Assembly (NCBI GenBank): GCA_035709005.1
Contig: DASTFB010000087.1
Coordinates: 248,001-312,000 of the forward strand
Direction of reading: 5' to 3'
Source of the DNA: Candidatus Methylomirabilota bacterium
GTDB taxonomy: Bacteria > Methylomirabilota > Methylomirabilia > Rokubacteriales > CSP1-6
DNA: 64,000 bases
The notes under the pieces are model-generated. The model was not told the origin of the DNA, searched no databases, and saw nothing but the letters and a program-made list of their open reading frames with translations. The number at the start of each line of letters is the position of its first letter. Within the stretch, counting starts at the first letter, position 1. Shown piece after piece: positions 1 to 64,000 of the stretch. The position numbers and the translations under genes are program-made.

Positions 1-325
1 GGGCCTGGAATCCGCCGTCTGCAGCCGGGGCAGCCGCCGGCACGACCGGTTGCCCGGGCCGCGGGCCGGGCGGCACAGCGCCGAACGGCTCGGGGCGGTC
101 GCTGAAGATGGGCCGCCGCGCGAGAACCTCGCGCACGGGATCGGTAGCGCGCGGCCGCAAGGGCACAGCACCGGTTCGGGCACGCCGCCAGGGGTCCCGC
201 TCCGGCGCCCCGCGGCGGCCAGGATAGCGAGAGCGTGTCGGGGCGATCAACTCCAGCACCCCGAGGATCAGCAGGCCCACCGCCACCGCCGCTCCGATCA
301 GGATGAGCGCTTCTTCGCTCAGCAT
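1..325 (-). CDS. Hypothetical membrane-anchored protein, 3' part cut off by window edge
   Basis: Open from an ATG at 325 to the window edge (108 codons seen). Residues about 5-30 form one strongly hydrophobic segment after a short acidic N-terminus (MLSEEALI), so it is probably a signal anchor; what follows is rich in Arg, Pro and Gly and looks disordered. The start overlaps the stop of the upstream Gfo/Idh gene by 7 bases (ATGCTGA), which suggests translational coupling and one operon. No family is recognised. Codon use fits the neighbourhood, and the uninterrupted frame plus overlap are the main support. Confidence 0.55.
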   Translation of the reverse strand, partial: MLSEEALILIGAAVAVGLLILGVLELIAPTRSRYPGRRGAPERDPWRRARTGAVPLRPRATDPVREVLARRPIFSDRPEPFGAVPPGPRPGQPVVPAAAPAADGGFQA

Positions 326-1299
326 GCCGGCTCGACGGGGCGGCCTTCCGCGATGGAGCGGTAAGCGGCCAGCACAACCGCCAGGTCGGCGCGGCCGGCG
401 GCTCCGTCCATTTCCTCGGCCTTGCCCCGGACCGTGGCCTCCGCGAAGGCGGACAGCATCGCCTCGTAGCCGCGGACGTCACCCCGGGTCAGCCAGAGCC
501 GGGAGCGTCGGCCGCCGCGGAGGGCCAGCCATCGCCCGCGATTGTCGGCGAAGCAGGTCGCCTGAGAGCCTGTCACCGTCGACCATTGAAACTTCGGAAG
601 GCCTGGCGCTGCAAGTGAATTTGACAGGAGGCCAACGCCGCCTTCGTCGAGCTCGGCGAGCAGGCTGACCGCGTCCTCGCCGCCGAAGCCGACGAGCGTC
701 TGCGGCGGCCGCAGGGCGAAGACCCGACGCACGCCCCCGCCCCACCAGCGCAGGGCGTGGACGTAGTGGATTCCCCCGTCGATCAGGGCGCCGCCGCCGG
801 TCTGCTCGGCCTGCAGGCGCCACCCGGAGCGACGGTGGAGGCCGCGGGCCACCAGTTGGATCTCGCGTAGCGCACCGAGGACGCCACCGTCGAGGAGCGC
901 CTTGAGCCGCCGGAAGGCCGGCATGAAGTGGAACTGCTCGGCGACCATGACGACCCGGCGGCTAGCCTCGGCGGCTGCGATGAGCTCGTCGGCCTCCTCC
1001 AGCGTCCGGGCGATCGGCTTCTCCACCAGCACGTGCTTGCCGGCGGCGAAGGCCAGCCGGGCATCGCTGAGGTGGCGATCGTGCGGCGTGCAAATCACGG
1101 CGCCGGCCGCGCGGGGATCGGCCAGGGCCGCTTCGTAGGATCCGTACGCCGCCACGGCTCGAAACCGGCGCGCGTATGCCCGGGCGCGCTCGAGGTCGCG
1201 GCTGGCGAAGATGATCGGCAGACCGAGCCGCCGGGCGGCGGCGGCGTGGCGCAGCGCGATCCACCCGCATCCCAGGATGACCAGCCCGGGCCCCGCCAT
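319..1299 (-). CDS. Gfo/Idh/MocA family NAD(P)-dependent oxidoreductase
   Basis: About 326 residues, normal for the family. The N-terminus MAGPGLVILGCGWIA carries the Rossmann dinucleotide-binding signature (GCGWIA in place of GxGxxG), followed at about residues 85-100 by the conserved KHVLVEKPIA motif whose Lys is the usual catalytic or cofactor contact. The C-terminal half is the alpha/beta domain that shapes the substrate site. Such enzymes oxidise or reduce sugars, inositols or related polyols; the substrate cannot be told. The ATG at 1299 was chosen because it directly precedes the Rossmann strand; longer in-frame extensions run antisense into the thiolase gene. It diverges from the thiolase gene with only 40 bases between starts. 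Confidence 0.85.
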   Translation of the reverse strand: MAGPGLVILGCGWIALRHAAAARRLGLPIIFASRDLERARAYARRFRAVAAYGSYEAALADPRAAGAVICTPHDRHLSDARLAFAAGKHVLVEKPIARTLEEADELIAAAEASRRVVMVAEQFHFMPAFRRLKALLDGGVLGALREIQLVARGLHRRSGWRLQAEQTGGGALIDGGIHYVHALRWWGGGVRRVFALRPPQTLVGFGGEDAVSLLAELDEGGVGLLSNSLAAPGLPKFQWSTVTGSQATCFADNRGRWLALRGGRRSRLWLTRGDVRGYEAMLSAFAEATVRGKAEEMDGAAGRADLAVVLAAYRSIAEGRPVEPAC

Positions 1300-1339
1300 G
1301 GGCCGAATGCTATCATTGGACCACGCACAAGGAGGGGGT

Positions 1340-2494
1340 ATGCGCCGAGTTGCGGTGATCGGAGTCGGAGTGACGAAGTTCGGGAAGCACGAGCGCACGT
1401 CGGCGGAGCTCTTCGCCGAGGCCGCCCGTGACGCGCTGGCCGACGCCGAGCTGACGCCGGGCGCGGTGCAGGCCATCTACTACGGCAACGTCGTGGGTGG
1501 CGAGACCGAAAAGCAGCTCCACACGGGGCCTCAGGCCGCTTCGGTCCTGGGCATTCCGACCGTGCCGACCACGCGATTCGAGACCGCCTGCGCCTCCTCG
1601 CATGCGGCCTTCCGCCACGCCGTGATGGAGATCGGCGCTGGCCTGGCCGACATCGTCCTGGTCGGGGGCGCCGAGCGCGTGCTCAACGTGTCGACCGCGG
1701 AATCCACGGAGTACTTCGCTTACGCTTCCGACGCCGTGTGGGAGCAGCCGGCCGGCCTCACGTTCCCGGGCGTGTTCGCGCTCATCGCCCGCGCCCACAT
1801 GACGAAGTACGGCACCACCGAGGAGCAGATGGCGCACGTGGCCGTCAAGAACCACCGACACGGGACGCTGAATCCCAAGGCCCAGTTCCAGAAGGAGATC
1901 ACCCTGGAGCAGGTCATGAAGTCGGCGTACGTCGCCGACCCCCTCAAGCTCTACGACTGCTGCCCGTTCACCGACGGCGGCGCGGCGGTCGTGCTGGCCG
2001 CCGAGGACATCGCGCGCCAACGCCGGCGCGCGATCTGGGTGCTGGCCTCTGCGGCGGCCTCCGACTCTATGCTGATGCAGGACAAGCGTGACCTGGCCCG
2101 CGTGCCTGCCACCGAGCGCGCGGCCGCCGGGGCGTACCGCCAGGCCGGGCTCGGTCCCGAAGACGTGGACGTCGTCGAGCTGCACGACTGTTTCACCATC
2201 GCCGAGATCGTGGCCACGGAAGGCCTGGGCCTCTTCGAGCCGGGGACCGGTGGCATGGCGGCCGAGAAGGGCTGGACCAGCCTGAGCGGCCGGGTGCCCG
2301 TGAATACCTCCGGCGGTCTCAAGGCCAAGGGCCACCCGATCGGCGCCACCGGCGCCGCCCAGGTCGTGGAGATCGTCACCCAGCTCCGCGGCGAGGCGGG
2401 TTCACGGCAGGTCGAGGATGCGCGCGTGGGCCTGACCCACACGCTGGGCGGTAACACGGCCACCGTGCTCGTGAGCCTGTTCGGCCGTGAGTGA
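1340..2494 (+). CDS. Thiolase family protein (SCP-x type acetyl-CoA acetyltransferase)
   Basis: 384 residues, typical for the SCP-x-like thiolase branch. The nucleophile is Cys84 in FETACASSHAA; the C-terminal half has the HDCFTIAEI segment and the general-base motif GHPIGATGAAQ. It would condense or cleave acyl-CoA thioesters. The ATG at 1340 follows a strong Shine-Dalgarno (AAGGAGGGGGT). It overlaps the next gene, a DUF35 protein, by 8 bases. Thiolase-like proteins of this branch paired with DUF35 partners occur in side-chain and fatty-acid degradation, where the pair may act as one complex; here that is inferred from the coupling. The precise substrate is unknown. Confidence 0.88.
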   Translation: MRRVAVIGVGVTKFGKHERTSAELFAEAARDALADAELTPGAVQAIYYGNVVGGETEKQLHTGPQAASVLGIPTVPTTRFETACASSHAAFRHAVMEIGAGLADIVLVGGAERVLNVSTAESTEYFAYASDAVWEQPAGLTFPGVFALIARAHMTKYGTTEEQMAHVAVKNHRHGTLNPKAQFQKEITLEQVMKSAYVADPLKLYDCCPFTDGGAAVVLAAEDIARQRRRAIWVLASAAASDSMLMQDKRDLARVPATERAAAGAYRQAGLGPEDVDVVELHDCFTIAEIVATEGLGLFEPGTGGMAAEKGWTSLSGRVPVNTSGGLKAKGHPIGATGAAQVVEIVTQLRGEAGSRQVEDARVGLTHTLGGNTATVLVSLFGRE

Positions 2495-2867
2495 GTCCGG
2501 CATCACGATCAAGACCTTCTTCGACGGCGTCCGCGCCGGCACGCTCACCGGCATCCGCTGCGGCACCTGCGGCGAGCTGGCGATCCCGCCCAAGGAGTTC
2601 TGCCCGGCGTGCGGGGCGCGGCAGTGGCAGGCGGTGCCGCTGTCCGGCGAAGGCACGATCGCGTCGTACACGATCATCCGGGTCGCCCCGAGCCGGCACG
2701 CCGTCGACGCCCCCTATGCCATCGCCGTCGTCCGGCTCAAGGAAGGTGTCCAGTTGCTCGGACGCGTGGTCGATATCCCATTGGAGCACGTGGCCGTCGG
2801 CCTGCCCGTCTCCTTCCGCCCGCTCACGCGGAACGGCCACACCATCATCGCGTTCGGCCCCGCCTGA
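2487..2867 (+). CDS. DUF35 protein: zinc ribbon plus OB-fold, thiolase partner
   Basis: 126 residues. The N-terminal half has a rubredoxin-like zinc ribbon with CGTCG at about residues 19-23 and CPACG at about 34-38; the rest is an acyl-CoA-binding OB-fold with the usual SGEGTIASYTI strand. GTG at 2487 is inside the thiolase gene (8-base overlap), indicating coupled translation. Proteins of this family bind to thiolase-like partners and are often required for activity. Its size and domain order are complete. Confidence 0.88.
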   Translation: MSESGITIKTFFDGVRAGTLTGIRCGTCGELAIPPKEFCPACGARQWQAVPLSGEGTIASYTIIRVAPSRHAVDAPYAIAVVRLKEGVQLLGRVVDIPLEHVAVGLPVSFRPLTRNGHTIIAFGPA

Positions 2868-3054
2868 CCGGCCCGGCCGGGGCGCGCACTCTTTTCCGAG
2901 GGCAGGCTGCCCAACCGGCCTTGCACTCTGTCGGCAGGCGATGTCCTTCGCCTGCGTCACCGAGCCTCGCGAACCAAATGCTCGGCTAAGCACTCAGCGC
3001 TCACGCCCGCCGCCGCAGCGGGTTTGGCCGGCTCCTTGCCCTCTCCGGGTGTGC

Positions 3055-4050
3055 ATGAGCAGCTCGGCTGGCCGGGTCGGTCCCCTTTCGGCGTCGGTCG
3101 TCGTCGGCCTGTTGCTGGCTTGCCCCATCTCCGCTCACGCGTTCAGCCCGGTGTTCACCAGGCACTACGTCCGCGCGGCGGGCCCGCCGGTTGTCGTGGC
3201 CGACGTCTTCTCCGTCTGCGACCCCGGCGGCGCCTTCCATAATCGAGAACGCCCAGCGCACGAGGGCCGGATCAGCAGCGGCTCGATCGTCCTCGATGGA
3301 CTCGAGGTCGTCGGAGAGAACGACTTCAATGCCCGCTTCTTTCGCCATTTCCACGATCCGCTCCAACCCTGGGGAGACCGCGGGTCTGACCACGCTCTTG
3401 CGGTTCGACTCCTCCGTCCACTGGATGCAGCGAGCCGATCAAGCCTGGTCGTGGCAGAACGCGCGTGATCGCTATTACGCCGCCCTGGTGTCGACGGTCA
3501 CCAGTGCGGCAAGCCAGGGGCAGCGGGTGAAGGCATTCGCCGATACCTTCCGCGCCCTCGGCCAGGTCATGCACCTGGTCGTGGATGCCTCCGTGGCCGA
3601 GCACACCCGCAATGACATTCATCCCCTGGGCCCGCTCTACGGCAGCTATGAATACTGGGTCGAGGCTCAGCATGGGCTTCAGGCTCGGCGGCCGAGAGCA
3701 CGTTCATCAACGACTTCCTCGTATTTCTGATCGGGTCCACGCCAGCCACTCTCCAACAACCCACTAACGACCCCCTGGCCCACGTGCCGATCGCCCGATT
3801 GATCGACACCGATACGTACACCGGTGCCGACCCATCCGTCACGGTTGGCCCGGCGATCGGCATTGCCGAGCGCCAATTTCTTCAGCGAGGACACGGGGAC
3901 GGGCGCGCCCCTGGGTCGCCGCCATCCGTTTCTCTCCCTCGACCTGCTCGAGGCCTCGACCCACCCCGCCCCGCTCACCGGGCGGACGCGCAGCTATCGC
4001 AAGAAACAGGTCGATCGGCGAGCGGCCGCGCCGCCGACGGCGGAATCCCG
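3055..4050 (+). pseudogene. Secreted zinc-dependent phospholipase C/S1-P1 nuclease-like protein, broken by at least three frameshifts
   Basis: The reading starts at ATG 3055 with a signal peptide ending in PISAHA and continues in frame 1 to the motif HFHDPLQPWGDRG near 3380. The similarity then moves to another frame (LLRFDSSVHWMQ), which holds the segment LGQVMHLVVDASVAEHTRND, matching the His-xxx-Asp...His metal-site layout of zinc-dependent phospholipase C and P1-type nucleases. It returns to frame 1 near 3690 (STFINDFLVFLIGSTPA) and shifts again near 3870 (ANFFSEDTGTG). All segments are in the right order with few stops, so this is a recently broken gene or a stretch of sequencing error. 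Family assignment rests on motif pattern only. Confidence 0.65.
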
Positions 4051-4373
4051 GTGGATCCCGTCCTGGCCGAGTGCGTGCTGGAGGAGGCGGCGCGACAGGC
4101 GGGGATCCTGGAGCCACAGGCCGTGGCCTGCACCGACGAAGCCGTCTGGGCCGCCACCGCCCCGGAGATGCTGCCCCGGGCCGTCGTCTATCGGGGGCCG
4201 CTGGGCCTCGAAGCCGCCGCCGTCGTGCTCGGCACCGACGGTGATTTCCGGCCGGCGCGCCCGCCGGCATCTTGCCGGGCTGGCACGCGGGAACTCGGAG
4301 CGTGTCACCGGCGTTCGCCATCCGGCGCGAACACGACGAGAAGGCTGATGCTTTCCGCCCACTTGGCCCGTAA
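4051..4373 (+). pseudogene. Unrecognised short ORF with apparent frameshift
   Basis: From GTG 4051 one frame reads as protein-like (LAECVLEEAARQAGILEP...MLPRAVVYRGPLGLEAAAVV) for about 70 residues. Near 4250 the protein-like text passes to the next frame (AGAPAGILPGWHAGTRSVSP) and ends at TAA 4371-4373. Together this would be about 107 residues. No family is recognised. It directly follows another frameshifted gene, so either the whole 3.0-4.4 kb stretch is decaying or the local sequence is poor. The 120 bases after it, up to the YjgN-like gene, hold nothing I can support. Confidence 0.35.
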
Positions 4374-4495
4374 GCTACGGGCACTAGGGGTCTGGCCCAC
4401 CCCTTGCTCCCTCGCGCGCGCGTGGATCCCCTCGCGCTTCCCTCACGCCCGATCGCCGCCGGGGAGGGCGAGCAAGCCGCGGCGGGGCTCGTTCA

Positions 4496-5485
4496 GTGAG
4501 CGTTACGCTGCAGCAGTCACCCCCGGCGGCGGGGCCGCGAGTCGCCGGAACCCACCGCCTGGTCTTCCGCGGCCGCGCCGGATCGCTGCTGGGCATTCAC
4601 ATCGTCAACGTCTTCCTCACCTTGCTGACCTTCGGGGTGTACTCCTTCTGGGCCAAGACCCGCGTCCGGCGCTACCTCTTCGCCCAGACCGAGCTCGATC
4701 ACGATCGCTTCGCCTTCCACGGACGTGGTCTCGAAATGCTGATCGGCTTCGTCAAGGCCGTGATCCTGTTCGGCCTGCCGCTGGCCGCCCTCCAGTACGT
4801 GCCGCAGATCCTCGACGCCGGGCGCGCGACCACCGTGGCCGCCACGCTGGCCGCCTACGCGTTCGTGAGCGTGGTCATTCCCGTGGCCCGTACCGGCGCG
4901 CGCCGCTACCGGTTGAGTCGCACGTCGTGGCGCGGCATCCGGTTCTCCTTCCGGGGACGCACCGTGGACTTCGTCCGCATCTACGTGGCAGGCGCTCTGT
5001 TGAGCGGGCTGAGCCTCGGTCTCTACTACCCAGTGTTCGCCACGCGCAATCACGCATTTCTCGTCCAGCACTCGCACTTCGGCAATGCCCGCTTCGATTT
5101 CGACGGCCGGGGAACCGACCTCCTGGCCGACTTTCTTTACGCCCTGCTTCTGACCCTGCCCACCCTCGGTCTCGTCTGGTTCTGGTACGTGGCCCGGCAG
5201 CGGCGGTTCTTCTGGAATCACACGACCCTCCTCACCGCCCGCTTCCGCGCGACGGTGACCGGGTGGCGCCTGTTCCGGCTCAAGCTCGGCAATCTCCTGC
5301 TGATCCTGCTCACGCTCGGGCTGGGCTGGCCGTGGGCGACCGTTCGCATCGCCCGGTTCTGGTGCCGACACTTGACCCTCGAGGGGGCCGTCGATCTGGC
5401 CGCCATCCAGCAAGAGACCCAGGCCGCCTCGGCCACCGGCGAGGGCCTCCTCGGCCTCCTCGAGGCCGACCTCGACATCGGATGA
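4496..5485 (+). CDS. YjgN family (DUF898) multi-pass inner-membrane protein
   Basis: 329 residues with about six hydrophobic helices and the repeated pattern of the family: a GVYSFWAKTRVRRYL block after the first helix, then two further blocks of the kind FDFDGRGTDLL and GLVWFWYVARQRRFF. Each is an internal copy of a helix followed by a basic/aromatic loop. Function of the family is unknown. GTG 4496 starts it. Its last codon overlaps the ATG of the M48 peptidase gene (ATGA), and YjgN-like and M48 genes occur together elsewhere, so a shared role in the envelope is likely. It heads a run of five coupled genes. Confidence 0.85.
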   Translation: MSVTLQQSPPAAGPRVAGTHRLVFRGRAGSLLGIHIVNVFLTLLTFGVYSFWAKTRVRRYLFAQTELDHDRFAFHGRGLEMLIGFVKAVILFGLPLAALQYVPQILDAGRATTVAATLAAYAFVSVVIPVARTGARRYRLSRTSWRGIRFSFRGRTVDFVRIYVAGALLSGLSLGLYYPVFATRNHAFLVQHSHFGNARFDFDGRGTDLLADFLYALLLTLPTLGLVWFWYVARQRRFFWNHTTLLTARFRATVTGWRLFRLKLGNLLLILLTLGLGWPWATVRIARFWCRHLTLEGAVDLAAIQQETQAASATGEGLLGLLEADLDIG

Positions 5486-6585
5486 GCTGGCGCGGCCACT
5501 ACCTCGACGGCCGCCGGGCCAACCGCCGCGCCGCGACGGTCTGGGTGAGCCGGCGTGGCCTGGACATCACCACCGACGACGGGGCGAAGTACCACTGGCC
5601 GTTCGAGGAGATCCGGCAGACCCAGGGCGCCTACGCCGGTGAACCGGTGCGGCTGGAGCGCGGAGGCGATGCCGCCGAGACCTTGATCGTCGAAGACCTC
5701 ACCATGCTCACCGCGCTGCGGGCGGCGGCGCCGAGCGGCCGGCGGTTTCACGATCCGCGCCGGCGCGGGCGTAGGGGCGTGCTCACGCTCGTCGCGGGAG
5801 TGGCGGCACTCGGGCTCGCCGGCGGCCTCTACACGTGGGGGATCCCCGTCATGGCCGGAGTGGCAACGCACCTCGTCCCCGTCACCTGGGAGACGAGGCT
5901 CGGCGACGAAGTGTTCACCCGTATCGTACGGCCTGAATCGCGGTGTACCGACGCGAAGCGGCAGCAGGCCATCGACGGCATCGTGGCCCGGCTGACCACT
6001 CCCCAGGGGACGGGGCCCTATCACGTGCGGGTCACGGTGGTCGACTGGGCCGAAGTCAACGCGCTCGCCCTGCCAGGGGGCAACATCATCATCCTGCGGG
6101 GCCTCCTGGAACGCACGGACACCCCGGAGATGCTGGCCGGGGTCCTGGCCCACGAGATGCAGCACATCCTGAGGCGGCACACCACGCGGGCGATCATTCA
6201 GCACGCCTCCACCGGTCTCATGGTCGCCGCCGTGGCGGGCGACGTGAGCGGCATGGTGACCTTCGCCCTCGAGGGAGCACGCGTAGTGGCCGCGCTGGGA
6301 TACAGCCGGCGCGCCGAGGAGGAGGCCGACGTCGAAGGCTTCTACATGCTGCAGCAGGCGGGCATCGATCCCGCCGGCATGGTGGCCTTCTTCGAACGAG
6401 TGCTCGGCGCCGGCCGCGACGCGGAATCCGACGAAGACACCTGGCAGTATCTGTCCACCCACCCGGCGACGCGCTCCCGGATCGACCGCCTGCGGAATCT
6501 CCAGGCCACCGCGCCCCCGTCCACGCCGCGGCGCCTCGGCATTCGCGACTGGGCCGACATCAAGCGGATATGCGCCGGCGCCTGA
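5482..6585 (+). CDS. M48 family zinc metallopeptidase, membrane anchored
   Basis: 367 residues. Residues 1-85 form a small PH-like domain, then a single membrane helix (about 98-120), then the peptidase domain. The zinc motif is HEMQH in GVLAHEMQHILRRH, and the third ligand is in EEEADVEGFYML. This matches BepA/Oma1-like M48 enzymes that degrade or help assemble misfolded envelope proteins. ATG 5482 overlaps the YjgN stop by four bases. The 3' end overlaps the TPR gene by 16 bases. Domain layout is complete and catalytic residues are intact. Confidence 0.88.
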   Translation: MSWRGHYLDGRRANRRAATVWVSRRGLDITTDDGAKYHWPFEEIRQTQGAYAGEPVRLERGGDAAETLIVEDLTMLTALRAAAPSGRRFHDPRRRGRRGVLTLVAGVAALGLAGGLYTWGIPVMAGVATHLVPVTWETRLGDEVFTRIVRPESRCTDAKRQQAIDGIVARLTTPQGTGPYHVRVTVVDWAEVNALALPGGNIIILRGLLERTDTPEMLAGVLAHEMQHILRRHTTRAIIQHASTGLMVAAVAGDVSGMVTFALEGARVVAALGYSRRAEEEADVEGFYMLQQAGIDPAGMVAFFERVLGAGRDAESDEDTWQYLSTHPATRSRIDRLRNLQATAPPSTPRRLGIRDWADIKRICAGA

Positions 6586-7685
6586 GCGTCCTGCTGCTCG
6601 CCATCGCGATCATGGCGCTGTGGGGCGTCGCCTATCAGCGGCTGAGCGCGATGAGCAGCGCCTTCTTCCGGGTCTCGGGACCGGGCCTGCGCGGGCTCGC
6701 CCTGTACCTGCACGGCGACTGGGCGGCGGCCGCGCGCGCCTACCGCGATGGACTCCAGGCCTGGCGCCGTATCGAGTACGCCGACGATCCCTCGGGCGCG
6801 TTTGCGCTCACCGCCGGCGATCTGAGTGGCGCCGAGCGACGAGCCCGCACCACGCTGCGTCTGCTGCCCGCGGCCCTGGGACCCCGCACGACGCTCGGTG
6901 AGATCGCCCTCGATCGCAAACAGTACGCGGTCGCGCTTCGCCATTTTCAGGAGGTGCTGGACCGCGATCCGGACAATGTCGACGCGCTCCTGTTGTCCGC
7001 CATCGCTCGGGCCCGTCAGAGTGATGCCGGTGGCGCGATCGCCAGTCTGAGCCGGGGTCTGCGCCTGGGCAGCGCCGGCTCTCGCGCCACGCTCATGTTC
7101 CGCGTGCTGGAGCTGGCCGGCGACCTGGCGCCCCGACAGGGCTCTGCCCGGTCGCTGTGCCTGCTGGCTCATCTGCACCGCTATCTCCGCATCTTCGACG
7201 AGGCCCACGGCGAGATGGCCGTGGCCTACGCGACCCAGGCCATCGCCGCCGGCGACCGCCCCGCCGACGCCTACATGGCCCTGGGAATCGTGCACGACAA
7301 GCGCGGCCGCTACCGTGAGGCCCTGGCCGCCTTCGAGCGGGCGGTGACTGTCGACCCCCAGCACGCCGAGGCCTACCGCTGGGGGGCCCTGGAGGCCCAG
7401 CGGCTGCAGGAACCGATGCGCCAGTACCGCATGATCCGGGCGGCGTTCGAGGCGGCTCCCGATGATCCCTTCTATCTCGACCCACTCGAGGACGTTTTGC
7501 TGCGCAAGTTCGGCGATGCCCGCACCATGCTCGTGCTCATGCAGCGCGCGGTGGCGATCGACCCGGGCAACGCCTCGGCTCACGAGCGGCTGGCCCGCGC
7601 GGCCCAGGTCCTCGGCGAGCGTGAGCAGGCGGCCCAGCACGGCAAGCGCGCCGTCGATCTGCGGCGTCAGCGGAAGGACACGTGA
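6570..7685 (+). CDS. TPR-repeat protein with N-terminal membrane anchor
   Basis: 371 residues. MRRRLSVLLLAIAIMALWGV is a signal anchor. The rest is helical with tetratricopeptide units such as YAVALRHFQEVLDRDPDNVD, GRYREALAAFERAVTVDPQH and one near the C-terminus ending AIDPGNASAHERLARAAQ. It probably serves as a scaffold in the periplasm next to the M48 peptidase, as TPR modules do in BepA. ATG 6570 lies inside the peptidase gene, and its GTGA end overlaps the next start. Function beyond scaffolding is not visible. Confidence 0.8.
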   Translation: MRRRLSVLLLAIAIMALWGVAYQRLSAMSSAFFRVSGPGLRGLALYLHGDWAAAARAYRDGLQAWRRIEYADDPSGAFALTAGDLSGAERRARTTLRLLPAALGPRTTLGEIALDRKQYAVALRHFQEVLDRDPDNVDALLLSAIARARQSDAGGAIASLSRGLRLGSAGSRATLMFRVLELAGDLAPRQGSARSLCLLAHLHRYLRIFDEAHGEMAVAYATQAIAAGDRPADAYMALGIVHDKRGRYREALAAFERAVTVDPQHAEAYRWGALEAQRLQEPMRQYRMIRAAFEAAPDDPFYLDPLEDVLLRKFGDARTMLVLMQRAVAIDPGNASAHERLARAAQVLGEREQAAQHGKRAVDLRRQRKDT

Positions 7686-8740
7686 GGCTCTCGGGCCCGA
7701 TGCGTCAGCTGCTGGGTCGGCGGGTCTTGATGGCCGTGATCCTGGTCGTCCTGAGTGAGCACGGCCGGCGCGCCATGACCGCCTACCGGTTACCGGGTGA
7801 GTGGTTCGCGCTCGCCGCCGCCGCCGGGCTCGGATTGCTCGTCCTCGGTGTGCTGCTCGTCGTGGAGCGCGTGGTGACGGCCACGCCGTCCCGTGAGCTG
7901 CGCCCTCTGGCTGCCCATGCCGACACCTACGTCCTGCTGCTCGTCATCAACATGATCATCATCAGCTTCTTGTCCCCGGTCTTCCTGACCGCCGCCGAGA
8001 CACCACTGCCGAGCCCCGTCGTGCAGCACGCCCTGGCCACGGCCGGCGCGTTGTCGGCGCGGGCGCTCCGCCTCGTGTTTCTCATGGGGGCCGGCGTTCT
8101 CGCCTTCGTCGCCCTGCTCGTCGTGCTGGAGCGGACGCTCGGCCGGCTGGCGCTGTTCCGCGCGGCTGGCCGGCTGCTGGATCGTCTGACCGCGACACTG
8201 CTGCTCCTCCTGTTCCTGGCCGGCGTGGCCCTCACGTACAACGGCATGTTCGACGCCTCGGCGCCCCAGGTCCGACGAGCCGAGATCGTCGCCTTCGGCG
8301 GTACGCAGTTGCCGTTCCCGCTGGGCCAATTCGCCTGGGCCGAGGTGCGCGATCGTCAGTCCCGAGGCCCGGCGGAGCGGATCGTCCTGGCTCCGGGTCG
8401 CGACGGGCTCTCGCTCGAGACCACACACCCGGGGCAGCCGATCCTCATCACCATGGGAACAGGCTGGTTGGGCATGCCGTGGGTCCGCACGATCACCGTG
8501 GATCACGAGGAGCACGCGCGGCAGGTGCTGGCCGCCCTGCCAACGGCGGCGGCGCTGCGCAAGACCGTCATCGCGACGCTCCGGCGGGAGCGGCGCTGGC
8601 AGGAGCTCCTGGCCCACGCTCGCGCGCACCTGCAGGAGTATCCGCGTGACCGCGACTACGTGCTGGCGCTCGCCAGTGAGCTTCAGGCCCACGGCCAGAC
8701 CGCGGAGAGCGCCGCGCTTGCCCGTCTGGCGCGGCCATGA
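7682..8740 (+). CDS. Hypothetical multi-pass membrane protein with soluble C-terminal domain
   Basis: 352 residues. About four to five hydrophobic helices lie in residues 12-190 (LAAAAGLGLLVLGVLLVVER, YVLLLVINMIIISFLSPVF, LTATLLLLLFLAGVALTYNG). A C-terminal soluble region of about 150 residues ends with helix pairs that resemble half TPRs (RWQELLAHARAHLQEYP). No family is recognised. GTG 7682 overlaps the TPR stop (GTGA), and its own end overlaps the DUF4124 start (ATGA), so it is tied to the M48/TPR operon and probably sits in the same complex. Confidence 0.7.
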   Translation: MRLSGPMRQLLGRRVLMAVILVVLSEHGRRAMTAYRLPGEWFALAAAAGLGLLVLGVLLVVERVVTATPSRELRPLAAHADTYVLLLVINMIIISFLSPVFLTAAETPLPSPVVQHALATAGALSARALRLVFLMGAGVLAFVALLVVLERTLGRLALFRAAGRLLDRLTATLLLLLFLAGVALTYNGMFDASAPQVRRAEIVAFGGTQLPFPLGQFAWAEVRDRQSRGPAERIVLAPGRDGLSLETTHPGQPILITMGTGWLGMPWVRTITVDHEEHARQVLAALPTAAALRKTVIATLRRERRWQELLAHARAHLQEYPRDRDYVLALASELQAHGQTAESAALARLARP

Positions 8741-9828
8741 TGCGAGCCCTGGGGCTGGCGCTGCTCGCCGTGCTCGTGGCGGCTCCGGTCTATGGTCAGC
8801 CCTACCGCTGGGTCGACGAGCAGGGCGGCGTTCATTACGCCGACCGCCCCCCCCACCCGGCGCCGCCCGGTCTCGAGAACCTGAATCCCGCCGCGCGGCG
8901 GCGGCAACCAAATCCCCCCGCAGCAGCAGCGCCCGCGCCTCCCGAGCCTGCGCCGGCGCCCGTGGCGATGCCAACTCACCGCACGCCGACGCTGCCGACC
9001 GCCCGGACGCTCCCCCCTGTGGTCGAGGCGAAACCGGAGCCGGCGAGCCCAGCCCCGGGGCCCCCGGCGCGGGAGGTGGGGGGCCCGGACAATCGTGACG
9101 TCGTCCGCGAGATCATGGATCTCGCCGGGATCGATCGGTACGTGGACAGTCTCGCGCGAGGCGCTCAGGGCGACCTCGCTCGACTGGCCTGGTCGACCCG
9201 CGAACCGGACGCGGCCTGGGAAGCCCTGGTTCCCGTCGTACGCCGCGACGTGCTGGCCGCGGCCACGGCCGCCGCGCTGGCCCGCCGGCTCGCCGGGGAG
9301 AGCGAGCACCTGGCCGGGCTGCTCGCCTGGCTGCGCTCGTCCGAGCACTCGAGGATCCGACAGGCCGAGATCGAGGCCGCCAAGCCGGCCAGCCACTCTC
9401 CTTACCGCCGGTTCGTCACCAGCCTGGTGGAGAACAACGTCAAGCTGCCGCATCTCTCCCTCATCCAGCAGCTGGAGCGGGCCGGACCGGGGGCCGATCG
9501 CCACCTCGCTCTGGAGCGCTCGCTGCGGCACGCCATGCAACGGGCGGTCGCCCCTCTCGCACTGCGCGCGGTCAACGACGGCGAGGACGACACCGACGCT
9601 CAGGCTGCCGAGCGCGCCCGCTTCTGGCGCGTGACCCGGAGCCTGTTCGCGTATCGTGGTCTGGGCAGCTCGCAGATCGAGGCCGCCGTTCGCTTCGAGC
9701 GCTCGCCGGCCGGCGTCTGGTTCACCAGGATCGCTTGGGAAAGCCTGGAAGAGGCGATTGTCGAGGTGGAGCAGCGAGCCACCCGGGCGATCACCTCGGT
9801 CGCGACGCGGTCACTGCCCCGGCCCTAG
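8737..9828 (+). CDS. Exported protein with N-terminal DUF4124 domain
   Basis: 363 residues. A signal peptide ends at about VAAPVYGQ; immediately after comes the DUF4124 signature YRWVDEQGGVHYADRPP (residues about 22-38). A Pro/Ala-rich linker (about 55-110) leads to a helical C-terminal domain of about 240 residues that resembles DUF2059-type helical regions only in general character. It is probably periplasmic. ATG 8737 overlaps the preceding gene (ATGA). The 3' end overlaps, tail to tail, the end of the molybdenum hydroxylase gene on the other strand by 38 bases. It is the last gene of the five-gene run. Confidence 0.78.
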   Translation: MMRALGLALLAVLVAAPVYGQPYRWVDEQGGVHYADRPPHPAPPGLENLNPAARRRQPNPPAAAAPAPPEPAPAPVAMPTHRTPTLPTARTLPPVVEAKPEPASPAPGPPAREVGGPDNRDVVREIMDLAGIDRYVDSLARGAQGDLARLAWSTREPDAAWEALVPVVRRDVLAAATAAALARRLAGESEHLAGLLAWLRSSEHSRIRQAEIEAAKPASHSPYRRFVTSLVENNVKLPHLSLIQQLERAGPGADRHLALERSLRHAMQRAVAPLALRAVNDGEDDTDAQAAERARFWRVTRSLFAYRGLGSSQIEAAVRFERSPAGVWFTRIAWESLEEAIVEVEQRATRAITSVATRSLPRP

Positions 9829-12148
9829 CCAGCAGGCGGAAGAGCCGCTCGCCGGTGACGGGCAGCTCGCTGATGGCGATGCCCATCGGCGCCAGAGCGT
9901 CTGCCACGGCGTTGGCGACGGCTGCCGGGGCACCGATCGTCCCGCCCTCGCCCACGCCCTTGAACCCGCCCAGCGTCGTCGGCGACGGGATCTCCAGGTG
10001 CACCACCTCCACCGAGGGCAGCTCGGCGGCAGTCGGGATCGGGTAGTCCATGAGGCTGCCGGTGAGTAGCTGCCCGTTGTCGGCGTACACGACCTCCTCC
10101 AGCAACGCGGCGCCGATGCCCTGGACGACCCCGCCGACAGCCTGACCTTCCACGATCAACGGGTTGATGATGCGGCCGCAATCCTCGACTACGAGATAGC
10201 GGAGTACGCGGGCCGCGCAGGTCGCCGCGTCCACCTCCACCACCGCCAGGTGCGTGGCGTTGGAGGCCGTGCCGAAGTACGGGTCGTAGAAGCGTGTGGC
10301 CTCGAGACCGGGCTCCAGGCCCGGCGGCAAGCGTTTACCCCCGGCGTACGCCGCCGCCGCGACCTGGGCCAGGCCCACCGCCCGATCAGCCACGCCGCGT
10401 ACGGCGATGACGCCGTCCATGAGCTGCAGGTCGTGGGGCGCCACTTCGAGCTGGTGGGCCGCGATGGTCAGGGCTTTGTCGCGCAGGGCCCGCGCCGCGA
10501 GGATGGCGGCGCCGCCGCCGAGCACCGCGCTGCGGCTCGCGTAAGTGCCCGTGCCGTGCGGGCTCAGCGCCGTGTCGCCGAGCATGACGCGTACGTCCTC
10601 CACCCGGACGCCCAGCTCGGCGGACACCACCTGGGCCAGCGCGGTCTCGTGCCCCTGCCCGTGACAGGCCAGACCGAAGACGGCGGTGACGCCACCGCCG
10701 GGATCTATCCGCACCGTCACCCCTTCCGTCCCGGTGGCGATGTCGGCGCCGGGGGAGACCGGGATGGCCGAGCCCACGCCGGTCAGCTCCACGTACGAGG
10801 CGAGCCCGATGCCGAGGTGGCGCCCGGCGGCCCGCCCCCGCGCCTGCTCCAGGCGGAGGCTCTCGTAATCGGCCGCGGCGCAGGCGCGCTCGAGGGATTC
10901 CCGAAAGGCCCCGCTGTCCCAGACGATGCCCGAGGGCGAGCGATAGGGCAGCTCGTCGGCGCCGATCAGATTGCGCCGACGCATCTCCACGGGATCCATT
11001 CCGAGCCGGCGCGCAGCCCGGTCGAGCAGCGCCTCCATGACGAAGACGGAGACCGGGCGTCCCACGCCCCGGTAGGGCCCCATGGGCGCCTTGTTGGTGG
11101 CGACGCCCACGGCCTCGGCGTCGTAGTGGGGCACCCGGTAAGGCCCGGGGAGGAAGGACACGACCTGGATCACCTCGATGCTGGCCGTCCACGGGTAGAT
11201 GGAGTACGCGCCGACGTCGGCGACGACCCGCGCCCGGAGCCCGCGGATCGTGCCGTCGGCATCGACGCCGAGCTGCGCGTCGATGATCTCGTCCCAGGCC
11301 TGGGTGCTGGCGAGCAGGTCCTCGCGACGATCGCTCACCCATGTCACCGGACGCCCCAGCGCCATGGTCAGCGCGCACACGGCGACCTCCTCGGGGTACA
11401 CCACCGTCTTGACGCCGAAGCCACCGCCCACGTCGGGGGCCACCACCCGGATGCGCCGGGCCGGCAGGCCCAGCACCTCGGCCAGGGCATCGCGAACGAT
11501 CCCCGGAACCTGGGTGGACGTCCACAACGTGAGCAGGCCTTCGACCGGGCGGTACTGGGCCAGGCACGCCCGATTCTCCATGGCCACGCCGGCGTGCCGG
11601 TGGAAGCGAAAGCGATCGCCCACGACCACGGCGGCGGCCTTCAGGGCGGTGGTCGCGTCGCCCTGGGTGAACCTGCGCGAGAGCAGCGTATTGGCGGCGG
11701 CCGTCTCGTGGACGAGCGGGCTCGACGGCGCCAGCGCCGCCTCGGCGTCGGCCACCACGGGCAGCGGTGCGTACTCCACGTCGATCAGGTCCAGCGCGTC
11801 CTCGGCCACGTAGCGGTTCTCTCCGACCACCACCGCGACGGCCTCACCGACGTATCGGACCTTGCCCCGGGCCAGGGCCGGGAACTCGGTCGGCCGGTAG
11901 CTCTTCATCCGTGACGGCGCCACCAGGGGCCGGACGCGCCCGCCGAGCTCGGCGCTCGTGACGCATGCGGTCACGCCCGCGGCCCGGCCCGCCCGTGACG
12001 GATCTACCCGGGTGATCGTCGCGTGCGCATGAGCGCTGCGGAGAAACGCAGCGTGCAGGGTGCCGGGCAGCAGGAGATCGGCGACGTACTGCCCCTGGCC
12101 GGTGAGAAAGCGCGCATCCTCCAGGCGCCGCAGCGGAGCGCCGATCAT
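9791..12148 (-). CDS. Xanthine dehydrogenase family protein, molybdopterin-binding subunit
   Basis: 785 residues, full length for the CoxL/XdhB large subunit. It opens with GAPLRRLEDARFLTGQGQY, has the Moco-contact stretch GGGFGVKT in the middle, the active-site loop GPYRGVGRPVS and the catalytic Glu in GVGEGGTIGAPAA near the C-terminus. The loop is not the AYxCSFR of true CO dehydrogenase, so it is an aldehyde, purine or aromatic hydroxylase of unknown substrate. No FAD or 2Fe-2S subunit gene lies beside it; those of the second cluster (15.2-16.6 kb) could serve. ATG 12148 is chosen; GTG 12157 is an alternative. It follows the PaaK-like gene by about ten bases. Confidence 0.88.
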   Translation of the reverse strand: MIGAPLRRLEDARFLTGQGQYVADLLLPGTLHAAFLRSAHAHATITRVDPSRAGRAAGVTACVTSAELGGRVRPLVAPSRMKSYRPTEFPALARGKVRYVGEAVAVVVGENRYVAEDALDLIDVEYAPLPVVADAEAALAPSSPLVHETAAANTLLSRRFTQGDATTALKAAAVVVGDRFRFHRHAGVAMENRACLAQYRPVEGLLTLWTSTQVPGIVRDALAEVLGLPARRIRVVAPDVGGGFGVKTVVYPEEVAVCALTMALGRPVTWVSDRREDLLASTQAWDEIIDAQLGVDADGTIRGLRARVVADVGAYSIYPWTASIEVIQVVSFLPGPYRVPHYDAEAVGVATNKAPMGPYRGVGRPVSVFVMEALLDRAARRLGMDPVEMRRRNLIGADELPYRSPSGIVWDSGAFRESLERACAAADYESLRLEQARGRAAGRHLGIGLASYVELTGVGSAIPVSPGADIATGTEGVTVRIDPGGGVTAVFGLACHGQGHETALAQVVSAELGVRVEDVRVMLGDTALSPHGTGTYASRSAVLGGGAAILAARALRDKALTIAAHQLEVAPHDLQLMDGVIAVRGVADRAVGLAQVAAAAYAGGKRLPPGLEPGLEATRFYDPYFGTASNATHLAVVEVDAATCAARVLRYLVVEDCGRIINPLIVEGQAVGGVVQGIGAALLEEVVYADNGQLLTGSLMDYPIPTAAELPSVEVVHLEIPSPTTLGGFKGVGEGGTIGAPAAVANAVADALAPMGIAISELPVTGERLFRLLARAGAVTASRPR

Positions 12149-12158
12149 GCCCGGCACA

Positions 12159-13484
12159 CTAGAACGGCACTTCGCTCCGCTCGTCTCTCACGCGCTTGGC
12201 TTTGTGGTCGAACCGCGGCAGCGTCCCGGGCTCGGTCAGCTCCACGCTGACCCGGATGCCGAGCCCCACCCGCAGCTCCTCCCCCAGCGCGCGCTGGAGC
12301 CCCTCCCGCTCCCCCCGGCCCAGCGACGGCGCCGGGTCGACGCGAACCAGGATGTCGTCGAGTCCCTCGGTGCGGCGGAACACGATCTGGAATTCGTCCA
12401 CACCGCGCTGCCCGCGGACGATCTCCTCCACGCGGCGGGGATAGACGATGATTCCGCGCACCTTCTTCATGTCGTCCAGCCGGGCCAGCACGCCGCCCAC
12501 GAAGGCGACCAGCGTACGGCCGCACGGACAGGGGGCATCGGCCAGTTGAACGATATCGCGCGTGCGATAGCGCACCAGCGGCATGGCCTTGCGATAGAGG
12601 CTGGTAAAGACCAGCTCACCCCGCTCGCCGGGCTTCACCGGCTGGTCGCGCTCGTCCAGGACCTCCGGGTAGCAGTAATCCTCGTGGACGTGCGTGAGCC
12701 CGCTGCGGGCGTCGCACTCGAACCCCCAGGCCGCGATCTCGGTGAGCCCGGGCAGATCGAAGGCTTGGGCGCCGAAGGCCGTCTCGATCCGGGCCTTGGT
12801 CGCGGGGATCGACGCGCCGGGCTCGCCCGTGTGCCAGGTGATGCGCACCTTGGTCTGCGTCGCCAGATCGATGCCCTTCTTCTGGGCCTGCTCGGCCAGG
12901 AACAGCGCGTAGGACGGCGTGCAACCGAGCACCGTGATGGGATACGTCAGCAGCGCATCGATCCGCTGGTCGGTCGACAGGCCGCCGGCCGGAAAGACCA
13001 TGCACCCGAGGTCCTGAGCCGCGTAGAAGCCGGACCAGTATCCGATCCACGGTCCGTAGGAGAAGGCGGCCATGACCATGTCGGCCGGCCGAATACCGAA
13101 GGCCCACAGCGAGCGCGCATAGGAATGGTAGAACCGGTACCAGTCCTCCTTCGTGTCGACGAAGGCGAGGGGGCGGCCGGTCGTGGCCGAAGTCATGTGG
13201 ACACGCAGGCATTGCTCGAAGGGGACGGCCAGGACCGTCCCCCACAGGGGATGCTCGGCCTGGTCCTGCTTCAGCTCATCCTTGCTGGTGAAGGGCAGCC
13301 GCGGCAAATCGTCCAGCGATCTGATCTCCTCGGGCTTGACCCCCGACGCATCGAGCTTTCGTCGATAGAACGGGCTGTGCGCGTAGGCGTGGGCCACTTG
13401 CTCGCGCAGCCGCGCTTCCTGGAGTGACCGGAGCGACTCCCGGGTCGCTGTCTCGATGTCGGGCTCGAGGTATCGTCCGCTCAT
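12159..13484 (-). CDS. Phenylacetate-CoA ligase family (PaaK-like) AMP-forming enzyme
   Basis: 441 residues, the usual PaaK length. The N-terminal helix bundle motif HAYAHSPFYRRKLDASG is typical. The ATP-binding P-loop is SATTGRPLAF; YRTRDIVQL and a zinc-like CPCGRTL lie before the C-terminal lid (DDMKKVRGIIVYP). It activates an aryl or other carboxylic acid to its CoA thioester. Being co-directional with the molybdenum hydroxylase large subunit (two-base gap to its possible GTG start), it may activate the product of that hydroxylase; this is inference. Two GC-rich palindromes lie in its upstream region. Confidence 0.88.
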   Translation of the reverse strand: MSGRYLEPDIETATRESLRSLQEARLREQVAHAYAHSPFYRRKLDASGVKPEEIRSLDDLPRLPFTSKDELKQDQAEHPLWGTVLAVPFEQCLRVHMTSATTGRPLAFVDTKEDWYRFYHSYARSLWAFGIRPADMVMAAFSYGPWIGYWSGFYAAQDLGCMVFPAGGLSTDQRIDALLTYPITVLGCTPSYALFLAEQAQKKGIDLATQTKVRITWHTGEPGASIPATKARIETAFGAQAFDLPGLTEIAAWGFECDARSGLTHVHEDYCYPEVLDERDQPVKPGERGELVFTSLYRKAMPLVRYRTRDIVQLADAPCPCGRTLVAFVGGVLARLDDMKKVRGIIVYPRRVEEIVRGQRGVDEFQIVFRRTEGLDDILVRVDPAPSLGRGEREGLQRALGEELRVGLGIRVSVELTEPGTLPRFDHKAKRVRDERSEVPF

Positions 13485-13500
13485 CCGCCGGGTCCGCCCT

Positions 13501-13516
13501 GGGGGCGGCCGCCCCC
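13501..13516. repeat. Perfect 16-base palindrome upstream of the PaaK-like gene
   Basis: GGGGGCGGCCGCCCCC is self-complementary over its full length and ends 17 bases before the PaaK-like start at 13484. It could be a protein-binding site or a weak hairpin in the leader of that gene. Palindromes of pure G/C are more likely by chance in this composition, so the functional claim is weak. Confidence 0.4.
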
Positions 13517-13541
13517 GACTCTATCACGAGCCCGACGGCCG

Positions 13542-13574
13542 ACGCGCCCCCGGGCGCGGGTCCCGGGGGCGCGT
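13542..13574 (-). terminator. Strong 13-bp GC hairpin after the 47-residue ORF
   Basis: The arms ACGCGCCCCCGGG and CCCGGGGGCGCGT pair perfectly around a seven-base loop (CGCGGGT). On the minus strand it starts 12 bases past the stop of the small ORF at 13586. No T-run follows, so it would not be a classic Rho-independent terminator, but transcript ends in very GC-rich genomes often lack one. Confidence 0.45.
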
Positions 13575-13585
13575 GGACGCGTCAA

Positions 13586-13729
13586 TCAGCTACGGAAACG
13601 ATCGGGAAACTGCCGGGCGATCGCGTCGGCCAGCGGATCGGCGATGGCTTGCATGTGGCCGGCGGCGGTGCGCAGCGCGGCATAGGCTCCGCCGGGATCC
13701 TTGGCCGCCAGCACGACTCCGAGCTCCAT
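13586..13729 (-). CDS. Possible 47-residue protein of unknown function
   Basis: ATG 13729 is preceded by GAGGACAAGG, an acceptable ribosome binding site, and the frame runs 47 codons to TGA at 13586. The text (MELGVVLAAKDPGGAYAALR start, DAIARQFPDRFRS end) is amphipathic and helical rather than random. A 13-bp hairpin follows the stop. The 450-base gap between the PaaK-like gene and the ECF sigma gene holds only this ORF and the two palindromes. No family is recognised. Confidence 0.4.
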   Translation of the reverse strand: MELGVVLAAKDPGGAYAALRTAAGHMQAIADPLADAIARQFPDRFRS

Positions 13730-13881
13730 CCTTGTCCTCACGTCAGCCTCCCCGGCCTGCGATGGGCCAGGCCACCCTGTCCCCTGCGGCCGTGTTCATC
13801 CCTCTCTACGCGGGAAGCCCCGGCGTTGGATGTACGGGCGTCGTTGCCCCCGGAGACCGCTTCTGTTAGTGAAACGGGATT

Positions 13882-13909
13882 GGAACCGGGAGGGGTGGGA
13901 GGACTGGTT
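13882..13909 (+). promoter_or_regulatory. Possible ECF-type promoter (GGAACC...GGTT)
   Basis: GGAACC at 13882-13887 followed 18 bases later by GGTT at 13906-13909 resembles the GGAAC/CGTT pattern of ECF sigma promoters, though the spacing is one or two bases long. It lies 27 bases before the ECF sigma gene start, where an autoregulated promoter is expected. Weak call. Confidence 0.25.
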
Positions 13910-13935
13910 CTGGCCAGAGCGTCACTACCGACGTG

Positions 13936-14484
13936 ATGACACACGGGGCAGAGCTGATCCGCGGGATGGCGAACGGCGACCGGAACGCCTTCGCACGCTT
14001 TTACGACCGTTATGCGCCGATGGCGTACCGGGTGGTCCGCGGCATCCTGCGCGAGCCCGCCGACGCCGCAGAGGTGCTCCAGGACGTCTTCTGGGAGGCC
14101 CGGGTCGGGCCTGCCAGCTACGACCCCCAGCGAGGAAGCCCCGAAGCCTGGATCGTCATGCGGGCCCGCACCCGGGCAATCGATCAGGTCCGTTCCGTGC
14201 GTAAGAGAACTGAGGTCTTCGGCGCGCCGCTGGGCGCGGCGGCGGCCGTGACCCCGGCCGAGCCGGGGGGCGACGTTGCCACCCGGGCGGCGGAGCGGGT
14301 CACCATGAAGACCGCTCTCGACGACCTGCCCGAGGCGCAACGGGAGATCATCGAGCTCGCGTACTGGAACGGCCTGACCCACGCCGAGATCGCGGCGCGC
14401 CTCGGGCAGCCGCTGGGGACGGTCAAGACGCGGATGCGGCTCGGACTGGAACGCCTAAAGGAACTTCTCAGGTCAGGCCATTGA
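13936..14484 (+). CDS. ECF-type RNA polymerase sigma factor
   Basis: 182 residues. Region 2 is FARFYDRYAPMAYRVVRGIL through EVLQDVFWEAW-like helices (seen as DAAEVLQDVFWEAR), and region 4 is LPEAQREIIELAYWNGLTH followed by the helix-turn-helix EIAARLGQPLGTVKTRM. It directs RNA polymerase to a regulon under control of the next gene's anti-sigma. ATG 13936 is chosen over GTG 13933. The stop overlaps the start of the anti-sigma gene (TGATG), the standard arrangement. The target genes are unknown. Confidence 0.9.
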   Translation: MTHGAELIRGMANGDRNAFARFYDRYAPMAYRVVRGILREPADAAEVLQDVFWEARVGPASYDPQRGSPEAWIVMRARTRAIDQVRSVRKRTEVFGAPLGAAAAVTPAEPGGDVATRAAERVTMKTALDDLPEAQREIIELAYWNGLTHAEIAARLGQPLGTVKTRMRLGLERLKELLRSGH

Positions 14485-15257
14485 TGACCCACGAACCGTT
14501 CGACACACAAGCCGCAGCCTATGCATTGGGGGCCCTAGACGGAGAGGAGCGCTCGGCGTTCGAACGCCACCTGGCCGCCGGCTGCGACCGGTGTCAGGCC
14601 ATGCTCCGCGAGTCGGCGGAGGCACTCGCCGCGCTCGCGGCCCAGCTTCCGCCTGCCCCGCCACCACTGGAGGTGCGGGCCGCGCTACTCCAGCGCATCG
14701 ACGCCAACGCCGTGCGCCGCCAAGCCGCCGTTCTACCCCGGCGGAGGTGGCTCGCGTGGACGGCCACAGCCGTGGCCGCGATGCTGATCGGGGGGCTGGG
14801 GGTCGGTCTGCTGTTGGTGAATCGCTACGAGGCTCACCTGAGCAGCCTGGCCCGAGAGATCGATGCCGAGCGCACCCGGCTGGGAGCGGTCCTCCGCGAA
14901 CGCGCCGCAGCGGAGGCGATCCTCGACCTCCTGCGCGACCCGGCCACCCGCCTGGTGGCCCTGCGAGGAGCTGGCCCGACCTCCCAGGCGGTGGCTCGCG
15001 TGGTCTGGCATGAGGCGATGGGGGGCTGGGTGCTCGTGGCCAAGCTACCGCCGGCACGGCCAGGCACCACCTACGAGCTCTGGACGTTCAGCCGAGGCCG
15101 TCCCAGCCCGGCTGGCGTCTTCGACGTGGACGCCGGCGGCTCGGCGATGCACCGTTTCGCCGCCACCGACCGTCCTGTCGAGGGCTTTGTCGTCACCCTC
15201 GAGCCCGCGGGCGGCGTGCCGGCCCCTACGGGCCCGATCGTCCTGGCGGCCCGCTAG
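14484..15257 (+). CDS. Anti-sigma factor of the RskA (anti-sigma-K) type
   Basis: 257 residues. The cytosolic N-terminus has the zinc-finger-like anti-sigma domain: DTQAAAYALGALDGEERSAF then HLAAGCDRC. A single membrane helix at about residues 92-112 (AVAAMLIGGLGVGLLLV) is followed by a coiled stretch and the extracytoplasmic RskA domain (WVLVAKLPPARPGTTYELW, GFVVTLEPAGG). It holds the ECF sigma at the membrane until cleaved after an envelope signal. The start overlaps the sigma gene stop. The 3' end overlaps the 2Fe-2S subunit gene, tail to tail, by four bases. Confidence 0.88.
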   Translation: MTHEPFDTQAAAYALGALDGEERSAFERHLAAGCDRCQAMLRESAEALAALAAQLPPAPPPLEVRAALLQRIDANAVRRQAAVLPRRRWLAWTATAVAAMLIGGLGVGLLLVNRYEAHLSSLAREIDAERTRLGAVLRERAAAEAILDLLRDPATRLVALRGAGPTSQAVARVVWHEAMGGWVLVAKLPPARPGTTYELWTFSRGRPSPAGVFDVDAGGSAMHRFAATDRPVEGFVVTLEPAGGVPAPTGPIVLAAR

Positions 15258-15730
15258 CCTCGGCGCAGCACCGGCGCCGCCGCCTTCACCGCATTGACGA
15301 TGCCCTGATAGCCGGTGCAGCGGCAGAGCACGGCGGAGAGCCCTTCCCGGATCTGGCTCTCGGTCGGATCGGGATGCATCTTCAAGAAATCCAGCGCGGC
15401 GAGCAGCATCCCCGGCGTGCAGAAACCGCACTGCAGGGCGTGGTGCTCGCGGAAGGCCTCTTGTAAGGGGTGCAGGCGTCCGTCCCGGGCCAGGCCCTCC
15501 ACCGTGACGAGTTCGCTCCCGTCGGCTTGGACCGCCAGCATGATGCAGGAGCGAGCAGCCTCCCCGTTCACGAGGATCGTGCAGGCCCCACAGACGCCGT
15601 GCTCGCAGCCGACATGAGTCCCGGTGAGGCCGAGGTCCTCGCGCAGAAAGTCCACCAGCAGCTTCCGCGGCTCGCAGCGTCCCTCGCGGGGTGTGCCGTT
15701 GACGATCAGGCGGACGTTGATCGTATCCAC
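15254..15730 (-). CDS. (2Fe-2S)-binding subunit of molybdenum hydroxylase (CoxS-like)
   Basis: 158 residues, standard for CoxS/XdhC small subunits. The plant-type ferredoxin cluster is CEHGVCGACTILVNG with a later ARSC; the second helical cluster is CGFCTPGMLLAAL and CRCTGYQGIV. It passes electrons from the molybdenum site to FAD. GTG 15730 shares one base with the stop of the FAD-subunit gene, so the L-M-S genes are translated together. It is the last gene of the amidohydrolase-L-M-S operon. Confidence 0.92.
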   Translation of the reverse strand: MDTINVRLIVNGTPREGRCEPRKLLVDFLREDLGLTGTHVGCEHGVCGACTILVNGEAARSCIMLAVQADGSELVTVEGLARDGRLHPLQEAFREHHALQCGFCTPGMLLAALDFLKMHPDPTESQIREGLSAVLCRCTGYQGIVNAVKAAAPVLRRG

Positions 15731-16602
15731 TACTTGCCGTCCTCGATACGGGCGCGGGCCCGCTTCAGCGCTCGTGCGGTCAGCACCCCGGTGAGATGAC
15801 GGCGGTAATCGGCCGACGCGTGGATGTCGGAGTCCGGCTCGACCAGCTCTCGGGCCCGGGCCGCCGCCGCATCGATGGCCTCGTCACCGAGGCCGTCACG
15901 CTCGAGGATCTCCTCGGCCGGCCACAGGCGGACCGGCACCGGGCTGGCGCCAGCCGTGGCGAGGCGGGCCCGGACGACGCGGCGGCCGTCCACGGTGACT
16001 ACAGCCGCGATGCCGACGATGGCAAAATCACCGTGACGGCGCGCGAACTCTTCGAAGGCGTAGCCGGCCCCGGCCGGCGCGACCGGCAGCCGGACCTCGG
16101 TGAGGATCTCGTCGGGCGCCAGGGTCGTCGTCAGATAGGTCTGGAAGAGCTCCGAGGCTCGCACGGTTCGCTCGCCCCGGGGACTGCGGGCGACCACCTC
16201 GCCTTCGAGCGCCGCGAGCACCGCCGGGTACTCCGCCGCGGGGTCGGCGTGCGCGATGGAGCCGCCGATCGTTCCGCGGGTGCGAATGGGCAGGTGGCCC
16301 ACCCAGCGGGTCGCCTCCGTCAGGAGGGGCAGGTGCTGGCGGATCACGGACGAGAACTCGACCGCCCGCTGGCGGGTCATCGCCCCGAATCTCACCTGCC
16401 CGTCCACCTGGCGGATGTAGTCCAGGGCGGTGATGCGGTTCAGGTCGATCAGCGCGGCGGGCCGGACGAGCCGGAAGTTCAAGAGCGGCATGAGGCTTTG
16501 CCCGCCGGCCAGCACCTTTGCCTCGCCCCGGTAGCGATCCAGCAGGCTCACCGCCTCCTCCAGCGTCCTCGGCGCGTGGTACTCGAAGCGCGGCGGCTTC
16601 AT
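15730..16602 (-). CDS. FAD-binding subunit of molybdenum hydroxylase (CoxM-like)
   Basis: 290 residues. The FAD-binding PCMH fold is marked by AGGQSLMPLLNFR near residue 33 and TRGTIGGSIAHADPAAEYP near residue 110, followed by the CO-dehydrogenase flavoprotein C-terminal domain. It accepts electrons from the 2Fe-2S subunit. ATG 16602 overlaps the stop of the large-subunit gene by four bases (ATGA), and its stop touches the small-subunit start. Confidence 0.92.
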   Translation of the reverse strand: MKPPRFEYHAPRTLEEAVSLLDRYRGEAKVLAGGQSLMPLLNFRLVRPAALIDLNRITALDYIRQVDGQVRFGAMTRQRAVEFSSVIRQHLPLLTEATRWVGHLPIRTRGTIGGSIAHADPAAEYPAVLAALEGEVVARSPRGERTVRASELFQTYLTTTLAPDEILTEVRLPVAPAGAGYAFEEFARRHGDFAIVGIAAVVTVDGRRVVRARLATAGASPVPVRLWPAEEILERDGLGDEAIDAAAARARELVEPDSDIHASADYRRHLTGVLTARALKRARARIEDGK

Positions 16603-19037
16603 GGTCTCGCTGGCATCCTGGCGCTCGCCTCACGGATCATATGCCACAACCGGTCCGGCGTGATCGGCAGCTCGGTGATCCGCACCCCGAGCGGGGCCAG
16701 CGCGTCACTCACCGCGTTGGCGATCACCGCGGGAACCGTCATCGAGGAGGACTCGCCCAGCCCCTTGGAGCCGAGCGGAGTGAGCGGTGAGGGCGACACG
16801 ACGTGCGCGATCTCGATGGTCGGGGCCTCGGTGGCGGTGGGCACCAGGTAGTCCATGAACGTGGCCGTCAGGAGCTGGCCGGTCTCGTCGTACCGTAGCT
16901 CCTCGTACAGCGCGCCCCCCAGGCCGTGGAGGGCGCCGCCGTAGATCTGGCCTTCGGCGATCATGGGATTGATGATCGTGCCGGCGTCGTGCACCGTCAC
17001 GTATTCGAGAATCCTGATCCCGGCGGTCTGTGGGTCGACCTCAACGGCCATCACCTCGGCGATGAAGCCGTAGGTGTTGGAGGAGTTCACCCGGTCCTCG
17101 GCGTCCACGGCCTTGGCCACTGTGAAGCCGAAGACGGCGGTGGCCTGCAGTCCCGGCTCCATCCCCTCCGGCAGCGACTCGGTATGCCAGTGGCCACGCC
17201 CGGCCAGATCCTTGATGGAATACGCTGGCCCCTTGCCGTTCTTGCGGCGTACCGCGCCCTCGCTGAACTCCACCTGATCGGCCGGGACTTCCATGAGGTG
17301 CGCGGCGTACTCGCAGAGCTTGCGCTTGAGCTTGCGTGCGGCCAGGGCCACCGCGCTGGTGCCGACCGAGCCGAAGCGGCTGGAGTACGTGCCCGACGAG
17401 ATCGACCACACCCGCGTGAACGTGTCCATCTCGTCGACCACGGTGACCTCGTCCGGGCCGACCCCCAGCTCATCGGCCACGATCTGGGCCACGATGGTCT
17501 GGTGCCCCTGTCCCTGCGGCGTGGTGGCCAGGATGGCGGTGATCCGCCCCAGGGGATCCACCTTCACCGTCGCTGCGTCCACCGCACCGGATTTGGGCAG
17601 ATACTCGGGCTTGGCCCGAAACTGCGGGTCCAGCGCCGTCGCCACGTACCCCATATTGGAGACCGAGGGATCCACGGCCAACGCGATACCGATACCGAAG
17701 TATCGCCCTTCCGCACGGGCCTGGCTCTGGCGACGCCTGAGCTCGGGGTACTTGGCCAGCTCGAGCGCCTTGTCGAACGCGGCGACGTAGTCGCCGCTGT
17801 CGTAGAACCCTCCCGTCGGCGTGCGGTACGGCATCTGTTCGGGCCGCAGCAGGTTACGCCGGCGGATCTCGGCGGGGTCGAGCCCGAGGCGCTCGGCCAG
17901 GCGATCCATCATGCCTTCCGTCTCGAAGTAGAGGTGACCACAGGCGTAGCCGCGGTTCGGACCGGTCAGGCTCTTGTTGGTCATGACGACCGAGGCGTCG
18001 ACCTCCAGGTGCTGAAAGCGGTAGGGGCCCACGAAATTGCCGGTAGGACGGAACGAGCACCCGGGCTCGGGGCTGCGGATGTAGCCTCCGACGTTGTCCA
18101 GCCACTTGAACCGCATGCCCAGCACGGTTCCGTCCCGACGGGCGGCGACCTCGCGGTCGGCGACCCGGTCGGTGCCGCTCGAGGAAGCCAGCAGGTGCTC
18201 GCGCCGGTCCTCGATCCACTTCACGGGCACCCCGGTCTTCATGGCGGCCAGCCCGATGAGCGCGATGTAGGGGTAGATGCTGCTCTTGATACCGAAGGAG
18301 CCGCCGATGTCGGTGGGCACGATGAAACGGAGCTTGTTCTCGGGGAGGCCCAGCACCCGCGCCGTGAGCGGGTGCATGATGAACGGGCCCATGAAGTTGG
18401 ACCAGACCGTGAGCACGCCGTCCAGGGGGTCCCAGCGGGCGATGATCCCGTAAGTCTCGATCGGCGTCGAGCCGTACTTGGGGAACCGGAAACGCTCGCG
18501 AACGACGACGTCGGCCTCGCGAAAGGCCTGGTCGGGATCGCCGTAGACGAGCCGGCGGTGGCCGGCCAGGTTCGTGCCGACCGCCTCGTGCAACAACGGC
18601 GCCGCCGGCTCCAGTGCCTGCTCGGGATCGACGACCACTGGCAGCGGCTCGTACTGGACGCTCACCGTCTCGGCGGCATCCTCGGCCAGATACCGGTCGC
18701 GGGCCACGACCACCGCCACCGGCTCGCCCACGAAGCGGGCCTTGTCCGTCGCCGCGCAGAAGTACCGAACGGGCGCGGTGACGCCCACGGAGAACGGCCG
18801 GGTCGACTTGGCCACGTCTTCGCCGGTGACCACCCCGACCACGCCTTCCATGGCCAGCGCGGCAGCCACGTCGTAGCCCAGGATCCGGGCGTGGGCATGA
18901 GGCGACCGGACGATGGCCGCATGATGGACACCGCCGGTCGGCGGATGGTCGTCGATGAAGGCGGCGCGCCCGGTGAGCAGGCGCGCATCCTCACGGCGGC
19001 GGAGCGACCGGCCGATCCACCTCGTCGCCGCGCTCAT
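16599..19037 (-). CDS. Molybdenum hydroxylase large subunit (xanthine dehydrogenase/CoxL family)
   Basis: 812 residues. It begins RWIGRSLRRREDARLLTGRA; Moco contacts include GGSFGIKSS, and the catalytic Glu is in GLGESSSMTVPAVI. The active-site loop reads TGPNRGYACGHLYFETE, neither the AYxCSFR of form I CO dehydrogenase nor the usual AYRGAGR of related hydroxylases, so the substrate is probably unusual. ATG 19037 lies one base after the amidohydrolase stop. With the M and S subunits it makes a complete heterotrimer, and the amidohydrolase upstream suggests a ring-hydroxylation then ring or amide hydrolysis route (inference). Confidence 0.9.
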   Translation of the reverse strand: MSAATRWIGRSLRRREDARLLTGRAAFIDDHPPTGGVHHAAIVRSPHAHARILGYDVAAALAMEGVVGVVTGEDVAKSTRPFSVGVTAPVRYFCAATDKARFVGEPVAVVVARDRYLAEDAAETVSVQYEPLPVVVDPEQALEPAAPLLHEAVGTNLAGHRRLVYGDPDQAFREADVVVRERFRFPKYGSTPIETYGIIARWDPLDGVLTVWSNFMGPFIMHPLTARVLGLPENKLRFIVPTDIGGSFGIKSSIYPYIALIGLAAMKTGVPVKWIEDRREHLLASSSGTDRVADREVAARRDGTVLGMRFKWLDNVGGYIRSPEPGCSFRPTGNFVGPYRFQHLEVDASVVMTNKSLTGPNRGYACGHLYFETEGMMDRLAERLGLDPAEIRRRNLLRPEQMPYRTPTGGFYDSGDYVAAFDKALELAKYPELRRRQSQARAEGRYFGIGIALAVDPSVSNMGYVATALDPQFRAKPEYLPKSGAVDAATVKVDPLGRITAILATTPQGQGHQTIVAQIVADELGVGPDEVTVVDEMDTFTRVWSISSGTYSSRFGSVGTSAVALAARKLKRKLCEYAAHLMEVPADQVEFSEGAVRRKNGKGPAYSIKDLAGRGHWHTESLPEGMEPGLQATAVFGFTVAKAVDAEDRVNSSNTYGFIAEVMAVEVDPQTAGIRILEYVTVHDAGTIINPMIAEGQIYGGALHGLGGALYEELRYDETGQLLTATFMDYLVPTATEAPTIEIAHVVSPSPLTPLGSKGLGESSSMTVPAVIANAVSDALAPLGVRITELPITPDRLWHMIREASARMPARP

Positions 19038-19038
19038 C

Positions 19039-20070
19039 TCAGGCCGGCGCTCCGCGGAAGCGGTAGAGCCGCCGCGGATTCTCGGACAGAATCTGCCGCT
19101 TTTCGCCGTCGGTGAGGTCGGGTCGGTCACGCAGCTCTTTGAGCGACTGGGGATAGCTGTGGTCCCAGTGGGGGAAGTCGGAGGCGTACAGGATCTGGCT
19201 GGCGCCGACGTAGTCGATCGCCGCCCGGAGCAGCACCTCCTCGGCCTCGCAGGAGAAGTAGATGTTGCCGCCCTTGACGTACTCGCTCGGCCGCCGGGGC
19301 AGGCGCGGCGCCTCGACGTGGCCCCGCTTCTCGAACTCCTCGTCCATCCGCTGCACGAAGTAGGGTACCCAGCCGACCCCGGCCTCGAGGTAGGCGATGC
19401 GCAGGCGCGGGAACCGGGCGGGCACGCCCTCGAAGATCATCGAGGTGATCTGGCGCATCTGGCCGAACGCGTGGGACACGGTGTGCGCCTGGATGAACTT
19501 GGGAAACGGCTCTACCCCCAGCGTGCTCATGTCCGTGCCCGACGCGTGCACGCACACCGGCACGTCCAGCTCCTGGGCCGCCGCGTAGATTGGATCGAAG
19601 CGCGGGTGGCCCAGCAGGTACGGCCCGTCGGCAGCCAGCATGGCTCCCACGAAGCCATAGCAGGTGACGGTACGCCGGAGCTCGGCCACCGCTGCGGCCG
19701 GGTCCTGCAGGGGCAGCAGCGCGACGCCCCGAAGCCGCGAGCTCTGGCTCGTGAGCTCTTCGTGCAGCATGGTGTTGTAGGCGCGGCAGGTGGCCGCGGC
19801 CCAGTCGGGGTCGCGCAGGAAGGGCATGAACAGCCCGAGCGTCGGGAAGAGCACGCTCAGCGTCATGCCGCCGGCGTCCAGCGCTTCGTGCCAGGCCTTG
19901 ACGTCGCCGGCCCAGTCGTGGAAGGCGCCGGTGAGGCGGCGATCCCAGCCGTCCTGGGGAAAGAACGGCGTGAGCAGCGGGCGCTTGCGGTACGGCTCCT
20001 CCAGATGGCGGGCGATCTGCTCCCACGTCTCGGTCACGTGCCCATCGGCGTCGATGATCTCCAAGCGCAT
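19039..20070 (-). CDS. Amidohydrolase family 2 metal-dependent hydrolase
   Basis: 343 residues with the TIM-barrel signatures of the ACMSD-like branch: DADGHVTE at the N-terminus (first metal ligands), VCVHASGT in the middle, YLEAGVGWVPYF, and the C-terminal LYASDFPHWDHS with the metal-binding Asp. Members decarboxylate or hydrolyse aromatic and heterocyclic acids. ATG 20070 has a good Shine-Dalgarno (GGAGGGG). It is the first gene of a minus-strand operon with the three molybdenum hydroxylase subunits, so it most likely acts on the same compound. Confidence 0.88.
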   Translation of the reverse strand: MRLEIIDADGHVTETWEQIARHLEEPYRKRPLLTPFFPQDGWDRRLTGAFHDWAGDVKAWHEALDAGGMTLSVLFPTLGLFMPFLRDPDWAAATCRAYNTMLHEELTSQSSRLRGVALLPLQDPAAAVAELRRTVTCYGFVGAMLAADGPYLLGHPRFDPIYAAAQELDVPVCVHASGTDMSTLGVEPFPKFIQAHTVSHAFGQMRQITSMIFEGVPARFPRLRIAYLEAGVGWVPYFVQRMDEEFEKRGHVEAPRLPRRPSEYVKGGNIYFSCEAEEVLLRAAIDYVGASQILYASDFPHWDHSYPQSLKELRDRPDLTDGEKRQILSENPRRLYRFRGAPA

Positions 20071-20216
20071 GGTATCCCCTCCGCCGCCGGTGATGCGGTT
20101 TCGGCGCGCTCGCTCACCCCGGTGCGGGCCAGTCATCGCATGGGCGGGACCCGGCCGTCAAGCCGCTGGCGCACCGTGACAAGCTGGGGTAGCAGTGCTA
20201 ATGTGCCCGTCCACTG

Positions 20217-20735
20217 GTGACACGACCCCCGCTCCTCGTCGTCTTCGTTGCCGTCGCGATCATCACGCTCGGCGTGACCGCGGGCGCTGTCATGTCCCAG
20301 CTCGGGCCCCAGACCGAGCGCTACGCCGAGGCCCGCATCCGGGCCAACGCCCCGGCCCACGGCCTGGCCGGGACGGCCGAGTACGACGACGAGGTGATCG
20401 CGCGCGCCGTCTACACGGCCGAGGCTGGCCTGTCGTTCCTGCATACCCACGCCATGGGGCTCGGACCGATCGTCCTCCTGGCTGCGACCGTGGTGGCCAC
20501 CGTCGTGCGCGGCGTCCGACGGCGCGCCCTGCTGTACGGGCTGCTGACGGTGGGCGGCCTGTTCCCCTCCGGCTACCTGGTGTGCGCTCTGGCGGTGCTG
20601 GAGGCCGGACGCGACACCGGCATCGAGCTCGCCGAAGCCTGGGTGTTGACGCCACTGGGTGGCGGGATGATCGTCGGTCTCATCGTGCTGGCCGTTGTCC
20701 TGGCCGGCGGCGGGCGACAGTCCTCGGCGCCATGA
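20217..20735 (+). CDS. Four-helix membrane protein, first of a tandem paralogous pair
   Basis: 172 residues with hydrophobic helices at about 5-28, 82-98, 106-128 and 146-166. Between helix 1 and 2 lie HGLAG and the His-rich SFLHTHAMGLG; helix 3 carries LLTVGGLFPSGYLV. The next gene encodes a protein with the same layout and matching motifs, so they arose by duplication. GTG 20217 begins it; the stop overlaps the next ATG (ATGA). No family is recognised. Paired His residues at a membrane edge could bind metal or heme, which is speculation. Confidence 0.7.
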   Translation: MTRPPLLVVFVAVAIITLGVTAGAVMSQLGPQTERYAEARIRANAPAHGLAGTAEYDDEVIARAVYTAEAGLSFLHTHAMGLGPIVLLAATVVATVVRGVRRRALLYGLLTVGGLFPSGYLVCALAVLEAGRDTGIELAEAWVLTPLGGGMIVGLIVLAVVLAGGGRQSSAP

Positions 20736-21265
20736 CCCAGGGGCGGCCCGAGGGCTGGCGGCTGCCCGCGGTGTCGGTGCTCCTGGTGGCCGTGCTGCTC
20801 ATCGCCTGCGCCGAGGTCGGCGGCGCAGCCATGGCCCGGTTCAAGCTGGAGCTCACGCGCTGGGTGCGGGGGGAGATGCTGGCCCGACCCGACACCCACG
20901 GTCTCGTCGGGGTGCGGGATGTCGACGAGCAGATCATCGACGAAGCGCTCGTGAAGTTCGATGCCGGACTCCGGCTCTTTCATCTCCACGGCGAGGGCAT
21001 GGGCGTCGTCATCCTGGCCACTACCATGGTCGCGGCCACCCTGGTGCGGTCGGCCGCCCTCCGCCGGACGATCGTCGGCCTCGTCACCGTGGGGGGCGCC
21101 GGCTATCCCGTGGGGTACCTCGTGTGGAGCGCGCTCATTCCCTATTACGGCGTCGAGACCGGCAAGCTGGTCGCGGAGTGGCTCGTGTGGATTCCGTTCG
21201 GCGGGGCCGCCCTCGTCGCCATGTGGCTGCTCACGGCCGTGGTGGCCACCCGCATGGTAGGCTAG
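20732..21265 (+). CDS. Four-helix membrane protein, second of a tandem paralogous pair
   Basis: 177 residues, same topology as its upstream neighbour: signal anchor, HGLVG, LFHLHGEGMGV, then VTVGGAGYPVGYLVW and a last helix. The conserved core (HGL, H-x-H, TVGG, GYLV) is therefore fixed in both copies while the rest has diverged. ATG 20732 overlaps the first gene's stop. Just at its 3' end a truncated LivH gene begins in another frame, so this end may mark a deletion joint, although the C-terminus (LTAVVATRMVG) looks natural. Confidence 0.7.
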   Translation: MTQGRPEGWRLPAVSVLLVAVLLIACAEVGGAAMARFKLELTRWVRGEMLARPDTHGLVGVRDVDEQIIDEALVKFDAGLRLFHLHGEGMGVVILATTMVAATLVRSAALRRTIVGLVTVGGAGYPVGYLVWSALIPYYGVETGKLVAEWLVWIPFGGAALVAMWLLTAVVATRMVG

Positions 21266-21944
21266 CGCTCCTCGTCGCTCCCCTGCTGGTGGGCGCCGTC
21301 GGCGCCCTCACCGAGGTGACGACCCTGCGTCCGCTGTACCGTCGGGAGCCCCTCTATGGCCTCATCCTGACGTTCGGCCTGGCCCTGGTGTTCCGCGAGG
21401 GCGTGCGCCAAGTCTGGGGGGCGATATGCGGCGCATCCTGCCGCCGGTGACCGGCTCCACCCCCCTGCTGGGGATGACCTATCCCAACTACCGGCTGTTC
21501 CTGCTCGCCATGGCCTCTTTGCTGCTCGTCGGCATCTGGCTGTTCTTCACGCGCACGCGGGCCGGAATTCTCGTGCGGGCCGCCGTGCAGGAACGCCGAG
21601 ATGCTGGATGGACTGGGCGTGAACGTGCCGCGTCTGTTCACGTTCACGTTTGCCGGCTCGGCGGCCCTGGCCGCCCTGGCCGGGCTGCTGCTGGCGCCGG
21701 TGTTCACGGTGTACACGCAGATGGCGTAGAGCTGATCCTGCTCGCCTTCATCGTGGTCATTCTGGGCGGCATGGGCTCGATGGGCGGCTCGGTGATCGCC
21801 GCCTTCGTCATCGGCGTCGCCCAGAGCGTGCTCACCCTGTGGATGAACCCGCAGCGGGTCGCCATCGCCATCTTCGGCATCATGATCCTCGTGCTCATCG
21901 TCCGCCCGCGGGGCTTCTTCGGGCGGGAGGGCGTCCTTGAATAG
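21262..21944 (+). pseudogene. Remnant of LivH-type branched-chain amino acid ABC permease
   Basis: The text starts mid-protein with LLVAPLLVGAVGALTE and LRPLYRREPLYGLILTFGLA, typical of LivH, directly at the end of the preceding gene; the N-terminal third is absent. It then shifts frame twice: MTYPNYRLFLLAMASLLLVG in one frame, MLDGLGVNVPRLFTFTFAGS in another, ending VFTVYTQMA and a stop. The final part, LILLAFIVVILGGMGSMGGS to RPRGFFGREG, is back in the second frame. The order is that of LivH, so this is a truncated, frameshifted copy that cannot make a working permease. Confidence 0.75.
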
Positions 21945-22032
21945 CCGCATCGGCTGGGGCGCGGTCGCCGTCTTCGGCGCGCTAGTCCTGCTGCCGCTCG
22001 TGCCGGGGATGACCCGGTACTACCTGCTCCTG
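21937..22032 (+). pseudogene. N-terminal scrap of LivM-type ABC permease
   Basis: ATG 21937 overlaps the LivH remnant's end by eight bases, as livM normally follows livH. About 30 residues (GWGAVAVFGALVLLPLVPGM, then TRYYLLL) match the first membrane helix of LivM proteins. The similarity then stops abruptly and the DNA continues as a thioredoxin-like fragment. This looks like a deletion joint. Confidence 0.55.
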
Positions 22033-22213
22033 GCTCGATCCCGACATGCGGACCGCCCAAGCCTGGCGGGTCACCGCACTGCCTGCGACGTTCATCATCC
22101 ACCCCGGGGGCAGGTGGCCGGGATGGCGATCCGTCCGCGAGAAGAGCCCCGAGATGCGTGCGCTCATCGAGAGCCTGCTTCCTGCGCCGCTGGCCGGGGA
22201 AGCCGGATCGTAA
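22027..22213 (+). pseudogene. C-terminal scrap of a thioredoxin/TlpA-like protein
   Basis: In one frame the DNA reads WLDPDMRTAQAWRVTALPAT followed by FIIHPGG, the cis-Pro strand region typical of TlpA/AhpC-type redoxins. It shifts frame at GQVAGMAIRPRE and again at MRALIESLLPAPLAGEAGS before TAA at 22211-22213. The CxxC half is missing. The last 50 bases overlap the histidine kinase gene on the other strand. The 900-base stretch from 21266 holds only such scraps. Confidence 0.55.
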
Positions 22214-23789
22214 AGGTCGAGCCCTTGCCCACCTGGCTCACCACCTGGATGGAACCGCCGTGCTGACGCACGATGCCCTCGCTGACGGCAAGCCCCAGTC
22301 CGGTGCCGTTGACCTCGGACTTGGTCGTGAAGAACGGCTCGAAGATGCGCTGCAGATGCTCGGGGGCGATACCGGGCCCGGTGTCGGAGAGCACCACGGC
22401 GACGTCATCCGCCGAGGCGCGAGTCTGTACGATCAGCAACCCGCCTCCGGGCATCGCCTGGACGGCGTTGTTCAAAATGTTGAGGAACACCTGCTTCATC
22501 CGTGCGGGATCGACTTCCACCGGCGGCAGATCCGCCGCGTATCGCTCCTCGATCGTGACGGGTATCACCCCTTGCAGGCGGACCAGGCCTACCGCCTGCC
22601 GGAGGACGCAATTGAGATCCGTGGTCTGGGGAAAGAACGGGCGCTGCCGGCTGAAGTCCAGGAGGTCGCGCACGATGTCCCGGGCGCGCGAGGCCTCGGT
22701 CACGATCAGACTGGCGTCGGCGTGGAGGGCACTGTCGCTCGGTAACTGCTCGACCAGCAGGGAGGCGAAGCCGAGCACGCTCGTCAGCGGGTTGTTGATC
22801 TCGTGGGCCACCTGCGCGGCCATCTCACCGATCGCCGCCAGCTTGGCGGCCTGAACGAGTTGGGCCTGGGTCTCCCGCAGCTCTCCCATTTTGCGGGTCA
22901 CGCCTTCGTAGAGCCGGGCATTCTCGACCGCGATGGCCACCTGGCTGGCGACGATCTTGAGGAGCTGCTCGTCGTCCGTCTTGGTGCCGGCCGAGGTCAG
23001 CGTCCGGGCCGTCATGAGGCCGATGTCCCGCTGCTGGACCATCAGCGGGAGCGCCCACTCGGTCTCCCGCCAGTCGTCGGTGGCCTCCCCGAACGGCATG
23101 ACCACAGGCCGCGGCGTGGCCCCCGCGTACGGGGCGACGACCTGCAAACGCTCCGGCTCGACCAGGTCCACGGTGAGGGCCGTGGCCCCGATGGCTCGCG
23201 CCAACTGCGGCAGCAGGCGCTCCAGCATTGTACGCACGTCGAGGGCCGAGGTGATGCCCTGTACCGCCGTGTGCAGAGCCTCCAGCTGCGAGGCCCGGCG
23301 GAACACGTGGTCGTTGAGCCTTTGCAGTTCTTCGATCTGGCGCACCATCCGGTAGACCAGTCGCTGGTTCAGCTCACGCAGGAAGGGCCCCTGCTCGCGC
23401 TCCTCCAGGCGTTCGCGCTTGCCGTGGAGAAACTCGGTCAACTGCTGGGCAAAGGTGTCCACGTCGAGGGGCTTCGTGATGTAGCCATCGCAGCCGGCGA
23501 CGAGGGTTCGCTCGCGATCCCCGTTCATGGCGTGGGCGGTGACGGCGATGATCGGCGTGTTGCAGAGCACTGGGAACGAGCGCAGCGCCACCCCGACCTC
23601 GTACCCGTCGATCCCGGGCAGGTCGATGTCGAGCAGGATGAGCGCCGGCTCTTCGCGCAGGGCGGCGGCGATGCCGGCGAGCCCGTCCTCGGCCTCGATC
23701 ACCTCGTACTGCTCGGCCGGCAGCAGCGCCCGCACGAGCATGCGGTTCTCCGGGTTGTCCTCGATGTTGAGGACCTTGATCGGCATCAT
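22164..23789 (-). CDS. Receiver-GAF-histidine kinase
   Basis: 541 residues. A CheY-like receiver occupies 1-120: acidic pair in NIEDNPENR, phosphoacceptor Asp in ILLDIDLPGIDGYE, Lys in GYITKPLD. A coiled segment leads to a GAF domain (about 170-310). The kinase core has the H-box QVAHEINNPLTSVLGF, N-box NILNNAVQAM, DTGPGIAPEHLQRIF and the G2 box NGTGLGL. An N-terminal receiver makes it an output-adjusted kinase rather than a membrane sensor; no membrane helix is seen. It is the last gene of a run of five on this strand, 16 bases after the GNAT gene. Confidence 0.9.
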   Translation of the reverse strand: MMPIKVLNIEDNPENRMLVRALLPAEQYEVIEAEDGLAGIAAALREEPALILLDIDLPGIDGYEVGVALRSFPVLCNTPIIAVTAHAMNGDRERTLVAGCDGYITKPLDVDTFAQQLTEFLHGKRERLEEREQGPFLRELNQRLVYRMVRQIEELQRLNDHVFRRASQLEALHTAVQGITSALDVRTMLERLLPQLARAIGATALTVDLVEPERLQVVAPYAGATPRPVVMPFGEATDDWRETEWALPLMVQQRDIGLMTARTLTSAGTKTDDEQLLKIVASQVAIAVENARLYEGVTRKMGELRETQAQLVQAAKLAAIGEMAAQVAHEINNPLTSVLGFASLLVEQLPSDSALHADASLIVTEASRARDIVRDLLDFSRQRPFFPQTTDLNCVLRQAVGLVRLQGVIPVTIEERYAADLPPVEVDPARMKQVFLNILNNAVQAMPGGGLLIVQTRASADDVAVVLSDTGPGIAPEHLQRIFEPFFTTKSEVNGTGLGLAVSEGIVRQHGGSIQVVSQVGKGSTFTIRLPRPAAQEAGSR

Positions 23790-23805
23790 CGGCCCACTCT
23801 CCCTG

Positions 23806-24435
23806 TCAGGCGAAGGAGAACCGCTCGGGGTGTGGCTCTTGCTGCCGTCGGGCTTCTAGCTCCTCGCGCAGGATGCCGAACACGATCACGTCACACCGGC
23901 GGCCGGCCTGGTAGCCGGCCTGGCGCAGGACACCTTCCTGCTGGAAGCCGTTGCGCTTCAGCGCGTTGATGCTGGGGGCGTTGTAATCGTAGACCTTGGC
24001 CTCGATCCGCTCCAGGGTCAGGATGTCGAGCCCCCAGGCACACATGAGCTTGCCCGCCTCGATGCCGCAGCCCTTTCCCAGGTCGCCACGGACGGCGATG
24101 ATGGTTTCCAGGAAGGCGTAGCCTTCCCGCCGGTGGATGTTGAAGAGCCGCACCAGCCCCAGCGGCGCTCCCTGCTCCTCGGGCGCCGTGACGATGAAGG
24201 CCGCCTGCGTGGGGTCAGCCCGACAGGCTTCCAGGAAGCAGAGCGGCGAGGCCGCACGCCGATACGCCCGCAGGAATTCACTACCGGCCATGCGCTCGAG
24301 AAACGGGTCGTTGGCCCAGTGGCGCAGCGCCCAGCAGTCGCTGGGCTTCGGGAACCGCAGCCACACCCGCTCGCCGCGGGCGACCACGCGCGACTCCGCG
24401 CCCGCCTGCTCCACGAGTTCGGTCGGGGGTGTCAT
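23806..24435 (-). CDS. GNAT family N-acetyltransferase (RimJ-like)
   Basis: 209 residues. The RimJ/RimL-like fold is marked by VWLRFPKPSDCWALRHWAND at the start, AFLETIIAVRGDLGKGCGIEAG as the acetyl-CoA pyrophosphate loop (GDLGKGCG for Q/RxxGxG/A) and VYDYNAPSINALKRNGFQ, the usual NxxxxxLYxKxGF region. It would acetylate an amino group on a protein or small molecule; the target is unknown. It begins one base after the stop of the secreted-protein gene, within the signalling operon. Confidence 0.85.
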   Translation of the reverse strand: MTPPTELVEQAGAESRVVARGERVWLRFPKPSDCWALRHWANDPFLERMAGSEFLRAYRRAASPLCFLEACRADPTQAAFIVTAPEEQGAPLGLVRLFNIHRREGYAFLETIIAVRGDLGKGCGIEAGKLMCAWGLDILTLERIEAKVYDYNAPSINALKRNGFQQEGVLRQAGYQAGRRCDVIVFGILREELEARRQQEPHPERFSFA

Positions 24436-24436
24436 G

Positions 24437-25180
24437 TCAGTCGTCGTCCCCGCCCCGTCGAACGCGGCCTTCGCCGGTGGCGATGAAGTTCAGGTCCAGC
24501 CGAACGGTCGGCACCCCGAGCGAGTGCTCGTTCGCCTGCACCGTCTGCGGATAGACGTTCGGGTACTCGCCGAACAGATAGGAGGGCGGCGAGACCATGA
24601 GACAGTCGACGGGCTGGCCCGTGTCGAGGCAGCCTTCAGGTACGCCGTAGATGAAGGGAAGACGGAAGACCCCCGACACCAGCCCCCGGAGCCGGCGGCC
24701 TTGGAGGGGCCCGCCCCGCGCGCCTTCGGCCACCCATTCGCCACGCAGGCTGCCGAGAGGCATCCCCTCGACCAGCGCGGCCGACAGATCGATCTGCCCG
24801 TGGATCGAGCCGCGGGCGATCGCCCACTCGTAGCCGTCCACCGTGTTGTCGCCCTGGACGACAACGGAGAACGATCCCTTGACCGGGCCCTTGCCGTCGG
24901 CCAGGCTCAAGTTGTCCCAGGCGATGGCGACGACGCCGCACTTGTCCAGAGCGAGCGCGGCCGCCAGCTCGGCCGGGCAGAGCGCCGTGCCAGCCTCGAT
25001 GGTACCGGCCAGCGCGGCCGTCGCCGTCCGGGTCCGGTACTCCGGACCTCGCCCACGGAGCTTCATGGTCTCGGTGACCTCGTACAGGGTGGCGTTCTGG
25101 GCGGCGGCCGCACCGGCGGTACCGAGCAGGATGGCGCCGGCTGTGGCCAGGCATCGAGCGAACGATCGGGCCCGATTCAT
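24437..25180 (-). CDS. Secreted protein of unknown function
   Basis: 247 residues. A clear signal peptide (MNRARSFARCLATAGAILLG, cleavage near AAAAQ) is followed by a beta-rich domain with three Cys (CPAEL, DKCGVVAIAWDN, and GCLDTGQPVDCL giving a possible disulfide). No family is recognised. ATG 25180 overlaps the stop of the receiver/HD-GYP gene (ATGA). It is the only exported product of the operon, so it may be the sensed or regulated component; that is inference. Confidence 0.75.
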   Translation of the reverse strand: MNRARSFARCLATAGAILLGTAGAAAAQNATLYEVTETMKLRGRGPEYRTRTATAALAGTIEAGTALCPAELAAALALDKCGVVAIAWDNLSLADGKGPVKGSFSVVVQGDNTVDGYEWAIARGSIHGQIDLSAALVEGMPLGSLRGEWVAEGARGGPLQGRRLRGLVSGVFRLPFIYGVPEGCLDTGQPVDCLMVSPPSYLFGEYPNVYPQTVQANEHSLGVPTVRLDLNFIATGEGRVRRGGDDD

Positions 25181-26715
25181 GATGTCGCCTCCATGGCAGT
25201 GCCGACGTGCAGCTCGGCCGGGTCCGCGAGAATTCCCGGGGCCTCGTCGGTCCAACCCTCGGCGATGTCCAGCAGCCGTTCCCGGGAAATTCTCGAGAAG
25301 GCCGTGGCTGTGATCGGATCGAACTGTGTCCCGGCCCCGCGCTCGATCTCGGCCAGGGCCACGTCGAACGCGAGAGCACGACGGTAGGAGCGGTCCGAGG
25401 TCATGGCGTCGAAGGCGTCGGCCGTCGTCACGATGCGTGCCGCCAGGGGGATCGCTTCACCGGCCAGGCCGTCGGGGTAGCCCGTGCCGTCGTAGCGTTC
25501 GTGATGGTGGCGGACGGCCAGCGCTTCACGGTGCAGGAAGCAGAGCGGCTTGAGGATCTTGTAGCCGACTTCGACGTGATCCTTCATGATTTCGTACTCG
25601 TCGGCGCTGAGCAGTCCGGGCTTGCCGAGAATCGTATCGATGATGGCCAGCTTGCCGAGGTCGTGAAGGATGGCGCCGCGGCAGGCGATGAGCCGGTCCT
25701 CGGCTGGCAATCCCATCTCGGCCGCCAGCTCGGCGGCGTACAGGGACACCCGCGCCGAGTGGCCCTTCAGATAGCGATCCTTGGACTCGATCGCGTTCAC
25801 GAACGCCGTGATCGTATTGACCAGGTTGCGCTCGGCGTCCTGCCCCAGACGCATGCGCTCCAGAGCCAGGACGGTGTTCTTGGCGAACCCCAGGAGCAGC
25901 TCCCGTTCATCGGGCAGGAACGCGCCGCGCGAGGCCGCGCGCCCCACCGCGAGCACCGCTTTCGTATCGGCGTTGAGGGAGGTGACGGCAGCCAGTGAGT
26001 GGTGGGGCTCCCCGGGGCGGCTCAGGGCCAGGGTTTGCACGCCGGGGCCCGCCTCGGAGCCGGCCAGGGCGCCACGGGTCCGTCTGAGTAGCTCGAGGGC
26101 CAGGTTGGCCTCACCGTGCTGGTGGGTTCGGACATGGCCGTTCCCATCGAGCATCAACAGCACGGCGGCATCCCCGGCCAGGCTGCCGAGGGTGTCGCTC
26201 AGGACGCGAGCGACGAACGCATCGGGCGAAGCCTCGCGCAGCGCCAGCTCGCCCATTCTGAAGAAGACCTCCAAACCGTGCTGTCGCCGGGCCAGCTCGT
26301 CGAGGAGCCCGGCGGGGCCCGTCGCCGTACGGCGCTGGCGGTCCGCCTGCTCGCGGACCCGTTGCACCAGCGCCCGAACCTCCTGGGCCGAGAACGGCTT
26401 GGCCAGGTAGTCGTGCGCGCCGTGGCGGAGACCGAACACTGCCGAGTCGACGGTGGGCGATCCGGTGATCAGCGCCACCGGCGTTTCGGGCTGGCGTGCC
26501 TTGACGGCGCGAAGTAAGTCCAGGCCGCTCAGTCCCGGCATCGTGATGTCAGAGATCACGAGGTCGAACTGATAACGGGCCACCAGGACGAGGGCCTCTT
26601 CGGCCGTCGACGCCGTCGACGTCGCGCAGCCCTGGCCGCCCAAGGCCGAAGTGATGAAGCGCAGGATGGGAGCTTGGTCGTCGACCACGAGAACGCGGAA
26701 CTCGCTGCGACTCAC
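25177..26715 (-). CDS. Response regulator with HD-GYP domain (putative cyclic-di-GMP phosphodiesterase)
   Basis: 512 residues. Receiver at 1-125 (VVDDQAPILRF, LVISDITMPGLSGLDL, DYLAKPFS), a GAF-like middle (about 150-310), then HD-GYP: ILHDLGKLAI and HHHERYDGTGYPDGL, with the GYP motif and metal ligands intact. It should hydrolyse cyclic di-GMP when phosphorylated. GTG 26715 shares GTGA with the upstream gene's stop, and its stop shares ATGA with the secreted-protein gene. The kinase is probably the receiver-GAF-kinase at the end of the operon. Confidence 0.9.
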   Translation of the reverse strand: MSRSEFRVLVVDDQAPILRFITSALGGQGCATSTASTAEEALVLVARYQFDLVISDITMPGLSGLDLLRAVKARQPETPVALITGSPTVDSAVFGLRHGAHDYLAKPFSAQEVRALVQRVREQADRQRRTATGPAGLLDELARRQHGLEVFFRMGELALREASPDAFVARVLSDTLGSLAGDAAVLLMLDGNGHVRTHQHGEANLALELLRRTRGALAGSEAGPGVQTLALSRPGEPHHSLAAVTSLNADTKAVLAVGRAASRGAFLPDERELLLGFAKNTVLALERMRLGQDAERNLVNTITAFVNAIESKDRYLKGHSARVSLYAAELAAEMGLPAEDRLIACRGAILHDLGKLAIIDTILGKPGLLSADEYEIMKDHVEVGYKILKPLCFLHREALAVRHHHERYDGTGYPDGLAGEAIPLAARIVTTADAFDAMTSDRSYRRALAFDVALAEIERGAGTQFDPITATAFSRISRERLLDIAEGWTDEAPGILADPAELHVGTAMEATS

Positions 26716-27770
26716 TGGTTCGCCGCCAGTTGATCGAGGAACTCCTGCCATTGCCGGGACACTCCGCTCTTCGGGAAGCGCAGCGCCTGGAGTGCCGGAT
26801 GGTTCACCATGCGCGTCTCCTCGACGCCCGGGCGCGCAGCGGGGAGCTTGGGCGAGGGGGCCGCCGGAGCGGCCTCCAGTCGCGGGCCCACGCCCAGGTC
26901 GACTGCGGCGTGCTCGATCAGGGCCGGCTCGACGGCGCGCATCGCCTGGGCGAGCAAGGCCTCCGCCATGTGACCGATCGGCTTGCTGGCATGGCCATTC
27001 GCCGCGTGACCGTTCGATGCATGGCCATTGGCCGCGTGGCCGTTGGCCCCGTAGCCGTTCGCGCCATGATCGTTCGCGGCGCGCCCGTTCAAGCCCGGTG
27101 TGCTGACCTTGTGGGCGTGTCCGGCCTTGGTGCTCGCCGGTGTATCCGTGTCCGAATCCGAGCCCTGAGGCGGCACACGAGATGGCCACGTTCTCGTGGG
27201 CTGAGCCGCCGATGCGGGCAGCACCGCGACCGCCGCCACTGCGTCCGCGAGGAAGGTCTCGGACCCGGGCTGGTTTTCGACATCCGGCACGATGGGCTCG
27301 GTCTCGGCGAGCGAACCGTTCGCCGGGACCGCGCCGCTGGTGGTCGTCGTATCCCCGACATCGGGGGTCTCGGCCAACTCGTGGCACTCCGGGTTGATCA
27401 CGGACAGGCGCTCGACGAGGTCCAGGAAGTCCCCGGGCATCCGCGCGGCGACGAAGACGAGCCGTGGCGGTCGGGTCGTGGCGATAACCGCATCGGGATA
27501 GAGCTGCCGCATCCGCTCGGGGAAGGTCAGGCACCAGATGTACGCGTCGAGCGCCGTGACGAGCATCGGGACGTCGGCCACCTCGGCGACCGCGACCAGG
27601 ACCGGCGTCTGTTTGTGGTCGACAGCCACCACGTCGACCATCGACCGCCCGAGACAAAGCGACGTCTCGAGAACCCTCAGACCCGGCTCGAGCGTCTCGA
27701 GGTGGGTGGCCACGAAGGAGCGCAACTGCTCCGGCGCGGTCTCTCGACTCTTCTTTGCGATCAGTGCCAT
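26712..27770 (-). CDS. Unrecognised protein with nuclease-fold-like N-terminus and Asn-Gly-His repeats
   Basis: 352 residues. Residues 1-115 (FVATHLETLEPGLRVLETSL, SMVDVVAVDHKQTPVLVAV, RPPRLVFVAARMPGDFLDLV) have the strand pattern of PD-(D/E)xK-type or NucS-like domains, but the usual E-x-K pair is replaced by hydrophobic residues, so it would be inactive. Residues about 115-225 are low-complexity, 226-260 are a seven-unit NGHAA repeat, and the last 80 are helical (MAEALLAQAMRAVEPALIEH). ATG 27770 has a good ribosome site (GGGGAAGGGAT). It is the first gene of the five-gene signalling operon. Function unknown. Confidence 0.65.
   Translation of the reverse strand: MALIAKKSRETAPEQLRSFVATHLETLEPGLRVLETSLCLGRSMVDVVAVDHKQTPVLVAVAEVADVPMLVTALDAYIWCLTFPERMRQLYPDAVIATTRPPRLVFVAARMPGDFLDLVERLSVINPECHELAETPDVGDTTTTSGAVPANGSLAETEPIVPDVENQPGSETFLADAVAAVAVLPASAAQPTRTWPSRVPPQGSDSDTDTPASTKAGHAHKVSTPGLNGRAANDHGANGYGANGHAANGHASNGHAANGHASKPIGHMAEALLAQAMRAVEPALIEHAAVDLGVGPRLEAAPAAPSPKLPAARPGVEETRMVNHPALQALRFPKSGVSRQWQEFLDQLAANQ
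26985..27089 (-). repeat. Seven tandem 15-bp units coding for NGHAA-type pentapeptides
   Basis: The units translate as NGRAA, NDHGA, NGYGA, NGHAA, NGHAS, NGHAA, NGHAS. They lie in frame in the first gene of the signalling operon. The near-identity of the last four units points to recent replication slippage. Spaced His residues could bind metal. Confidence 0.85.
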
Positions 27771-27941
27771 ATCCCTTCCCCTCAGTTGGCTGGTGGCCGC
27801 GCTCGTCTTCGACACGCAGAGGTACCGAGCAACAGCGATACCAAACCGACAACGCGCGGAAATCCGAGGGGTTCAGCGGGGGGACGGGCGAGCGATCTGT
27901 GACTTTCTCCCGGGAGATTCGACGGAGCGACGAGGAACTAT

Positions 27942-29297
<1,356 letters not shown>

Positions 29298-29364
29298 TTG
29301 TGAAGAAACTGACCGGCTGGAGGCAACGTTGTCAATGAGTCGAACGCGCTAACGTCGGCGCCGC

Positions 29365-29560
29365 TTAGAATCCGGCATTTACTGGGACACTCGGTACTCT
29401 CGTCTCCTCCAACAGCGCTAGCGCCGCTTCGACGACCTGGATGGGCTTCACGAGGCGCAGACAGTTGTGGTGCCCTTGCGGACACACACTCTTGTAACAG
29501 TACTTGCACGAGACGTCCTGGGACAGCCCCCGGTGAGGAACTCCCCATGGGGTGTGCTGG
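29365..29560 (-). pseudogene. C-terminal remnant of a glycosyltransferase family 9 (heptosyltransferase-like) gene
   Basis: Reading the minus strand toward the TAA at 29365-29367 gives HTPWGVPHRGLSQDVSCKYC, then YKSVCPQGHHNCLRLV and VEAALALLEETRVPSV. The CKYCYKSVCPxGHHxCL cysteine/histidine signature is the C-terminus of GT9 LPS heptosyltransferases in related bacteria. The frame is open upstream but loses the similarity near 29560; the rest of the roughly 350-residue enzyme is missing. Otherwise the 29298-29645 gap is empty. Confidence 0.6.
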
Positions 29561-29645
29561 GCCGGTCGAACGGGCCTTTTGTCAGGTGGAGAGGGACGCG
29601 CTCGGGGCTCACGCCACGAGACTGAACGGCAGGCCGTCGGTAGCT

Positions 29646-29921
29646 CTACTTGACCTCGGCCGGCCGCGTTGACGGCTCAGCTGGAGCGCCGACCGGCGGC
29701 CCGAGGACGAAGTCGCCTCTGACCGCCCGCGACAGCCGCTGAAGCGCCGGGACCGCCTGGCGAAGAGCTTCGTTGGCCGACCCGTAGGCCTCCCACCGGC
29801 TTTGCCAACTGCTCTCGATCAGCTCCCCGCTAGCGGCGTCGACGATCTCCCAGCACCAGAGCGGCGGGTCGGAAAGCAGGGCCGCTCGCACCGTGAGCCG
29901 CGCGCCGTGCTCTCTCCTCAT
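29646..29921 (-). CDS. Small protein of the LWCWEIVDA family (short form)
   Basis: 91 residues. The core LTVRAALLSDPPLWCWEIVD, then GELIESSWQSRW, closely matches the N-terminal half of the protein encoded at 31339-31896, so the two are paralogues. The rest is a helix and a Pro/Ala tail. The core is predicted all-beta with conserved Trp residues and ESSW. ATG 29921 follows AAAGGAACG. It comes 29 bases after the isochorismatase-like gene on the same strand. No known family is recognised. Confidence 0.65.
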   Translation of the reverse strand: MRREHGARLTVRAALLSDPPLWCWEIVDAASGELIESSWQSRWEAYGSANEALRQAVPALQRLSRAVRGDFVLGPPVGAPAEPSTRPAEVK

Positions 29922-29950
29922 CAACTTCGTTCCTTTCCACCGTCAGACGA

Positions 29951-30688
29951 TCAAGGGGCGTCAGCGACTCGACGCTCATTCTCGTGGGCCGGGCGCGCGT
30001 TTGTCGAGGTCTGAAATGATTTTCCTGGGAATCTCCTTACCCTGTCCCGCCTGGAAGCCGCGGACGAGCGCTGGTGGTGACCGGCGAGACTCTCGAGGCG
30101 CAACGTGGTGGAGGGCGTGACGTCGCCTCCCAGAACGCGGCGGACGTGGCCGAGGGCCCGCTGCCGTTCCGCCGACCGCATGGACGCGACGCAGTCGGCA
30201 GGGACGATGATGCGGAAGTCGCGCATGTGCGCGTCAGCCGCGGTGAACAGGACACAGCTCTCGGTGGTCAGACCGGTGAGGATCAAGGTCTCGACACGGA
30301 GATAGGCCAGCAGCGTATCCAGGACGGTGGAAAAGAACCCCGAGTGCTTGGGCTTCAAGACGAAGTAGTCGTCGGGCCGAGGCCGAAGCCGCCGGACGAG
30401 CGGCCGTCCACGCACCCCACGAGCGAGGCAATGCTGGATCAGTCTGGCGAAGTTCGATTGCCAGCGGCCGAAGTTGTCGTTGACGTACACGGCCGGGATG
30501 CCGACGGCCTTCGCCCGCCGCTTGAGCGCGGCCAGTCGCTTCGCCATGGGCAAGGCCTGGACCAGGAGTTGGGCGCCGCCCTCGAATTGGAGGTCGTTGA
30601 TGACATCGATCAGCAGCAGGGCGGCCCGCGCGTCGTCCGGTGCGCTGCCGTGGAGGTCGGCGTTCTTGGGTGGCGGTCGCCGTCGCAC
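29951..30688 (-). CDS. Isochorismatase-family cysteine hydrolase
   Basis: 245 residues. The catalytic triad is visible: Asp28 in LLIDVINDLQF, Lys112 in FVLKPKHSGFFST, Cys145 in GLTTESCVLFTA with the preceding cis-peptide region. The last 45 residues are an Arg-rich extension. Such enzymes hydrolyse amides or vinyl ethers (nicotinamide, N-carbamoyl compounds, isochorismate); the substrate is unknown. GTG 30688 starts three bases after the stop of the receiver gene, so the two are probably co-expressed. Confidence 0.85.
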   Translation of the reverse strand: MRRRPPPKNADLHGSAPDDARAALLLIDVINDLQFEGGAQLLVQALPMAKRLAALKRRAKAVGIPAVYVNDNFGRWQSNFARLIQHCLARGVRGRPLVRRLRPRPDDYFVLKPKHSGFFSTVLDTLLAYLRVETLILTGLTTESCVLFTAADAHMRDFRIIVPADCVASMRSAERQRALGHVRRVLGGDVTPSTTLRLESLAGHHQRSSAASRRDRVRRFPGKSFQTSTNARPAHENERRVADAP

Positions 30689-30691
30689 CGC

Positions 30692-31069
30692 TCAGGCGGC
30701 CGTCCCGCGGTCGCGGTTGTCGTCGGCCGGGCGGAGGTGATGCAACAGCGTCTCCCAGGCCAGGGGCTTGGTGAGCACGACGTCGGCCCCGGCCTCTCGC
30801 GCCTGCGTGAGGTAGGGCTCACCGAACCCCGTGATCACGATGACGCGCGGACGATGCTCGCTGGCGCTGAGCAGGTGGCGGATCAATGCGTGCCCCGGAA
30901 TATCGGGCAGGCCGAGATCGGTCAAGAGGACGTCGGCATCGATGCTGGGGGCCAGCTCGAGGGCGGCGAGCCCCAGGCCCGTTGCCACGACGTCCATGCC
31001 CTCCGACAACAGGAGCACGGCCAGGGCCTCTCGTACTTCGACCGAATCCTCGACCAGTAAAACGCGCAG
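30692..31069 (-). CDS. Stand-alone receiver-domain response regulator, apparent CTG start
   Basis: The receiver fold reads LRVLLVEDSVEVREALAVLL at its start, with phosphoacceptor Asp51 (LLTDLGLPDIPGH), then VIVITGFGE and VLTKPLAWE. The first standard start in frame is GTG 31018, which would remove the first strand and the acidic pair. An in-frame TAG lies at 31079-31081, leaving CTG 31069 as the only plausible start; AAGGATAG lies about 11 bases upstream. Either translation begins at CTG or there is a sequence error. Length with CTG is 125 residues, normal for CheY-like proteins. Confidence 0.75.
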   Translation of the reverse strand: MRVLLVEDSVEVREALAVLLLSEGMDVVATGLGLAALELAPSIDADVLLTDLGLPDIPGHALIRHLLSASEHRPRVIVITGFGEPYLTQAREAGADVVLTKPLAWETLLHHLRPADDNRDRGTAA

Positions 31070-31262
31070 GGGACGACCCTATCCTTCCCTCACGGACGGG
31101 AAGGGTGAGACGCGCCGGCACAACGCCAGGATTTCATGCCGATTCCCACCCATCGAGCAGGTAGGCAGCAGAGTTCATGCCAGCGGGCCGCTCTCTTCAC
31201 CGCCTGGAGGCGAATCTGTGGTAAGGAATACAAGGGCCTCCCTCAGGGCCCGTGGCGGCGGG

Positions 31263-31278
31263 TGGCAAAAATTTTTCG
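31263..31278 (+). promoter_or_regulatory. Weak sigma-54-like promoter
   Basis: TGGCAAAAATTTTTCG keeps GG at -24 and C at -12 with correct spacing but lacks the -12 G. It lies in an unusually A/T-rich patch 61 bases before the start of the LWCWEIVDA-family gene. The 270-base gap here holds nothing else I can support. Confidence 0.25.
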
Positions 31279-31338
31279 GTAGTGAGGGGTCGGGAGTAAT
31301 GTCGAACGTGCTCGAGCACCTAGTGAAAGGAGGCGCCG

Positions 31339-31896
31339 ATGGAGGATGACCTGGACGGGCGGCTGTCGGTCCGCGCTCGCCTGATCCCCGGGCGCCGCCT
31401 CTGGTGCTGGGAGATCGTCGACGCCCTGGAGGGCGAGGTGGTTGAGAGCAGTTGGACCGGACAGTGGAGCGGCTATTCGTCGCGCCAGGAGGCCATGGTC
31501 GCCGGGCTGAACCGGCTCCTCGAGAAGACCCGCGGCTCCCGGCGCACGCCGCGCCGAGCCGTGATCCCGCGGCGCCAGACCACGAGCGTGCGCGAGGATA
31601 CCACCAGCCTGGAGGGGCTCCTGCGGCCGCGCCGCTGCCTCCTGGTCGTTCCGCGGTCCAAGCTCGAGCTCTATCAGTCTCTCAAGCGGTCATTCGCGGA
31701 CAATGATCGAGTGGAAGTGATTCTCGATCGGCGCTTCGCCCAGCGCCGCGCTGCGACGGCAGGTCACGAGCCCGAGCGCCGCCGCGCCGACCGTCGCGTG
31801 CGGACGGCTACCGAGGCCGAGCTCCGGTCGGGACGATGGGCGCTGGTGGCAGTGTCCCCGCCGTCGTCGGATCCTCGGCAGGCCCGCCCGGCCTGA
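31339..31896 (+). CDS. LWCWEIVDA family protein with second domain (long form)
   Basis: 185 residues. Residues 8-60 match the short form (LSVRARLIPGRRLWCWEIVD, then GEVVESSWTGQW). Residues about 98-185 are a separate domain: CLLVVPRSKLELYQSLKRSF, VEVILDRRFAQRR, ERRRADRRV, an Arg-rich pattern that I have seen in uncharacterised proteins of related bacteria next to regulators. ATG 31339 follows a perfect AAAGGAGG. It diverges from the receiver/hydrolase/short-form genes. The last 89 bases overlap, tail to tail, the antiporter gene. Confidence 0.7.
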   Translation: MEDDLDGRLSVRARLIPGRRLWCWEIVDALEGEVVESSWTGQWSGYSSRQEAMVAGLNRLLEKTRGSRRTPRRAVIPRRQTTSVREDTTSLEGLLRPRRCLLVVPRSKLELYQSLKRSFADNDRVEVILDRRFAQRRAATAGHEPERRRADRRVRTATEAELRSGRWALVAVSPPSSDPRQARPA

Positions 31897-33649
31897 CGCC
31901 GCCTCCCGCGGCCTTCATCTTCAGGGCGAGCGGTGGCTCCAGCGCCGCTTTCTGCCGGTGTCGGGCCTCCGCCAGCCCCTGCGAGCTGCCGTCGAGAAGC
32001 AGGTGGTAGATGTGCTCGGCGGCCAGGGCCGGGGGAATCAACACGTAATCGGCGCCCTCGGCGTACAGCCGCTCGGCGGCGGCCAGAGTATCCGCGGTAA
32101 CGATGACCCGGGCAGACGGCGCGAGCCCTCGCACCTGTCGGAGCAGGCGGAGGTTGTCGGTTCCTTTCAAGAACCAGTCGGAGATGCTGGAGACCACGAT
32201 GGCCGCCCGTTCGATACCGGTCTGCCGGAGAGTGTGGGCATTGGCGATATCACCGTAGTGGCAGGTGATGCCCTCTGCTTGCAGATGTTCGAGGGTCTCG
32301 GGGTTGAAATCAATGGCCACGATCCGTCGCTTCATGGCCGATCGATCGCGGTCCAGGTGCCGGAGCAAGGCCAGGCCCTCACGCGACACGCCCAGGAAGA
32401 ACACGTCGTGCTCCGGAGGCCGGACGCGGTCGGGGGCATGCTCCGGCTGCGGCGGCCGCCGGCCCCGCCAGCGGGGCACGCCGGCCAGCGAAAGTCCCCG
32501 TGCGAACCAGGTGGCCAGCTGGTGGTTGAAGAGGATCGCATACGTCGAGATCACCGCGGTTCCCAGCAGGGCGTACAGCACCAGGGCGGCCAGCTCGGCG
32601 CTGACGTGATGGTAGCCCACGCCGAGGGCGACGATCACCAGCGCGAATTCGCTGATCTGGCCCAGGTTGATGGAGACGACGCCCGCCGTCCGCGTGTCCA
32701 GCCTCAGCAGGGAAAAGATGGGATACACCACGAGGAAGCGGCTCAACACGACGAACGCCGCCACCGCCGCCGTGAGTAGCAGCAGCCGGGGCGTCGGCGC
32801 CGGAATCTTCATGCCCAGGGCCACGAAGAACAGGGTGACGAAGAAATCGCGCACTCCGGACAGGCGGGCCACCACCTCCGTCCCGTACGGGAAGGCGGCG
32901 ATGACCATGCCCGCGATCAGCGCGCCCATCTCCTCGGAGAGGCCCAGCGCGCTGGCGGTACCGGCCACCAGGAAACACCACCCCATGGCGGTGATGAGGA
33001 CGAGCTCGTGAGAACGGGCCACGGCGCGGAAGAGCGGGGGCAGCACCAACCGGGAGAGGACGACCGCGGTGGCCACGAGGGCCATGCAGCTTCCCAGGGA
33101 CGCCACCAGCGGCATCATCTGCAGCGCGTGAAGACTCGGCTGCAGCGCCAGGAACGCGATGGCCCAGAGGTCCTGAAAGATGAGGATGCCCAGGGTGACC
33201 CGTCCCGCGAACGTCGCCATCTCCAGCTTGTCGAAGAGCAGCTTGACCACGATGAGCGTCGACGACAAGGCCAGGGCCACGGCGAGGTACAGCCGGTCGA
33301 ACGGGCCATCGGTCGTCTCGGTGAGCCAGCCGAAGGTCACCCAGGCCAGCGCCACCGAGACCGGGAACTGCAGCAACCCGCTGACCGCGATGGTACGCCC
33401 GGCCTGGACCAGGGTGGGCACGTTGATCTCCAGGCCGATGATGAAGAGCAGCAGGAGCAGGCCGATCGCCGAGATGAATTCGATACTCGCCTCGTCGGTG
33501 ACGACGCGGGCACCGACGTGGGGACCGAGCACCGCGCCGGCCAGGATGTAGCCCAGGATCAGAGGCTGGCGGACGACCCGGGCCAGCAACGCGAACAGCG
33601 CCGCGGCGATGATGCTGATGCCGATTGCGGGCAGAAGATCGTGGCTCAC
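31808..33649 (-). CDS. Kef-type monovalent cation:proton antiporter with RCK (TrkA-N) domain
   Basis: 613 residues. About 12 membrane helices over residues 5-385, including the CPA2 segments LILGYILAGAVLGPHVGARV and LLLLLFIIGLEINVPTL. A NAD-binding RCK domain follows (VFFLGVSREGLALLRHL, RRIVAIDFNPETLEHL). It exchanges K+ or Na+ for protons under nucleotide or redox control. GTG 33649 begins just before the first helix, with GGAGCAGGA upstream. The C-terminal tail is Pro/Ala-rich and overlaps the convergent gene by 89 bases. Confidence 0.88.
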   Translation of the reverse strand: MSHDLLPAIGISIIAAALFALLARVVRQPLILGYILAGAVLGPHVGARVVTDEASIEFISAIGLLLLLFIIGLEINVPTLVQAGRTIAVSGLLQFPVSVALAWVTFGWLTETTDGPFDRLYLAVALALSSTLIVVKLLFDKLEMATFAGRVTLGILIFQDLWAIAFLALQPSLHALQMMPLVASLGSCMALVATAVVLSRLVLPPLFRAVARSHELVLITAMGWCFLVAGTASALGLSEEMGALIAGMVIAAFPYGTEVVARLSGVRDFFVTLFFVALGMKIPAPTPRLLLLTAAVAAFVVLSRFLVVYPIFSLLRLDTRTAGVVSINLGQISEFALVIVALGVGYHHVSAELAALVLYALLGTAVISTYAILFNHQLATWFARGLSLAGVPRWRGRRPPQPEHAPDRVRPPEHDVFFLGVSREGLALLRHLDRDRSAMKRRIVAIDFNPETLEHLQAEGITCHYGDIANAHTLRQTGIERAAIVVSSISDWFLKGTDNLRLLRQVRGLAPSARVIVTADTLAAAERLYAEGADYVLIPPALAAEHIYHLLLDGSSQGLAEARHRQKAALEPPLALKMKAAGGGVRPGGPAEDPTTAGTLPPAPIVPTGARPR

Positions 33650-33917
33650 CGTCGTCCTGCTCCCTTCGATCCTAGCGCGGGACGACGAACAGACTGGTTG
33701 CTTGATTTTGGCGATGCACGCCGGGATCGCGGCGGCACGCCGTGCATCCGGCACCCGAGCCCGGTTCGGGCGCGAGCGCAGCGAAATTGGCCTGTTGCGA
33801 CTGCAGGCCGAGCCGCACGCGCGGGTGACTTCGCAGGCCACCGCCGCGACCCCGGACGCCTGGTCGGCCCGGTGGAGTTGAGGTGGAGAGCCGGCTTGCG
33901 CTACCCTAGCGCACCGC

Positions 33918-35132
33918 ATGAATGAGGCCGAGCGCGCCGCGCGACCGCCCGGCGACGTCCTGGCGGGCATCAGAGTCCTGGACTTCGGGCGCTACATCGC
34001 CGGCCCCTACTGCGCCGCCCTGCTCGCCGACCTCGGGGCCGACGTCATCCGCATCGAGCGCCGTGGCGGCGGCGAGGACCGTTGGGTGGCGCCGGTGGGC
34101 GCGGACGGCGTCGGCGCGATGTTCCTCGTGATGAACCGCAACAAGCGCGCCATGACACTCGACCCCGCGCGCGCGGAGGGCCGCGAGGTCGTGCGGCGAC
34201 TGGTGGCCACGGCGGACGTCGTCGTCGCCAACTTGCCGCCCGACGTGCTGCGCTCGCTGCGCCTCGACCTCGACAGTTTGCGCCGCGTGAAGCCCGACGT
34301 GATCCTGACCACCGTCACGGCCTTCGGGGCCGGCGGGCCGTGGAGCCACAAGCACGGCTTCGACGGTATCGGCCAGGTCATGTGCGGCTCGGCCTACCTG
34401 ACGGGCACGCCCGCGCAACCGCTGCGGGCCGCCGTCCCCTGGGTCGATTTCGGGACGGCGTCGCTCGCGGCCTTCGGCACGCTGGCGGCGTTGATGGAGC
34501 GGCAGAAGACCGGCCGCGGCCAAAAAGTCGAGGGGGCCCTTCTCCGCACGGCCATCGCCTTCAACAACCCGACCCTGGTCGAGCAGCAGGTGATCCGGCC
34601 CAACCGTGTCGCCACTGTGAACCGTGGTCAGACGTCTGCTCCCTCGGACCTGTTCCGCACGCGCGACGGCTGGATCATCGCGTACGCCATCGGCGGGCCA
34701 ATGTTCAAACGGTGGGCTGCGCTCATGGGGGAGGAGTTCTGGCTCACCGATCTCCGCTTCAAGGACGACCAGGCGCGCGGCGACCACGGCGAGCTCCTCT
34801 CGCGGCGGATGTCGGCCTGGACCGCCGAGCGCTCCACGGCCCAGGCGCTGGCCGAACTCGAGAAGGCCCAGATCCCGGCGGGCCCGCTCTACTCGCCACA
34901 GCAGGCGCTGGAAGACGCGCACATCCGCTCGGCCCGATTCCTGGAGGACATCGAGTATCCCGGGCTACCGCGGCCGGCGCCGCTGGCGCCCACGCCCGTC
35001 GATCTGTCTGAGACTCCCGGGCGCTTCCGGCACCGGGCCCCCACGCTGGGCGAGCACACCGATGAGATCTTGACCGAGCTGGGCTATCGTCCGGACGAGA
35101 TCGACCTGCTGCGCGCCAGCAACGTCATCTGA
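33918..35132 (+). CDS. CaiB/BaiF family (class III) CoA-transferase
   Basis: 404 residues, the standard length. The CoA-binding start is GIRVLDFGRYIAGPYCAALL, followed by LGADVIRIERRGGGED and NRNKRAMTL. The catalytic Asp is in PWVDFGTASLAAFGTL. It moves CoA between carboxylic acids. No partner gene is adjacent; upstream is the divergent antiporter gene. A long hairpin ten bases past the stop probably ends the transcript before the convergent tRNA gene. Confidence 0.92.
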   Translation: MNEAERAARPPGDVLAGIRVLDFGRYIAGPYCAALLADLGADVIRIERRGGGEDRWVAPVGADGVGAMFLVMNRNKRAMTLDPARAEGREVVRRLVATADVVVANLPPDVLRSLRLDLDSLRRVKPDVILTTVTAFGAGGPWSHKHGFDGIGQVMCGSAYLTGTPAQPLRAAVPWVDFGTASLAAFGTLAALMERQKTGRGQKVEGALLRTAIAFNNPTLVEQQVIRPNRVATVNRGQTSAPSDLFRTRDGWIIAYAIGGPMFKRWAALMGEEFWLTDLRFKDDQARGDHGELLSRRMSAWTAERSTAQALAELEKAQIPAGPLYSPQQALEDAHIRSARFLEDIEYPGLPRPAPLAPTPVDLSETPGRFRHRAPTLGEHTDEILTELGYRPDEIDLLRASNVI

Positions 35133-35141
35133 GGCAGCGCG

Positions 35142-35175
35142 CCAGGGGGCTACGGGCTCGGCCCGTACCCCCTGG
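35142..35175. terminator. Hairpin between the CoA-transferase gene and tRNA-Gly
   Basis: CCAGGGGG and TACGGG (one bulged C between them) pair fully with CCCGTA and CCCCCTGG around a five-base loop, giving 14 base pairs. It lies between convergent transcripts and can serve both. No clear T-run follows on either side. Confidence 0.55.
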
Positions 35176-35181
35176 TTGCGT

Positions 35182-35256
35182 TGGAGCGGCCGACCGGATT
35201 CGAACCGGCGACGTCCAGCTTGGGAAGCTGGCATTCTGCCACTGAATTACGGCCGC
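35182..35256 (-). tRNA. tRNA-Gly (anticodon CCC)
   Basis: On the minus strand the cloverleaf is complete: acceptor GCGGCCG/CGGCCGC, D stem ATTC/GAAT, anticodon stem CCAGC/GCTGG with loop TTCCCAA (anticodon CCC), five-base variable loop, T stem GCCGG/CCGGT with TTCGAAT loop, discriminator T and encoded CCA. It reads GGG glycine codons, common in this genome. It lies directly upstream of no gene but follows the tRNA nucleotidyltransferase gene on the same strand. Confidence 0.97.
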
Positions 35257-35265
35257 GCGATCGTC

Positions 35266-36753
35266 TTATTCTACTCCGGCTGCGCCACGGCTGCCGGGCG
35301 TTCGGTCCGTACTGTAGGGGGCGGCCCGGTGTGAGTCAAGGTAGGCCAGCGCCTCTTGCCGGGTGCGCACCAGCCCGAGGTCCTGCGCCTCGCGCGCCCG
35401 GCCGAGGAGCCAGCCCACCGGGGGACCCGGGGGCAGGCCGAAGTGTGTCATGACGTCCTCGCCGCGCAGCAGCGGGGGCGCCGTCGCCGTCTGGCGCTCT
35501 CGCTCCCACCCCCGGAGCAGGTCACGGATCAGCGCGGCACGAGGCCAAACGGCCAGCGCCGACTGGCCACGTACAGCCGCGGCGTCGACGAGGGCCAGGA
35601 GCAAGAGGTCCCGCGTTTCCGGCCCCAGGTCACGATAGAAGCGGTAACGAGCGCGGGCCGTCACCTCCCCCGCTCCGCCCAGATGCATGGGCCTCAGATG
35701 GTGACGCACGAGTCGAGCCAGCACCGTGGTGACGGCGCGGGGCAGGCGCAGGCGCTCTCCGATCGCCCGCACGCTGGCTTCACCGAGCACATCGTGCCCG
35801 AAGAACCGGACGCGCCCGGCGACGAGGCGTCGCGTCTGGGGCTTGGCGACGTCATGCAACAGCGCGGCCAGCTTCAAGACGTGGCCACGGCCGAAGCCGC
35901 CGCCCAGGGGCTCCATGAGGTGCCCCCCCAGCTCTTCCCCGAGCGGCGTCAGGGCGTGCGGCCGGGCCACGACGAGATCGGCACCGCCCACCGCGCGCAG
36001 ACAATGCTCGAGCACTGCGAAGCGGTGAGGCGGCGGCTGACGGGTGCCCCGCATGGGCTCGATTTCCGGCAGGACCACACCGAGCAGGTGAAGCCGATCG
36101 GCTCGCCTGAGCGCCCGCTCTGTGTCGGCCAGGCCCAGCAGGGCCGCCACCTCGTCGCGCACCCGCTCCGGCGACACGCGAGCCAGCCCGGGCGCGTGCG
36201 CGGCGATCGCCCGCGCTGTTGCCGGCGACAGCCGGAACCCCAGCGCGGCTTCCAGATGCACTCCCCGAAGCGTGCGCGCGGGATCCTGTTCCAGGACGCC
36301 CGGCGCGGGCACGCGCAGCCGGCGGGCCCGGAGATCCCTCAGCCCGCCGGTGGGATCGATGATCGAGGCCCGCCCCGAGGCGAGCAGCGTGCGGATGGAC
36401 ACCGCGAGGGCGTTGACGGTGAAGTCCCGCCCCGCCAGATCCTCCTCCAGGGTCCCGGCCCGATAGTCGGACATGTCGAGCTGCTGGCCGTCGACGATGA
36501 CCCGCCCGGCACCACGCTCGGCGTCCAGGCATACGAACGCCCCTCCGAGACGATTGGCGACGTCACGGGCGATCGCCAGCGCGCGTGCCGGCACCGTCAC
36601 ATCGAGGTCGATCGACCCCGACCGTCCCAGACAGCCGTCGCGCACCGCCCCGCCGACCAGGACCGGTTCCAGCCGGCGACCCGCCGCCTCCAGCACAGCG
36701 CGCAGCAGCGCGACGTGCCAGGAGGTCAGCCGCTGGATGAGGAAGTCGCCCAT
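35266..36753 (-). CDS. CCA tRNA nucleotidyltransferase/poly(A) polymerase family with HD domain
   Basis: 495 residues. Class II nucleotidyltransferase head: GGAVRD at 34-39 and the metal-binding DLD at 49-51, then DMSDYR and GRDFTVNALAV. The RNA-binding helices follow (VLEQDPARTLRGVHLEAALG). The C-terminal HD phosphohydrolase domain has LLHDVAKPQTRR and VRHHLRPMH. It adds or repairs the CCA end of tRNA. ATG 36753 has GGGAG upstream. The 3' end is ten bases from the 5' end of tRNA-Gly on the same strand. It overlaps the DUF2459 gene by 28 bases. Confidence 0.88.
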   Translation of the reverse strand: MGDFLIQRLTSWHVALLRAVLEAAGRRLEPVLVGGAVRDGCLGRSGSIDLDVTVPARALAIARDVANRLGGAFVCLDAERGAGRVIVDGQQLDMSDYRAGTLEEDLAGRDFTVNALAVSIRTLLASGRASIIDPTGGLRDLRARRLRVPAPGVLEQDPARTLRGVHLEAALGFRLSPATARAIAAHAPGLARVSPERVRDEVAALLGLADTERALRRADRLHLLGVVLPEIEPMRGTRQPPPHRFAVLEHCLRAVGGADLVVARPHALTPLGEELGGHLMEPLGGGFGRGHVLKLAALLHDVAKPQTRRLVAGRVRFFGHDVLGEASVRAIGERLRLPRAVTTVLARLVRHHLRPMHLGGAGEVTARARYRFYRDLGPETRDLLLLALVDAAAVRGQSALAVWPRAALIRDLLRGWERERQTATAPPLLRGEDVMTHFGLPPGPPVGWLLGRAREAQDLGLVRTRQEALAYLDSHRAAPYSTDRTPGSRGAAGVE

Positions 36754-37481
36754 GCCGGGCTCCCGGACACGAATCCCCCGTCGCTTCCCCCGGTCGAGAC
36801 GGCGAGCCCGAAACGACGGACCTGCCAGAGCACGTTCCCGGCGGTCAGGGCCCAGGCCGGCGTGATCGGGCAGCCGGCCGCTCGGAGCGCGCGGGCCGTC
36901 CAGGAGTTGGAGTTGGTGAGCACATGATACCGGCCGGTGGCCAGGTAGAACGCGCCGCGCCCGTACACCGCCGGGGCCACCGTCACCAGCCGGCCGGCGG
37001 CGTCCCGAGCATACGCCTGGTGGATGAACCGCGTGAGCGCGTCGAAGCCGCGGGGCGAGAGCTCGATCGCCACGAGCGGGTTCCCTCGGAAGAACTCGAC
37101 GACCGGCGGGTCGAAGCCGGCGACATGGAGCACGCTCGACTCGGACCAGAACGCCGCCTTGAGAGCCATGCCGCTGGTGCCGGTGGCCGCAGGATAGAAC
37201 TCGCCGTCGCCCCAGCCGACCTCGATGAACCGGACCGGCCCGAGCTCGGCGCTCTCGGGCCAGATGCGCGTCGAGATGTCGGCGCGGCGAAGGGCCAGGC
37301 CGACATGCCAGCCATGACCGACCACCCACACGGTCTTGACGCGCTCGGTGGGAGCCGGAGGAAACAGCTCGGGCACGGGCCCCGCGCAGCCGCCGAGCAG
37401 CAGCGCGATCGCCGCCAGGCTGCCGACCCTAGAGCAGCTCCAGTCCCGTCGCGCCGATGCGGAACTCGGCGATCTCGTCAC
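36726..37481 (-). CDS. DUF2459 family lipoprotein
   Basis: 251 residues. SLAAIALLLGGCAGP is a lipobox with Cys at about residue 32. The family core is VWVVGHGWHVGLALRRADIS, FIEVGWGDGEFY and LTNSNSWTARALRAAGCP, with conserved His, Asp, Asn and Cys residues that suggest an enzyme of the NlpC-like type, but no activity is known. GTG 37481 lies inside the RecA-like gene, overlapping by 53 bases; no later standard start precedes the lipobox. It ends inside the nucleotidyltransferase gene. Confidence 0.8.
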   Translation of the reverse strand: MTRSPSSASARRDWSCSRVGSLAAIALLLGGCAGPVPELFPPAPTERVKTVWVVGHGWHVGLALRRADISTRIWPESAELGPVRFIEVGWGDGEFYPAATGTSGMALKAAFWSESSVLHVAGFDPPVVEFFRGNPLVAIELSPRGFDALTRFIHQAYARDAAGRLVTVAPAVYGRGAFYLATGRYHVLTNSNSWTARALRAAGCPITPAWALTAGNVLWQVRRFGLAVSTGGSDGGFVSGSPAWATSSSSG

Positions 37482-38316
37482 TCATCGAGCTCCCGCGGTG
37501 TTTGACCACGCACAGCATGCGGGCCAGGCGCTGGCCCACGCGCTCGCTGCCCATCACGATGACGGTGTTGGCGGTGGCTCCGATGTCCCCGGTGGCCACC
37601 TTGCGGGCCAGCAGGTCTTCCAGGCGCGTTTCCTCGGTCGTGACCAGCAGCAGCGTGGTGACCCGCGTGTGGTCGTAGCGGTGCGCATCGATGAAGTCAC
37701 GGTGTTTCCACACGGGCAGACACAGCTCCATGCCCAGGATCTCGGCGTCCCGGTGGATCACCGTGCGATAGATCTCGTCGAACATGCGGCACTGGATCGA
37801 CTCGGCGGGCGCGTCCATCGGCTCCACACCATCGACGACGACCCGCCGGCTGCCGGCCGCGAAGTGAAAATACATGAACGGCCGCACCGTATAGAGCGCG
37901 TGATTGTAGGCCGCTTTCCAGTTCCAATCGAACTCCCAGCCCCCGTCGGCGCTGGGCACCTGAAAGTCGCGCACACGGCCCACCCAGCGAAGCGCGTTGC
38001 AGTAGCAGGCCTGCAGCTGCCCGGGTGGGGGATAAGGCTCGGCCATGGGCGTCACCGTGTGCGTCCACGTAGCCAGCGGCCAGCTGAAGAGTCGGCTGGC
38101 GTACTCGTCGTGCTGCTGCGAGTCCCCCCGGCCGTTCATGTCGAGCACGATGCCGCGGGCACCGTCGGCGGGCAGACCGTGGTTGGCGAACGTCAGGCCC
38201 AGGTGCGTCTTGCCGATGCCGGTGGCCCCGTACACGACGGTCAGTGTACCGGGGAGCAGACCGCCGCCCAGCATGGCGTCGAGCCTGGCGAGCCCCGTGG
38301 AGACGCGCGCGGTCAC
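37429..38316 (-). CDS. RecA/RAD55-like ATPase
   Basis: 295 residues. The family opening STGLARLDAMLGGGLLPGTL leads to Walker A GATGIGKT at 30-37. A Walker-B-like strand GARGIVLDMNGRGDS and, later, TTLLLVTTEETRLEDLL follow. KaiC/RAD55-like proteins of this size act in recombination or signalling. GTG 38316 lies 11 bases after the stop of the DNA ligase gene, so both are probably one transcript. The long middle (HTVTPMAEPYPPPGQ, RFMYFHF-like) is not typical of KaiC and may be a family-specific insert. Confidence 0.75.
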   Translation of the reverse strand: MTARVSTGLARLDAMLGGGLLPGTLTVVYGATGIGKTHLGLTFANHGLPADGARGIVLDMNGRGDSQQHDEYASRLFSWPLATWTHTVTPMAEPYPPPGQLQACYCNALRWVGRVRDFQVPSADGGWEFDWNWKAAYNHALYTVRPFMYFHFAAGSRRVVVDGVEPMDAPAESIQCRMFDEIYRTVIHRDAEILGMELCLPVWKHRDFIDAHRYDHTRVTTLLLVTTEETRLEDLLARKVATGDIGATANTVIVMGSERVGQRLARMLCVVKHRGSSMSDEIAEFRIGATGLELL

Positions 38317-38327
38317 GGGCGTGGATT

Positions 38328-39932
38328 CTACACCAGTGGGCGCGGTCCGCCGCCGACCCGCCCCTTGGTGACGAACTGCTTGTCGTACAGCATCCGCAGC
38401 TCGTCCAGAGTGGTCGCCTGGTCGGGAGCCTTGTCCTCGCGGATCCGGGTGATGCGCGCGAAGCGCAGGGCCAGCCCCGAGGGATACGTCGGGCTCTTCT
38501 GGATCTCGTTGAACTCGACCTCGACGACGACCTCCGGCCGTACCCGGACGGTGAAGCCGTCGTCGCTGACGGCCAGCGTCCACAGCTGCTCGGTCATGCC
38601 GGCGAACTCGCGATCGGTGAGCCCCTTGAACGTCTTGCCCACCTCGGCCCAGTGGGCCCCGCCGCGGACCGCCAGATGGTAGTTCGACAGCCAGCCCACC
38701 CGCCGGCCCGAGCCGCGGTCGGCAGCCACGATCACGCAGTCGACGGTCGCCACCGTCTTGAGCTTGAACCACCGCTTGCCGCGACCGCCCGGTTCGTACG
38801 GCGAGCGGAGGTCCTTGGCCATCACGCCCTCGTGACCGGCGGCCAGCGCTCGCGTGCGCACGACCCGCGCCTCCTCCATCGACCTCACGATGGCGCGCTC
38901 GGCGAGATAGCGACCGCCCGTCACCCGGGCCAGCGTCTCCCAGCGCCGCGCATAGGGCTCGTCGATCAACGACCGGCCCTCGGCCAGCAGGCAATCGAAC
39001 AGGTGCAGCGACAGCGGCAGCTCGGCGGCCCGGGCCTCCACGTCGTGCACGCGCCGGAACCGTCGCATCAGCTCCTGGAACGGCAATGGCCGCCCGGTGG
39101 CGTCCAGCGCGATCACCTCGCCGTCGAGGATGACCGGGCTCCCGGTCAGGTCGCGCCGCGCCACCGCGGCCACGTCGGGCAGGCTCCGCGTCACATCGGA
39201 CAGGCGCCGGCTCCAGATGGCCACGCGCTCGCCGTCCATGTGGAGCTGGATCCGGGCGCCGTCGTACTTGTACTCGAGCGCGGTCTGGCCGCCGTGCGCG
39301 GCGAGCACCTCGTCGAAGTCGGCGGCGGTCTCGGCCAGCATCGGCAGCAAGGGCACGAACAACCGCGGCCTGACGGCGGCCAGGCCAGCCGGCCCTTGCG
39401 CGAGGCCCAGCGTGGCGACGACCGAGAGATCGCCCAGAAACAGGGCCGCCCGGCGGGCCAGCGCCGGATCGGCGCCCGCGGCCTCGGCGATCGCCTCCAG
39501 GACGAGGCCATCCGACACCCCTGTCCGCAGCTCGCCGCCGATGATGCCAGCCAGCACGTCGCGCTCCGGTGGGGAGGCTCGCGCCACCAACGCGGCGAGC
39601 CGCGCGTCGCGCTGGCGTCTCACGCCGGGACCAGTAGCCTGGGCGACCTCGGCGAAGGCCGCAGCGACATCGCCCAGGGAGAGCGGGGCATCAGCGGGCG
39701 GCGTGTCGGCGGCGGGCGCGGCCCGATCGCTCCACCCCGGCAGACCCCGGACGTTGAGCACCCGGGGGTCGGAGGCGGGAAAGGGGCGGGCCGTGAGGAA
39801 GGCGACCGCCGTGCCAACCTCGTCCGGCGCCAGGGCCTTGAGGTAGCCGGCCACCAGCCGGCGCTTGTCGAGCCGGCCCGGCGTTCGCGCCAGGCGCTGG
39901 CACAACTTGGCAAGCTCGGCAAAATGGCTCAT
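38328..39932 (-). CDS. ATP-dependent DNA ligase (archaeal/LigB type)
   Basis: 534 residues. N-terminal DNA-binding domain (about 1-195), then the adenylation domain with catalytic Lys in ALEYKYDGARIQLH, motif III FDCLLAEGR, motif IV HEGVMAKDLRSPYEPG and motif V RWFKLK. The OB-fold ends near DQATTLDELRML. It seals DNA nicks with ATP. Bacteria normally rely on an NAD+-dependent ligase, so this is an auxiliary enzyme. ATG 39932 follows GGTGGTGG. It heads the ligase-RecA-like-DUF2459-nucleotidyltransferase run, which is suggestive of nucleic acid repair. Confidence 0.92.
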   Translation of the reverse strand: MSHFAELAKLCQRLARTPGRLDKRRLVAGYLKALAPDEVGTAVAFLTARPFPASDPRVLNVRGLPGWSDRAAPAADTPPADAPLSLGDVAAAFAEVAQATGPGVRRQRDARLAALVARASPPERDVLAGIIGGELRTGVSDGLVLEAIAEAAGADPALARRAALFLGDLSVVATLGLAQGPAGLAAVRPRLFVPLLPMLAETAADFDEVLAAHGGQTALEYKYDGARIQLHMDGERVAIWSRRLSDVTRSLPDVAAVARRDLTGSPVILDGEVIALDATGRPLPFQELMRRFRRVHDVEARAAELPLSLHLFDCLLAEGRSLIDEPYARRWETLARVTGGRYLAERAIVRSMEEARVVRTRALAAGHEGVMAKDLRSPYEPGGRGKRWFKLKTVATVDCVIVAADRGSGRRVGWLSNYHLAVRGGAHWAEVGKTFKGLTDREFAGMTEQLWTLAVSDDGFTVRVRPEVVVEVEFNEIQKSPTYPSGLALRFARITRIREDKAPDQATTLDELRMLYDKQFVTKGRVGGGPRPLV

Positions 39933-39982
39933 GCCACCACCAATAATTGACTTGCTCGCGGCGGGCAACCTACGCTCGACCT

Positions 39983-41866
39983 ATGCCGCAAACGGTGTAC
40001 TACGACGCCCGGTCGCCGGTCGCCGCAGATGCGGCCTCGACGCTGGCCGGCGAGTTCGAAGTACAACCGACGGTCCCCGGAGTGCCGATCCCGGCGATGC
40101 CGGCCGTGCTGGTCGTCGACGGCGACGTGGCCGATCCCCCGCCGCTGGCCCGGATGCACGTGATCGCCCTCGTGGCCCCGCCGGCCGGCGGTCCCTGGCC
40201 CGAGCACTGGTACGCCGTGCTGCCCCGCGGTGTGGGGCGGCCCATCCTGGCCCGCACGGTCGCCAGCGCCTTCGCCGACCTGGATACCGCCGCCGAGGTA
40301 CGCCGGCTCGGTCACGAGCTGGCCGAGCTCAACGCGATCGGGATTCGGCTGTCCGCGGAGCGCCGACCCGACACCCTGCTGGAGCTCATCCTCGGCAAGG
40401 CCCGCGAGATCACGGAGAGCGACGCCGGCTCGCTGTACCTGGTGGAGGAGGAGCGCGACGCCGGCCGTCACCTGTTCTTCGCCCTGGCGCAGAACGACAG
40501 CGTCGACATCCCATTTCGTGCGGCGCGGCTGCCCCTGGACAACGCCAGCATCGCCGGCCACGTGGCCCTTACCGGCAAGACCGTGAACCTCGAGGACGCC
40601 TATCACCTTCCCCTCGGCTCCCCCTTCCACATCAACAAGGCGTTCGACGAGCAGATCGGTTACCGCACCAAGTCCATGCTCGTCGTGCCCATGCGCACGC
40701 CGCCCGGGGAGACCATCGGTATCCTCCAGCTGATCAACTGCAAGCCGGGAGGGCCGGGGCGACTGGTGGACCGCGACGACGTCGAGCGTCGCGTGCGGCC
40801 CTTCGGACCCCGGTACGAGGCGCTCGCCGAGTCGCTGGCCTCACAAGCGGCGGTCGCTGTCGACAACAGTCGCCTCTATCAGAGCATCCGGCGACTGTTC
40901 GAGGGCTTCGTGAGCGCGTCGGTGATGGCCATCGAGGCGCGCGACCCGACGACCTCGGGCCACTCCTTCCGCGTCGCCGAGCTCAGCGTGGCCCTGGCAG
41001 AGGCGGTGACCCGCTGCGCGCATGGGCGTTACGCCTCCGCGCGCTTCAGCTCCGACGAGATCAGGGAGCTCCGATACGCCGCGCTCCTCCACGACTTCGG
41101 CAAGGTGGGAGTCCGCGAGCACGTGCTGCTCAAGGCCAAGAAGCTGTATCCGGCGCAACTGGACGCCATTCGCCAGCGGGTCGCCCTGGCCAAGCGCGGC
41201 CTGGAGCTCCGCTGCGAGCGCGGCAAGCTCGACGCCCTCCTCCGGCGGGGCCCCGGCGACTATGCGGAGGACGCCGCCCGCCTGGAGTCCGAGCTGGCGG
41301 TCCTGGTGAGGGAGATCGACGCGGCGCTGGAGCACATCGAGCAGGCCAACGAGCCGGAAGTGCTCCCCCGGGAGACAGCCGCTCAGGTCGAGCGGCTGGC
41401 CCGGCGGGTCATCGAGGACTCGGCGTCGGGACCCCGGACCCTGCTCACGCCCGACGAAACCCGGGCCCTGCGTATCGCGCGCGGCAGCCTGACCGAGGAG
41501 GAAGTGCGCGAAATCCGCTCTCACGTCGTGCACACCTGGGAGTTCCTGGCCCGGATTCCCTGGACCAAGGAGTTCCGTCGCATCCCGGAGATTGCGCGGT
41601 CCCACCACGAGAAGCTGGACGGCTCCGGCTATCCCCATGGCCTGACGGGCGACCAGATCCCCCTGCAGTCGCGGATCATGACCATCGCCGACATCTTCGA
41701 CGCGCTCACGGCCGGCGATCGTCCCTACAAGCGTGCGGTACCCGTCTCCCAGGCGCTCGCTATCCTGGATGAGGAGCGGCAGGCGGGCACCATCGATGGC
41801 GAGCTCGTGGACCTGTTCGTGAGCGCGCGCGTCTGGGAGCGCGCGCTACGCCACCAGCAGCAGTAA
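39983..41866 (+). CDS. GAF domain protein with split HD-GYP phosphodiesterase domain
   Basis: 627 residues. Residues 1-100 are a degenerate receiver-like fold (PAMPAVLVVDGDVADPPPLA). GAF covers about 115-290 (ADESDAGSLYLVEEE-like, SIAGHVALTGKTVNLED). HD-GYP follows with LLHDFGKVGVREH at about 368 and SHHEKLDGSGYPHGL at about 540. The two halves are about 170 residues apart, against about 60 in normal members; the extra about 105 residues are helical and charged, probably a coiled coil. It should hydrolyse cyclic di-GMP. It diverges from the ligase gene with 50 bases between. Confidence 0.88.
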   Translation: MPQTVYYDARSPVAADAASTLAGEFEVQPTVPGVPIPAMPAVLVVDGDVADPPPLARMHVIALVAPPAGGPWPEHWYAVLPRGVGRPILARTVASAFADLDTAAEVRRLGHELAELNAIGIRLSAERRPDTLLELILGKAREITESDAGSLYLVEEERDAGRHLFFALAQNDSVDIPFRAARLPLDNASIAGHVALTGKTVNLEDAYHLPLGSPFHINKAFDEQIGYRTKSMLVVPMRTPPGETIGILQLINCKPGGPGRLVDRDDVERRVRPFGPRYEALAESLASQAAVAVDNSRLYQSIRRLFEGFVSASVMAIEARDPTTSGHSFRVAELSVALAEAVTRCAHGRYASARFSSDEIRELRYAALLHDFGKVGVREHVLLKAKKLYPAQLDAIRQRVALAKRGLELRCERGKLDALLRRGPGDYAEDAARLESELAVLVREIDAALEHIEQANEPEVLPRETAAQVERLARRVIEDSASGPRTLLTPDETRALRIARGSLTEEEVREIRSHVVHTWEFLARIPWTKEFRRIPEIARSHHEKLDGSGYPHGLTGDQIPLQSRIMTIADIFDALTAGDRPYKRAVPVSQALAILDEERQAGTIDGELVDLFVSARVWERALRHQQQ

Positions 41867-42007
41867 GAGCGCGCCCCAGGCGGCCAGCGCGGCGACCATC
41901 GACGCCGCACGGCCCAGTTCGCGGGCCACCTCCCGGACCGTCGCGCTCTGGGCGCGCCGGGCTGCACAACGACGGTGCTCGGTTCCGACCCACACGATGG
42001 CGGCCAT
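41846..42007 (-). CDS. 53-residue tail-anchored membrane protein downstream of lexA
   Basis: ATG 42007 begins two bases after the LexA stop. The protein has a basic N-terminus (MAAIVWVGTEHRRC) and a C-terminal hydrophobic segment, MVAALAAWGALLLLLVA, ending at the last residue. Its 3' end overlaps the convergent HD-GYP gene by 21 bases. Being in the lexA operon it should be DNA-damage induced. Small membrane proteins under LexA often block cell division or act as toxins, but no similarity to YneA, SulA or TisB is seen. Confidence 0.5.
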   Translation of the reverse strand: MAAIVWVGTEHRRCAARRAQSATVREVARELGRAASMVAALAAWGALLLLLVA

Positions 42008-42009
42008 GC

Positions 42010-42645
42010 TCAGAAACCGCGAAGCACGCCGATGACCTTACCGAGGATCTGCACACGACGCTTCGCCGGGTCCACCACCAGCGGCGTGAGGGCGCGGTTC
42101 TCGGGCTTGAGCACGATGCGCGGGCCGTCCCAGAGCAGTCGTTTGACCGTGGCCTCCCCTTCGCTGGTCTCGGACTCGAGCCAGGCGACCACGATGTCGT
42201 TCGGCTGGGCGGTGTCCTGACGGTGCACCAGCACCAGGTCACCGTCACAGATGTGGGCCTCGATCATGCTGTCCCCGCGCACGCGCAGCGCGAAGACGTC
42301 GTCGCCATCGCCGCCGGGCAACGCGCTGGCCGCCACCGGCAGATCGCCCTCCCGGTTCTCGGCGGCGAGCAGCGGTCGGCCGGCGGCGATCCGACCGAGG
42401 ATCGGGACGCTGCGATAACCGGCCGCGGGCTCGGCCAGCGTGAGGGCCCGCGACGTGCGCCGCGTGGTGGTCCGGCGCTGTAGCATGCCCTTGCGCTCGA
42501 GCGCCCGCAGATGATCGAATGCCGCCCGAGGGGTGACGTGGAATCGCTCGCCGATCTCTCGGACGGTCGGGGGCACCCCGTGACGGCCGGAGAAGGAGCG
42601 GATGAATCCCAGCACATCGCGCTGCCGGCTGGTCAATTCGCGCAT
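42010..42645 (-). CDS. lexA: LexA repressor
   Basis: 211 residues. The winged helix-turn-helix is LTSRQRDVLGFIRSF with PPTVREIGERFHVTPRAAFD. The self-cleavage bond is Ala88-Gly89 (RIAAGRPLL), and the Ser/Lys dyad is Ser126 (RVRGDSMIEA) and Lys168 (EATVKRLLW). It represses SOS genes until RecA filaments trigger cleavage. ATG 42645 follows CGGAGGCGAC. A palindrome, CTCAACGCATGTTGAG, lies 26 bases upstream of the start and is the probable autoregulatory operator. A small membrane protein gene follows. Confidence 0.93.
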   Translation of the reverse strand: MRELTSRQRDVLGFIRSFSGRHGVPPTVREIGERFHVTPRAAFDHLRALERKGMLQRRTTTRRTSRALTLAEPAAGYRSVPILGRIAAGRPLLAAENREGDLPVAASALPGGDGDDVFALRVRGDSMIEAHICDGDLVLVHRQDTAQPNDIVVAWLESETSEGEATVKRLLWDGPRIVLKPENRALTPLVVDPAKRRVQILGKVIGVLRGF

Positions 42646-42664
42646 GTCGCCTCCGTGGACCAAG

Positions 42665-42694
42665 AGGCTACTCAACGCATGTTGAGCAAGTCAA
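42665..42694 (-). promoter_or_regulatory. lexA promoter with candidate LexA operator
   Basis: On the minus strand TTGACT (42694-42689) is a good -35; 18 bases later TAGCCT (42670-42665) is a poor -10. The spacer is the perfect inverted repeat CTCAAC-N4-GTTGAG (42671-42686). An A/T-rich run just upstream (AAAAAATTTTGG) may be an UP element. A repressor bound in the spacer would block polymerase, as expected for autoregulated lexA. Confidence 0.65.
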
Positions 42695-42710
42695 CCAAAA
42701 TTTTTTGCGA

Positions 42711-43175
42711 CTACTCCGGCTCCCACGGCTCGCAGACCGGGCATTCCCGAAAACCCTCGTCGCGCGCGTCGGCCACGCGCTTGAGGTAGACGCGCTCGAT
42801 TTCCGGGATCCGGCCGATCCAGGAGCACTCGCGGCGATGAAAGAGCCGCGAGCCGCGCTGCGCGCAGTAGGGCTCGCCCGTGTCCGGCGTCGTCGGCGTC
42901 GTCGGGGCGACGTCGGGGTCCGCGAGCGGCGGCTCGGTCTCGGACGGCAGCGGGCTCGCGCCGGCGTCGGCGGAGACGGGCGGCTGGATCACGGGGTCGG
43001 GGTCGTTGATGTGGAGATTGGTTTCCACGGTGGAACGGAACTCGTCGCTGGCCCGGCGGAATTCCCGCATGGTACGGCCCACCATTCGCCCGAGCTCGGG
43101 CAGCTTCGAGGGGCCGAACACGAGCAGGGCGATGACGCCGATGACCAGAAGCTCTTGAAGCCCGATATCGAACAT
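42711..43175 (-). CDS. TatA/TatB-like translocase protein with C-terminal metal-binding domain
   Basis: 154 residues. Residues 1-50 are TatB-like: [20 protein letters not shown] with [11 protein letters not shown] after the helix, then a basic amphipathic helix. A Pro/Thr linker (about 60-100) leads to a C-terminal module with Cys104, His113, Cys117, Cys145 and Cys148 (FHRREC ... GFRECPVC), the layout of Ada-type and related small zinc-binding domains. Such a tail is not usual for TatA/B. No tatC is in the window. It is upstream of lexA on the same strand but separated by the lexA promoter. Confidence 0.82.
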
Positions 43176-43400
43176 GGCGCCAAGGGTACCATCACCGCCC
43201 CGGCGCAGGGGAACCGCGTACCGGAACGCGGAAAGCCCGTTCTTCCTCGGGGCGGCCTGCGTCGTCGCGGCGAGGACTTACCCGCCGGTCCGGCCCGGGC
43301 ATGAGAGTTGCTCCCGCTCCAGGGTGGTCGAGGAACGATGAGCGCGCTTCGCGTAGCCCGCGAGGACTTCCCTTACCCGATGAGGCCCCCCGCGCGCGGG

Positions 43401-44438
43401 TTAGGAGGCGATCACTTCGCGCAACTCCTTCCCCTTCTCGGCCCGCTCTTCCGGCGTCACCAGGCCGCACTGGACGATCTTGTACAACAGTGCCTTGTAG
43501 CTGATCTGGAGCAGGCGGGCGGCCTTGGCCCGGTTCCAGTGAACGCGATCCAGCACTTCCTTGATGGCGACCCTCTCGGCTTCGCGGGCGGCCTGACGGG
43601 CGATGTCCTTGAGGCTGATGACGCCCTCCGGGTTGAGGGTGGCTGCCGCCACCGCCACACCCGGCGTCGCGGGGCGAGGACCACGGTTGAGATGGGCCAG
43701 AACCTCCTGGTGCACCGGCCGCGCGCTGCCCAGCACGACGATGCGCTTCACCGCGTTCTCGAGCTCGCGGATGTTGCCGGGCCAGTGATACTCCATGAAC
43801 AACCGCACCGTGTCCGGCGAGATCTCGATAGCCCGCAGATACTGGGCGTTGAACTTCCGGCGGAAGTGCTCGACGAGGACCGGAATCTCCTCGCGCCGCT
43901 CGCGCAGGGGTGGGACGCGGATCTCGATGACGTTGAGCCGGTAGTAGAGGTCCTCCCGGAACTGGTGGGCGCGCATGGCCGCCTCCAGATCCCGGTTGGT
44001 GGAGGCGATCAATCGGGCATCGGTGCCGATGACCTTTTCACCGCCCACGCGCGAGAACTCGCCGTCCTGGAGGACGTGGAGCAGCTTCGCCTGCAGGCGC
44101 AGCGGCATCTCCCCGATCTCGTCGAGCAGCAGGGTCCCACCATCGGCGGCCTCGAACTTTCCTGGCTTCTGGCGATAGGCGCCCGTGAAGGCACCCTTCT
44201 CGTGTCCGAACAGTTCCGACTCCAGCAGCTCGCTGGGCAGCGCGGCGCAATTGACCTTGAGGAACTGCCTGGCGGCCCGGGGCGAGAGCCTGTGAATCGC
44301 CCGCGCCACGATCTCCTTGCCCACGCCGCTCTCGCCTCGCAGCAGGACCGTGGTGTTCGTGCCGGCGACCTTGGCGACGAGATCACGGACGGGCTGCATC
44401 TTGCTGCTCATACAGAGGCTCAAGCCATCTGCGTTCAT
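43401..44438 (-). CDS. Sigma-54 activator without receiver domain
   Basis: 345 residues. After about 18 residues comes the AAA+ domain: Walker [15 protein letters not shown] loop intact in [15 protein letters not shown], Walker B in [12 protein letters not shown]. The C-terminal Fis-like helix-turn-helix is [20 protein letters not shown]. It lacks an input domain, as PspF does, so it is probably controlled by a partner protein or by its level. ATG 44438 has GGGGGGA five bases upstream; ATG 44456 is an alternative. A -24/-12 promoter sits about 40 bases upstream, so it may be self-activating. Confidence 0.88.
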
Positions 44439-44490
44439 CGAGTCCCCCCGGCTCATAGTCGATTTGGTAATCCGTGCGCGTGACCGGGAC

Positions 44491-44506
44491 TGCAGGGGTA
44501 ATGCCA
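44491..44506 (-). promoter_or_regulatory. Sigma-54 promoter upstream of the receiver-less activator gene
   Basis: On the minus strand TGGCATTACCCCTGCA has GG at -24 and GC at -12 with exact spacing and 13 of 16 expected or free positions satisfied. The start of transcription would be near 44480, about 40 bases before the activator start. Confidence 0.6.
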
Positions 44507-44637
44507 GGCGTTTTCCCAGGTGATTCTCGCGATGTTACAAGCACTTGGCTCCGAGCGACATCCTCGGCCGTGAACTGATTTGTAGAAACTTGCCCTATTC
44601 GATTGTAAGCCTTACTCCACCCTTCAGGAGGCCGCTC

Positions 44638-44997
44638 ATGAGGATTTTGATCGTGGATGACGAACCACAGGTCGCCGAGGTCCTCGCCAGGTCCCTGGCC
44701 CGGGAAGGCCATCGGGCGGAGGTCGCGCACTCCGGCGAGGAGGCTCTCAAGCTCCTCGGCACCGCCGAACCCGATGCCCTGTTCCTCGACGTCTCGATGC
44801 CGGGCATGAACGGTCTGCACGTCCTGGCCGAGGTGAGACGGCGTCGTCCGACGCTACCGGTGGTCGTCATCACCGGCAACGCCACGCCGGAGCAGGTGGA
44901 CGAGGTCAAGCGCCTGGGCGCCATCGACGTGATCGCGAAGCCCGCGCCGCTGACCCACTACCAGACGGCCCTGAGCCGTCTGGGTCGCCCGTCCTGA
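44638..44997 (+). CDS. CheY-like response regulator
   Basis: 119 residues, receiver only: LIVDDEPQVAEVL with Asp7-8, phosphoacceptor Asp51 (FLDVSMPGMNGLHVL), TGN switch and Lys in DVIAKPAPL. ATG 44638 follows CAGGAGGCC. It stands alone between two divergent sigma-54 activator genes, so it may relay a signal to one of them, since one activator has no receiver and the other a dead one. No kinase gene is adjacent. Confidence 0.88.
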   Translation: MRILIVDDEPQVAEVLARSLAREGHRAEVAHSGEEALKLLGTAEPDALFLDVSMPGMNGLHVLAEVRRRRPTLPVVVITGNATPEQVDEVKRLGAIDVIAKPAPLTHYQTALSRLGRPS

Positions 44998-45258
44998 TCC
45001 TCATGTCGACCGGACACGCTGCCCTGAGGCATCACCGTCGGAGCTCGTGCGACGCTACTCGATCGTGAATCGTACGACGATCGGATCGACGTCGGCAGCT
45101 TTCCGCTTCCGGTGGTGGCCACCTACCGCCTGACGAACGGGCTGGCCCCGGTCGCATCCCCACCGGTTTTTCCGTTCGCAGGTCGAGAAGATCGTGAGCG
45201 CCGCCGGCTCTCCCTCGCCGGCGATGTGATCCAGAACCGGATGGTCGTCGGCCATCGT
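44998..45258. other. Intergenic stretch without a supported gene
   Basis: Several frames are open on both strands, but none has a convincing start, ribosome site or recognisable product. The nearest supported signal is the sigma-54 promoter that begins at 45259. Confidence 0.5.
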
Positions 45259-45274
45259 TGGCACATGCTTTGCG
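45259..45274 (+). promoter_or_regulatory. Near-perfect sigma-54 promoter
   Basis: TGGCACATGCTTTGCG matches the consensus TGGCACR-N4-TTGCW at every fixed position except the last weak one. Transcription would start near 45286 and read through the small membrane protein, the dead-receiver activator and the ExeA-like ATPase. Confidence 0.75.
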
Positions 45275-45316
45275 GCCCCCGCTGCGTGAGCGGTTTTACA
45301 ACGCTCGCCGACCGCC

Positions 45317-45651
45317 ATGACCGTTGCCCAGCGACTCGCGTGCCTGGAAGGCGCCTCGGCGCTCGGTATTCTGGGCGTCAGTGCTGTGCCGTGGTTGCCC
45401 GCCGCGGCCAGCAGCCCCGGCGACTTCGCCTCCCCGGCGCTCGTCGTGCTCCTGACCACGCTGCCGCTGCGTGTTGCCGTCTACGCGCTGGCCAAGCGGC
45501 CGCCCTTCGCCGAGCGGGTGGTCATCATCGCGGTCGGCGCCCTGGCCCGTGAGCTGGCCGAAGCAGGCCCCGGCCACGGCCGGGCACACTCTGGGCCAAT
45601 GACGACCGGCAGAGCGCATTCGGCACATCTCTTGCGAGAGGGACGGAATGT

Positions 45652-45655
<4 letters not shown>
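45317..45655 (+). CDS. Small hypothetical membrane protein
   Basis: 112 residues with two hydrophobic stretches (ASALGILGVSAVPWLPAAA and ALVVLLTTLPLRVAVYALA) and a polar tail. ATG 45317 lies about 30 bases after the predicted sigma-54 transcription start, and its stop overlaps the next ATG (ATGA). These two facts are the main support; no family is recognised, and the last 30 residues are compositionally poor. Confidence 0.45.
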
Positions 45656-47049
<1,394 letters not shown>

Positions 47050-47050
47050 A

Positions 47051-48004
47051 ATGTACCTGAGCTTCTACGGCCTCCTGGAGGCGCCGTTCGGTCCCACGCC
47101 GGACCCGCGCTTCCTCTTCCAGTCGGCTCGGCATCGGGAAGCGCTGGCCCAGCTCATCTACGGTGTGCGTGAACGCAAGGGCTTTCTCGTGCTCACCGGC
47201 GAGATCGGCACGGGCAAGACAACCCTGCTCCGGACCCTGCTGGAGAAGCTCGATGTCACCACGCCCGTGGCCTACGTCCACAACTCGGCGCTGCCCATGG
47301 AGGGCCTGCTCGAGTACATTCTTCATGATTGGGGCGTAAAGCCCCTCGGAACAAGCCACATCCAGCGTCTTATCGAGCTGAATGAGTTCCTGATCGAGCA
47401 GCATCGGCAGAGTCGGAGCCCGGTGCTCATGATCGACGAGGCCCAGAATCTCTCGCTCGAAAGCCTGGAGGCGATCCGGCTGCTCTCCAACTTCGAGACG
47501 ACCCGCCAGAAGCTCATCCAGATTCTCCTGGTGGGGCAACCGGAGCTTGGGGACAAGCTGAACACGGCCGAGCTCCGCCAGCTCAAGCAGCGCATCGGGC
47601 TCAGGTACCACATCGGCGCGCTGAGCCCCGAAGAGACGCGGCTGTACATCCGGCACCGATTGCGGGTGGCCGGCGGCTCCGATACGGACATCTTCACCGA
47701 CGCTGCCGTACAGAGCATCGGCGACTACAGCGGCGGCGTGCCCCGCGTCATCAACATGGTTTGTGACCATTGTCTGCTCAGCGGCTACGCCGACAGCAAA
47801 CGTCGCATCGACCGGGCCGCGGTCGATGCGGCCGTGGAGTACCTGGAGGAGGGCGAACGTTCCACATGGCGCCGCAGTCGCCAGGCACGCCTGACCCCCA
47901 GCCGCGGCGCCGTGTGGGCGGCCCGCAGCGGCGTGGCCGTTCTGGTTGTGGCCTTGCTGGCGATGCTGGTGGTCGCTGTCAACGCCGTGGGCGGGCTGCC
48001 CTGA
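47051..48004 (+). CDS. ExeA/GspA-type AAA+ ATPase with C-terminal membrane helix
   Basis: 317 residues. MYLSFYGLLEAPFGPTPDPR is the family opening, Walker A is GEIGTGKTT, Walker B VLMIDEAQNLS, and GGVPRVINMVCDHCLL is the sensor region. A membrane helix at about 295-315 follows a basic stretch; the peptidoglycan-binding part of ExeA is absent. Similar ATPases accompany secretion or exopolysaccharide (XrtA-type) loci. It starts one base after the sigma-54 activator stop. Confidence 0.85.
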   Translation: MYLSFYGLLEAPFGPTPDPRFLFQSARHREALAQLIYGVRERKGFLVLTGEIGTGKTTLLRTLLEKLDVTTPVAYVHNSALPMEGLLEYILHDWGVKPLGTSHIQRLIELNEFLIEQHRQSRSPVLMIDEAQNLSLESLEAIRLLSNFETTRQKLIQILLVGQPELGDKLNTAELRQLKQRIGLRYHIGALSPEETRLYIRHRLRVAGGSDTDIFTDAAVQSIGDYSGGVPRVINMVCDHCLLSGYADSKRRIDRAAVDAAVEYLEEGERSTWRRSRQARLTPSRGAVWAARSGVAVLVVALLAMLVVAVNAVGGLP

Positions 48005-48060
48005 CCGACGCGAGGTCTCGGGCACCTCGCTTGCACCCTGCATAAAGGGGACAAGCACGA

Positions 48061-48473
48061 TGGACCTCTCTCGACGGTCCTTCCTCGGGGCTGCCGCCGA
48101 ACGCCAGGACCACCCCGAGCGTGTGCCCGTACTGCTCGGTCGGCTGCGCCCCCCTGATCCACACCGTCGATGGCCACATCGTCGACATCGAAGGTGATCC
48201 CCGCAGCCCCCACAACGAGGGCACGCTCTGCCCCAAGGGCGCCGCGACTACCAGCTCCACGTGAATCCCAACCGCCCGACCAAGGTGTTGCACCGGGCTG
48301 CCGGGGCCACCGAGTGGGAGGTGTGGGATCTGGAGCGGGCGATGGACGGGGTGGCCGAGCTGGCAAAAAGGACCCGCGACGAGACGTTCATCGAGCGCCT
48401 GCCCCACGGCAAGCTGGTCAACATGACGCCGGCGATCTTTTCACTCGGCGGCGCCACCCTCGAGAACGAGTGG
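48061..48473 (+). pseudogene. Formate dehydrogenase alpha subunit, N-terminal remnant
   Basis: ATG 48061 follows AAAGGGGAC and encodes a Tat signal (MDLSRRSFLGAAA). In the next frame comes the [4Fe-4S] motif SVCPYCSVGCAPLIHTVDGH and EGTLCPKGAA; a third frame gives YQLHVNPNRPTKVLHR and WDLERAMDGVAEL. The reading ends at TPAIFSLGGATLENEW, where FdhA normally continues for another 800 residues. The text then jumps, in frame, into FdhE. So there are two frameshifts and a large deletion. Confidence 0.75.
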
Positions 48474-49113
48474 AAGGGCTACTGCCCGGTGTGCGGCGCC
48501 TGGCCCATCGTGGCCGAGGAGCTGGGGCTCGAGCGAGCGCGGCGCCTGCGCTGCCACCGCTGCGGCGCCGACTGGCGCGGAGACTGGCTGCGCTGTCCGT
48601 ACTGCGGCGAGCGAGATCACACGCAGCTCGGCGGCCGGGGTCGAGACCTGCAGCCGTTGCCGCGGGTATCTCAAGGTCATGACGCGCCTGCAAGCCACGC
48701 CGCCCGCGGAGCTGGCTCTGGACGACCTGACCAGCGTCGAGCTCGATGTGGCCGCGCTCGATCAGGGCTACGCGCGGCCCCGGAGCACGGGGTACGCCCT
48801 CGCCGTCAACCTCGTGGAGGCGCCGCGGACTCTCGGCGCCATCCTGGGCTGGCGGCGGTGCGACACGACGGCCGACGCCATCGGCCTCGCCATCAAACGG
48901 GAGCTCCTGGAGGCGGCCGTGCGTGAGGATCCGGACGCCGACGCCTTCGAAGGATGGCTGCTCGACCGATGCCTCGCCGCCGCACGGACCAGGTCGACGG
49001 GCGGCGTGCGGGCCATGGCTCTGGAGATCCTCCACGAGTGGCGGCTGGCCGGGTCCCTGGCGACCTTCGATCAGTGGCTGGCCCGCGGCGCGCCCTCCGA
49101 CGACCGCGGCTGA
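48474..49113 (+). pseudogene. FdhE-like formate dehydrogenase accessory protein, truncated and frameshifted
   Basis: The rubredoxin-like zinc region of FdhE is clear: GYCPVCGAWPIV, LRCHRCGADWRGDWLRCPYC, then after a shift near 48630 ETCSRCRGYLKVMTRLQ and DDLTSVELDVAALDQGYARP. The N-terminal half is missing because of fusion to the FdhA remnant. From about 48790 the frame continues with an unrelated-looking stretch (TLGAILGWRRCDTTADAIG to LATFDQWLARG) that I do not recognise; it ends at 49113 and overlaps the DUF72 gene. Confidence 0.7.
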
Positions 49114-49907
49114 GCCGGCTCCGCCGCGGCCGGCTCTTCGCCGGCACGAGCGGCTACGTGTACGCGCACTGGCGGCGGCGCTTCTACCCGCGGGAGCTTC
49201 CCTCTCGAGAATGGCTCGCTTACTATGCCCAATACTTCGCCACCGTCGAGCTCAACGCTCCCTTCTACCGGCTGCCGACCGCGGCGACGTTCCGGCGCTG
49301 GCGCGAGCAGGCGCCGTCCGGCTTCGTCTTCGCGGTGAAGGCCAGCCGGTATCTGACCCATCTCAAGCAGCTCAAGGACCCGGGAGCGCCCCTGACCCTG
49401 TTTCTGCGACGCGCCCGGCACCTGGGTCCCGCGCTCGGGCCGGTGCTCTTCCAGCTCCCCGGACGGTTTCACCTGAATCTCGAGCGTCTCGAGGGCTTGC
49501 TGGCCGCGCTGGGCCGGCAGCGCCTGGTACATCCGCTGAGGGCGGTCGTCGAGGTCCGGCACCCCTCCTGGCTCGTTCCTCCCGTCTTCGAGCGGCTGCG
49601 ACGGGCCGGAGTCGCCCTGTGTCTGAGCGACTGGCGCGAGGCGCCGGTCACCGACGTGCTGACCGCCGACTTCGTCTACGTCCGGCGTCACGGGCCCTCC
49701 AAGCGCTACGGCAGCCGCTACACGGATGCCGCCCTCGAGTCAGACGCCGCCGATATCCGTTGCTGGCTGAAGGGTGGCCGGGATGTCTACATTTACTTCA
49801 ACAACGACGCCCGCGCCGACGCGGTCGCCAATGCCCGCACGCTCCTGGGACTCGTCCAACCCCCGGGCGGGATTTGTAAATCGGGGACTGGGCCACGTGA
49901 GGGTTGA
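49074..49907 (+). CDS. DUF72 (YecE) family protein
   Basis: 277 residues from GTG 49074. The TIM-barrel family motifs are present: LFAGTSGYVYAHWRRRFYP, YFATVELNAPFYRLPT, FVFAVKASRYLTHL, FQLPGRFHLNLERL, VVEVRHPSW and VYIYFNNDARADAVANA. Function is unknown; some members affect DNA or RNA metabolism. The family usually starts directly at GTSGY; here no standard start lies near that point (only CTG 49109), so the true start is uncertain and the 5' end may be altered by the preceding deletion. Confidence 0.82.
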   Translation: MAGPRRALRRPRLSRLRRGRLFAGTSGYVYAHWRRRFYPRELPSREWLAYYAQYFATVELNAPFYRLPTAATFRRWREQAPSGFVFAVKASRYLTHLKQLKDPGAPLTLFLRRARHLGPALGPVLFQLPGRFHLNLERLEGLLAALGRQRLVHPLRAVVEVRHPSWLVPPVFERLRRAGVALCLSDWREAPVTDVLTADFVYVRRHGPSKRYGSRYTDAALESDAADIRCWLKGGRDVYIYFNNDARADAVANARTLLGLVQPPGGICKSGTGPREG

Positions 49908-49936
49908 CGGCGTGGCCTTTGCACGGCAAAGAAGGC

Positions 49937-50554
49937 ATGAGAACCCTCAAACTCGCCCAGCGACGCACGACCGATCTCTTTCCTGCGAAGTTCGGCATTC
50001 CCGCGAGATTCGGCCGGCCGGCCCGGTCACCCCGGACCTCCTCGATGGCGATGCCGCTGGCCCTCGGGCTCATCGCGTCGACGTTGTGGCTGGTGCTCCG
50101 GCGTTTCGGCCGCCGTAGCGGGCGCACCGTGAAGGACGTGATGATCGGCAACGTCATCAGCGTCGATTCTTCGGCGACCCTGGCCGAGGCGGCTCAGCTC
50201 ATGCGTGACGGCAACGTCGGGGTCCTGCCGGTCGTGGAAGGCGGGCGGCTACGCGGGCTCCTGACGGACCGGGACATCGTCGTCCGGGCCGTCGCCCGGG
50301 GGCTGGATGCCCGCTCCACACGGGTTGCCGAGTGTGCGACGCCCGACATCGTGAGCGCGAAGCCCGAATGGTCGGCCGACGAGGCTGGCCGCGCGATGGC
50401 CCGTCACCAGATCGGCCGCCTGCCCGTGGTCGACGAGGACGGCCACCTGGTGGGCATCGTCACGCTCAGCTCGCTGGCGTTGCGCTCGCACGACGCCGAG
50501 CGAGCGCTCCACGCGGCCGAGCAAGTGTCCCGACGGTCGGCCCGGCACGCCTGA
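49937..50554 (+). CDS. CBS domain pair protein, membrane anchored
   Basis: 205 residues. A hydrophobic segment (PLALGLIASTLWLVLRRFG) leads to two CBS motifs: VKDVMIGNVISVDSSATLAE with VGVLPVVEGGRLRGLLTDRD, and VAECATPDIVSAKPEWSADE with IGRLPVVDEDGHLVGIVTLS. Such pairs bind adenine nucleotides and regulate partners. ATG 49937 follows AAGAAGG closely; ATG 50045 just before the helix is an alternative start. It precedes the AsmA-like gene by eight bases. Confidence 0.82.
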   Translation: MRTLKLAQRRTTDLFPAKFGIPARFGRPARSPRTSSMAMPLALGLIASTLWLVLRRFGRRSGRTVKDVMIGNVISVDSSATLAEAAQLMRDGNVGVLPVVEGGRLRGLLTDRDIVVRAVARGLDARSTRVAECATPDIVSAKPEWSADEAGRAMARHQIGRLPVVDEDGHLVGIVTLSSLALRSHDAERALHAAEQVSRRSARHA

Positions 50555-50562
50555 GCGCGCCG

Positions 50563-52149
50563 ATGGAGTTTCCGCGCCGGCGGTGGCCTCGCCGGGCGGC
50601 CTGGGCCGGCCTCGTCGTCGTCGCGCTGGTGATCGCCGGCACCGTGGCGAGCATCCTCGTCGAGGAGCCACTGCGACGGCGCATCGAATCCGCGATGAAC
50701 CGCCAGCTCGACGGCTACACGACCCGGATCGCCCGTCTGGACTTCCATCCCCTGGGATTCGCCATCGATTTCGAAGGGCTGGAGGTCACGCAAAACGCGC
50801 ATCCCGACCCCCCCGTGGCGCGGATCGCGCGTATCACCGCCAGCGTGCACTGGCGCGAGCTGCTGCGGGGCGCCGTCGTGGCCGATTTCGAGATGGAGCA
50901 GCCGGCGCTGCACGTCGATCTGACTCACATCCGGCGCGAGGCCCGGGATGAGCGCCCCATCGACGAGCGCGGCTGGCAGCAAGCCCTGCAGGCGATGTAC
51001 CCCCTCGAGATCAACGAGTTCCGAATACGGGACGGCCAGCTCACCTACGTGGACCAGGGCCCCGGCGAGCCGCTCCGGCTCACCGCCATCGACGCCCGGG
51101 CCACGAATATCCGCAACATCCGCTCGCCGGAGCGCGTCTACCCCTCGGAGCTCCGGCTACAGGCCGTCGTCTTCGACAGGGGTCGCCTGAGCCTGGAGGG
51201 CCACGCCGATTTCCTGGCCGACCCCCATCCCGGCGTGCTGGCGATGGTGCGGCTGGACGAGATCGAGCTCGACTACTTTCGCCCAGTCCTGGCCCGCTAC
51301 CATCTCGCGCTGCGCCAGGGACGCCTCGCCGGGGTGCTCGACCTCGAGCATTCCCCCGCGCTCACGGCCGTTCACATCCACGACGCCGTCCTGCGCGGTG
51401 TCGAGGGCGACTACGTCCAGACGCCGCCGGCCGCCGCCAAGGCCAAGCAGGCCGTGCAGGCCGCGGCGCGCGAGGCCGAGGCGGCCACCAACCGGCCGGA
51501 CCTGCAGCTCCGCCTGGACAGCCTGCGCGTGCTCGACGGGAATCTGGGGTTCGTCAACAAGACGCCGCGCGGCGGGGACTACCGCGTGTTCATCTCCGAC
51601 CTCGAGGCCGAGCTGAAGAACTTCAGCAGCCACTTCACCGAGGGCACGGGCACGGCGCGGATCCGGGGGCGATTCATGGGCAGCGGCCGGACGACGGTGA
51701 CCGCGAACTTCCGTCCCGAGCGCTCGGGACCCGACTTCGACATCGACGTGCGCATCGAGGATACGGAGCTGACCGCCATGAACAAGCTCCTCCGCGCCCA
51801 CGGAAAGCTCGACGTGGTGGCCGGCTTCTTCTCCTTCTACTCGGAGCTCAGCGTCAAGAATCAGGCCGTGACCGGCTACGTCAAGCCGTTCTTCCGCAAC
51901 GTGGACGTCTACGAGCCCGAGCAGGACGAGGACAAGGGGTTCTTCCAGAAGGTCTACGAAAAGATCGCCGGCGGGGTGGCCAAGCTCCTGGAGAACAAGC
52001 CGCGCGACGAAGTGGCCACGCAGGCGCCCGTGGCCGGCCCCGTGCAAGACCCCCGGGCCAGCACCTGGCAGGTCCTCGTCAATCTGGTGAAGAACGCGTT
52101 CATCGAGGCGATCCTGCCGGGCTTCGACCGCCAGCTGCGCCGGTCCTGA
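50563..52149 (+). CDS. AsmA-like DUF748 domain protein
   Basis: 528 residues. A signal anchor (AAWAGLVVVALVIAGTVASI) is followed by the DUF748 text: LDFHPLGFAIDFEGLEVTQN, LRLTAIDARATNIRNI, LTAMNKLLRAHGKLDVVAG, FSFYSELSVKNQAVTGYVK. These proteins span or act at the periplasm and are related to AsmA/TamB lipid transport factors. The C-terminus is helical with KGFFQKVYEKIAGGV. ATG 50563 is just past the CBS gene. It supports a diderm envelope. Confidence 0.85.
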   Translation: MEFPRRRWPRRAAWAGLVVVALVIAGTVASILVEEPLRRRIESAMNRQLDGYTTRIARLDFHPLGFAIDFEGLEVTQNAHPDPPVARIARITASVHWRELLRGAVVADFEMEQPALHVDLTHIRREARDERPIDERGWQQALQAMYPLEINEFRIRDGQLTYVDQGPGEPLRLTAIDARATNIRNIRSPERVYPSELRLQAVVFDRGRLSLEGHADFLADPHPGVLAMVRLDEIELDYFRPVLARYHLALRQGRLAGVLDLEHSPALTAVHIHDAVLRGVEGDYVQTPPAAAKAKQAVQAAAREAEAATNRPDLQLRLDSLRVLDGNLGFVNKTPRGGDYRVFISDLEAELKNFSSHFTEGTGTARIRGRFMGSGRTTVTANFRPERSGPDFDIDVRIEDTELTAMNKLLRAHGKLDVVAGFFSFYSELSVKNQAVTGYVKPFFRNVDVYEPEQDEDKGFFQKVYEKIAGGVAKLLENKPRDEVATQAPVAGPVQDPRASTWQVLVNLVKNAFIEAILPGFDRQLRRS

Positions 52150-52192
52150 CCCGGCAACACGCAGGCGCCGCGGGCCCGGGCATACTAGAGGC

Positions 52193-54568
52193 GTGGCCTC
52201 CCTGCGACGCCTCTTCGCTCGCCCCGGCTCCGGCGATCCCCAGCCCGGCCGCCTGAGCGGTCACCGCCGCTGGCGGGGCCCGCTGCGGTTCGTCGCCGTG
52301 GGCCTGGCCGTCACCGTCGCCCTCGGCGCGGCTGCGCTCGTCACCTACACGGCCGTCGAGCTGGCCCGGTTCCAGCGGGTGGAGATTCGGCGGACCACGA
52401 TCGTGATGGCCACCGGCCAGCCGCTGGCGCCGGGGATGAACGTGCGGGCCCTCGATCTCGCCGGGACGTTGACCCGGCTGCGCTATCGGGAAGTGCGGTC
52501 GACGCCGACGAGCCCGGGACGACACCTCCGCCAGGCCGCCGCCTGGGACATCTACGTGCGGGGCGTCGCCGAAGCCGGGCCCCCGCGGCCCCGGCAACTG
52601 CGTCTCGAGCTGGACGGGGACCGGATCACCAGGATCCTGGACGACGGCGCGCCGGTGGCCGCGGCCAGCCTCGAGCCCGAAGTCATCACCAGCGTCGCCG
52701 ACCGTCCCGGCGAGGACTACCGCCCGGTGCGGCTGGCCGACGTGCCGCTGGCGTTCCTTCAAGCCATCCTCGCGGCGGAGGATCACCGCTTCTTCGAGCA
52801 TGCCGGCATCGATCTCAGAGGGCTCGCGCGGGCGTTCTGGGTCAATCTGCAAAGCGGCCGGGTCGCCCAGGGCGGCAGCACCATCACCCAGCAGCTGGTG
52901 AAGAATCGCCTGCTCGGGGCTCAGCGGACCCTCGGCCGAAAGCTGCGCGAGGCCTGGCTGGCCGCGGTGATCGAGTGGTACTACACGAAAGAGCAGATCC
53001 TCGAGGCGTACCTCAACGAGATCTATCTCGGCCAGCGCGGAGGGCTGGCCATCCGCGGGGTCGGGGCGGCCACACGCTCGTACTTCGGCAAGGAGGTGCA
53101 CCAGCTCACGCTGTCCGAGTCCGCCCTGGTGGCCGGTATGGTGCGGGCGCCGAACAGCTACTCGCCCGTCCTCCACCCCCAGCGGGCCCGTCAGCGTCGC
53201 AACACCGTCCTGGGCCGGCTCCGCGAGCTCCAGCAGATCTCCGCAGCCGACTACGAAGCGGCGCGCCGCGAGCCGCTCCGGATCCGGCCGGCGCCGACTA
53301 CCGGTCAGCTGGCGCCCTACTTCGCCGACTACGTGCGCGAGGAGCTCGAGGAGCGACTCGAGGGCGGGCTGGGCGGCGTGGGCAGCCGGGTCTTCACCAC
53401 GCTCGACCCCGCGCTGCAGCGCTTCGCCGAACAGGCGGTCGTCCGGGGCCTGGAGCGGCTGGAGAAGGCTCGTCCCCGTCTGAAGCGGGCCGCGCCCAGG
53501 GAGCGCCTGCAAGCGGTTCTGGTCGCACTCGACCCCGCCACCGGCCACATCCGGGCCCTCGTTGGCGGCCGGGATTACGAGCAGAGCCAGTTCAACCGCG
53601 CGGCGTTCGCCCGCCGGCAGCCCGGCTCGGCGTTCAAGCCCTTCGTGTTCGCGGCGGCGCTCGGCCGGCTCCAGGGCGAGCCGGCCTTCACCGCCGCGAC
53701 GTTCGTCGACGACGAGCCGCTCGCGGTCACCGTGGAGGGCGAGATCTGGAGCCCGCGCAACTATCAGGACCGCTACGAAGGGCGAGTGACCGTGCGGCGG
53801 GCGCTCGAGCAATCCTTGAACAGCGCAACCGTACGCATCGCGCTGGAGATCGGCCTCGACCGGGTGATCCGCGCGGCCCGCGCGCTGGGCCTGACCAGCC
53901 GGCTGGCCCCGGTGCCGGCCGTGGCGCTGGGCGCGTTCGAGGTCAGCCCGCTGGAGCTCGGCCGGGCCTACCTGCCCTTCGCCAACGGCGGCGTTCGGTT
54001 GGACCGAACGACGGCGGTCCGTTCCGTCCGCGATGCCGACGGCAGTCCCGGCGTCCTGGTGGAGCCGACCACGGCACAGGCCATCTCCCCCGCCGAGGCT
54101 TACGTGATGACCTCCCTTCTCCAGGGCGTCATCGCCTCGGGCACCGGGGCCGCCGCGCAGCCCCTGCAGGCCATGGGCGCGGTGGCCGGCAAGACCGGCA
54201 CCACCAACGATGGGCGCGACGCGTGGTTCGTGGGCTACACGCCCAATCTCCTGGCTCTGGTCTGGGTGGGTTTCGACAGCGGCCAGGCCCACGGCCTGAG
54301 CGGCTCGGACGCCGCCCTGCTGATATGGACGGCGTTCATCCGCCAGGCGCTCGAGGCGTACCCCGCGCCAGGGTTCCCTACCCCCGCCGGCATCACCACG
54401 GCCAAGATCGACGTCGCCAACGGCAAGCTCGCCAGCCTCTTCTGCCCGGTGACCGTACGTGAGACGTTCCTCACCGGGACGGAGCCCGCGCCCTGCGACG
54501 AGCACGGCGTCCTGCCCGAACCCGTCGTGGAGTGGTGGCGCCGCTTCCGGGACTGGCTCGGACGCTGA
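52193..54568 (+). CDS. Bifunctional penicillin-binding protein 1B-like
   Basis: 791 residues. Short cytosolic tail, membrane helix (about 35-60), a UB2H-like domain (RYREVRSTPTSPGRHLRQ), then glycosyltransferase GT51 (LAAEDHRFFEHAGIDL, GGSTITQQLVKN, YLNEIYLGQRGG). The transpeptidase has SxxK in QPGSAFKPF, SxN in LEQSLNSATV and KTGTTN. It polymerises and cross-links peptidoglycan. GTG 52193 is the start. A stem-loop with 11-bp arms follows the stop. Confidence 0.92.
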   Translation: MASLRRLFARPGSGDPQPGRLSGHRRWRGPLRFVAVGLAVTVALGAAALVTYTAVELARFQRVEIRRTTIVMATGQPLAPGMNVRALDLAGTLTRLRYREVRSTPTSPGRHLRQAAAWDIYVRGVAEAGPPRPRQLRLELDGDRITRILDDGAPVAAASLEPEVITSVADRPGEDYRPVRLADVPLAFLQAILAAEDHRFFEHAGIDLRGLARAFWVNLQSGRVAQGGSTITQQLVKNRLLGAQRTLGRKLREAWLAAVIEWYYTKEQILEAYLNEIYLGQRGGLAIRGVGAATRSYFGKEVHQLTLSESALVAGMVRAPNSYSPVLHPQRARQRRNTVLGRLRELQQISAADYEAARREPLRIRPAPTTGQLAPYFADYVREELEERLEGGLGGVGSRVFTTLDPALQRFAEQAVVRGLERLEKARPRLKRAAPRERLQAVLVALDPATGHIRALVGGRDYEQSQFNRAAFARRQPGSAFKPFVFAAALGRLQGEPAFTAATFVDDEPLAVTVEGEIWSPRNYQDRYEGRVTVRRALEQSLNSATVRIALEIGLDRVIRAARALGLTSRLAPVPAVALGAFEVSPLELGRAYLPFANGGVRLDRTTAVRSVRDADGSPGVLVEPTTAQAISPAEAYVMTSLLQGVIASGTGAAAQPLQAMGAVAGKTGTTNDGRDAWFVGYTPNLLALVWVGFDSGQAHGLSGSDAALLIWTAFIRQALEAYPAPGFPTPAGITTAKIDVANGKLASLFCPVTVRETFLTGTEPAPCDEHGVLPEPVVEWWRRFRDWLGR

Positions 54569-54574
54569 CTCTCA

Positions 54575-54626
54575 TCGGAGGGGGCGACACACTGGCGCGC
54601 CCGCGGGGCGCGACGGCCCCCTCCGA
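54575..54626 (+). terminator. Stem-loop after the PBP gene
   Basis: TCGGAGGGGGC pairs perfectly with GCCCCCTCCGA; within the 30-base loop a second hairpin forms, CGCGCCC/GGGCGCG. It begins seven bases after the PBP stop at 54568. No T-run follows. Confidence 0.5.
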
Positions 54627-54682
54627 GACCTCCCCCCAGGAATTGCGCCGGCTGAGGCGGCGCTCGAAAGCGGCTTAGGACC

Positions 54683-55462
54683 TCAGGCTGGCAGGCCGAT
54701 GAGGGCGGCGAGCTCGGTGAAGGAACGCACCGTCACGTCGGCTTCGCTGGTCACCTCGGTGCCGTGCGGGGCGTAGAGGACGGTCGGCATTCCGACGGCG
54801 CGAGCTCCGCGGATGTCGGAGGCCAGGCCGTCGCCGACCATGGCGACCGCGGGGGCGGGCAGGCCCAGGCGAGCCAGCATCATCCGGAACAGAGGCGGCT
54901 CCGGTTTCCCGATCACCTCCGGCCGGACCCCGGCCGCCGTCGCGACGGCCCCGACGATGGCGCCACACCCCGGTAAGAACTCGCCCCCTTCCACCGGGAG
55001 GCGCGGGTCCAGGTTCGGCGTGACGAGCCCAGCGCCGGCGGCGGCGGCCCGGGCTGCGGCCGTGAGCCGCTCGTAGGTCAGGTCGAAGTCGTTGCCCACG
55101 GCCACCACCGTCGCGGCCCGCCACTCTTTGACGTCGATGAGCGCGTGGCCGGCGGCCAGGACGGCGTCGGCCATCTCGCGGGCGCCGATGACGAGCACGC
55201 GGCTACGACCCCAGCGCGCACCGATGACGTCGCCGATGATGTCCAGCGGCGTGAGGACGTGCTCGGCGACGCCCACGCCGAGGCGGTGCAGACGAGCCCG
55301 CAGATCAGCGCCGGTGGCGCGGGAGTTGTTGGAGAGAAACCCCAGCCGGCGGCCGCTGCTCCCCACGCCGTCCAGCAGCTCGCGCGCCCCGGGGTTGAGC
55401 ACCTCGCCGCTCCAGACGCACCCGTCGAGGTCGAAGATGAAGCCGCGCAGACCGGCCAGCAC
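54683..55462 (-). CDS. HAD-superfamily phosphatase, class IIA (NagD-like)
   Basis: 259 residues. Catalytic Asp pair in GFIFDLDGCVWSGEV, motif II in LGFLSNNSRATG, Lys and motif III in VIGKPEPPLFRMML and AMVGDGLASDIRGA. NagD-like enzymes dephosphorylate sugar or nucleotide phosphates. GTG 55462 is chosen; TTG 55471, overlapping the glycosyltransferase stop, is possible. It is downstream of the GT4 gene on the same strand. Confidence 0.88.
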   Translation of the reverse strand: MLAGLRGFIFDLDGCVWSGEVLNPGARELLDGVGSSGRRLGFLSNNSRATGADLRARLHRLGVGVAEHVLTPLDIIGDVIGARWGRSRVLVIGAREMADAVLAAGHALIDVKEWRAATVVAVGNDFDLTYERLTAAARAAAAGAGLVTPNLDPRLPVEGGEFLPGCGAIVGAVATAAGVRPEVIGKPEPPLFRMMLARLGLPAPAVAMVGDGLASDIRGARAVGMPTVLYAPHGTEVTSEADVTVRSFTELAALIGLPA

Positions 55463-55467
55463 GCCGT

Positions 55468-56643
55468 TCAATCGGCCGCCGTCCGCCGGAACTCCGCGAT
55501 GGCCTCGGCGTACACCTCCTCGGTGCGCGCGGCCACGCGGGCCCACGAGAATCGCTCCTCCACGCGGCGCCGGCCGGCCTTGCCCATGGCCCGGGCCGCG
55601 CCGGGGTCGTCGAGCAGGCGGCGCAGCGCCGCGGCGAGCTCGTCGGGACGCCCGGGCGGCACAAGATAGCCCGTCGTGCCATCCTCGACCACCTCGAGGA
55701 TGCCGCCGACGGCCGAGGCCACCACCGGCGTCTCGCAGGCCATGGCTTCCAGGTTGATGAGGCCGAACGGCTCGTACACCGACGGGCAGGCGAAGGCGAC
55801 GGCATGACTGTAGAGCTGCGCCACGTCGTCCACGGGCACCATGCTGTTGATCCAGCGGACGTTGGGATGCTGGGGCACCGCCTGCCGCAGGCGCTCCTCG
55901 ATCTCCGCCGTGTCGGGGGCCGACGCGCAGAGGACGACCTGGACGGAGGGCGGCAGCTTGGCCGCCGCGTCCAGCAAGTGGAAGATCCCCTTCTGGTCGG
56001 TGATCCGCCCGACAAAGAGCACGTACGGCGGGCGCACGCCATAGCGGTCCAGGGCGTCCCGCCGCCCGGTGCGGCGGAAGCGCTGGGGGTCGATGCCGTT
56101 GTGGATCACCACCACGCGCGCGGGATCCACGGCGAAGTGACGCTGGATGTCGTCGCGCATCTGGCCCGAGACCGCGATCACGCGATCCGCCGCCTCCACC
56201 GCCGTCTTCTCGATCCACGTAGAGAGCAGATAGCCGCTGCCAAGCTGGTCAGCCTTCCAGGGCCGCAGCGGCTCCATGCTGTGCAGGGTGACGATGAGCG
56301 GAATGCGGTACAGCGTTCTGATCCAGAGCCCGGCCATGTCGGCGTACCAGGTGTGGGCGTGGGCGACATCGGCATCGACCGGGTCACGGGCCATGGCCAG
56401 GTCGATGGACAGCGTCTCCAGCGCGGGCGCGAAGCGCGGCCCCTCGGGGCCGGCGGCCAGCCGCGGCCACGGCGCATAGCCGCGGACGACGATGCCCTCG
56501 GCCGACGCGGCCGACCGCTCGCCGAAGCAGCGGACCTCCACGGGCATGCGCTCGCCGAGAGCCTGGCTGAGCTGATCGACCACGACACCTGCGCCTCCAT
56601 AGACGTGCGGCGGGTACTCGCGCGTGAGGAGAAGGGCTTTCAC
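55468..56643 (-). CDS. GT4 family glycosyltransferase (glycogen synthase-like)
   Basis: 391 residues. GT-B fold: TREYPPHVYGGAGVVVDQL at the N-terminus binds the acceptor loop, VAHAHTWYADMAG follows, VVVIHNGIDPQRFRRTGR links the domains, and the donor site has FACPSVYEPFGLINLEAMAC with the E-x7-E pair. This is the actinobacterial-type GlgA/GlgM layout, using a nucleotide glucose donor. GTG 56643 is the start. The HAD phosphatase gene overlaps or follows at once. Confidence 0.88.
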   Translation of the reverse strand: MKALLLTREYPPHVYGGAGVVVDQLSQALGERMPVEVRCFGERSAASAEGIVVRGYAPWPRLAAGPEGPRFAPALETLSIDLAMARDPVDADVAHAHTWYADMAGLWIRTLYRIPLIVTLHSMEPLRPWKADQLGSGYLLSTWIEKTAVEAADRVIAVSGQMRDDIQRHFAVDPARVVVIHNGIDPQRFRRTGRRDALDRYGVRPPYVLFVGRITDQKGIFHLLDAAAKLPPSVQVVLCASAPDTAEIEERLRQAVPQHPNVRWINSMVPVDDVAQLYSHAVAFACPSVYEPFGLINLEAMACETPVVASAVGGILEVVEDGTTGYLVPPGRPDELAAALRRLLDDPGAARAMGKAGRRRVEERFSWARVAARTEEVYAEAIAEFRRTAAD

Positions 56644-56705
56644 TCTCGTAGAATACCATCGGGCCCGTTCCCCAACGGCACGTCCATCTAGCTTACGCCA
56701 GCGGG

Positions 56706-56825
56706 ATGGTGACGCTGCAGAGCAGCGATGGTCGGACCCACGAGTGTCGCGGCAACGACGAGACGTTGAAGGATCTGAAGGTCGGCGATCGCCTGGAGCT
56801 CGGTCTGCGGCAGCCGGCGCGCTGA
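56706..56825 (+). pseudogene. C-terminal scrap of a small beta-barrel (DUF1344-like) protein
   Basis: 39 residues from ATG 56706: MVTLQSSDGRTHECRG and DETLKDLKVGDRLELGLR. This is the ending of small proteins that carry a sequence such as 'VTLxxxDGxxxxFxxxxETLKDLKVGDRVEAKL'; the upstream half that should hold a signal peptide is absent (an in-frame TAG lies 66 bases before). It fills the gap between two divergent-facing minus-strand genes. Confidence 0.4.
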
Positions 56826-56837
56826 TCGGGGCGGCCC

Positions 56838-58218
<1,381 letters not shown>

Positions 58219-58226
<8 letters not shown>

Positions 58227-59517
58227 GGGCCGGACTCTTGATGGGCAGCCGGAGCGTGAAGCAGGCGCCGCCACCGGGCCGATTCTCCCAGCGCAGGTCG
58301 CCCCCGTGCTCCTCGACGATCTGACGGGCGATCGACAGGCCCAGCCCCGTGCCCTGCGGCTTGGTGGTGAAGAAGGGCTCGAACAGCCGCTTGGCCACTT
58401 CGTCGGAGATGCCGGGGCCGTCGTCGCTGACGCTCACCTCGACGGCGTCACCCTCGCGCCGGCTGGCCAGCGTCAGCTCATGGCCTCGGGAGAGAGCCTC
58501 CAGGCCGTTCTTCACGAGGTTCAGGACCGCCTGGCGGAGCAACCCCCGATCCACCTCCATCATCGGCACCTGGGGGTCGGTGGCCACGCGCAGCCGCAAA
58601 CCCTGGCGGGTGGCCACCGGGCGGATGAACTCGCCGACCTCCTCCACCAGGCCGTTGACGGATTCCTCCTCGAAGTGAGGCCGAGGGAAGCGGGCGAACG
58701 TGAGGTACTCCTCGGTGAGCGCATCCAGCGCGCGCACCTGGTCGCGGATGGCCGAGACCAGGGCAGGCGCCTCGTCGGAGTCGTGCCCCGGCCGGCTCCG
58801 CACGATGTCTTGCAGGATCTCGGCGTTGAGCTCGATGGCGCTGATGGGGTTGCGCACCTCGTGGGCCACCTTCAGGCTGAGCCGCCCGACGGTGGCCATG
58901 CGCTCGGCCACGATCAGCTCTTCCTGCGCCGATTGCAGGCGGTTGAGCGTGCCCGTCAGCTCGGTGTTGAGCCGCTCTACCTCCCCTCGCGCCCGCCGTT
59001 CCCGGTCGGCCACGAGGCCCAGCGTCATCGCCGGCAGGCCGAACATGCCGGCCAGCAGCACCCCCGGCGTCCAGCCGACCCACGGCGGCACCACGTGGGT
59101 CGCCAGCGTGTAGAGCCCGCCGGCCAGCAGGGCCGCGGTCAATCCCACCCAGGGCCCGAAGTAGTAGGCGTTTACGGCCACCAGCGGGAAGAAGAGGAGG
59201 TAGAAGAGGCTTTCGGCGGCGCCGGTCAGGCAGAGCAGCACGAACACCAGCAAGAGGTCGATGGCCAGCGCGCCGAGGAAGATGCCCCGCGTCGCCCTGG
59301 GGTTGATGGTCACCAGGGCGAAGATGCCGCTCTTATAGGCGGCGAACCAGAACACGAGCGAGTACAGATCGACCTGGTGGCGGGGGCGCAACGGCACCAG
59401 CCCGATGGTGGCGAGCCCTCCCACCATGGCCACGGCGAGGAGGACGGCGAAGACGCGCTCGTCGCCCTCGAGGAGTCGGAACGTCGCGTGCCACGGCTTG
59501 CGCTCGACGGTCACCAC
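58219..59517 (-). CDS. Membrane sensor histidine kinase
   Basis: 432 residues. Six hydrophobic helices in residues 20-170 form a MASE-like membrane sensor without a large outside domain. Then H-box KVAHEVRNPISAIELNAEIL, N-box NLVKNGLEAL, DDGPGISDEV and FFTTKPQGTGLGLS. It should phosphorylate the sigma-54 regulator encoded immediately downstream. GTG 59517 is the start; a second GTG follows. Confidence 0.92.
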
Positions 59518-59579
59518 ACCACGGCCTCGGGGCGACTATAGCACGCGGCCCCGCACCGGCCACGAGTGGAGCCGTCGGG

Positions 59580-60170
59580 TCAGGTACGGCGGTACTGCCG
59601 CCAGACGAGATAGCCGATCCAGCCGGCCAGCACCAGCAGCGCGTACAGCGCGAGCCAGCGCTCGATGCGGTGGACGTCGGACAGGACGCGTTCGAGCTGA
59701 TCGGTGAAGAGGAACGCGATGCCGAAGCTCACCGGCACGCCGATGAGCGCGGCCGCGGTATCCGCCACGATGAACCGCCAGAACGGCACGTGGGCGATGC
59801 CGGCCGTGAGGAAGGCGGCGGCCCGCAGCCCGACCACGTGGCGGGCCGTGAAGAGGATCTTGACGCCGTGGCGATGATACGCGGCCTTCAGGCGCTCCTC
59901 GCGTTCCCGAGTGAGCACCCGTCGCACGGCGTGCCAGTCCAGGATCCGCTCGCCCCAGTGATGGCCCACCCAATACAGGACCGTGTCCCCGCTCAACACG
60001 CCGACCAGACAGACGGGCAAGGCGATCCACCAGCGGATCACCAGCTCCTGGGCCAGAACCCCGGCCGCCATGATCGGCCCTTCCTCGGGGATGGGCAGCC
60101 CCAGGCCGGTGGCGAACAGGACGAGGAACAGCCCCAGATACGTGAAGTGCTCGATCAGGTGCTGGACCAT
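59580..60170 (-). CDS. DedA family membrane protein
   Basis: 196 residues with the family blocks: LGLFLVLFATGLGLPIPEEG, GDTVLYWVGHHWG, and the conserved ARHVVGLRAAAFLTAGIAHV, then PFWRF. DedA proteins (VTT fold) are lipid scramblases of the undecaprenyl or phosphatidylethanolamine type, driven by protons. ATG 60170 is 20 bases from the divergent glycosyltransferase gene. Confidence 0.9.
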   Translation of the reverse strand: MVQHLIEHFTYLGLFLVLFATGLGLPIPEEGPIMAAGVLAQELVIRWWIALPVCLVGVLSGDTVLYWVGHHWGERILDWHAVRRVLTREREERLKAAYHRHGVKILFTARHVVGLRAAAFLTAGIAHVPFWRFIVADTAAALIGVPVSFGIAFLFTDQLERVLSDVHRIERWLALYALLVLAGWIGYLVWRQYRRT

Positions 60171-60189
60171 CGGCTATGGTCTATACACG

Positions 60190-61278
60190 ATGTCGACGTC
60201 CCGGCGCGTCATTCTCCACACCGAGTCCTCGGTCGGCTTCGGCGGCCAGGAGATCCGGGTGCTGGGCGAAACTCGCTGGCTGCTCGACCACGGCTGGGGC
60301 GCGCTGATCGCCTGCCAGCCCGGCAGCCGCCTCCTGAACGAGGCGCAGGCGGCCGGGCTGCCCGTCGCGGCGATCGCCATGCGAAGCGCGCTCGACGTGC
60401 GGGCGGTGCTGGCGCTGGGCCGGCTCATGAAAGCCCGCGGGGTCCGCCTGGTACACACCCACAGCTCCATCGACAGCTGGGTGGCCACGCCGGCCGCCAA
60501 GTCGCTCGGGCTGCCGGTCGTGCGCGGGCGCCACGTCACCATCCCGGTCCTGCGTCGGCGCGCCCTCGTCTATCGGCTCGCCGACCGCATCATCACCAGC
60601 GGCGAGGCGGTCAAGCGGATGATCGCCGAGGTCGGCGTTCCCGCCGACCGCATCGAGGCGATCGCGGCCGGCTACGACCCCGCCCGCTTCCACGCTGACG
60701 TCTCCGGAAAACCGGTGCGGAACGAGCTCGGGCTCACCGGCCCGGTGGTGGGCCTCGTGGCGAACCTCCGCGGGTCCAAGGGCCACCGGTATTTCCTGGA
60801 GGCGGCCCGGCTCGTCCTGGCCCGACTGCCGGCGACGCGCTTCCTCGTGGTGGGAGACGGGGTCGCCTTCGACGAGGTCCGCGGCCTGGTACACGAGCTG
60901 GGACTGCAGTCGCAGGTGATCATGACCGGCTTCCGGCGCGACATCCCCGAGGTCATGGCGGCGCTGGACGTCCTCGTGCTGCCCTCGACCCGCTCGGAAG
61001 CGGTGTCCCAGGTGATCTTGCAGGCCCTGGCGCTGGGGACGCCGGTCGTGGGCACGACCGTCGGCGGAACACCCGAGGTAGTGCGCGACGGCGTGACCGG
61101 CCGGCTGGTGCCGCCGGCCGACGTTGACGCTCTGGCCGCCGCCATACTGGATCTGTTGCACGACTTGACGTCGGCTCGCGCGATGGCCCGGGCCGGCCAG
61201 GCGCTGGTCCGGGAGCGCTACACCGTCGATGCGACGATGGCCCGCACCACCGCGATCTACGCCGAGCTCCTCGGCTGA
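60190..61278 (+). CDS. GT4 family glycosyltransferase
   Basis: 362 residues. GT-B: RVILHTESSVGFGGQEIRVL at the N-terminus, RLVHTHSSIDSWVATPAAKS, AIAAGYDPARF, GLVANLRGSKGHRYFLEAA and VLVLPSTRSEAVSQVILQAL with the donor-site E near residue 280. It likely adds a hexose or heptose in lipopolysaccharide or exopolysaccharide assembly. ATG 60190 faces away from the DedA gene. Confidence 0.9.
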   Translation: MSTSRRVILHTESSVGFGGQEIRVLGETRWLLDHGWGALIACQPGSRLLNEAQAAGLPVAAIAMRSALDVRAVLALGRLMKARGVRLVHTHSSIDSWVATPAAKSLGLPVVRGRHVTIPVLRRRALVYRLADRIITSGEAVKRMIAEVGVPADRIEAIAAGYDPARFHADVSGKPVRNELGLTGPVVGLVANLRGSKGHRYFLEAARLVLARLPATRFLVVGDGVAFDEVRGLVHELGLQSQVIMTGFRRDIPEVMAALDVLVLPSTRSEAVSQVILQALALGTPVVGTTVGGTPEVVRDGVTGRLVPPADVDALAAAILDLLHDLTSARAMARAGQALVRERYTVDATMARTTAIYAELLG

Positions 61279-61282
61279 GCCG

Positions 61283-61618
61283 CTATTGTGTCGGTACGAC
61301 CACCGGCGGCGGCGGGGGAGGGGGAACCTCGTCGCGCGCGCGCCGGTCGGCGGGCGGCACGCGGAACCGATCGTCGTCCCCCGGGGGGACCCGGAACCGG
61401 TCGTCGCCTCGCGGCGGCACGCGGAACCGGTCATCGCTGCCCGGTGGGATCCGGCCGGTGTCGGCGGCCGGGCCTGGCGTCGGCGAAGCCGGCGTCGTCG
61501 TCGCGCCCGCGCCGCCCGGAGTGCCGACCGGCGCACCGGGAGCCGGCGGCGCCCCGGCCGCTGCCGTCGCGCCGAGGACGATCAGGGTGGTGGCAACGAA
61601 CGTGCAGGCTGCTCTCAT
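61283..61618 (-). CDS. Secreted low-complexity protein with DDRFRVPP repeats
   Basis: 111 residues. Signal peptide (TFVATTLIVLGATAAAGA) then a Pro/Gly/Ala/Thr-rich stretch and three tandem 10-residue repeats, each containing DDRFRVPP, ending in a Pro run. ATG 61618 follows GGGAGGGCG; GTG 61621 is possible. No family is recognised. It is probably disordered and exported. Its 3' end is four bases from the convergent glycosyltransferase stop. Confidence 0.7.
   Translation of the reverse strand: MRAACTFVATTLIVLGATAAAGAPPAPGAPVGTPGGAGATTTPASPTPGPAADTGRIPPGSDDRFRVPPRGDDRFRVPPGDDDRFRVPPADRRARDEVPPPPPPPVVVPTQ
61346..61435 (-). repeat. Three tandem 30-bp repeats coding for DDRFRVPPxx
   Basis: The units read DDRFRVPPRG, DDRFRVPPGD, DDRFRVPPAD in order, i.e. 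positions 61435-61406, 61405-61376 and 61375-61346. The DNA differs mainly at third codon positions, so the repeats are held by selection or are old. Confidence 0.85.
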
Positions 61619-61706
61619 CACGCCCTCCCTCGGCGTCTGCGAGGAGCAACTACGGTGCCGTCGCCGCTTCCGCGGGGCCGTGTGGTAACGTGATTCGAGG
61701 ACAGCG

Positions 61707-63437
61707 ATGATCGTTCACGTGCTCGCCGTCGACTACGACGGCACGATCGCCGAGGACGGGCGAGTGGCCGTCACGACGGAGGCGGCACTCCAGCGGGTCC
61801 GGGCCTCGGGCCGGAAGCTGATGCTCGTCACGGGCCGCTTGCTCCCCGACCTGCGCCAGGCCTGCCCCGGCGTGGACATGATGTTCGACGCGGTCGTAGC
61901 CGAGAACGGCGCGCTCGTCTACTTCCCGGGCAAGCGCGAGGTCCGCACCCTGGGGGCGGCCCCCGAGCCAGAGTTGCTGGAAGGCTTGCAGCGGCGGGGC
62001 GTCCGCGTCGACATCGGCAGCTCCATCGTCGCGACCGACGAGACCTTCGCCGAGGCCGCGCTGGCCGCCATTCGCGAGACGGGCGTGGAGCGGACGCTGG
62101 TGTTCAACAAAGGCTCGCTCATGCTCCTGCCCGGCGGGGTGACCAAGGGCACCGGGCTGACGGTGGCCCTGGCCGCCTTCGAGCTCTCATCCCACAACCT
62201 CATCGGAATCGGCGACGCCGAGAACGACCACGCGTTTCTCGCCATGTGCGAGGGCGCGGTGGCGCTTGCCAACGCCGTGCCGGCCCTGCGGGAGCGCGCG
62301 GACCATGTCACGCGCGCTGCGGCCGGAGCCGGTGTCGTCGAGTTCGTCGAAGAGCACGTCCTCACCGACGCCGTCGGGTTCATCCCCCACCTGGCGCGCC
62401 ACGAGCTCCACGTGGGCCGGGCCGACGGCGGTGAGCCGGTGGCGCTGCCCGCCCACGCGGCCACGCTCCTCGTCGTCGGCCCGTCGGCCAGCGGCAAATC
62501 CACGCTCACCGGCATCCTGGTCGAGCGACTGACCCAGACCGCGCGGGCCTTCTGCCTGCTCGACCCCGAAGGCGACCACGAATCGCTGGCCGAGCTGGAA
62601 GGGGTGGTCGTCCTCGGTGGCAAGCCCGAGCAAAGCCTGCCCACCGCCGAGGAGCTCGGCCAGCTCCTCCGCCGGCCGCTGGGACGCCTGGTCCTCAACC
62701 TGAGCCACCTCACGATGGCGGAGAAGGTGGCGTACGCCACGCAGGCCCTCGGCGCGGTGGCCGGGGTTCGGAGCGCCCACGGCCTGCCCCACTGGCTCAT
62801 CGTGGACGAAGCCCACCACATCGTGCCGGCCGAGGGCTCCACTGCGGTCGAGCTCCTGCCCATGGCCGGCCATTCGCTGGCGCTCGTCACCCTCACGGCC
62901 GATCTGATCGCCCGCGAGGTGCGGCAGGCCGTCGGCATGGTGGCCTCCACCGACGCGGAAGCGTTCCGGCAGGCCTTGCACACGCTGGCGACCGACCGGG
63001 CCGATCCCCAGCATGCGCCGGGCATCAGCCCCGAGCTGCAGCGCGGCGAGGCCCTGCTCGCCACGCTCGGCGAGCAGCCGTCGCGCACAGTCAGGTTCCA
63101 GGTCGACCGGCGCGAGGCCCAGCACCGTCGCCACGTGCGCAAGTACGCCGAGGGCGAGCTGCCGCCCGATCGCAGCTTCTACTTCCGCGGCCCCCAGGGC
63201 GCCCTGAATTTGAGGGCGGCCAACCTCAAGCGGTTCTGCGAGCTGGCCGAGGGCGTCGACGAGGCGACATGGTCGTATCACCTCGCCCGGCGTGACTACT
63301 CGACCTGGATGCGGGACATGATCAAGGACGCGCAGCTCGCCGACGAAGTCGCGGCGTTCGAGGGCAACGGGGACTGGCCGCCCGCCGACGCGCGGCGGCT
63401 CGTGCTGGAGACGGTGCGGCGGCGCTACGCCGTGTGA
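61707..63437 (+). CDS. HAD-IIB phosphatase fused to a P-loop ATPase
   Basis: 576 residues. Residues 1-215 are a HAD IIB (Cof-like) domain: AVDYDGTIAEDG with Asp9/Asp11, VTGRLLPD, and GIGDAENDHAFLAMC near 167-181. Residues 245-450 are a HerA/DUF87-like P-loop: Walker A GPSASGKST at 258-266, LLDPEGDHESL, Walker B LIVDEAHH at 364-371. The C-terminus has VDRREAQHRRHVRKYAEGEL, found also in uncharacterised proteins. A sugar-phosphate phosphatase joined to a DNA-pump-like ATPase is unusual. Both catalytic sites look intact. ATG 61707 is the start. Confidence 0.85.
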   Translation: MIVHVLAVDYDGTIAEDGRVAVTTEAALQRVRASGRKLMLVTGRLLPDLRQACPGVDMMFDAVVAENGALVYFPGKREVRTLGAAPEPELLEGLQRRGVRVDIGSSIVATDETFAEAALAAIRETGVERTLVFNKGSLMLLPGGVTKGTGLTVALAAFELSSHNLIGIGDAENDHAFLAMCEGAVALANAVPALRERADHVTRAAAGAGVVEFVEEHVLTDAVGFIPHLARHELHVGRADGGEPVALPAHAATLLVVGPSASGKSTLTGILVERLTQTARAFCLLDPEGDHESLAELEGVVVLGGKPEQSLPTAEELGQLLRRPLGRLVLNLSHLTMAEKVAYATQALGAVAGVRSAHGLPHWLIVDEAHHIVPAEGSTAVELLPMAGHSLALVTLTADLIAREVRQAVGMVASTDAEAFRQALHTLATDRADPQHAPGISPELQRGEALLATLGEQPSRTVRFQVDRREAQHRRHVRKYAEGELPPDRSFYFRGPQGALNLRAANLKRFCELAEGVDEATWSYHLARRDYSTWMRDMIKDAQLADEVAAFEGNGDWPPADARRLVLETVRRRYAV

Positions 63438-63449
63438 AGCGAGCCGCGT

Positions 63450-64000
63450 TCAGCAGGGCCGCGCGGTGAAGCGCCGGAGGACGCCGCGGGCCCGCCGGCC
63501 CGCGGTGTCGATCGCGAACCCGGCCGCCTCCACGAGCCGCTCGGTCTCCCGGTTGGGATGACAGCCGCCGGTCAGCCGGGTCCACAGCGGCTGCAGCCGA
63601 TCTTGCAGGAGGGCCTTCCACGGCGTCGCGGATCGGACGTGCTCCAGCATCCGTAGCTGCCCACCGGCGCCGAGCACCCGACGCGCCTCGCCGAGGGCCC
63701 GGGCGGGATCGGCCACGCTGCAGACCGCCAGGCCGCTCACCACGGTGTCGAAGGCGCCAGCGCGGAACGGCAACGCCTCGGCTCTGGCCTGAACGAGCAG
63801 TACTGCCGGCGCCCGGCGCCCCGCGCGCTGCAGGGCGTCCCAGGCGGGATCCAGCGCGATGGTTCGGAGGCCGGGGGGCATCAGCGGAAGGTTCCGGCCG
63901 GTCCCCGAGCCGAGGTCGAGGGTGCGCCCGCGGGCGCCGCCGGCAAGCCAGCGGCGCCACCGGCCCAGCCCGCCCAGCTCGCAGAACGCGCACAGCGCGT
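63450..64000 (-). CDS. Class I SAM-dependent methyltransferase, 5' end off the window
   Basis: About 183 codons visible. Motif I is TLDLGSGTGRNLPLM, then IALDPAWDALQRA, ARAEALPFRAGAFDTVVSGL and the post-motif AVCSVADPARALGEARRVL. The Cys-rich N-terminus (LCAFCELGG) is cut off at 64000. This is the UbiE/Methyltransf_11 type; substrate is not predictable. It faces the HAD/ATPase gene tail to tail, 12 bases apart. Confidence 0.85.
   Translation of the reverse strand, partial: ALCAFCELGGLGRWRRWLAGGARGRTLDLGSGTGRNLPLMPPGLRTIALDPAWDALQRAGRRAPAVLLVQARAEALPFRAGAFDTVVSGLAVCSVADPARALGEARRVLGAGGQLRMLEHVRSATPWKALLQDRLQPLWTRLTGGCHPNRETERLVEAAGFAIDTAGRRARGVLRRFTARPC

Follow-up and report, generated by a model that had tools for sequence, protein, structure and literature searches.

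AtoS and AtoC are a cognate pair, and of the described systems they come nearest to the kinase and the response regulator of the locus analyzed here. The locus lies in a 64,000-nucleotide stretch of DNA (the window; G000:C87:248001-312000) from a 4.59-Mb genome in 134 contigs. The kinase core is nearest AtoS (235.5 bits, cut-off 646) and the regulator nearest AtoC (464.7 bits, cut-off 714); both window proteins fall below the NCBIfam equivalog cut-offs and were not accepted as equivalogs. Like the AtoS/AtoC and ZraS/ZraR sigma-54 systems, the locus has a sigma-54 promoter near the regulator gene; unlike them, its kinase is soluble, with an N-terminal receiver (REC) and a GAF domain. We know of no counterpart in AtoS/AtoC or ZraS/ZraR of the HD-GYP, gene 1, methyltransferase, GNAT and F3 genes described below.

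Three other comparisons can be made. A 7TM-type N-terminus joined to a kinase, together with an NtrC-type regulator, recalls PrsK/PrsR of the XrtA/PEP-CTERM system. However, the PrsR model scores 397.8 bits on the window regulator (cut-off 502.6) and the PrsK model 128.7 on a relative's 7TM kinase (cut-off 300), and membership was rejected on these scores. The locus also differs in that no exosortase/PEP-CTERM gene was seen in the operon, and the relative's 7TM kinase consists of HisKA with a single GAF domain. The combination of REC and HD-GYP with intact motifs is shared with RpfG-type regulators and the NosR-family response-regulator phosphodiesterases, although NF053512 (NosR-family) gives 205 bits on HD-GYP residues 292-479, below its cut-off of 400; unlike those proteins, the HD-GYP protein of this type of operon is co-transcribed with gene 1 and usually with a CheY. 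Finally, anti-phage defence was considered because a NucS fold and an HD domain occur together, and was rejected when PADLOC gave only marginal matches in the HD and REC regions.

A sequence-only reading had described five minus-strand genes (27770-22164) as a signalling operon that mixes two-component, cyclic-di-GMP (c-di-GMP), acetyltransferase and export parts. All five open reading frames are present at these coordinates and in the described order, with joints of -4 (GTGA) between gene 1 and the HD-GYP gene, -4 (ATGA) between the HD-GYP gene and F3, +1 between F3 and GNAT, and +16 between GNAT and the kinase. The mixed content is also borne out, with Pfam confirming REC plus HD_5, GNAT and REC-GAF-HisKA-HATPase proteins. 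The boundary was drawn too narrowly, leaving out the NtrC-type regulator gene, which ends 171 nt upstream of gene 1, and the sigma-54 promoter; the unit is to be widened to include both (Table 1). The regulator contains the GESGTGKE and GAFTDA motifs. In the REC-HD-GYP protein (HD_5, E 5.9e-35; REC, E 9.4e-26), the HD, HHxE and GYP motifs and the phospho-acceptor Asp are intact, and it is predicted to be a c-di-GMP phosphodiesterase. The kinase retains its H, N, G1, F and G2 boxes and the REC Asp, and a transmembrane segment is predicted nowhere in the protein, in agreement with the earlier view that it has no membrane part. For gene 1 and F3, a Pfam search matched no family.

Table 1. Features of the operon in the window
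Feature	Position	Strand	Evidence
NtrC-type response regulator, REC - sigma-54 activator AAA+ - Fis HTH, 451 aa; presumed operon activator	27942..29297	-	Pfam Response_reg, Sigma54_activat, HTH_8
Candidate NtrC enhancer site, weak, overlapping the 3' end of the NtrC gene	27930..27950	.	Matrix 7.9, shuffle p = 0.01
Sigma-54 (-24/-12) promoter, TTGGTATCGCTGTTGCTC	27827..27844	-	73 nt upstream of gene 1 start
Gene 1, 352 aa: NucS/EndoMS-like PD-(D/E)XK domain, linker, tail	26712..27770	-	Foldseek, profile, alignment
REC - HD-GYP response regulator, 512 aa; predicted c-di-GMP phosphodiesterase	25177..26715	-	Pfam, motifs
F3 secreted protein, 247 aa: signal peptide, predicted 8-stranded beta-barrel, two invariant Cys	24437..25180	-	Alignment, AlphaFold2
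GNAT-family acetyltransferase, 209 aa	23806..24435	-	PF13302 (Acetyltransf_3), E 6.8e-13
REC - GAF - HisKA - HATPase soluble hybrid kinase, 541 aa, AtoS-like core	22164..23789	-	Pfam, NCBIfam, motifs

The relatives recovered by sequence are metagenome assemblies of Candidatus Rokubacteria/Rokuibacteriota, a lineage also classed as Rokubacteriales within Methylomirabilota (PMC8780371). Neighbourhoods were compared on 20 related contigs and then 20 more, with genes called by a codon-bias script and their proteins clustered. In all 24 loci, counting the window, the NtrC gene lies immediately upstream of gene 1 and the HD-GYP gene immediately downstream. Typically the genes run in the order NtrC, gene 1, REC-HD-GYP, a single REC protein (CheY), one or two UbiG/UbiE-like methyltransferases, F3, GNAT, a HisKA_7TM-GAF kinase and a kinase with REC and one to three GAF domains, often followed by a second F3. 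Of 22 readable cases, 19 have F3 within the operon or directly behind it, and GNAT adjoins the kinases in all 22 readable operons. Both F3 and gene 1 occur in 33 of the 57 genomes of the family, F3 only in 2, gene 1 only in 9 and neither in 13 (Fisher p = 1.4e-5). A neighbourhood survey had been proposed in which homologues of F3 and gene 1 never found with the other members would count against the operon, and these counts show the reverse. Pfam, NCBIfam and PADLOC name no such gene set and a literature search found no paper describing the operon, as the sequence-only reading had anticipated. The operon is thus real and conserved but is not a named system; its parts are of known kinds, and the novelty lies in how they are combined and in gene 1 and F3.

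An element equivalent to the window's -24/-12 promoter lies upstream of 31 of 32 gene 1 homologues, whereas among 119 other genes 8 have one (Fisher 1e-23); for NtrC genes the count is 1 in 28 and for methyltransferase genes 1 in 22. The window promoter is one of two perfect TTGGTAYN5TTGCTC matches in its genome, where the strict motif has 20 matches, 19 of them intergenic and most immediately 5' of an open reading frame; the reversed control pattern has 10 and 4 matches on the two strands. As in other NtrC-family sigma-54 operons, a REC-AAA+(GAFTDA)-Fis regulator and a -24/-12 promoter are accompanied by an RpoN gene in the genome. In many relatives' operon leaders a palindrome (consensus CTTGGCTAGGAATCAGCCAAT) lies about 88-102 nt 5' of the promoter. 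Also given as AATCAGCC, it is a candidate NtrC site in both operon leaders and the leaders of stand-alone F3 genes. The window's own copy is weak and inverted: a matrix built without the window gives it 7.9 bits (shuffle p = 0.01) where the spacing predicts a site, and the call is tentative because the site lies on the strand opposite to that of most sites.

Gene 1 had been called a repeat protein, a description that fits only its linker and misses a conserved domain and a conserved tail. The protein consists of a NucS/EndoMS-like domain (about residues 10-135), a low-complexity linker with NGHAA repeats and the tail FPKSGVSRQWQEFLDQL. An AlphaFold2 model of residues 1-139, based on 9 sequences, has a pLDDT of 80.5 and matches EndoMS/NucS in Foldseek (5gke, E 1.5e-7, probability 1.00, TM 0.67; 2vld, E 1.5e-6), and a profile search from gene 1 reached EndoMS at E 0.029. 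On the strength of this model, the N-terminal domain is assigned a NucS/EndoMS-type PD-(D/E)XK fold. The protein resembles the C-terminal domain of the NucS/EndoMS mismatch endonuclease in this fold and in the conserved first Asp of the catalytic D...ExK triad, which is retained in 19 of 19 aligned homologues. It is unlike NucS/EndoMS in that the catalytic Glu and Lys are substituted in all 19, the N-terminal NucS domain is absent, and a long linker and SRQW tail are added. In the window protein Ala stands in place of both the Glu and the Lys, at residues 60 and 62, and the relatives never have E and K there; the domain is therefore predicted to be catalytically dead. Among homologues the shortest linkers have about 100 residues and the longest more than 400, and the tail FPxxGxSRQWxEFLxQL is conserved among operon copies. 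Seven stand-alone paralogues have a different tail, LRQAGxAxVxVTxxGLxI, and three of the seven adjoin GAF-GGDEF genes; the palindrome was not found upstream of these paralogues with the operon-leader matrix. An adaptor role would fit gene 1.

The secreted protein belongs to a family, F3, that gave zero matches in Pfam, NCBIfam, PADLOC and PDB sequences. Its 28 aligned members (alignment A1) have in common two cysteines and a YExTExM-like start of the mature part. AlphaFold2 builds eight long strands (pLDDT 76.7, pTM 0.70) with a low-confidence insert at 150-185, and F3 is accordingly modelled as an undescribed family of eight-stranded beta-barrels. Foldseek against the PDB gave no match at E <= 0.001, the best being weak barrels at E 0.18-0.20, and so the identity is limited to beta-barrel; an AOC/lipocalin-like identity was dropped for the same lack of a match. 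F3 occurs in 35 of the 57 genomes of the family and, elsewhere among the 388 searched, on one contig alone: this match in another phylum (G155) stands by itself on a 3.7-kb contig with 70% identity to a Rokubacteria F3 and is probably mis-binned. A plasmid search with one F3 member as query found none. A contig scan with the secreted protein as a single sequence found no relative, and an 8-row subset of the F3 alignment recovered 8 Rokubacteria contigs.

The window operon lacks CheY, both methyltransferases and the 7TM kinase, and these parts are found together at another locus of the same genome, G000:C83 (L180 9324-19182). That locus encodes a REC protein, two methyltransferases, a second GNAT, a 7TM kinase with 66% identity to the 7TM kinases of relatives, and a 1652-residue REC-GAF-PAS-kinase; a sigma-54 promoter was searched for there and not found. 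The operon is split likewise in the nearest relatives, G012 and G031, with the 7TM kinase at a second locus, although in G012 one methyltransferase stays in the gene 1 operon. In a tree of the HD-GYP proteins, both cluster with the window (support 100/99). From these comparisons, the window holds one half of an ancestral operon divided into two loci, an arrangement that offers a natural test of which parts cooperate.

Among F3 genes with their own leader, 17 of 29, stand-alone copies among them, have a sigma-54 promoter (Fisher 3e-9 relative to the 8 of 119 other genes); several of the 12 that have a leader without a promoter lie inside the operon. A palindrome matrix trained on operon leaders alone, with F3 leaders excluded from training, finds the site in front of F3 promoters with unchanged spacing, versus 18 other sigma-54-like promoters of the genome without it (Mann-Whitney 5e-6, with leaders of related genomes being non-independent observations). 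Because the promoter type and the palindrome at fixed spacing match those of the operon, the NtrC regulator most likely controls F3 as one of its outputs. A GAF-GspE ATPase gene of the window's genome (G000:C102) has a perfect operon-type promoter and was left out of the regulon, the operon enhancer being absent.

Taken together, these data suggest a lineage-specific Rokubacteria operon that combines two-component and c-di-GMP signalling under sigma-54 control. The soluble REC-GAF kinase and the 7TM membrane kinase of the second locus would autophosphorylate on internal and membrane cues and pass phosphate to the adjacent NtrC-type regulator. Bound to the upstream palindrome, the regulator would activate gene 1's sigma-54 promoter, whereby the operon would boost its own signalling parts. 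The same regulator would turn on the F3 genes, whose products would be exported beta-barrel proteins acting outside the cytoplasm. REC-HD-GYP, gated by the same kinases, would lower c-di-GMP, and gene 1, with its dead nuclease fold, linker and tail, would tether some other product of the operon or act as its adaptor, without catalysis. The operon and its conservation, the promoter, the enhancer that operon and F3 genes share in relatives, the loss of the nuclease residues and the division into two loci are read directly from sequence. From phosphotransfer onward these steps draw on what is known of the protein families, and we regard the six-step explanation as a whole as moderately probable. 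Its best-supported part is the core, in which AtoS-like kinases would act through an AtoC-like regulator on the sigma-54 promoter; c-di-GMP breakdown through the HD-GYP receiver may be a parallel output, and the F3 barrels a transcriptional one. A bolder version is on the doubtful side: in this undescribed module the dead mismatch-nuclease fold and its SRQW tail would couple the sigma-54 circuit to c-di-GMP breakdown, and the regulated output would be the lineage-specific exported F3 barrels, with a ligand or modification involving the methyl- and acetyltransferases of the operon.

The sequence-only reading had proposed that the secreted protein supplies, or is, the envelope end of a system whose kinase is soluble. 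The argument that F3 must do so falls, because relatives' full operons hold a HisKA_7TM kinase as well as F3, and the window's genome has its own 7TM kinase at G000:C83. F3 could still be a periplasmic sensory or accessory subunit that binds a ligand and signals to the kinases, now in their 7TM version. Its position between a methyltransferase and GNAT, just 5' of the 7TM kinase, in many operons would suit such a role, as would its place beside GNAT and the 7TM kinase even in two genomes that have F3 and no gene 1 (G007, G023) and a modelled fold compatible with a ligand-binding barrel. However, the kinase in the window is soluble, F3 is missing from the loci that encode the 7TM kinase in three genomes (G000:C83, G012, G031), and genome G001 has the kinase locus and no F3 at all, so that the kinases do not require F3. 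Additional and free-standing F3 genes have a sigma-54 promoter and enhancer of their own, the pattern expected of an output, and a single genome can have up to 7 F3 matches. The envelope-sensor role is thereby weakened, and we consider it unlikely.

Methyltransferases, GNAT and F3 might instead make up a small pathway of biosynthesis or modification whose product, a signal or envelope component, carries methyl or acetyl groups, with the kinases and c-di-GMP parts doing no more than regulate it. One or two methyltransferases and one GNAT are indeed constant neighbours, and the weak fold matches of F3 include the natural-product barrels LucK (E 0.18) and the spirotetronate-type enzyme Tsn15 (E 0.20). 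These fold matches are not significant, however; the operon has neither a synthase nor a transporter, and the window copy lacks both methyltransferases, making a pathway of this kind quite improbable. A chance gathering of five ordinary signalling genes, without shared function, in a signalling-rich genome might be imagined from the abundance of kinases in Rokubacteria (37-82 matches per genome to one kinase query in the 8 genomes examined). This explanation is already contradicted by the conservation of gene order and overlaps across many genera and by the shared promoter and enhancer, and it is given almost no weight. Output control of F3 by the NtrC regulator, within the six-step explanation, is the reading we prefer.

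Rokubacteria are uncultured members of soil communities, and to our knowledge almost nothing is known of their regulation. They now gain a regulon that is defined and open to test: a single regulator, a single promoter type and, in relatives, a single enhancer. Two protein families without annotation call for explanation, namely a NucS-fold protein, predicted to be catalytically dead, that is tied to signalling and the exported barrel family F3. The system may serve surface change, adhesion or pili. Twitching-motility genes have been reported for Rokubacteria (PMC5712423). Upstream of the operon there is often a divergent gene for a GAF-GGDEF diguanylate cyclase, or else genes for MlaA and cytochrome c.

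Gene 1 paralogues were also encountered outside the signalling operon, at three loci (L126, L128 and L134), with a conserved tail unlike that of the operon copies. Each is divergent from two or three adjoining genes for GAF-GGDEF diguanylate cyclases, and classical CTGGCAC/T sigma-54 promoters precede both the paralogue and the GAF-GGDEF side. The two closest relatives (L066 and L067) carry an additional F3 gene upstream of the operon; its neighbour encodes a secreted protein resembling FecR and has a sigma-54 promoter of its own. Elsewhere in the window's own genome (G000), a 1013-residue protein combines the operon kinase's 7TM-GAF part (52% identity over 480 residues) with a different C-terminal part.

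About 100 nt upstream of an ORF for a probable membrane protein, the window carries a complete sigma-54-type motif, TGGCCCACCCCTTGCTC, without the operon enhancer. Besides the operon's own promoter, only one site in the genome matches the operon-type promoter perfectly, and it is upstream of a GAF and GspE/PilB-like ATPase gene; the enhancer was looked for at this promoter and not found.

The window encodes a second HD-GYP-type protein, its domain inside a 639-residue open frame. A branched-chain amino-acid ABC permease is apparently represented by fragments that adjoin the kinase gene at its 3' end, on the other strand, and a tandem pair of small paralogous membrane proteins is also encoded.

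Locations of the additional features
Feature	Sequence	Position	Strand
Sigma-54-type motif	window	4393-4409	+
ORF, 329 residues	window	4496-5485	
Membrane protein pair, 172 + 177 aa	window	20217-21265	
Permease fragments	window	21426-22266	opposite to kinase gene
HD_5 domain	window	41447-41806	+
Operon-type promoter	G000:C102	80591	
GAF + ATPase gene	L150 (G000:C102)	8590-10465	
7TM-GAF fusion	L181 (G000:C123)	4967-8008	
Additional F3 gene with FecR-like neighbour	L066	1942-3559	
Additional F3 gene with FecR-like neighbour	L067	7136-8693
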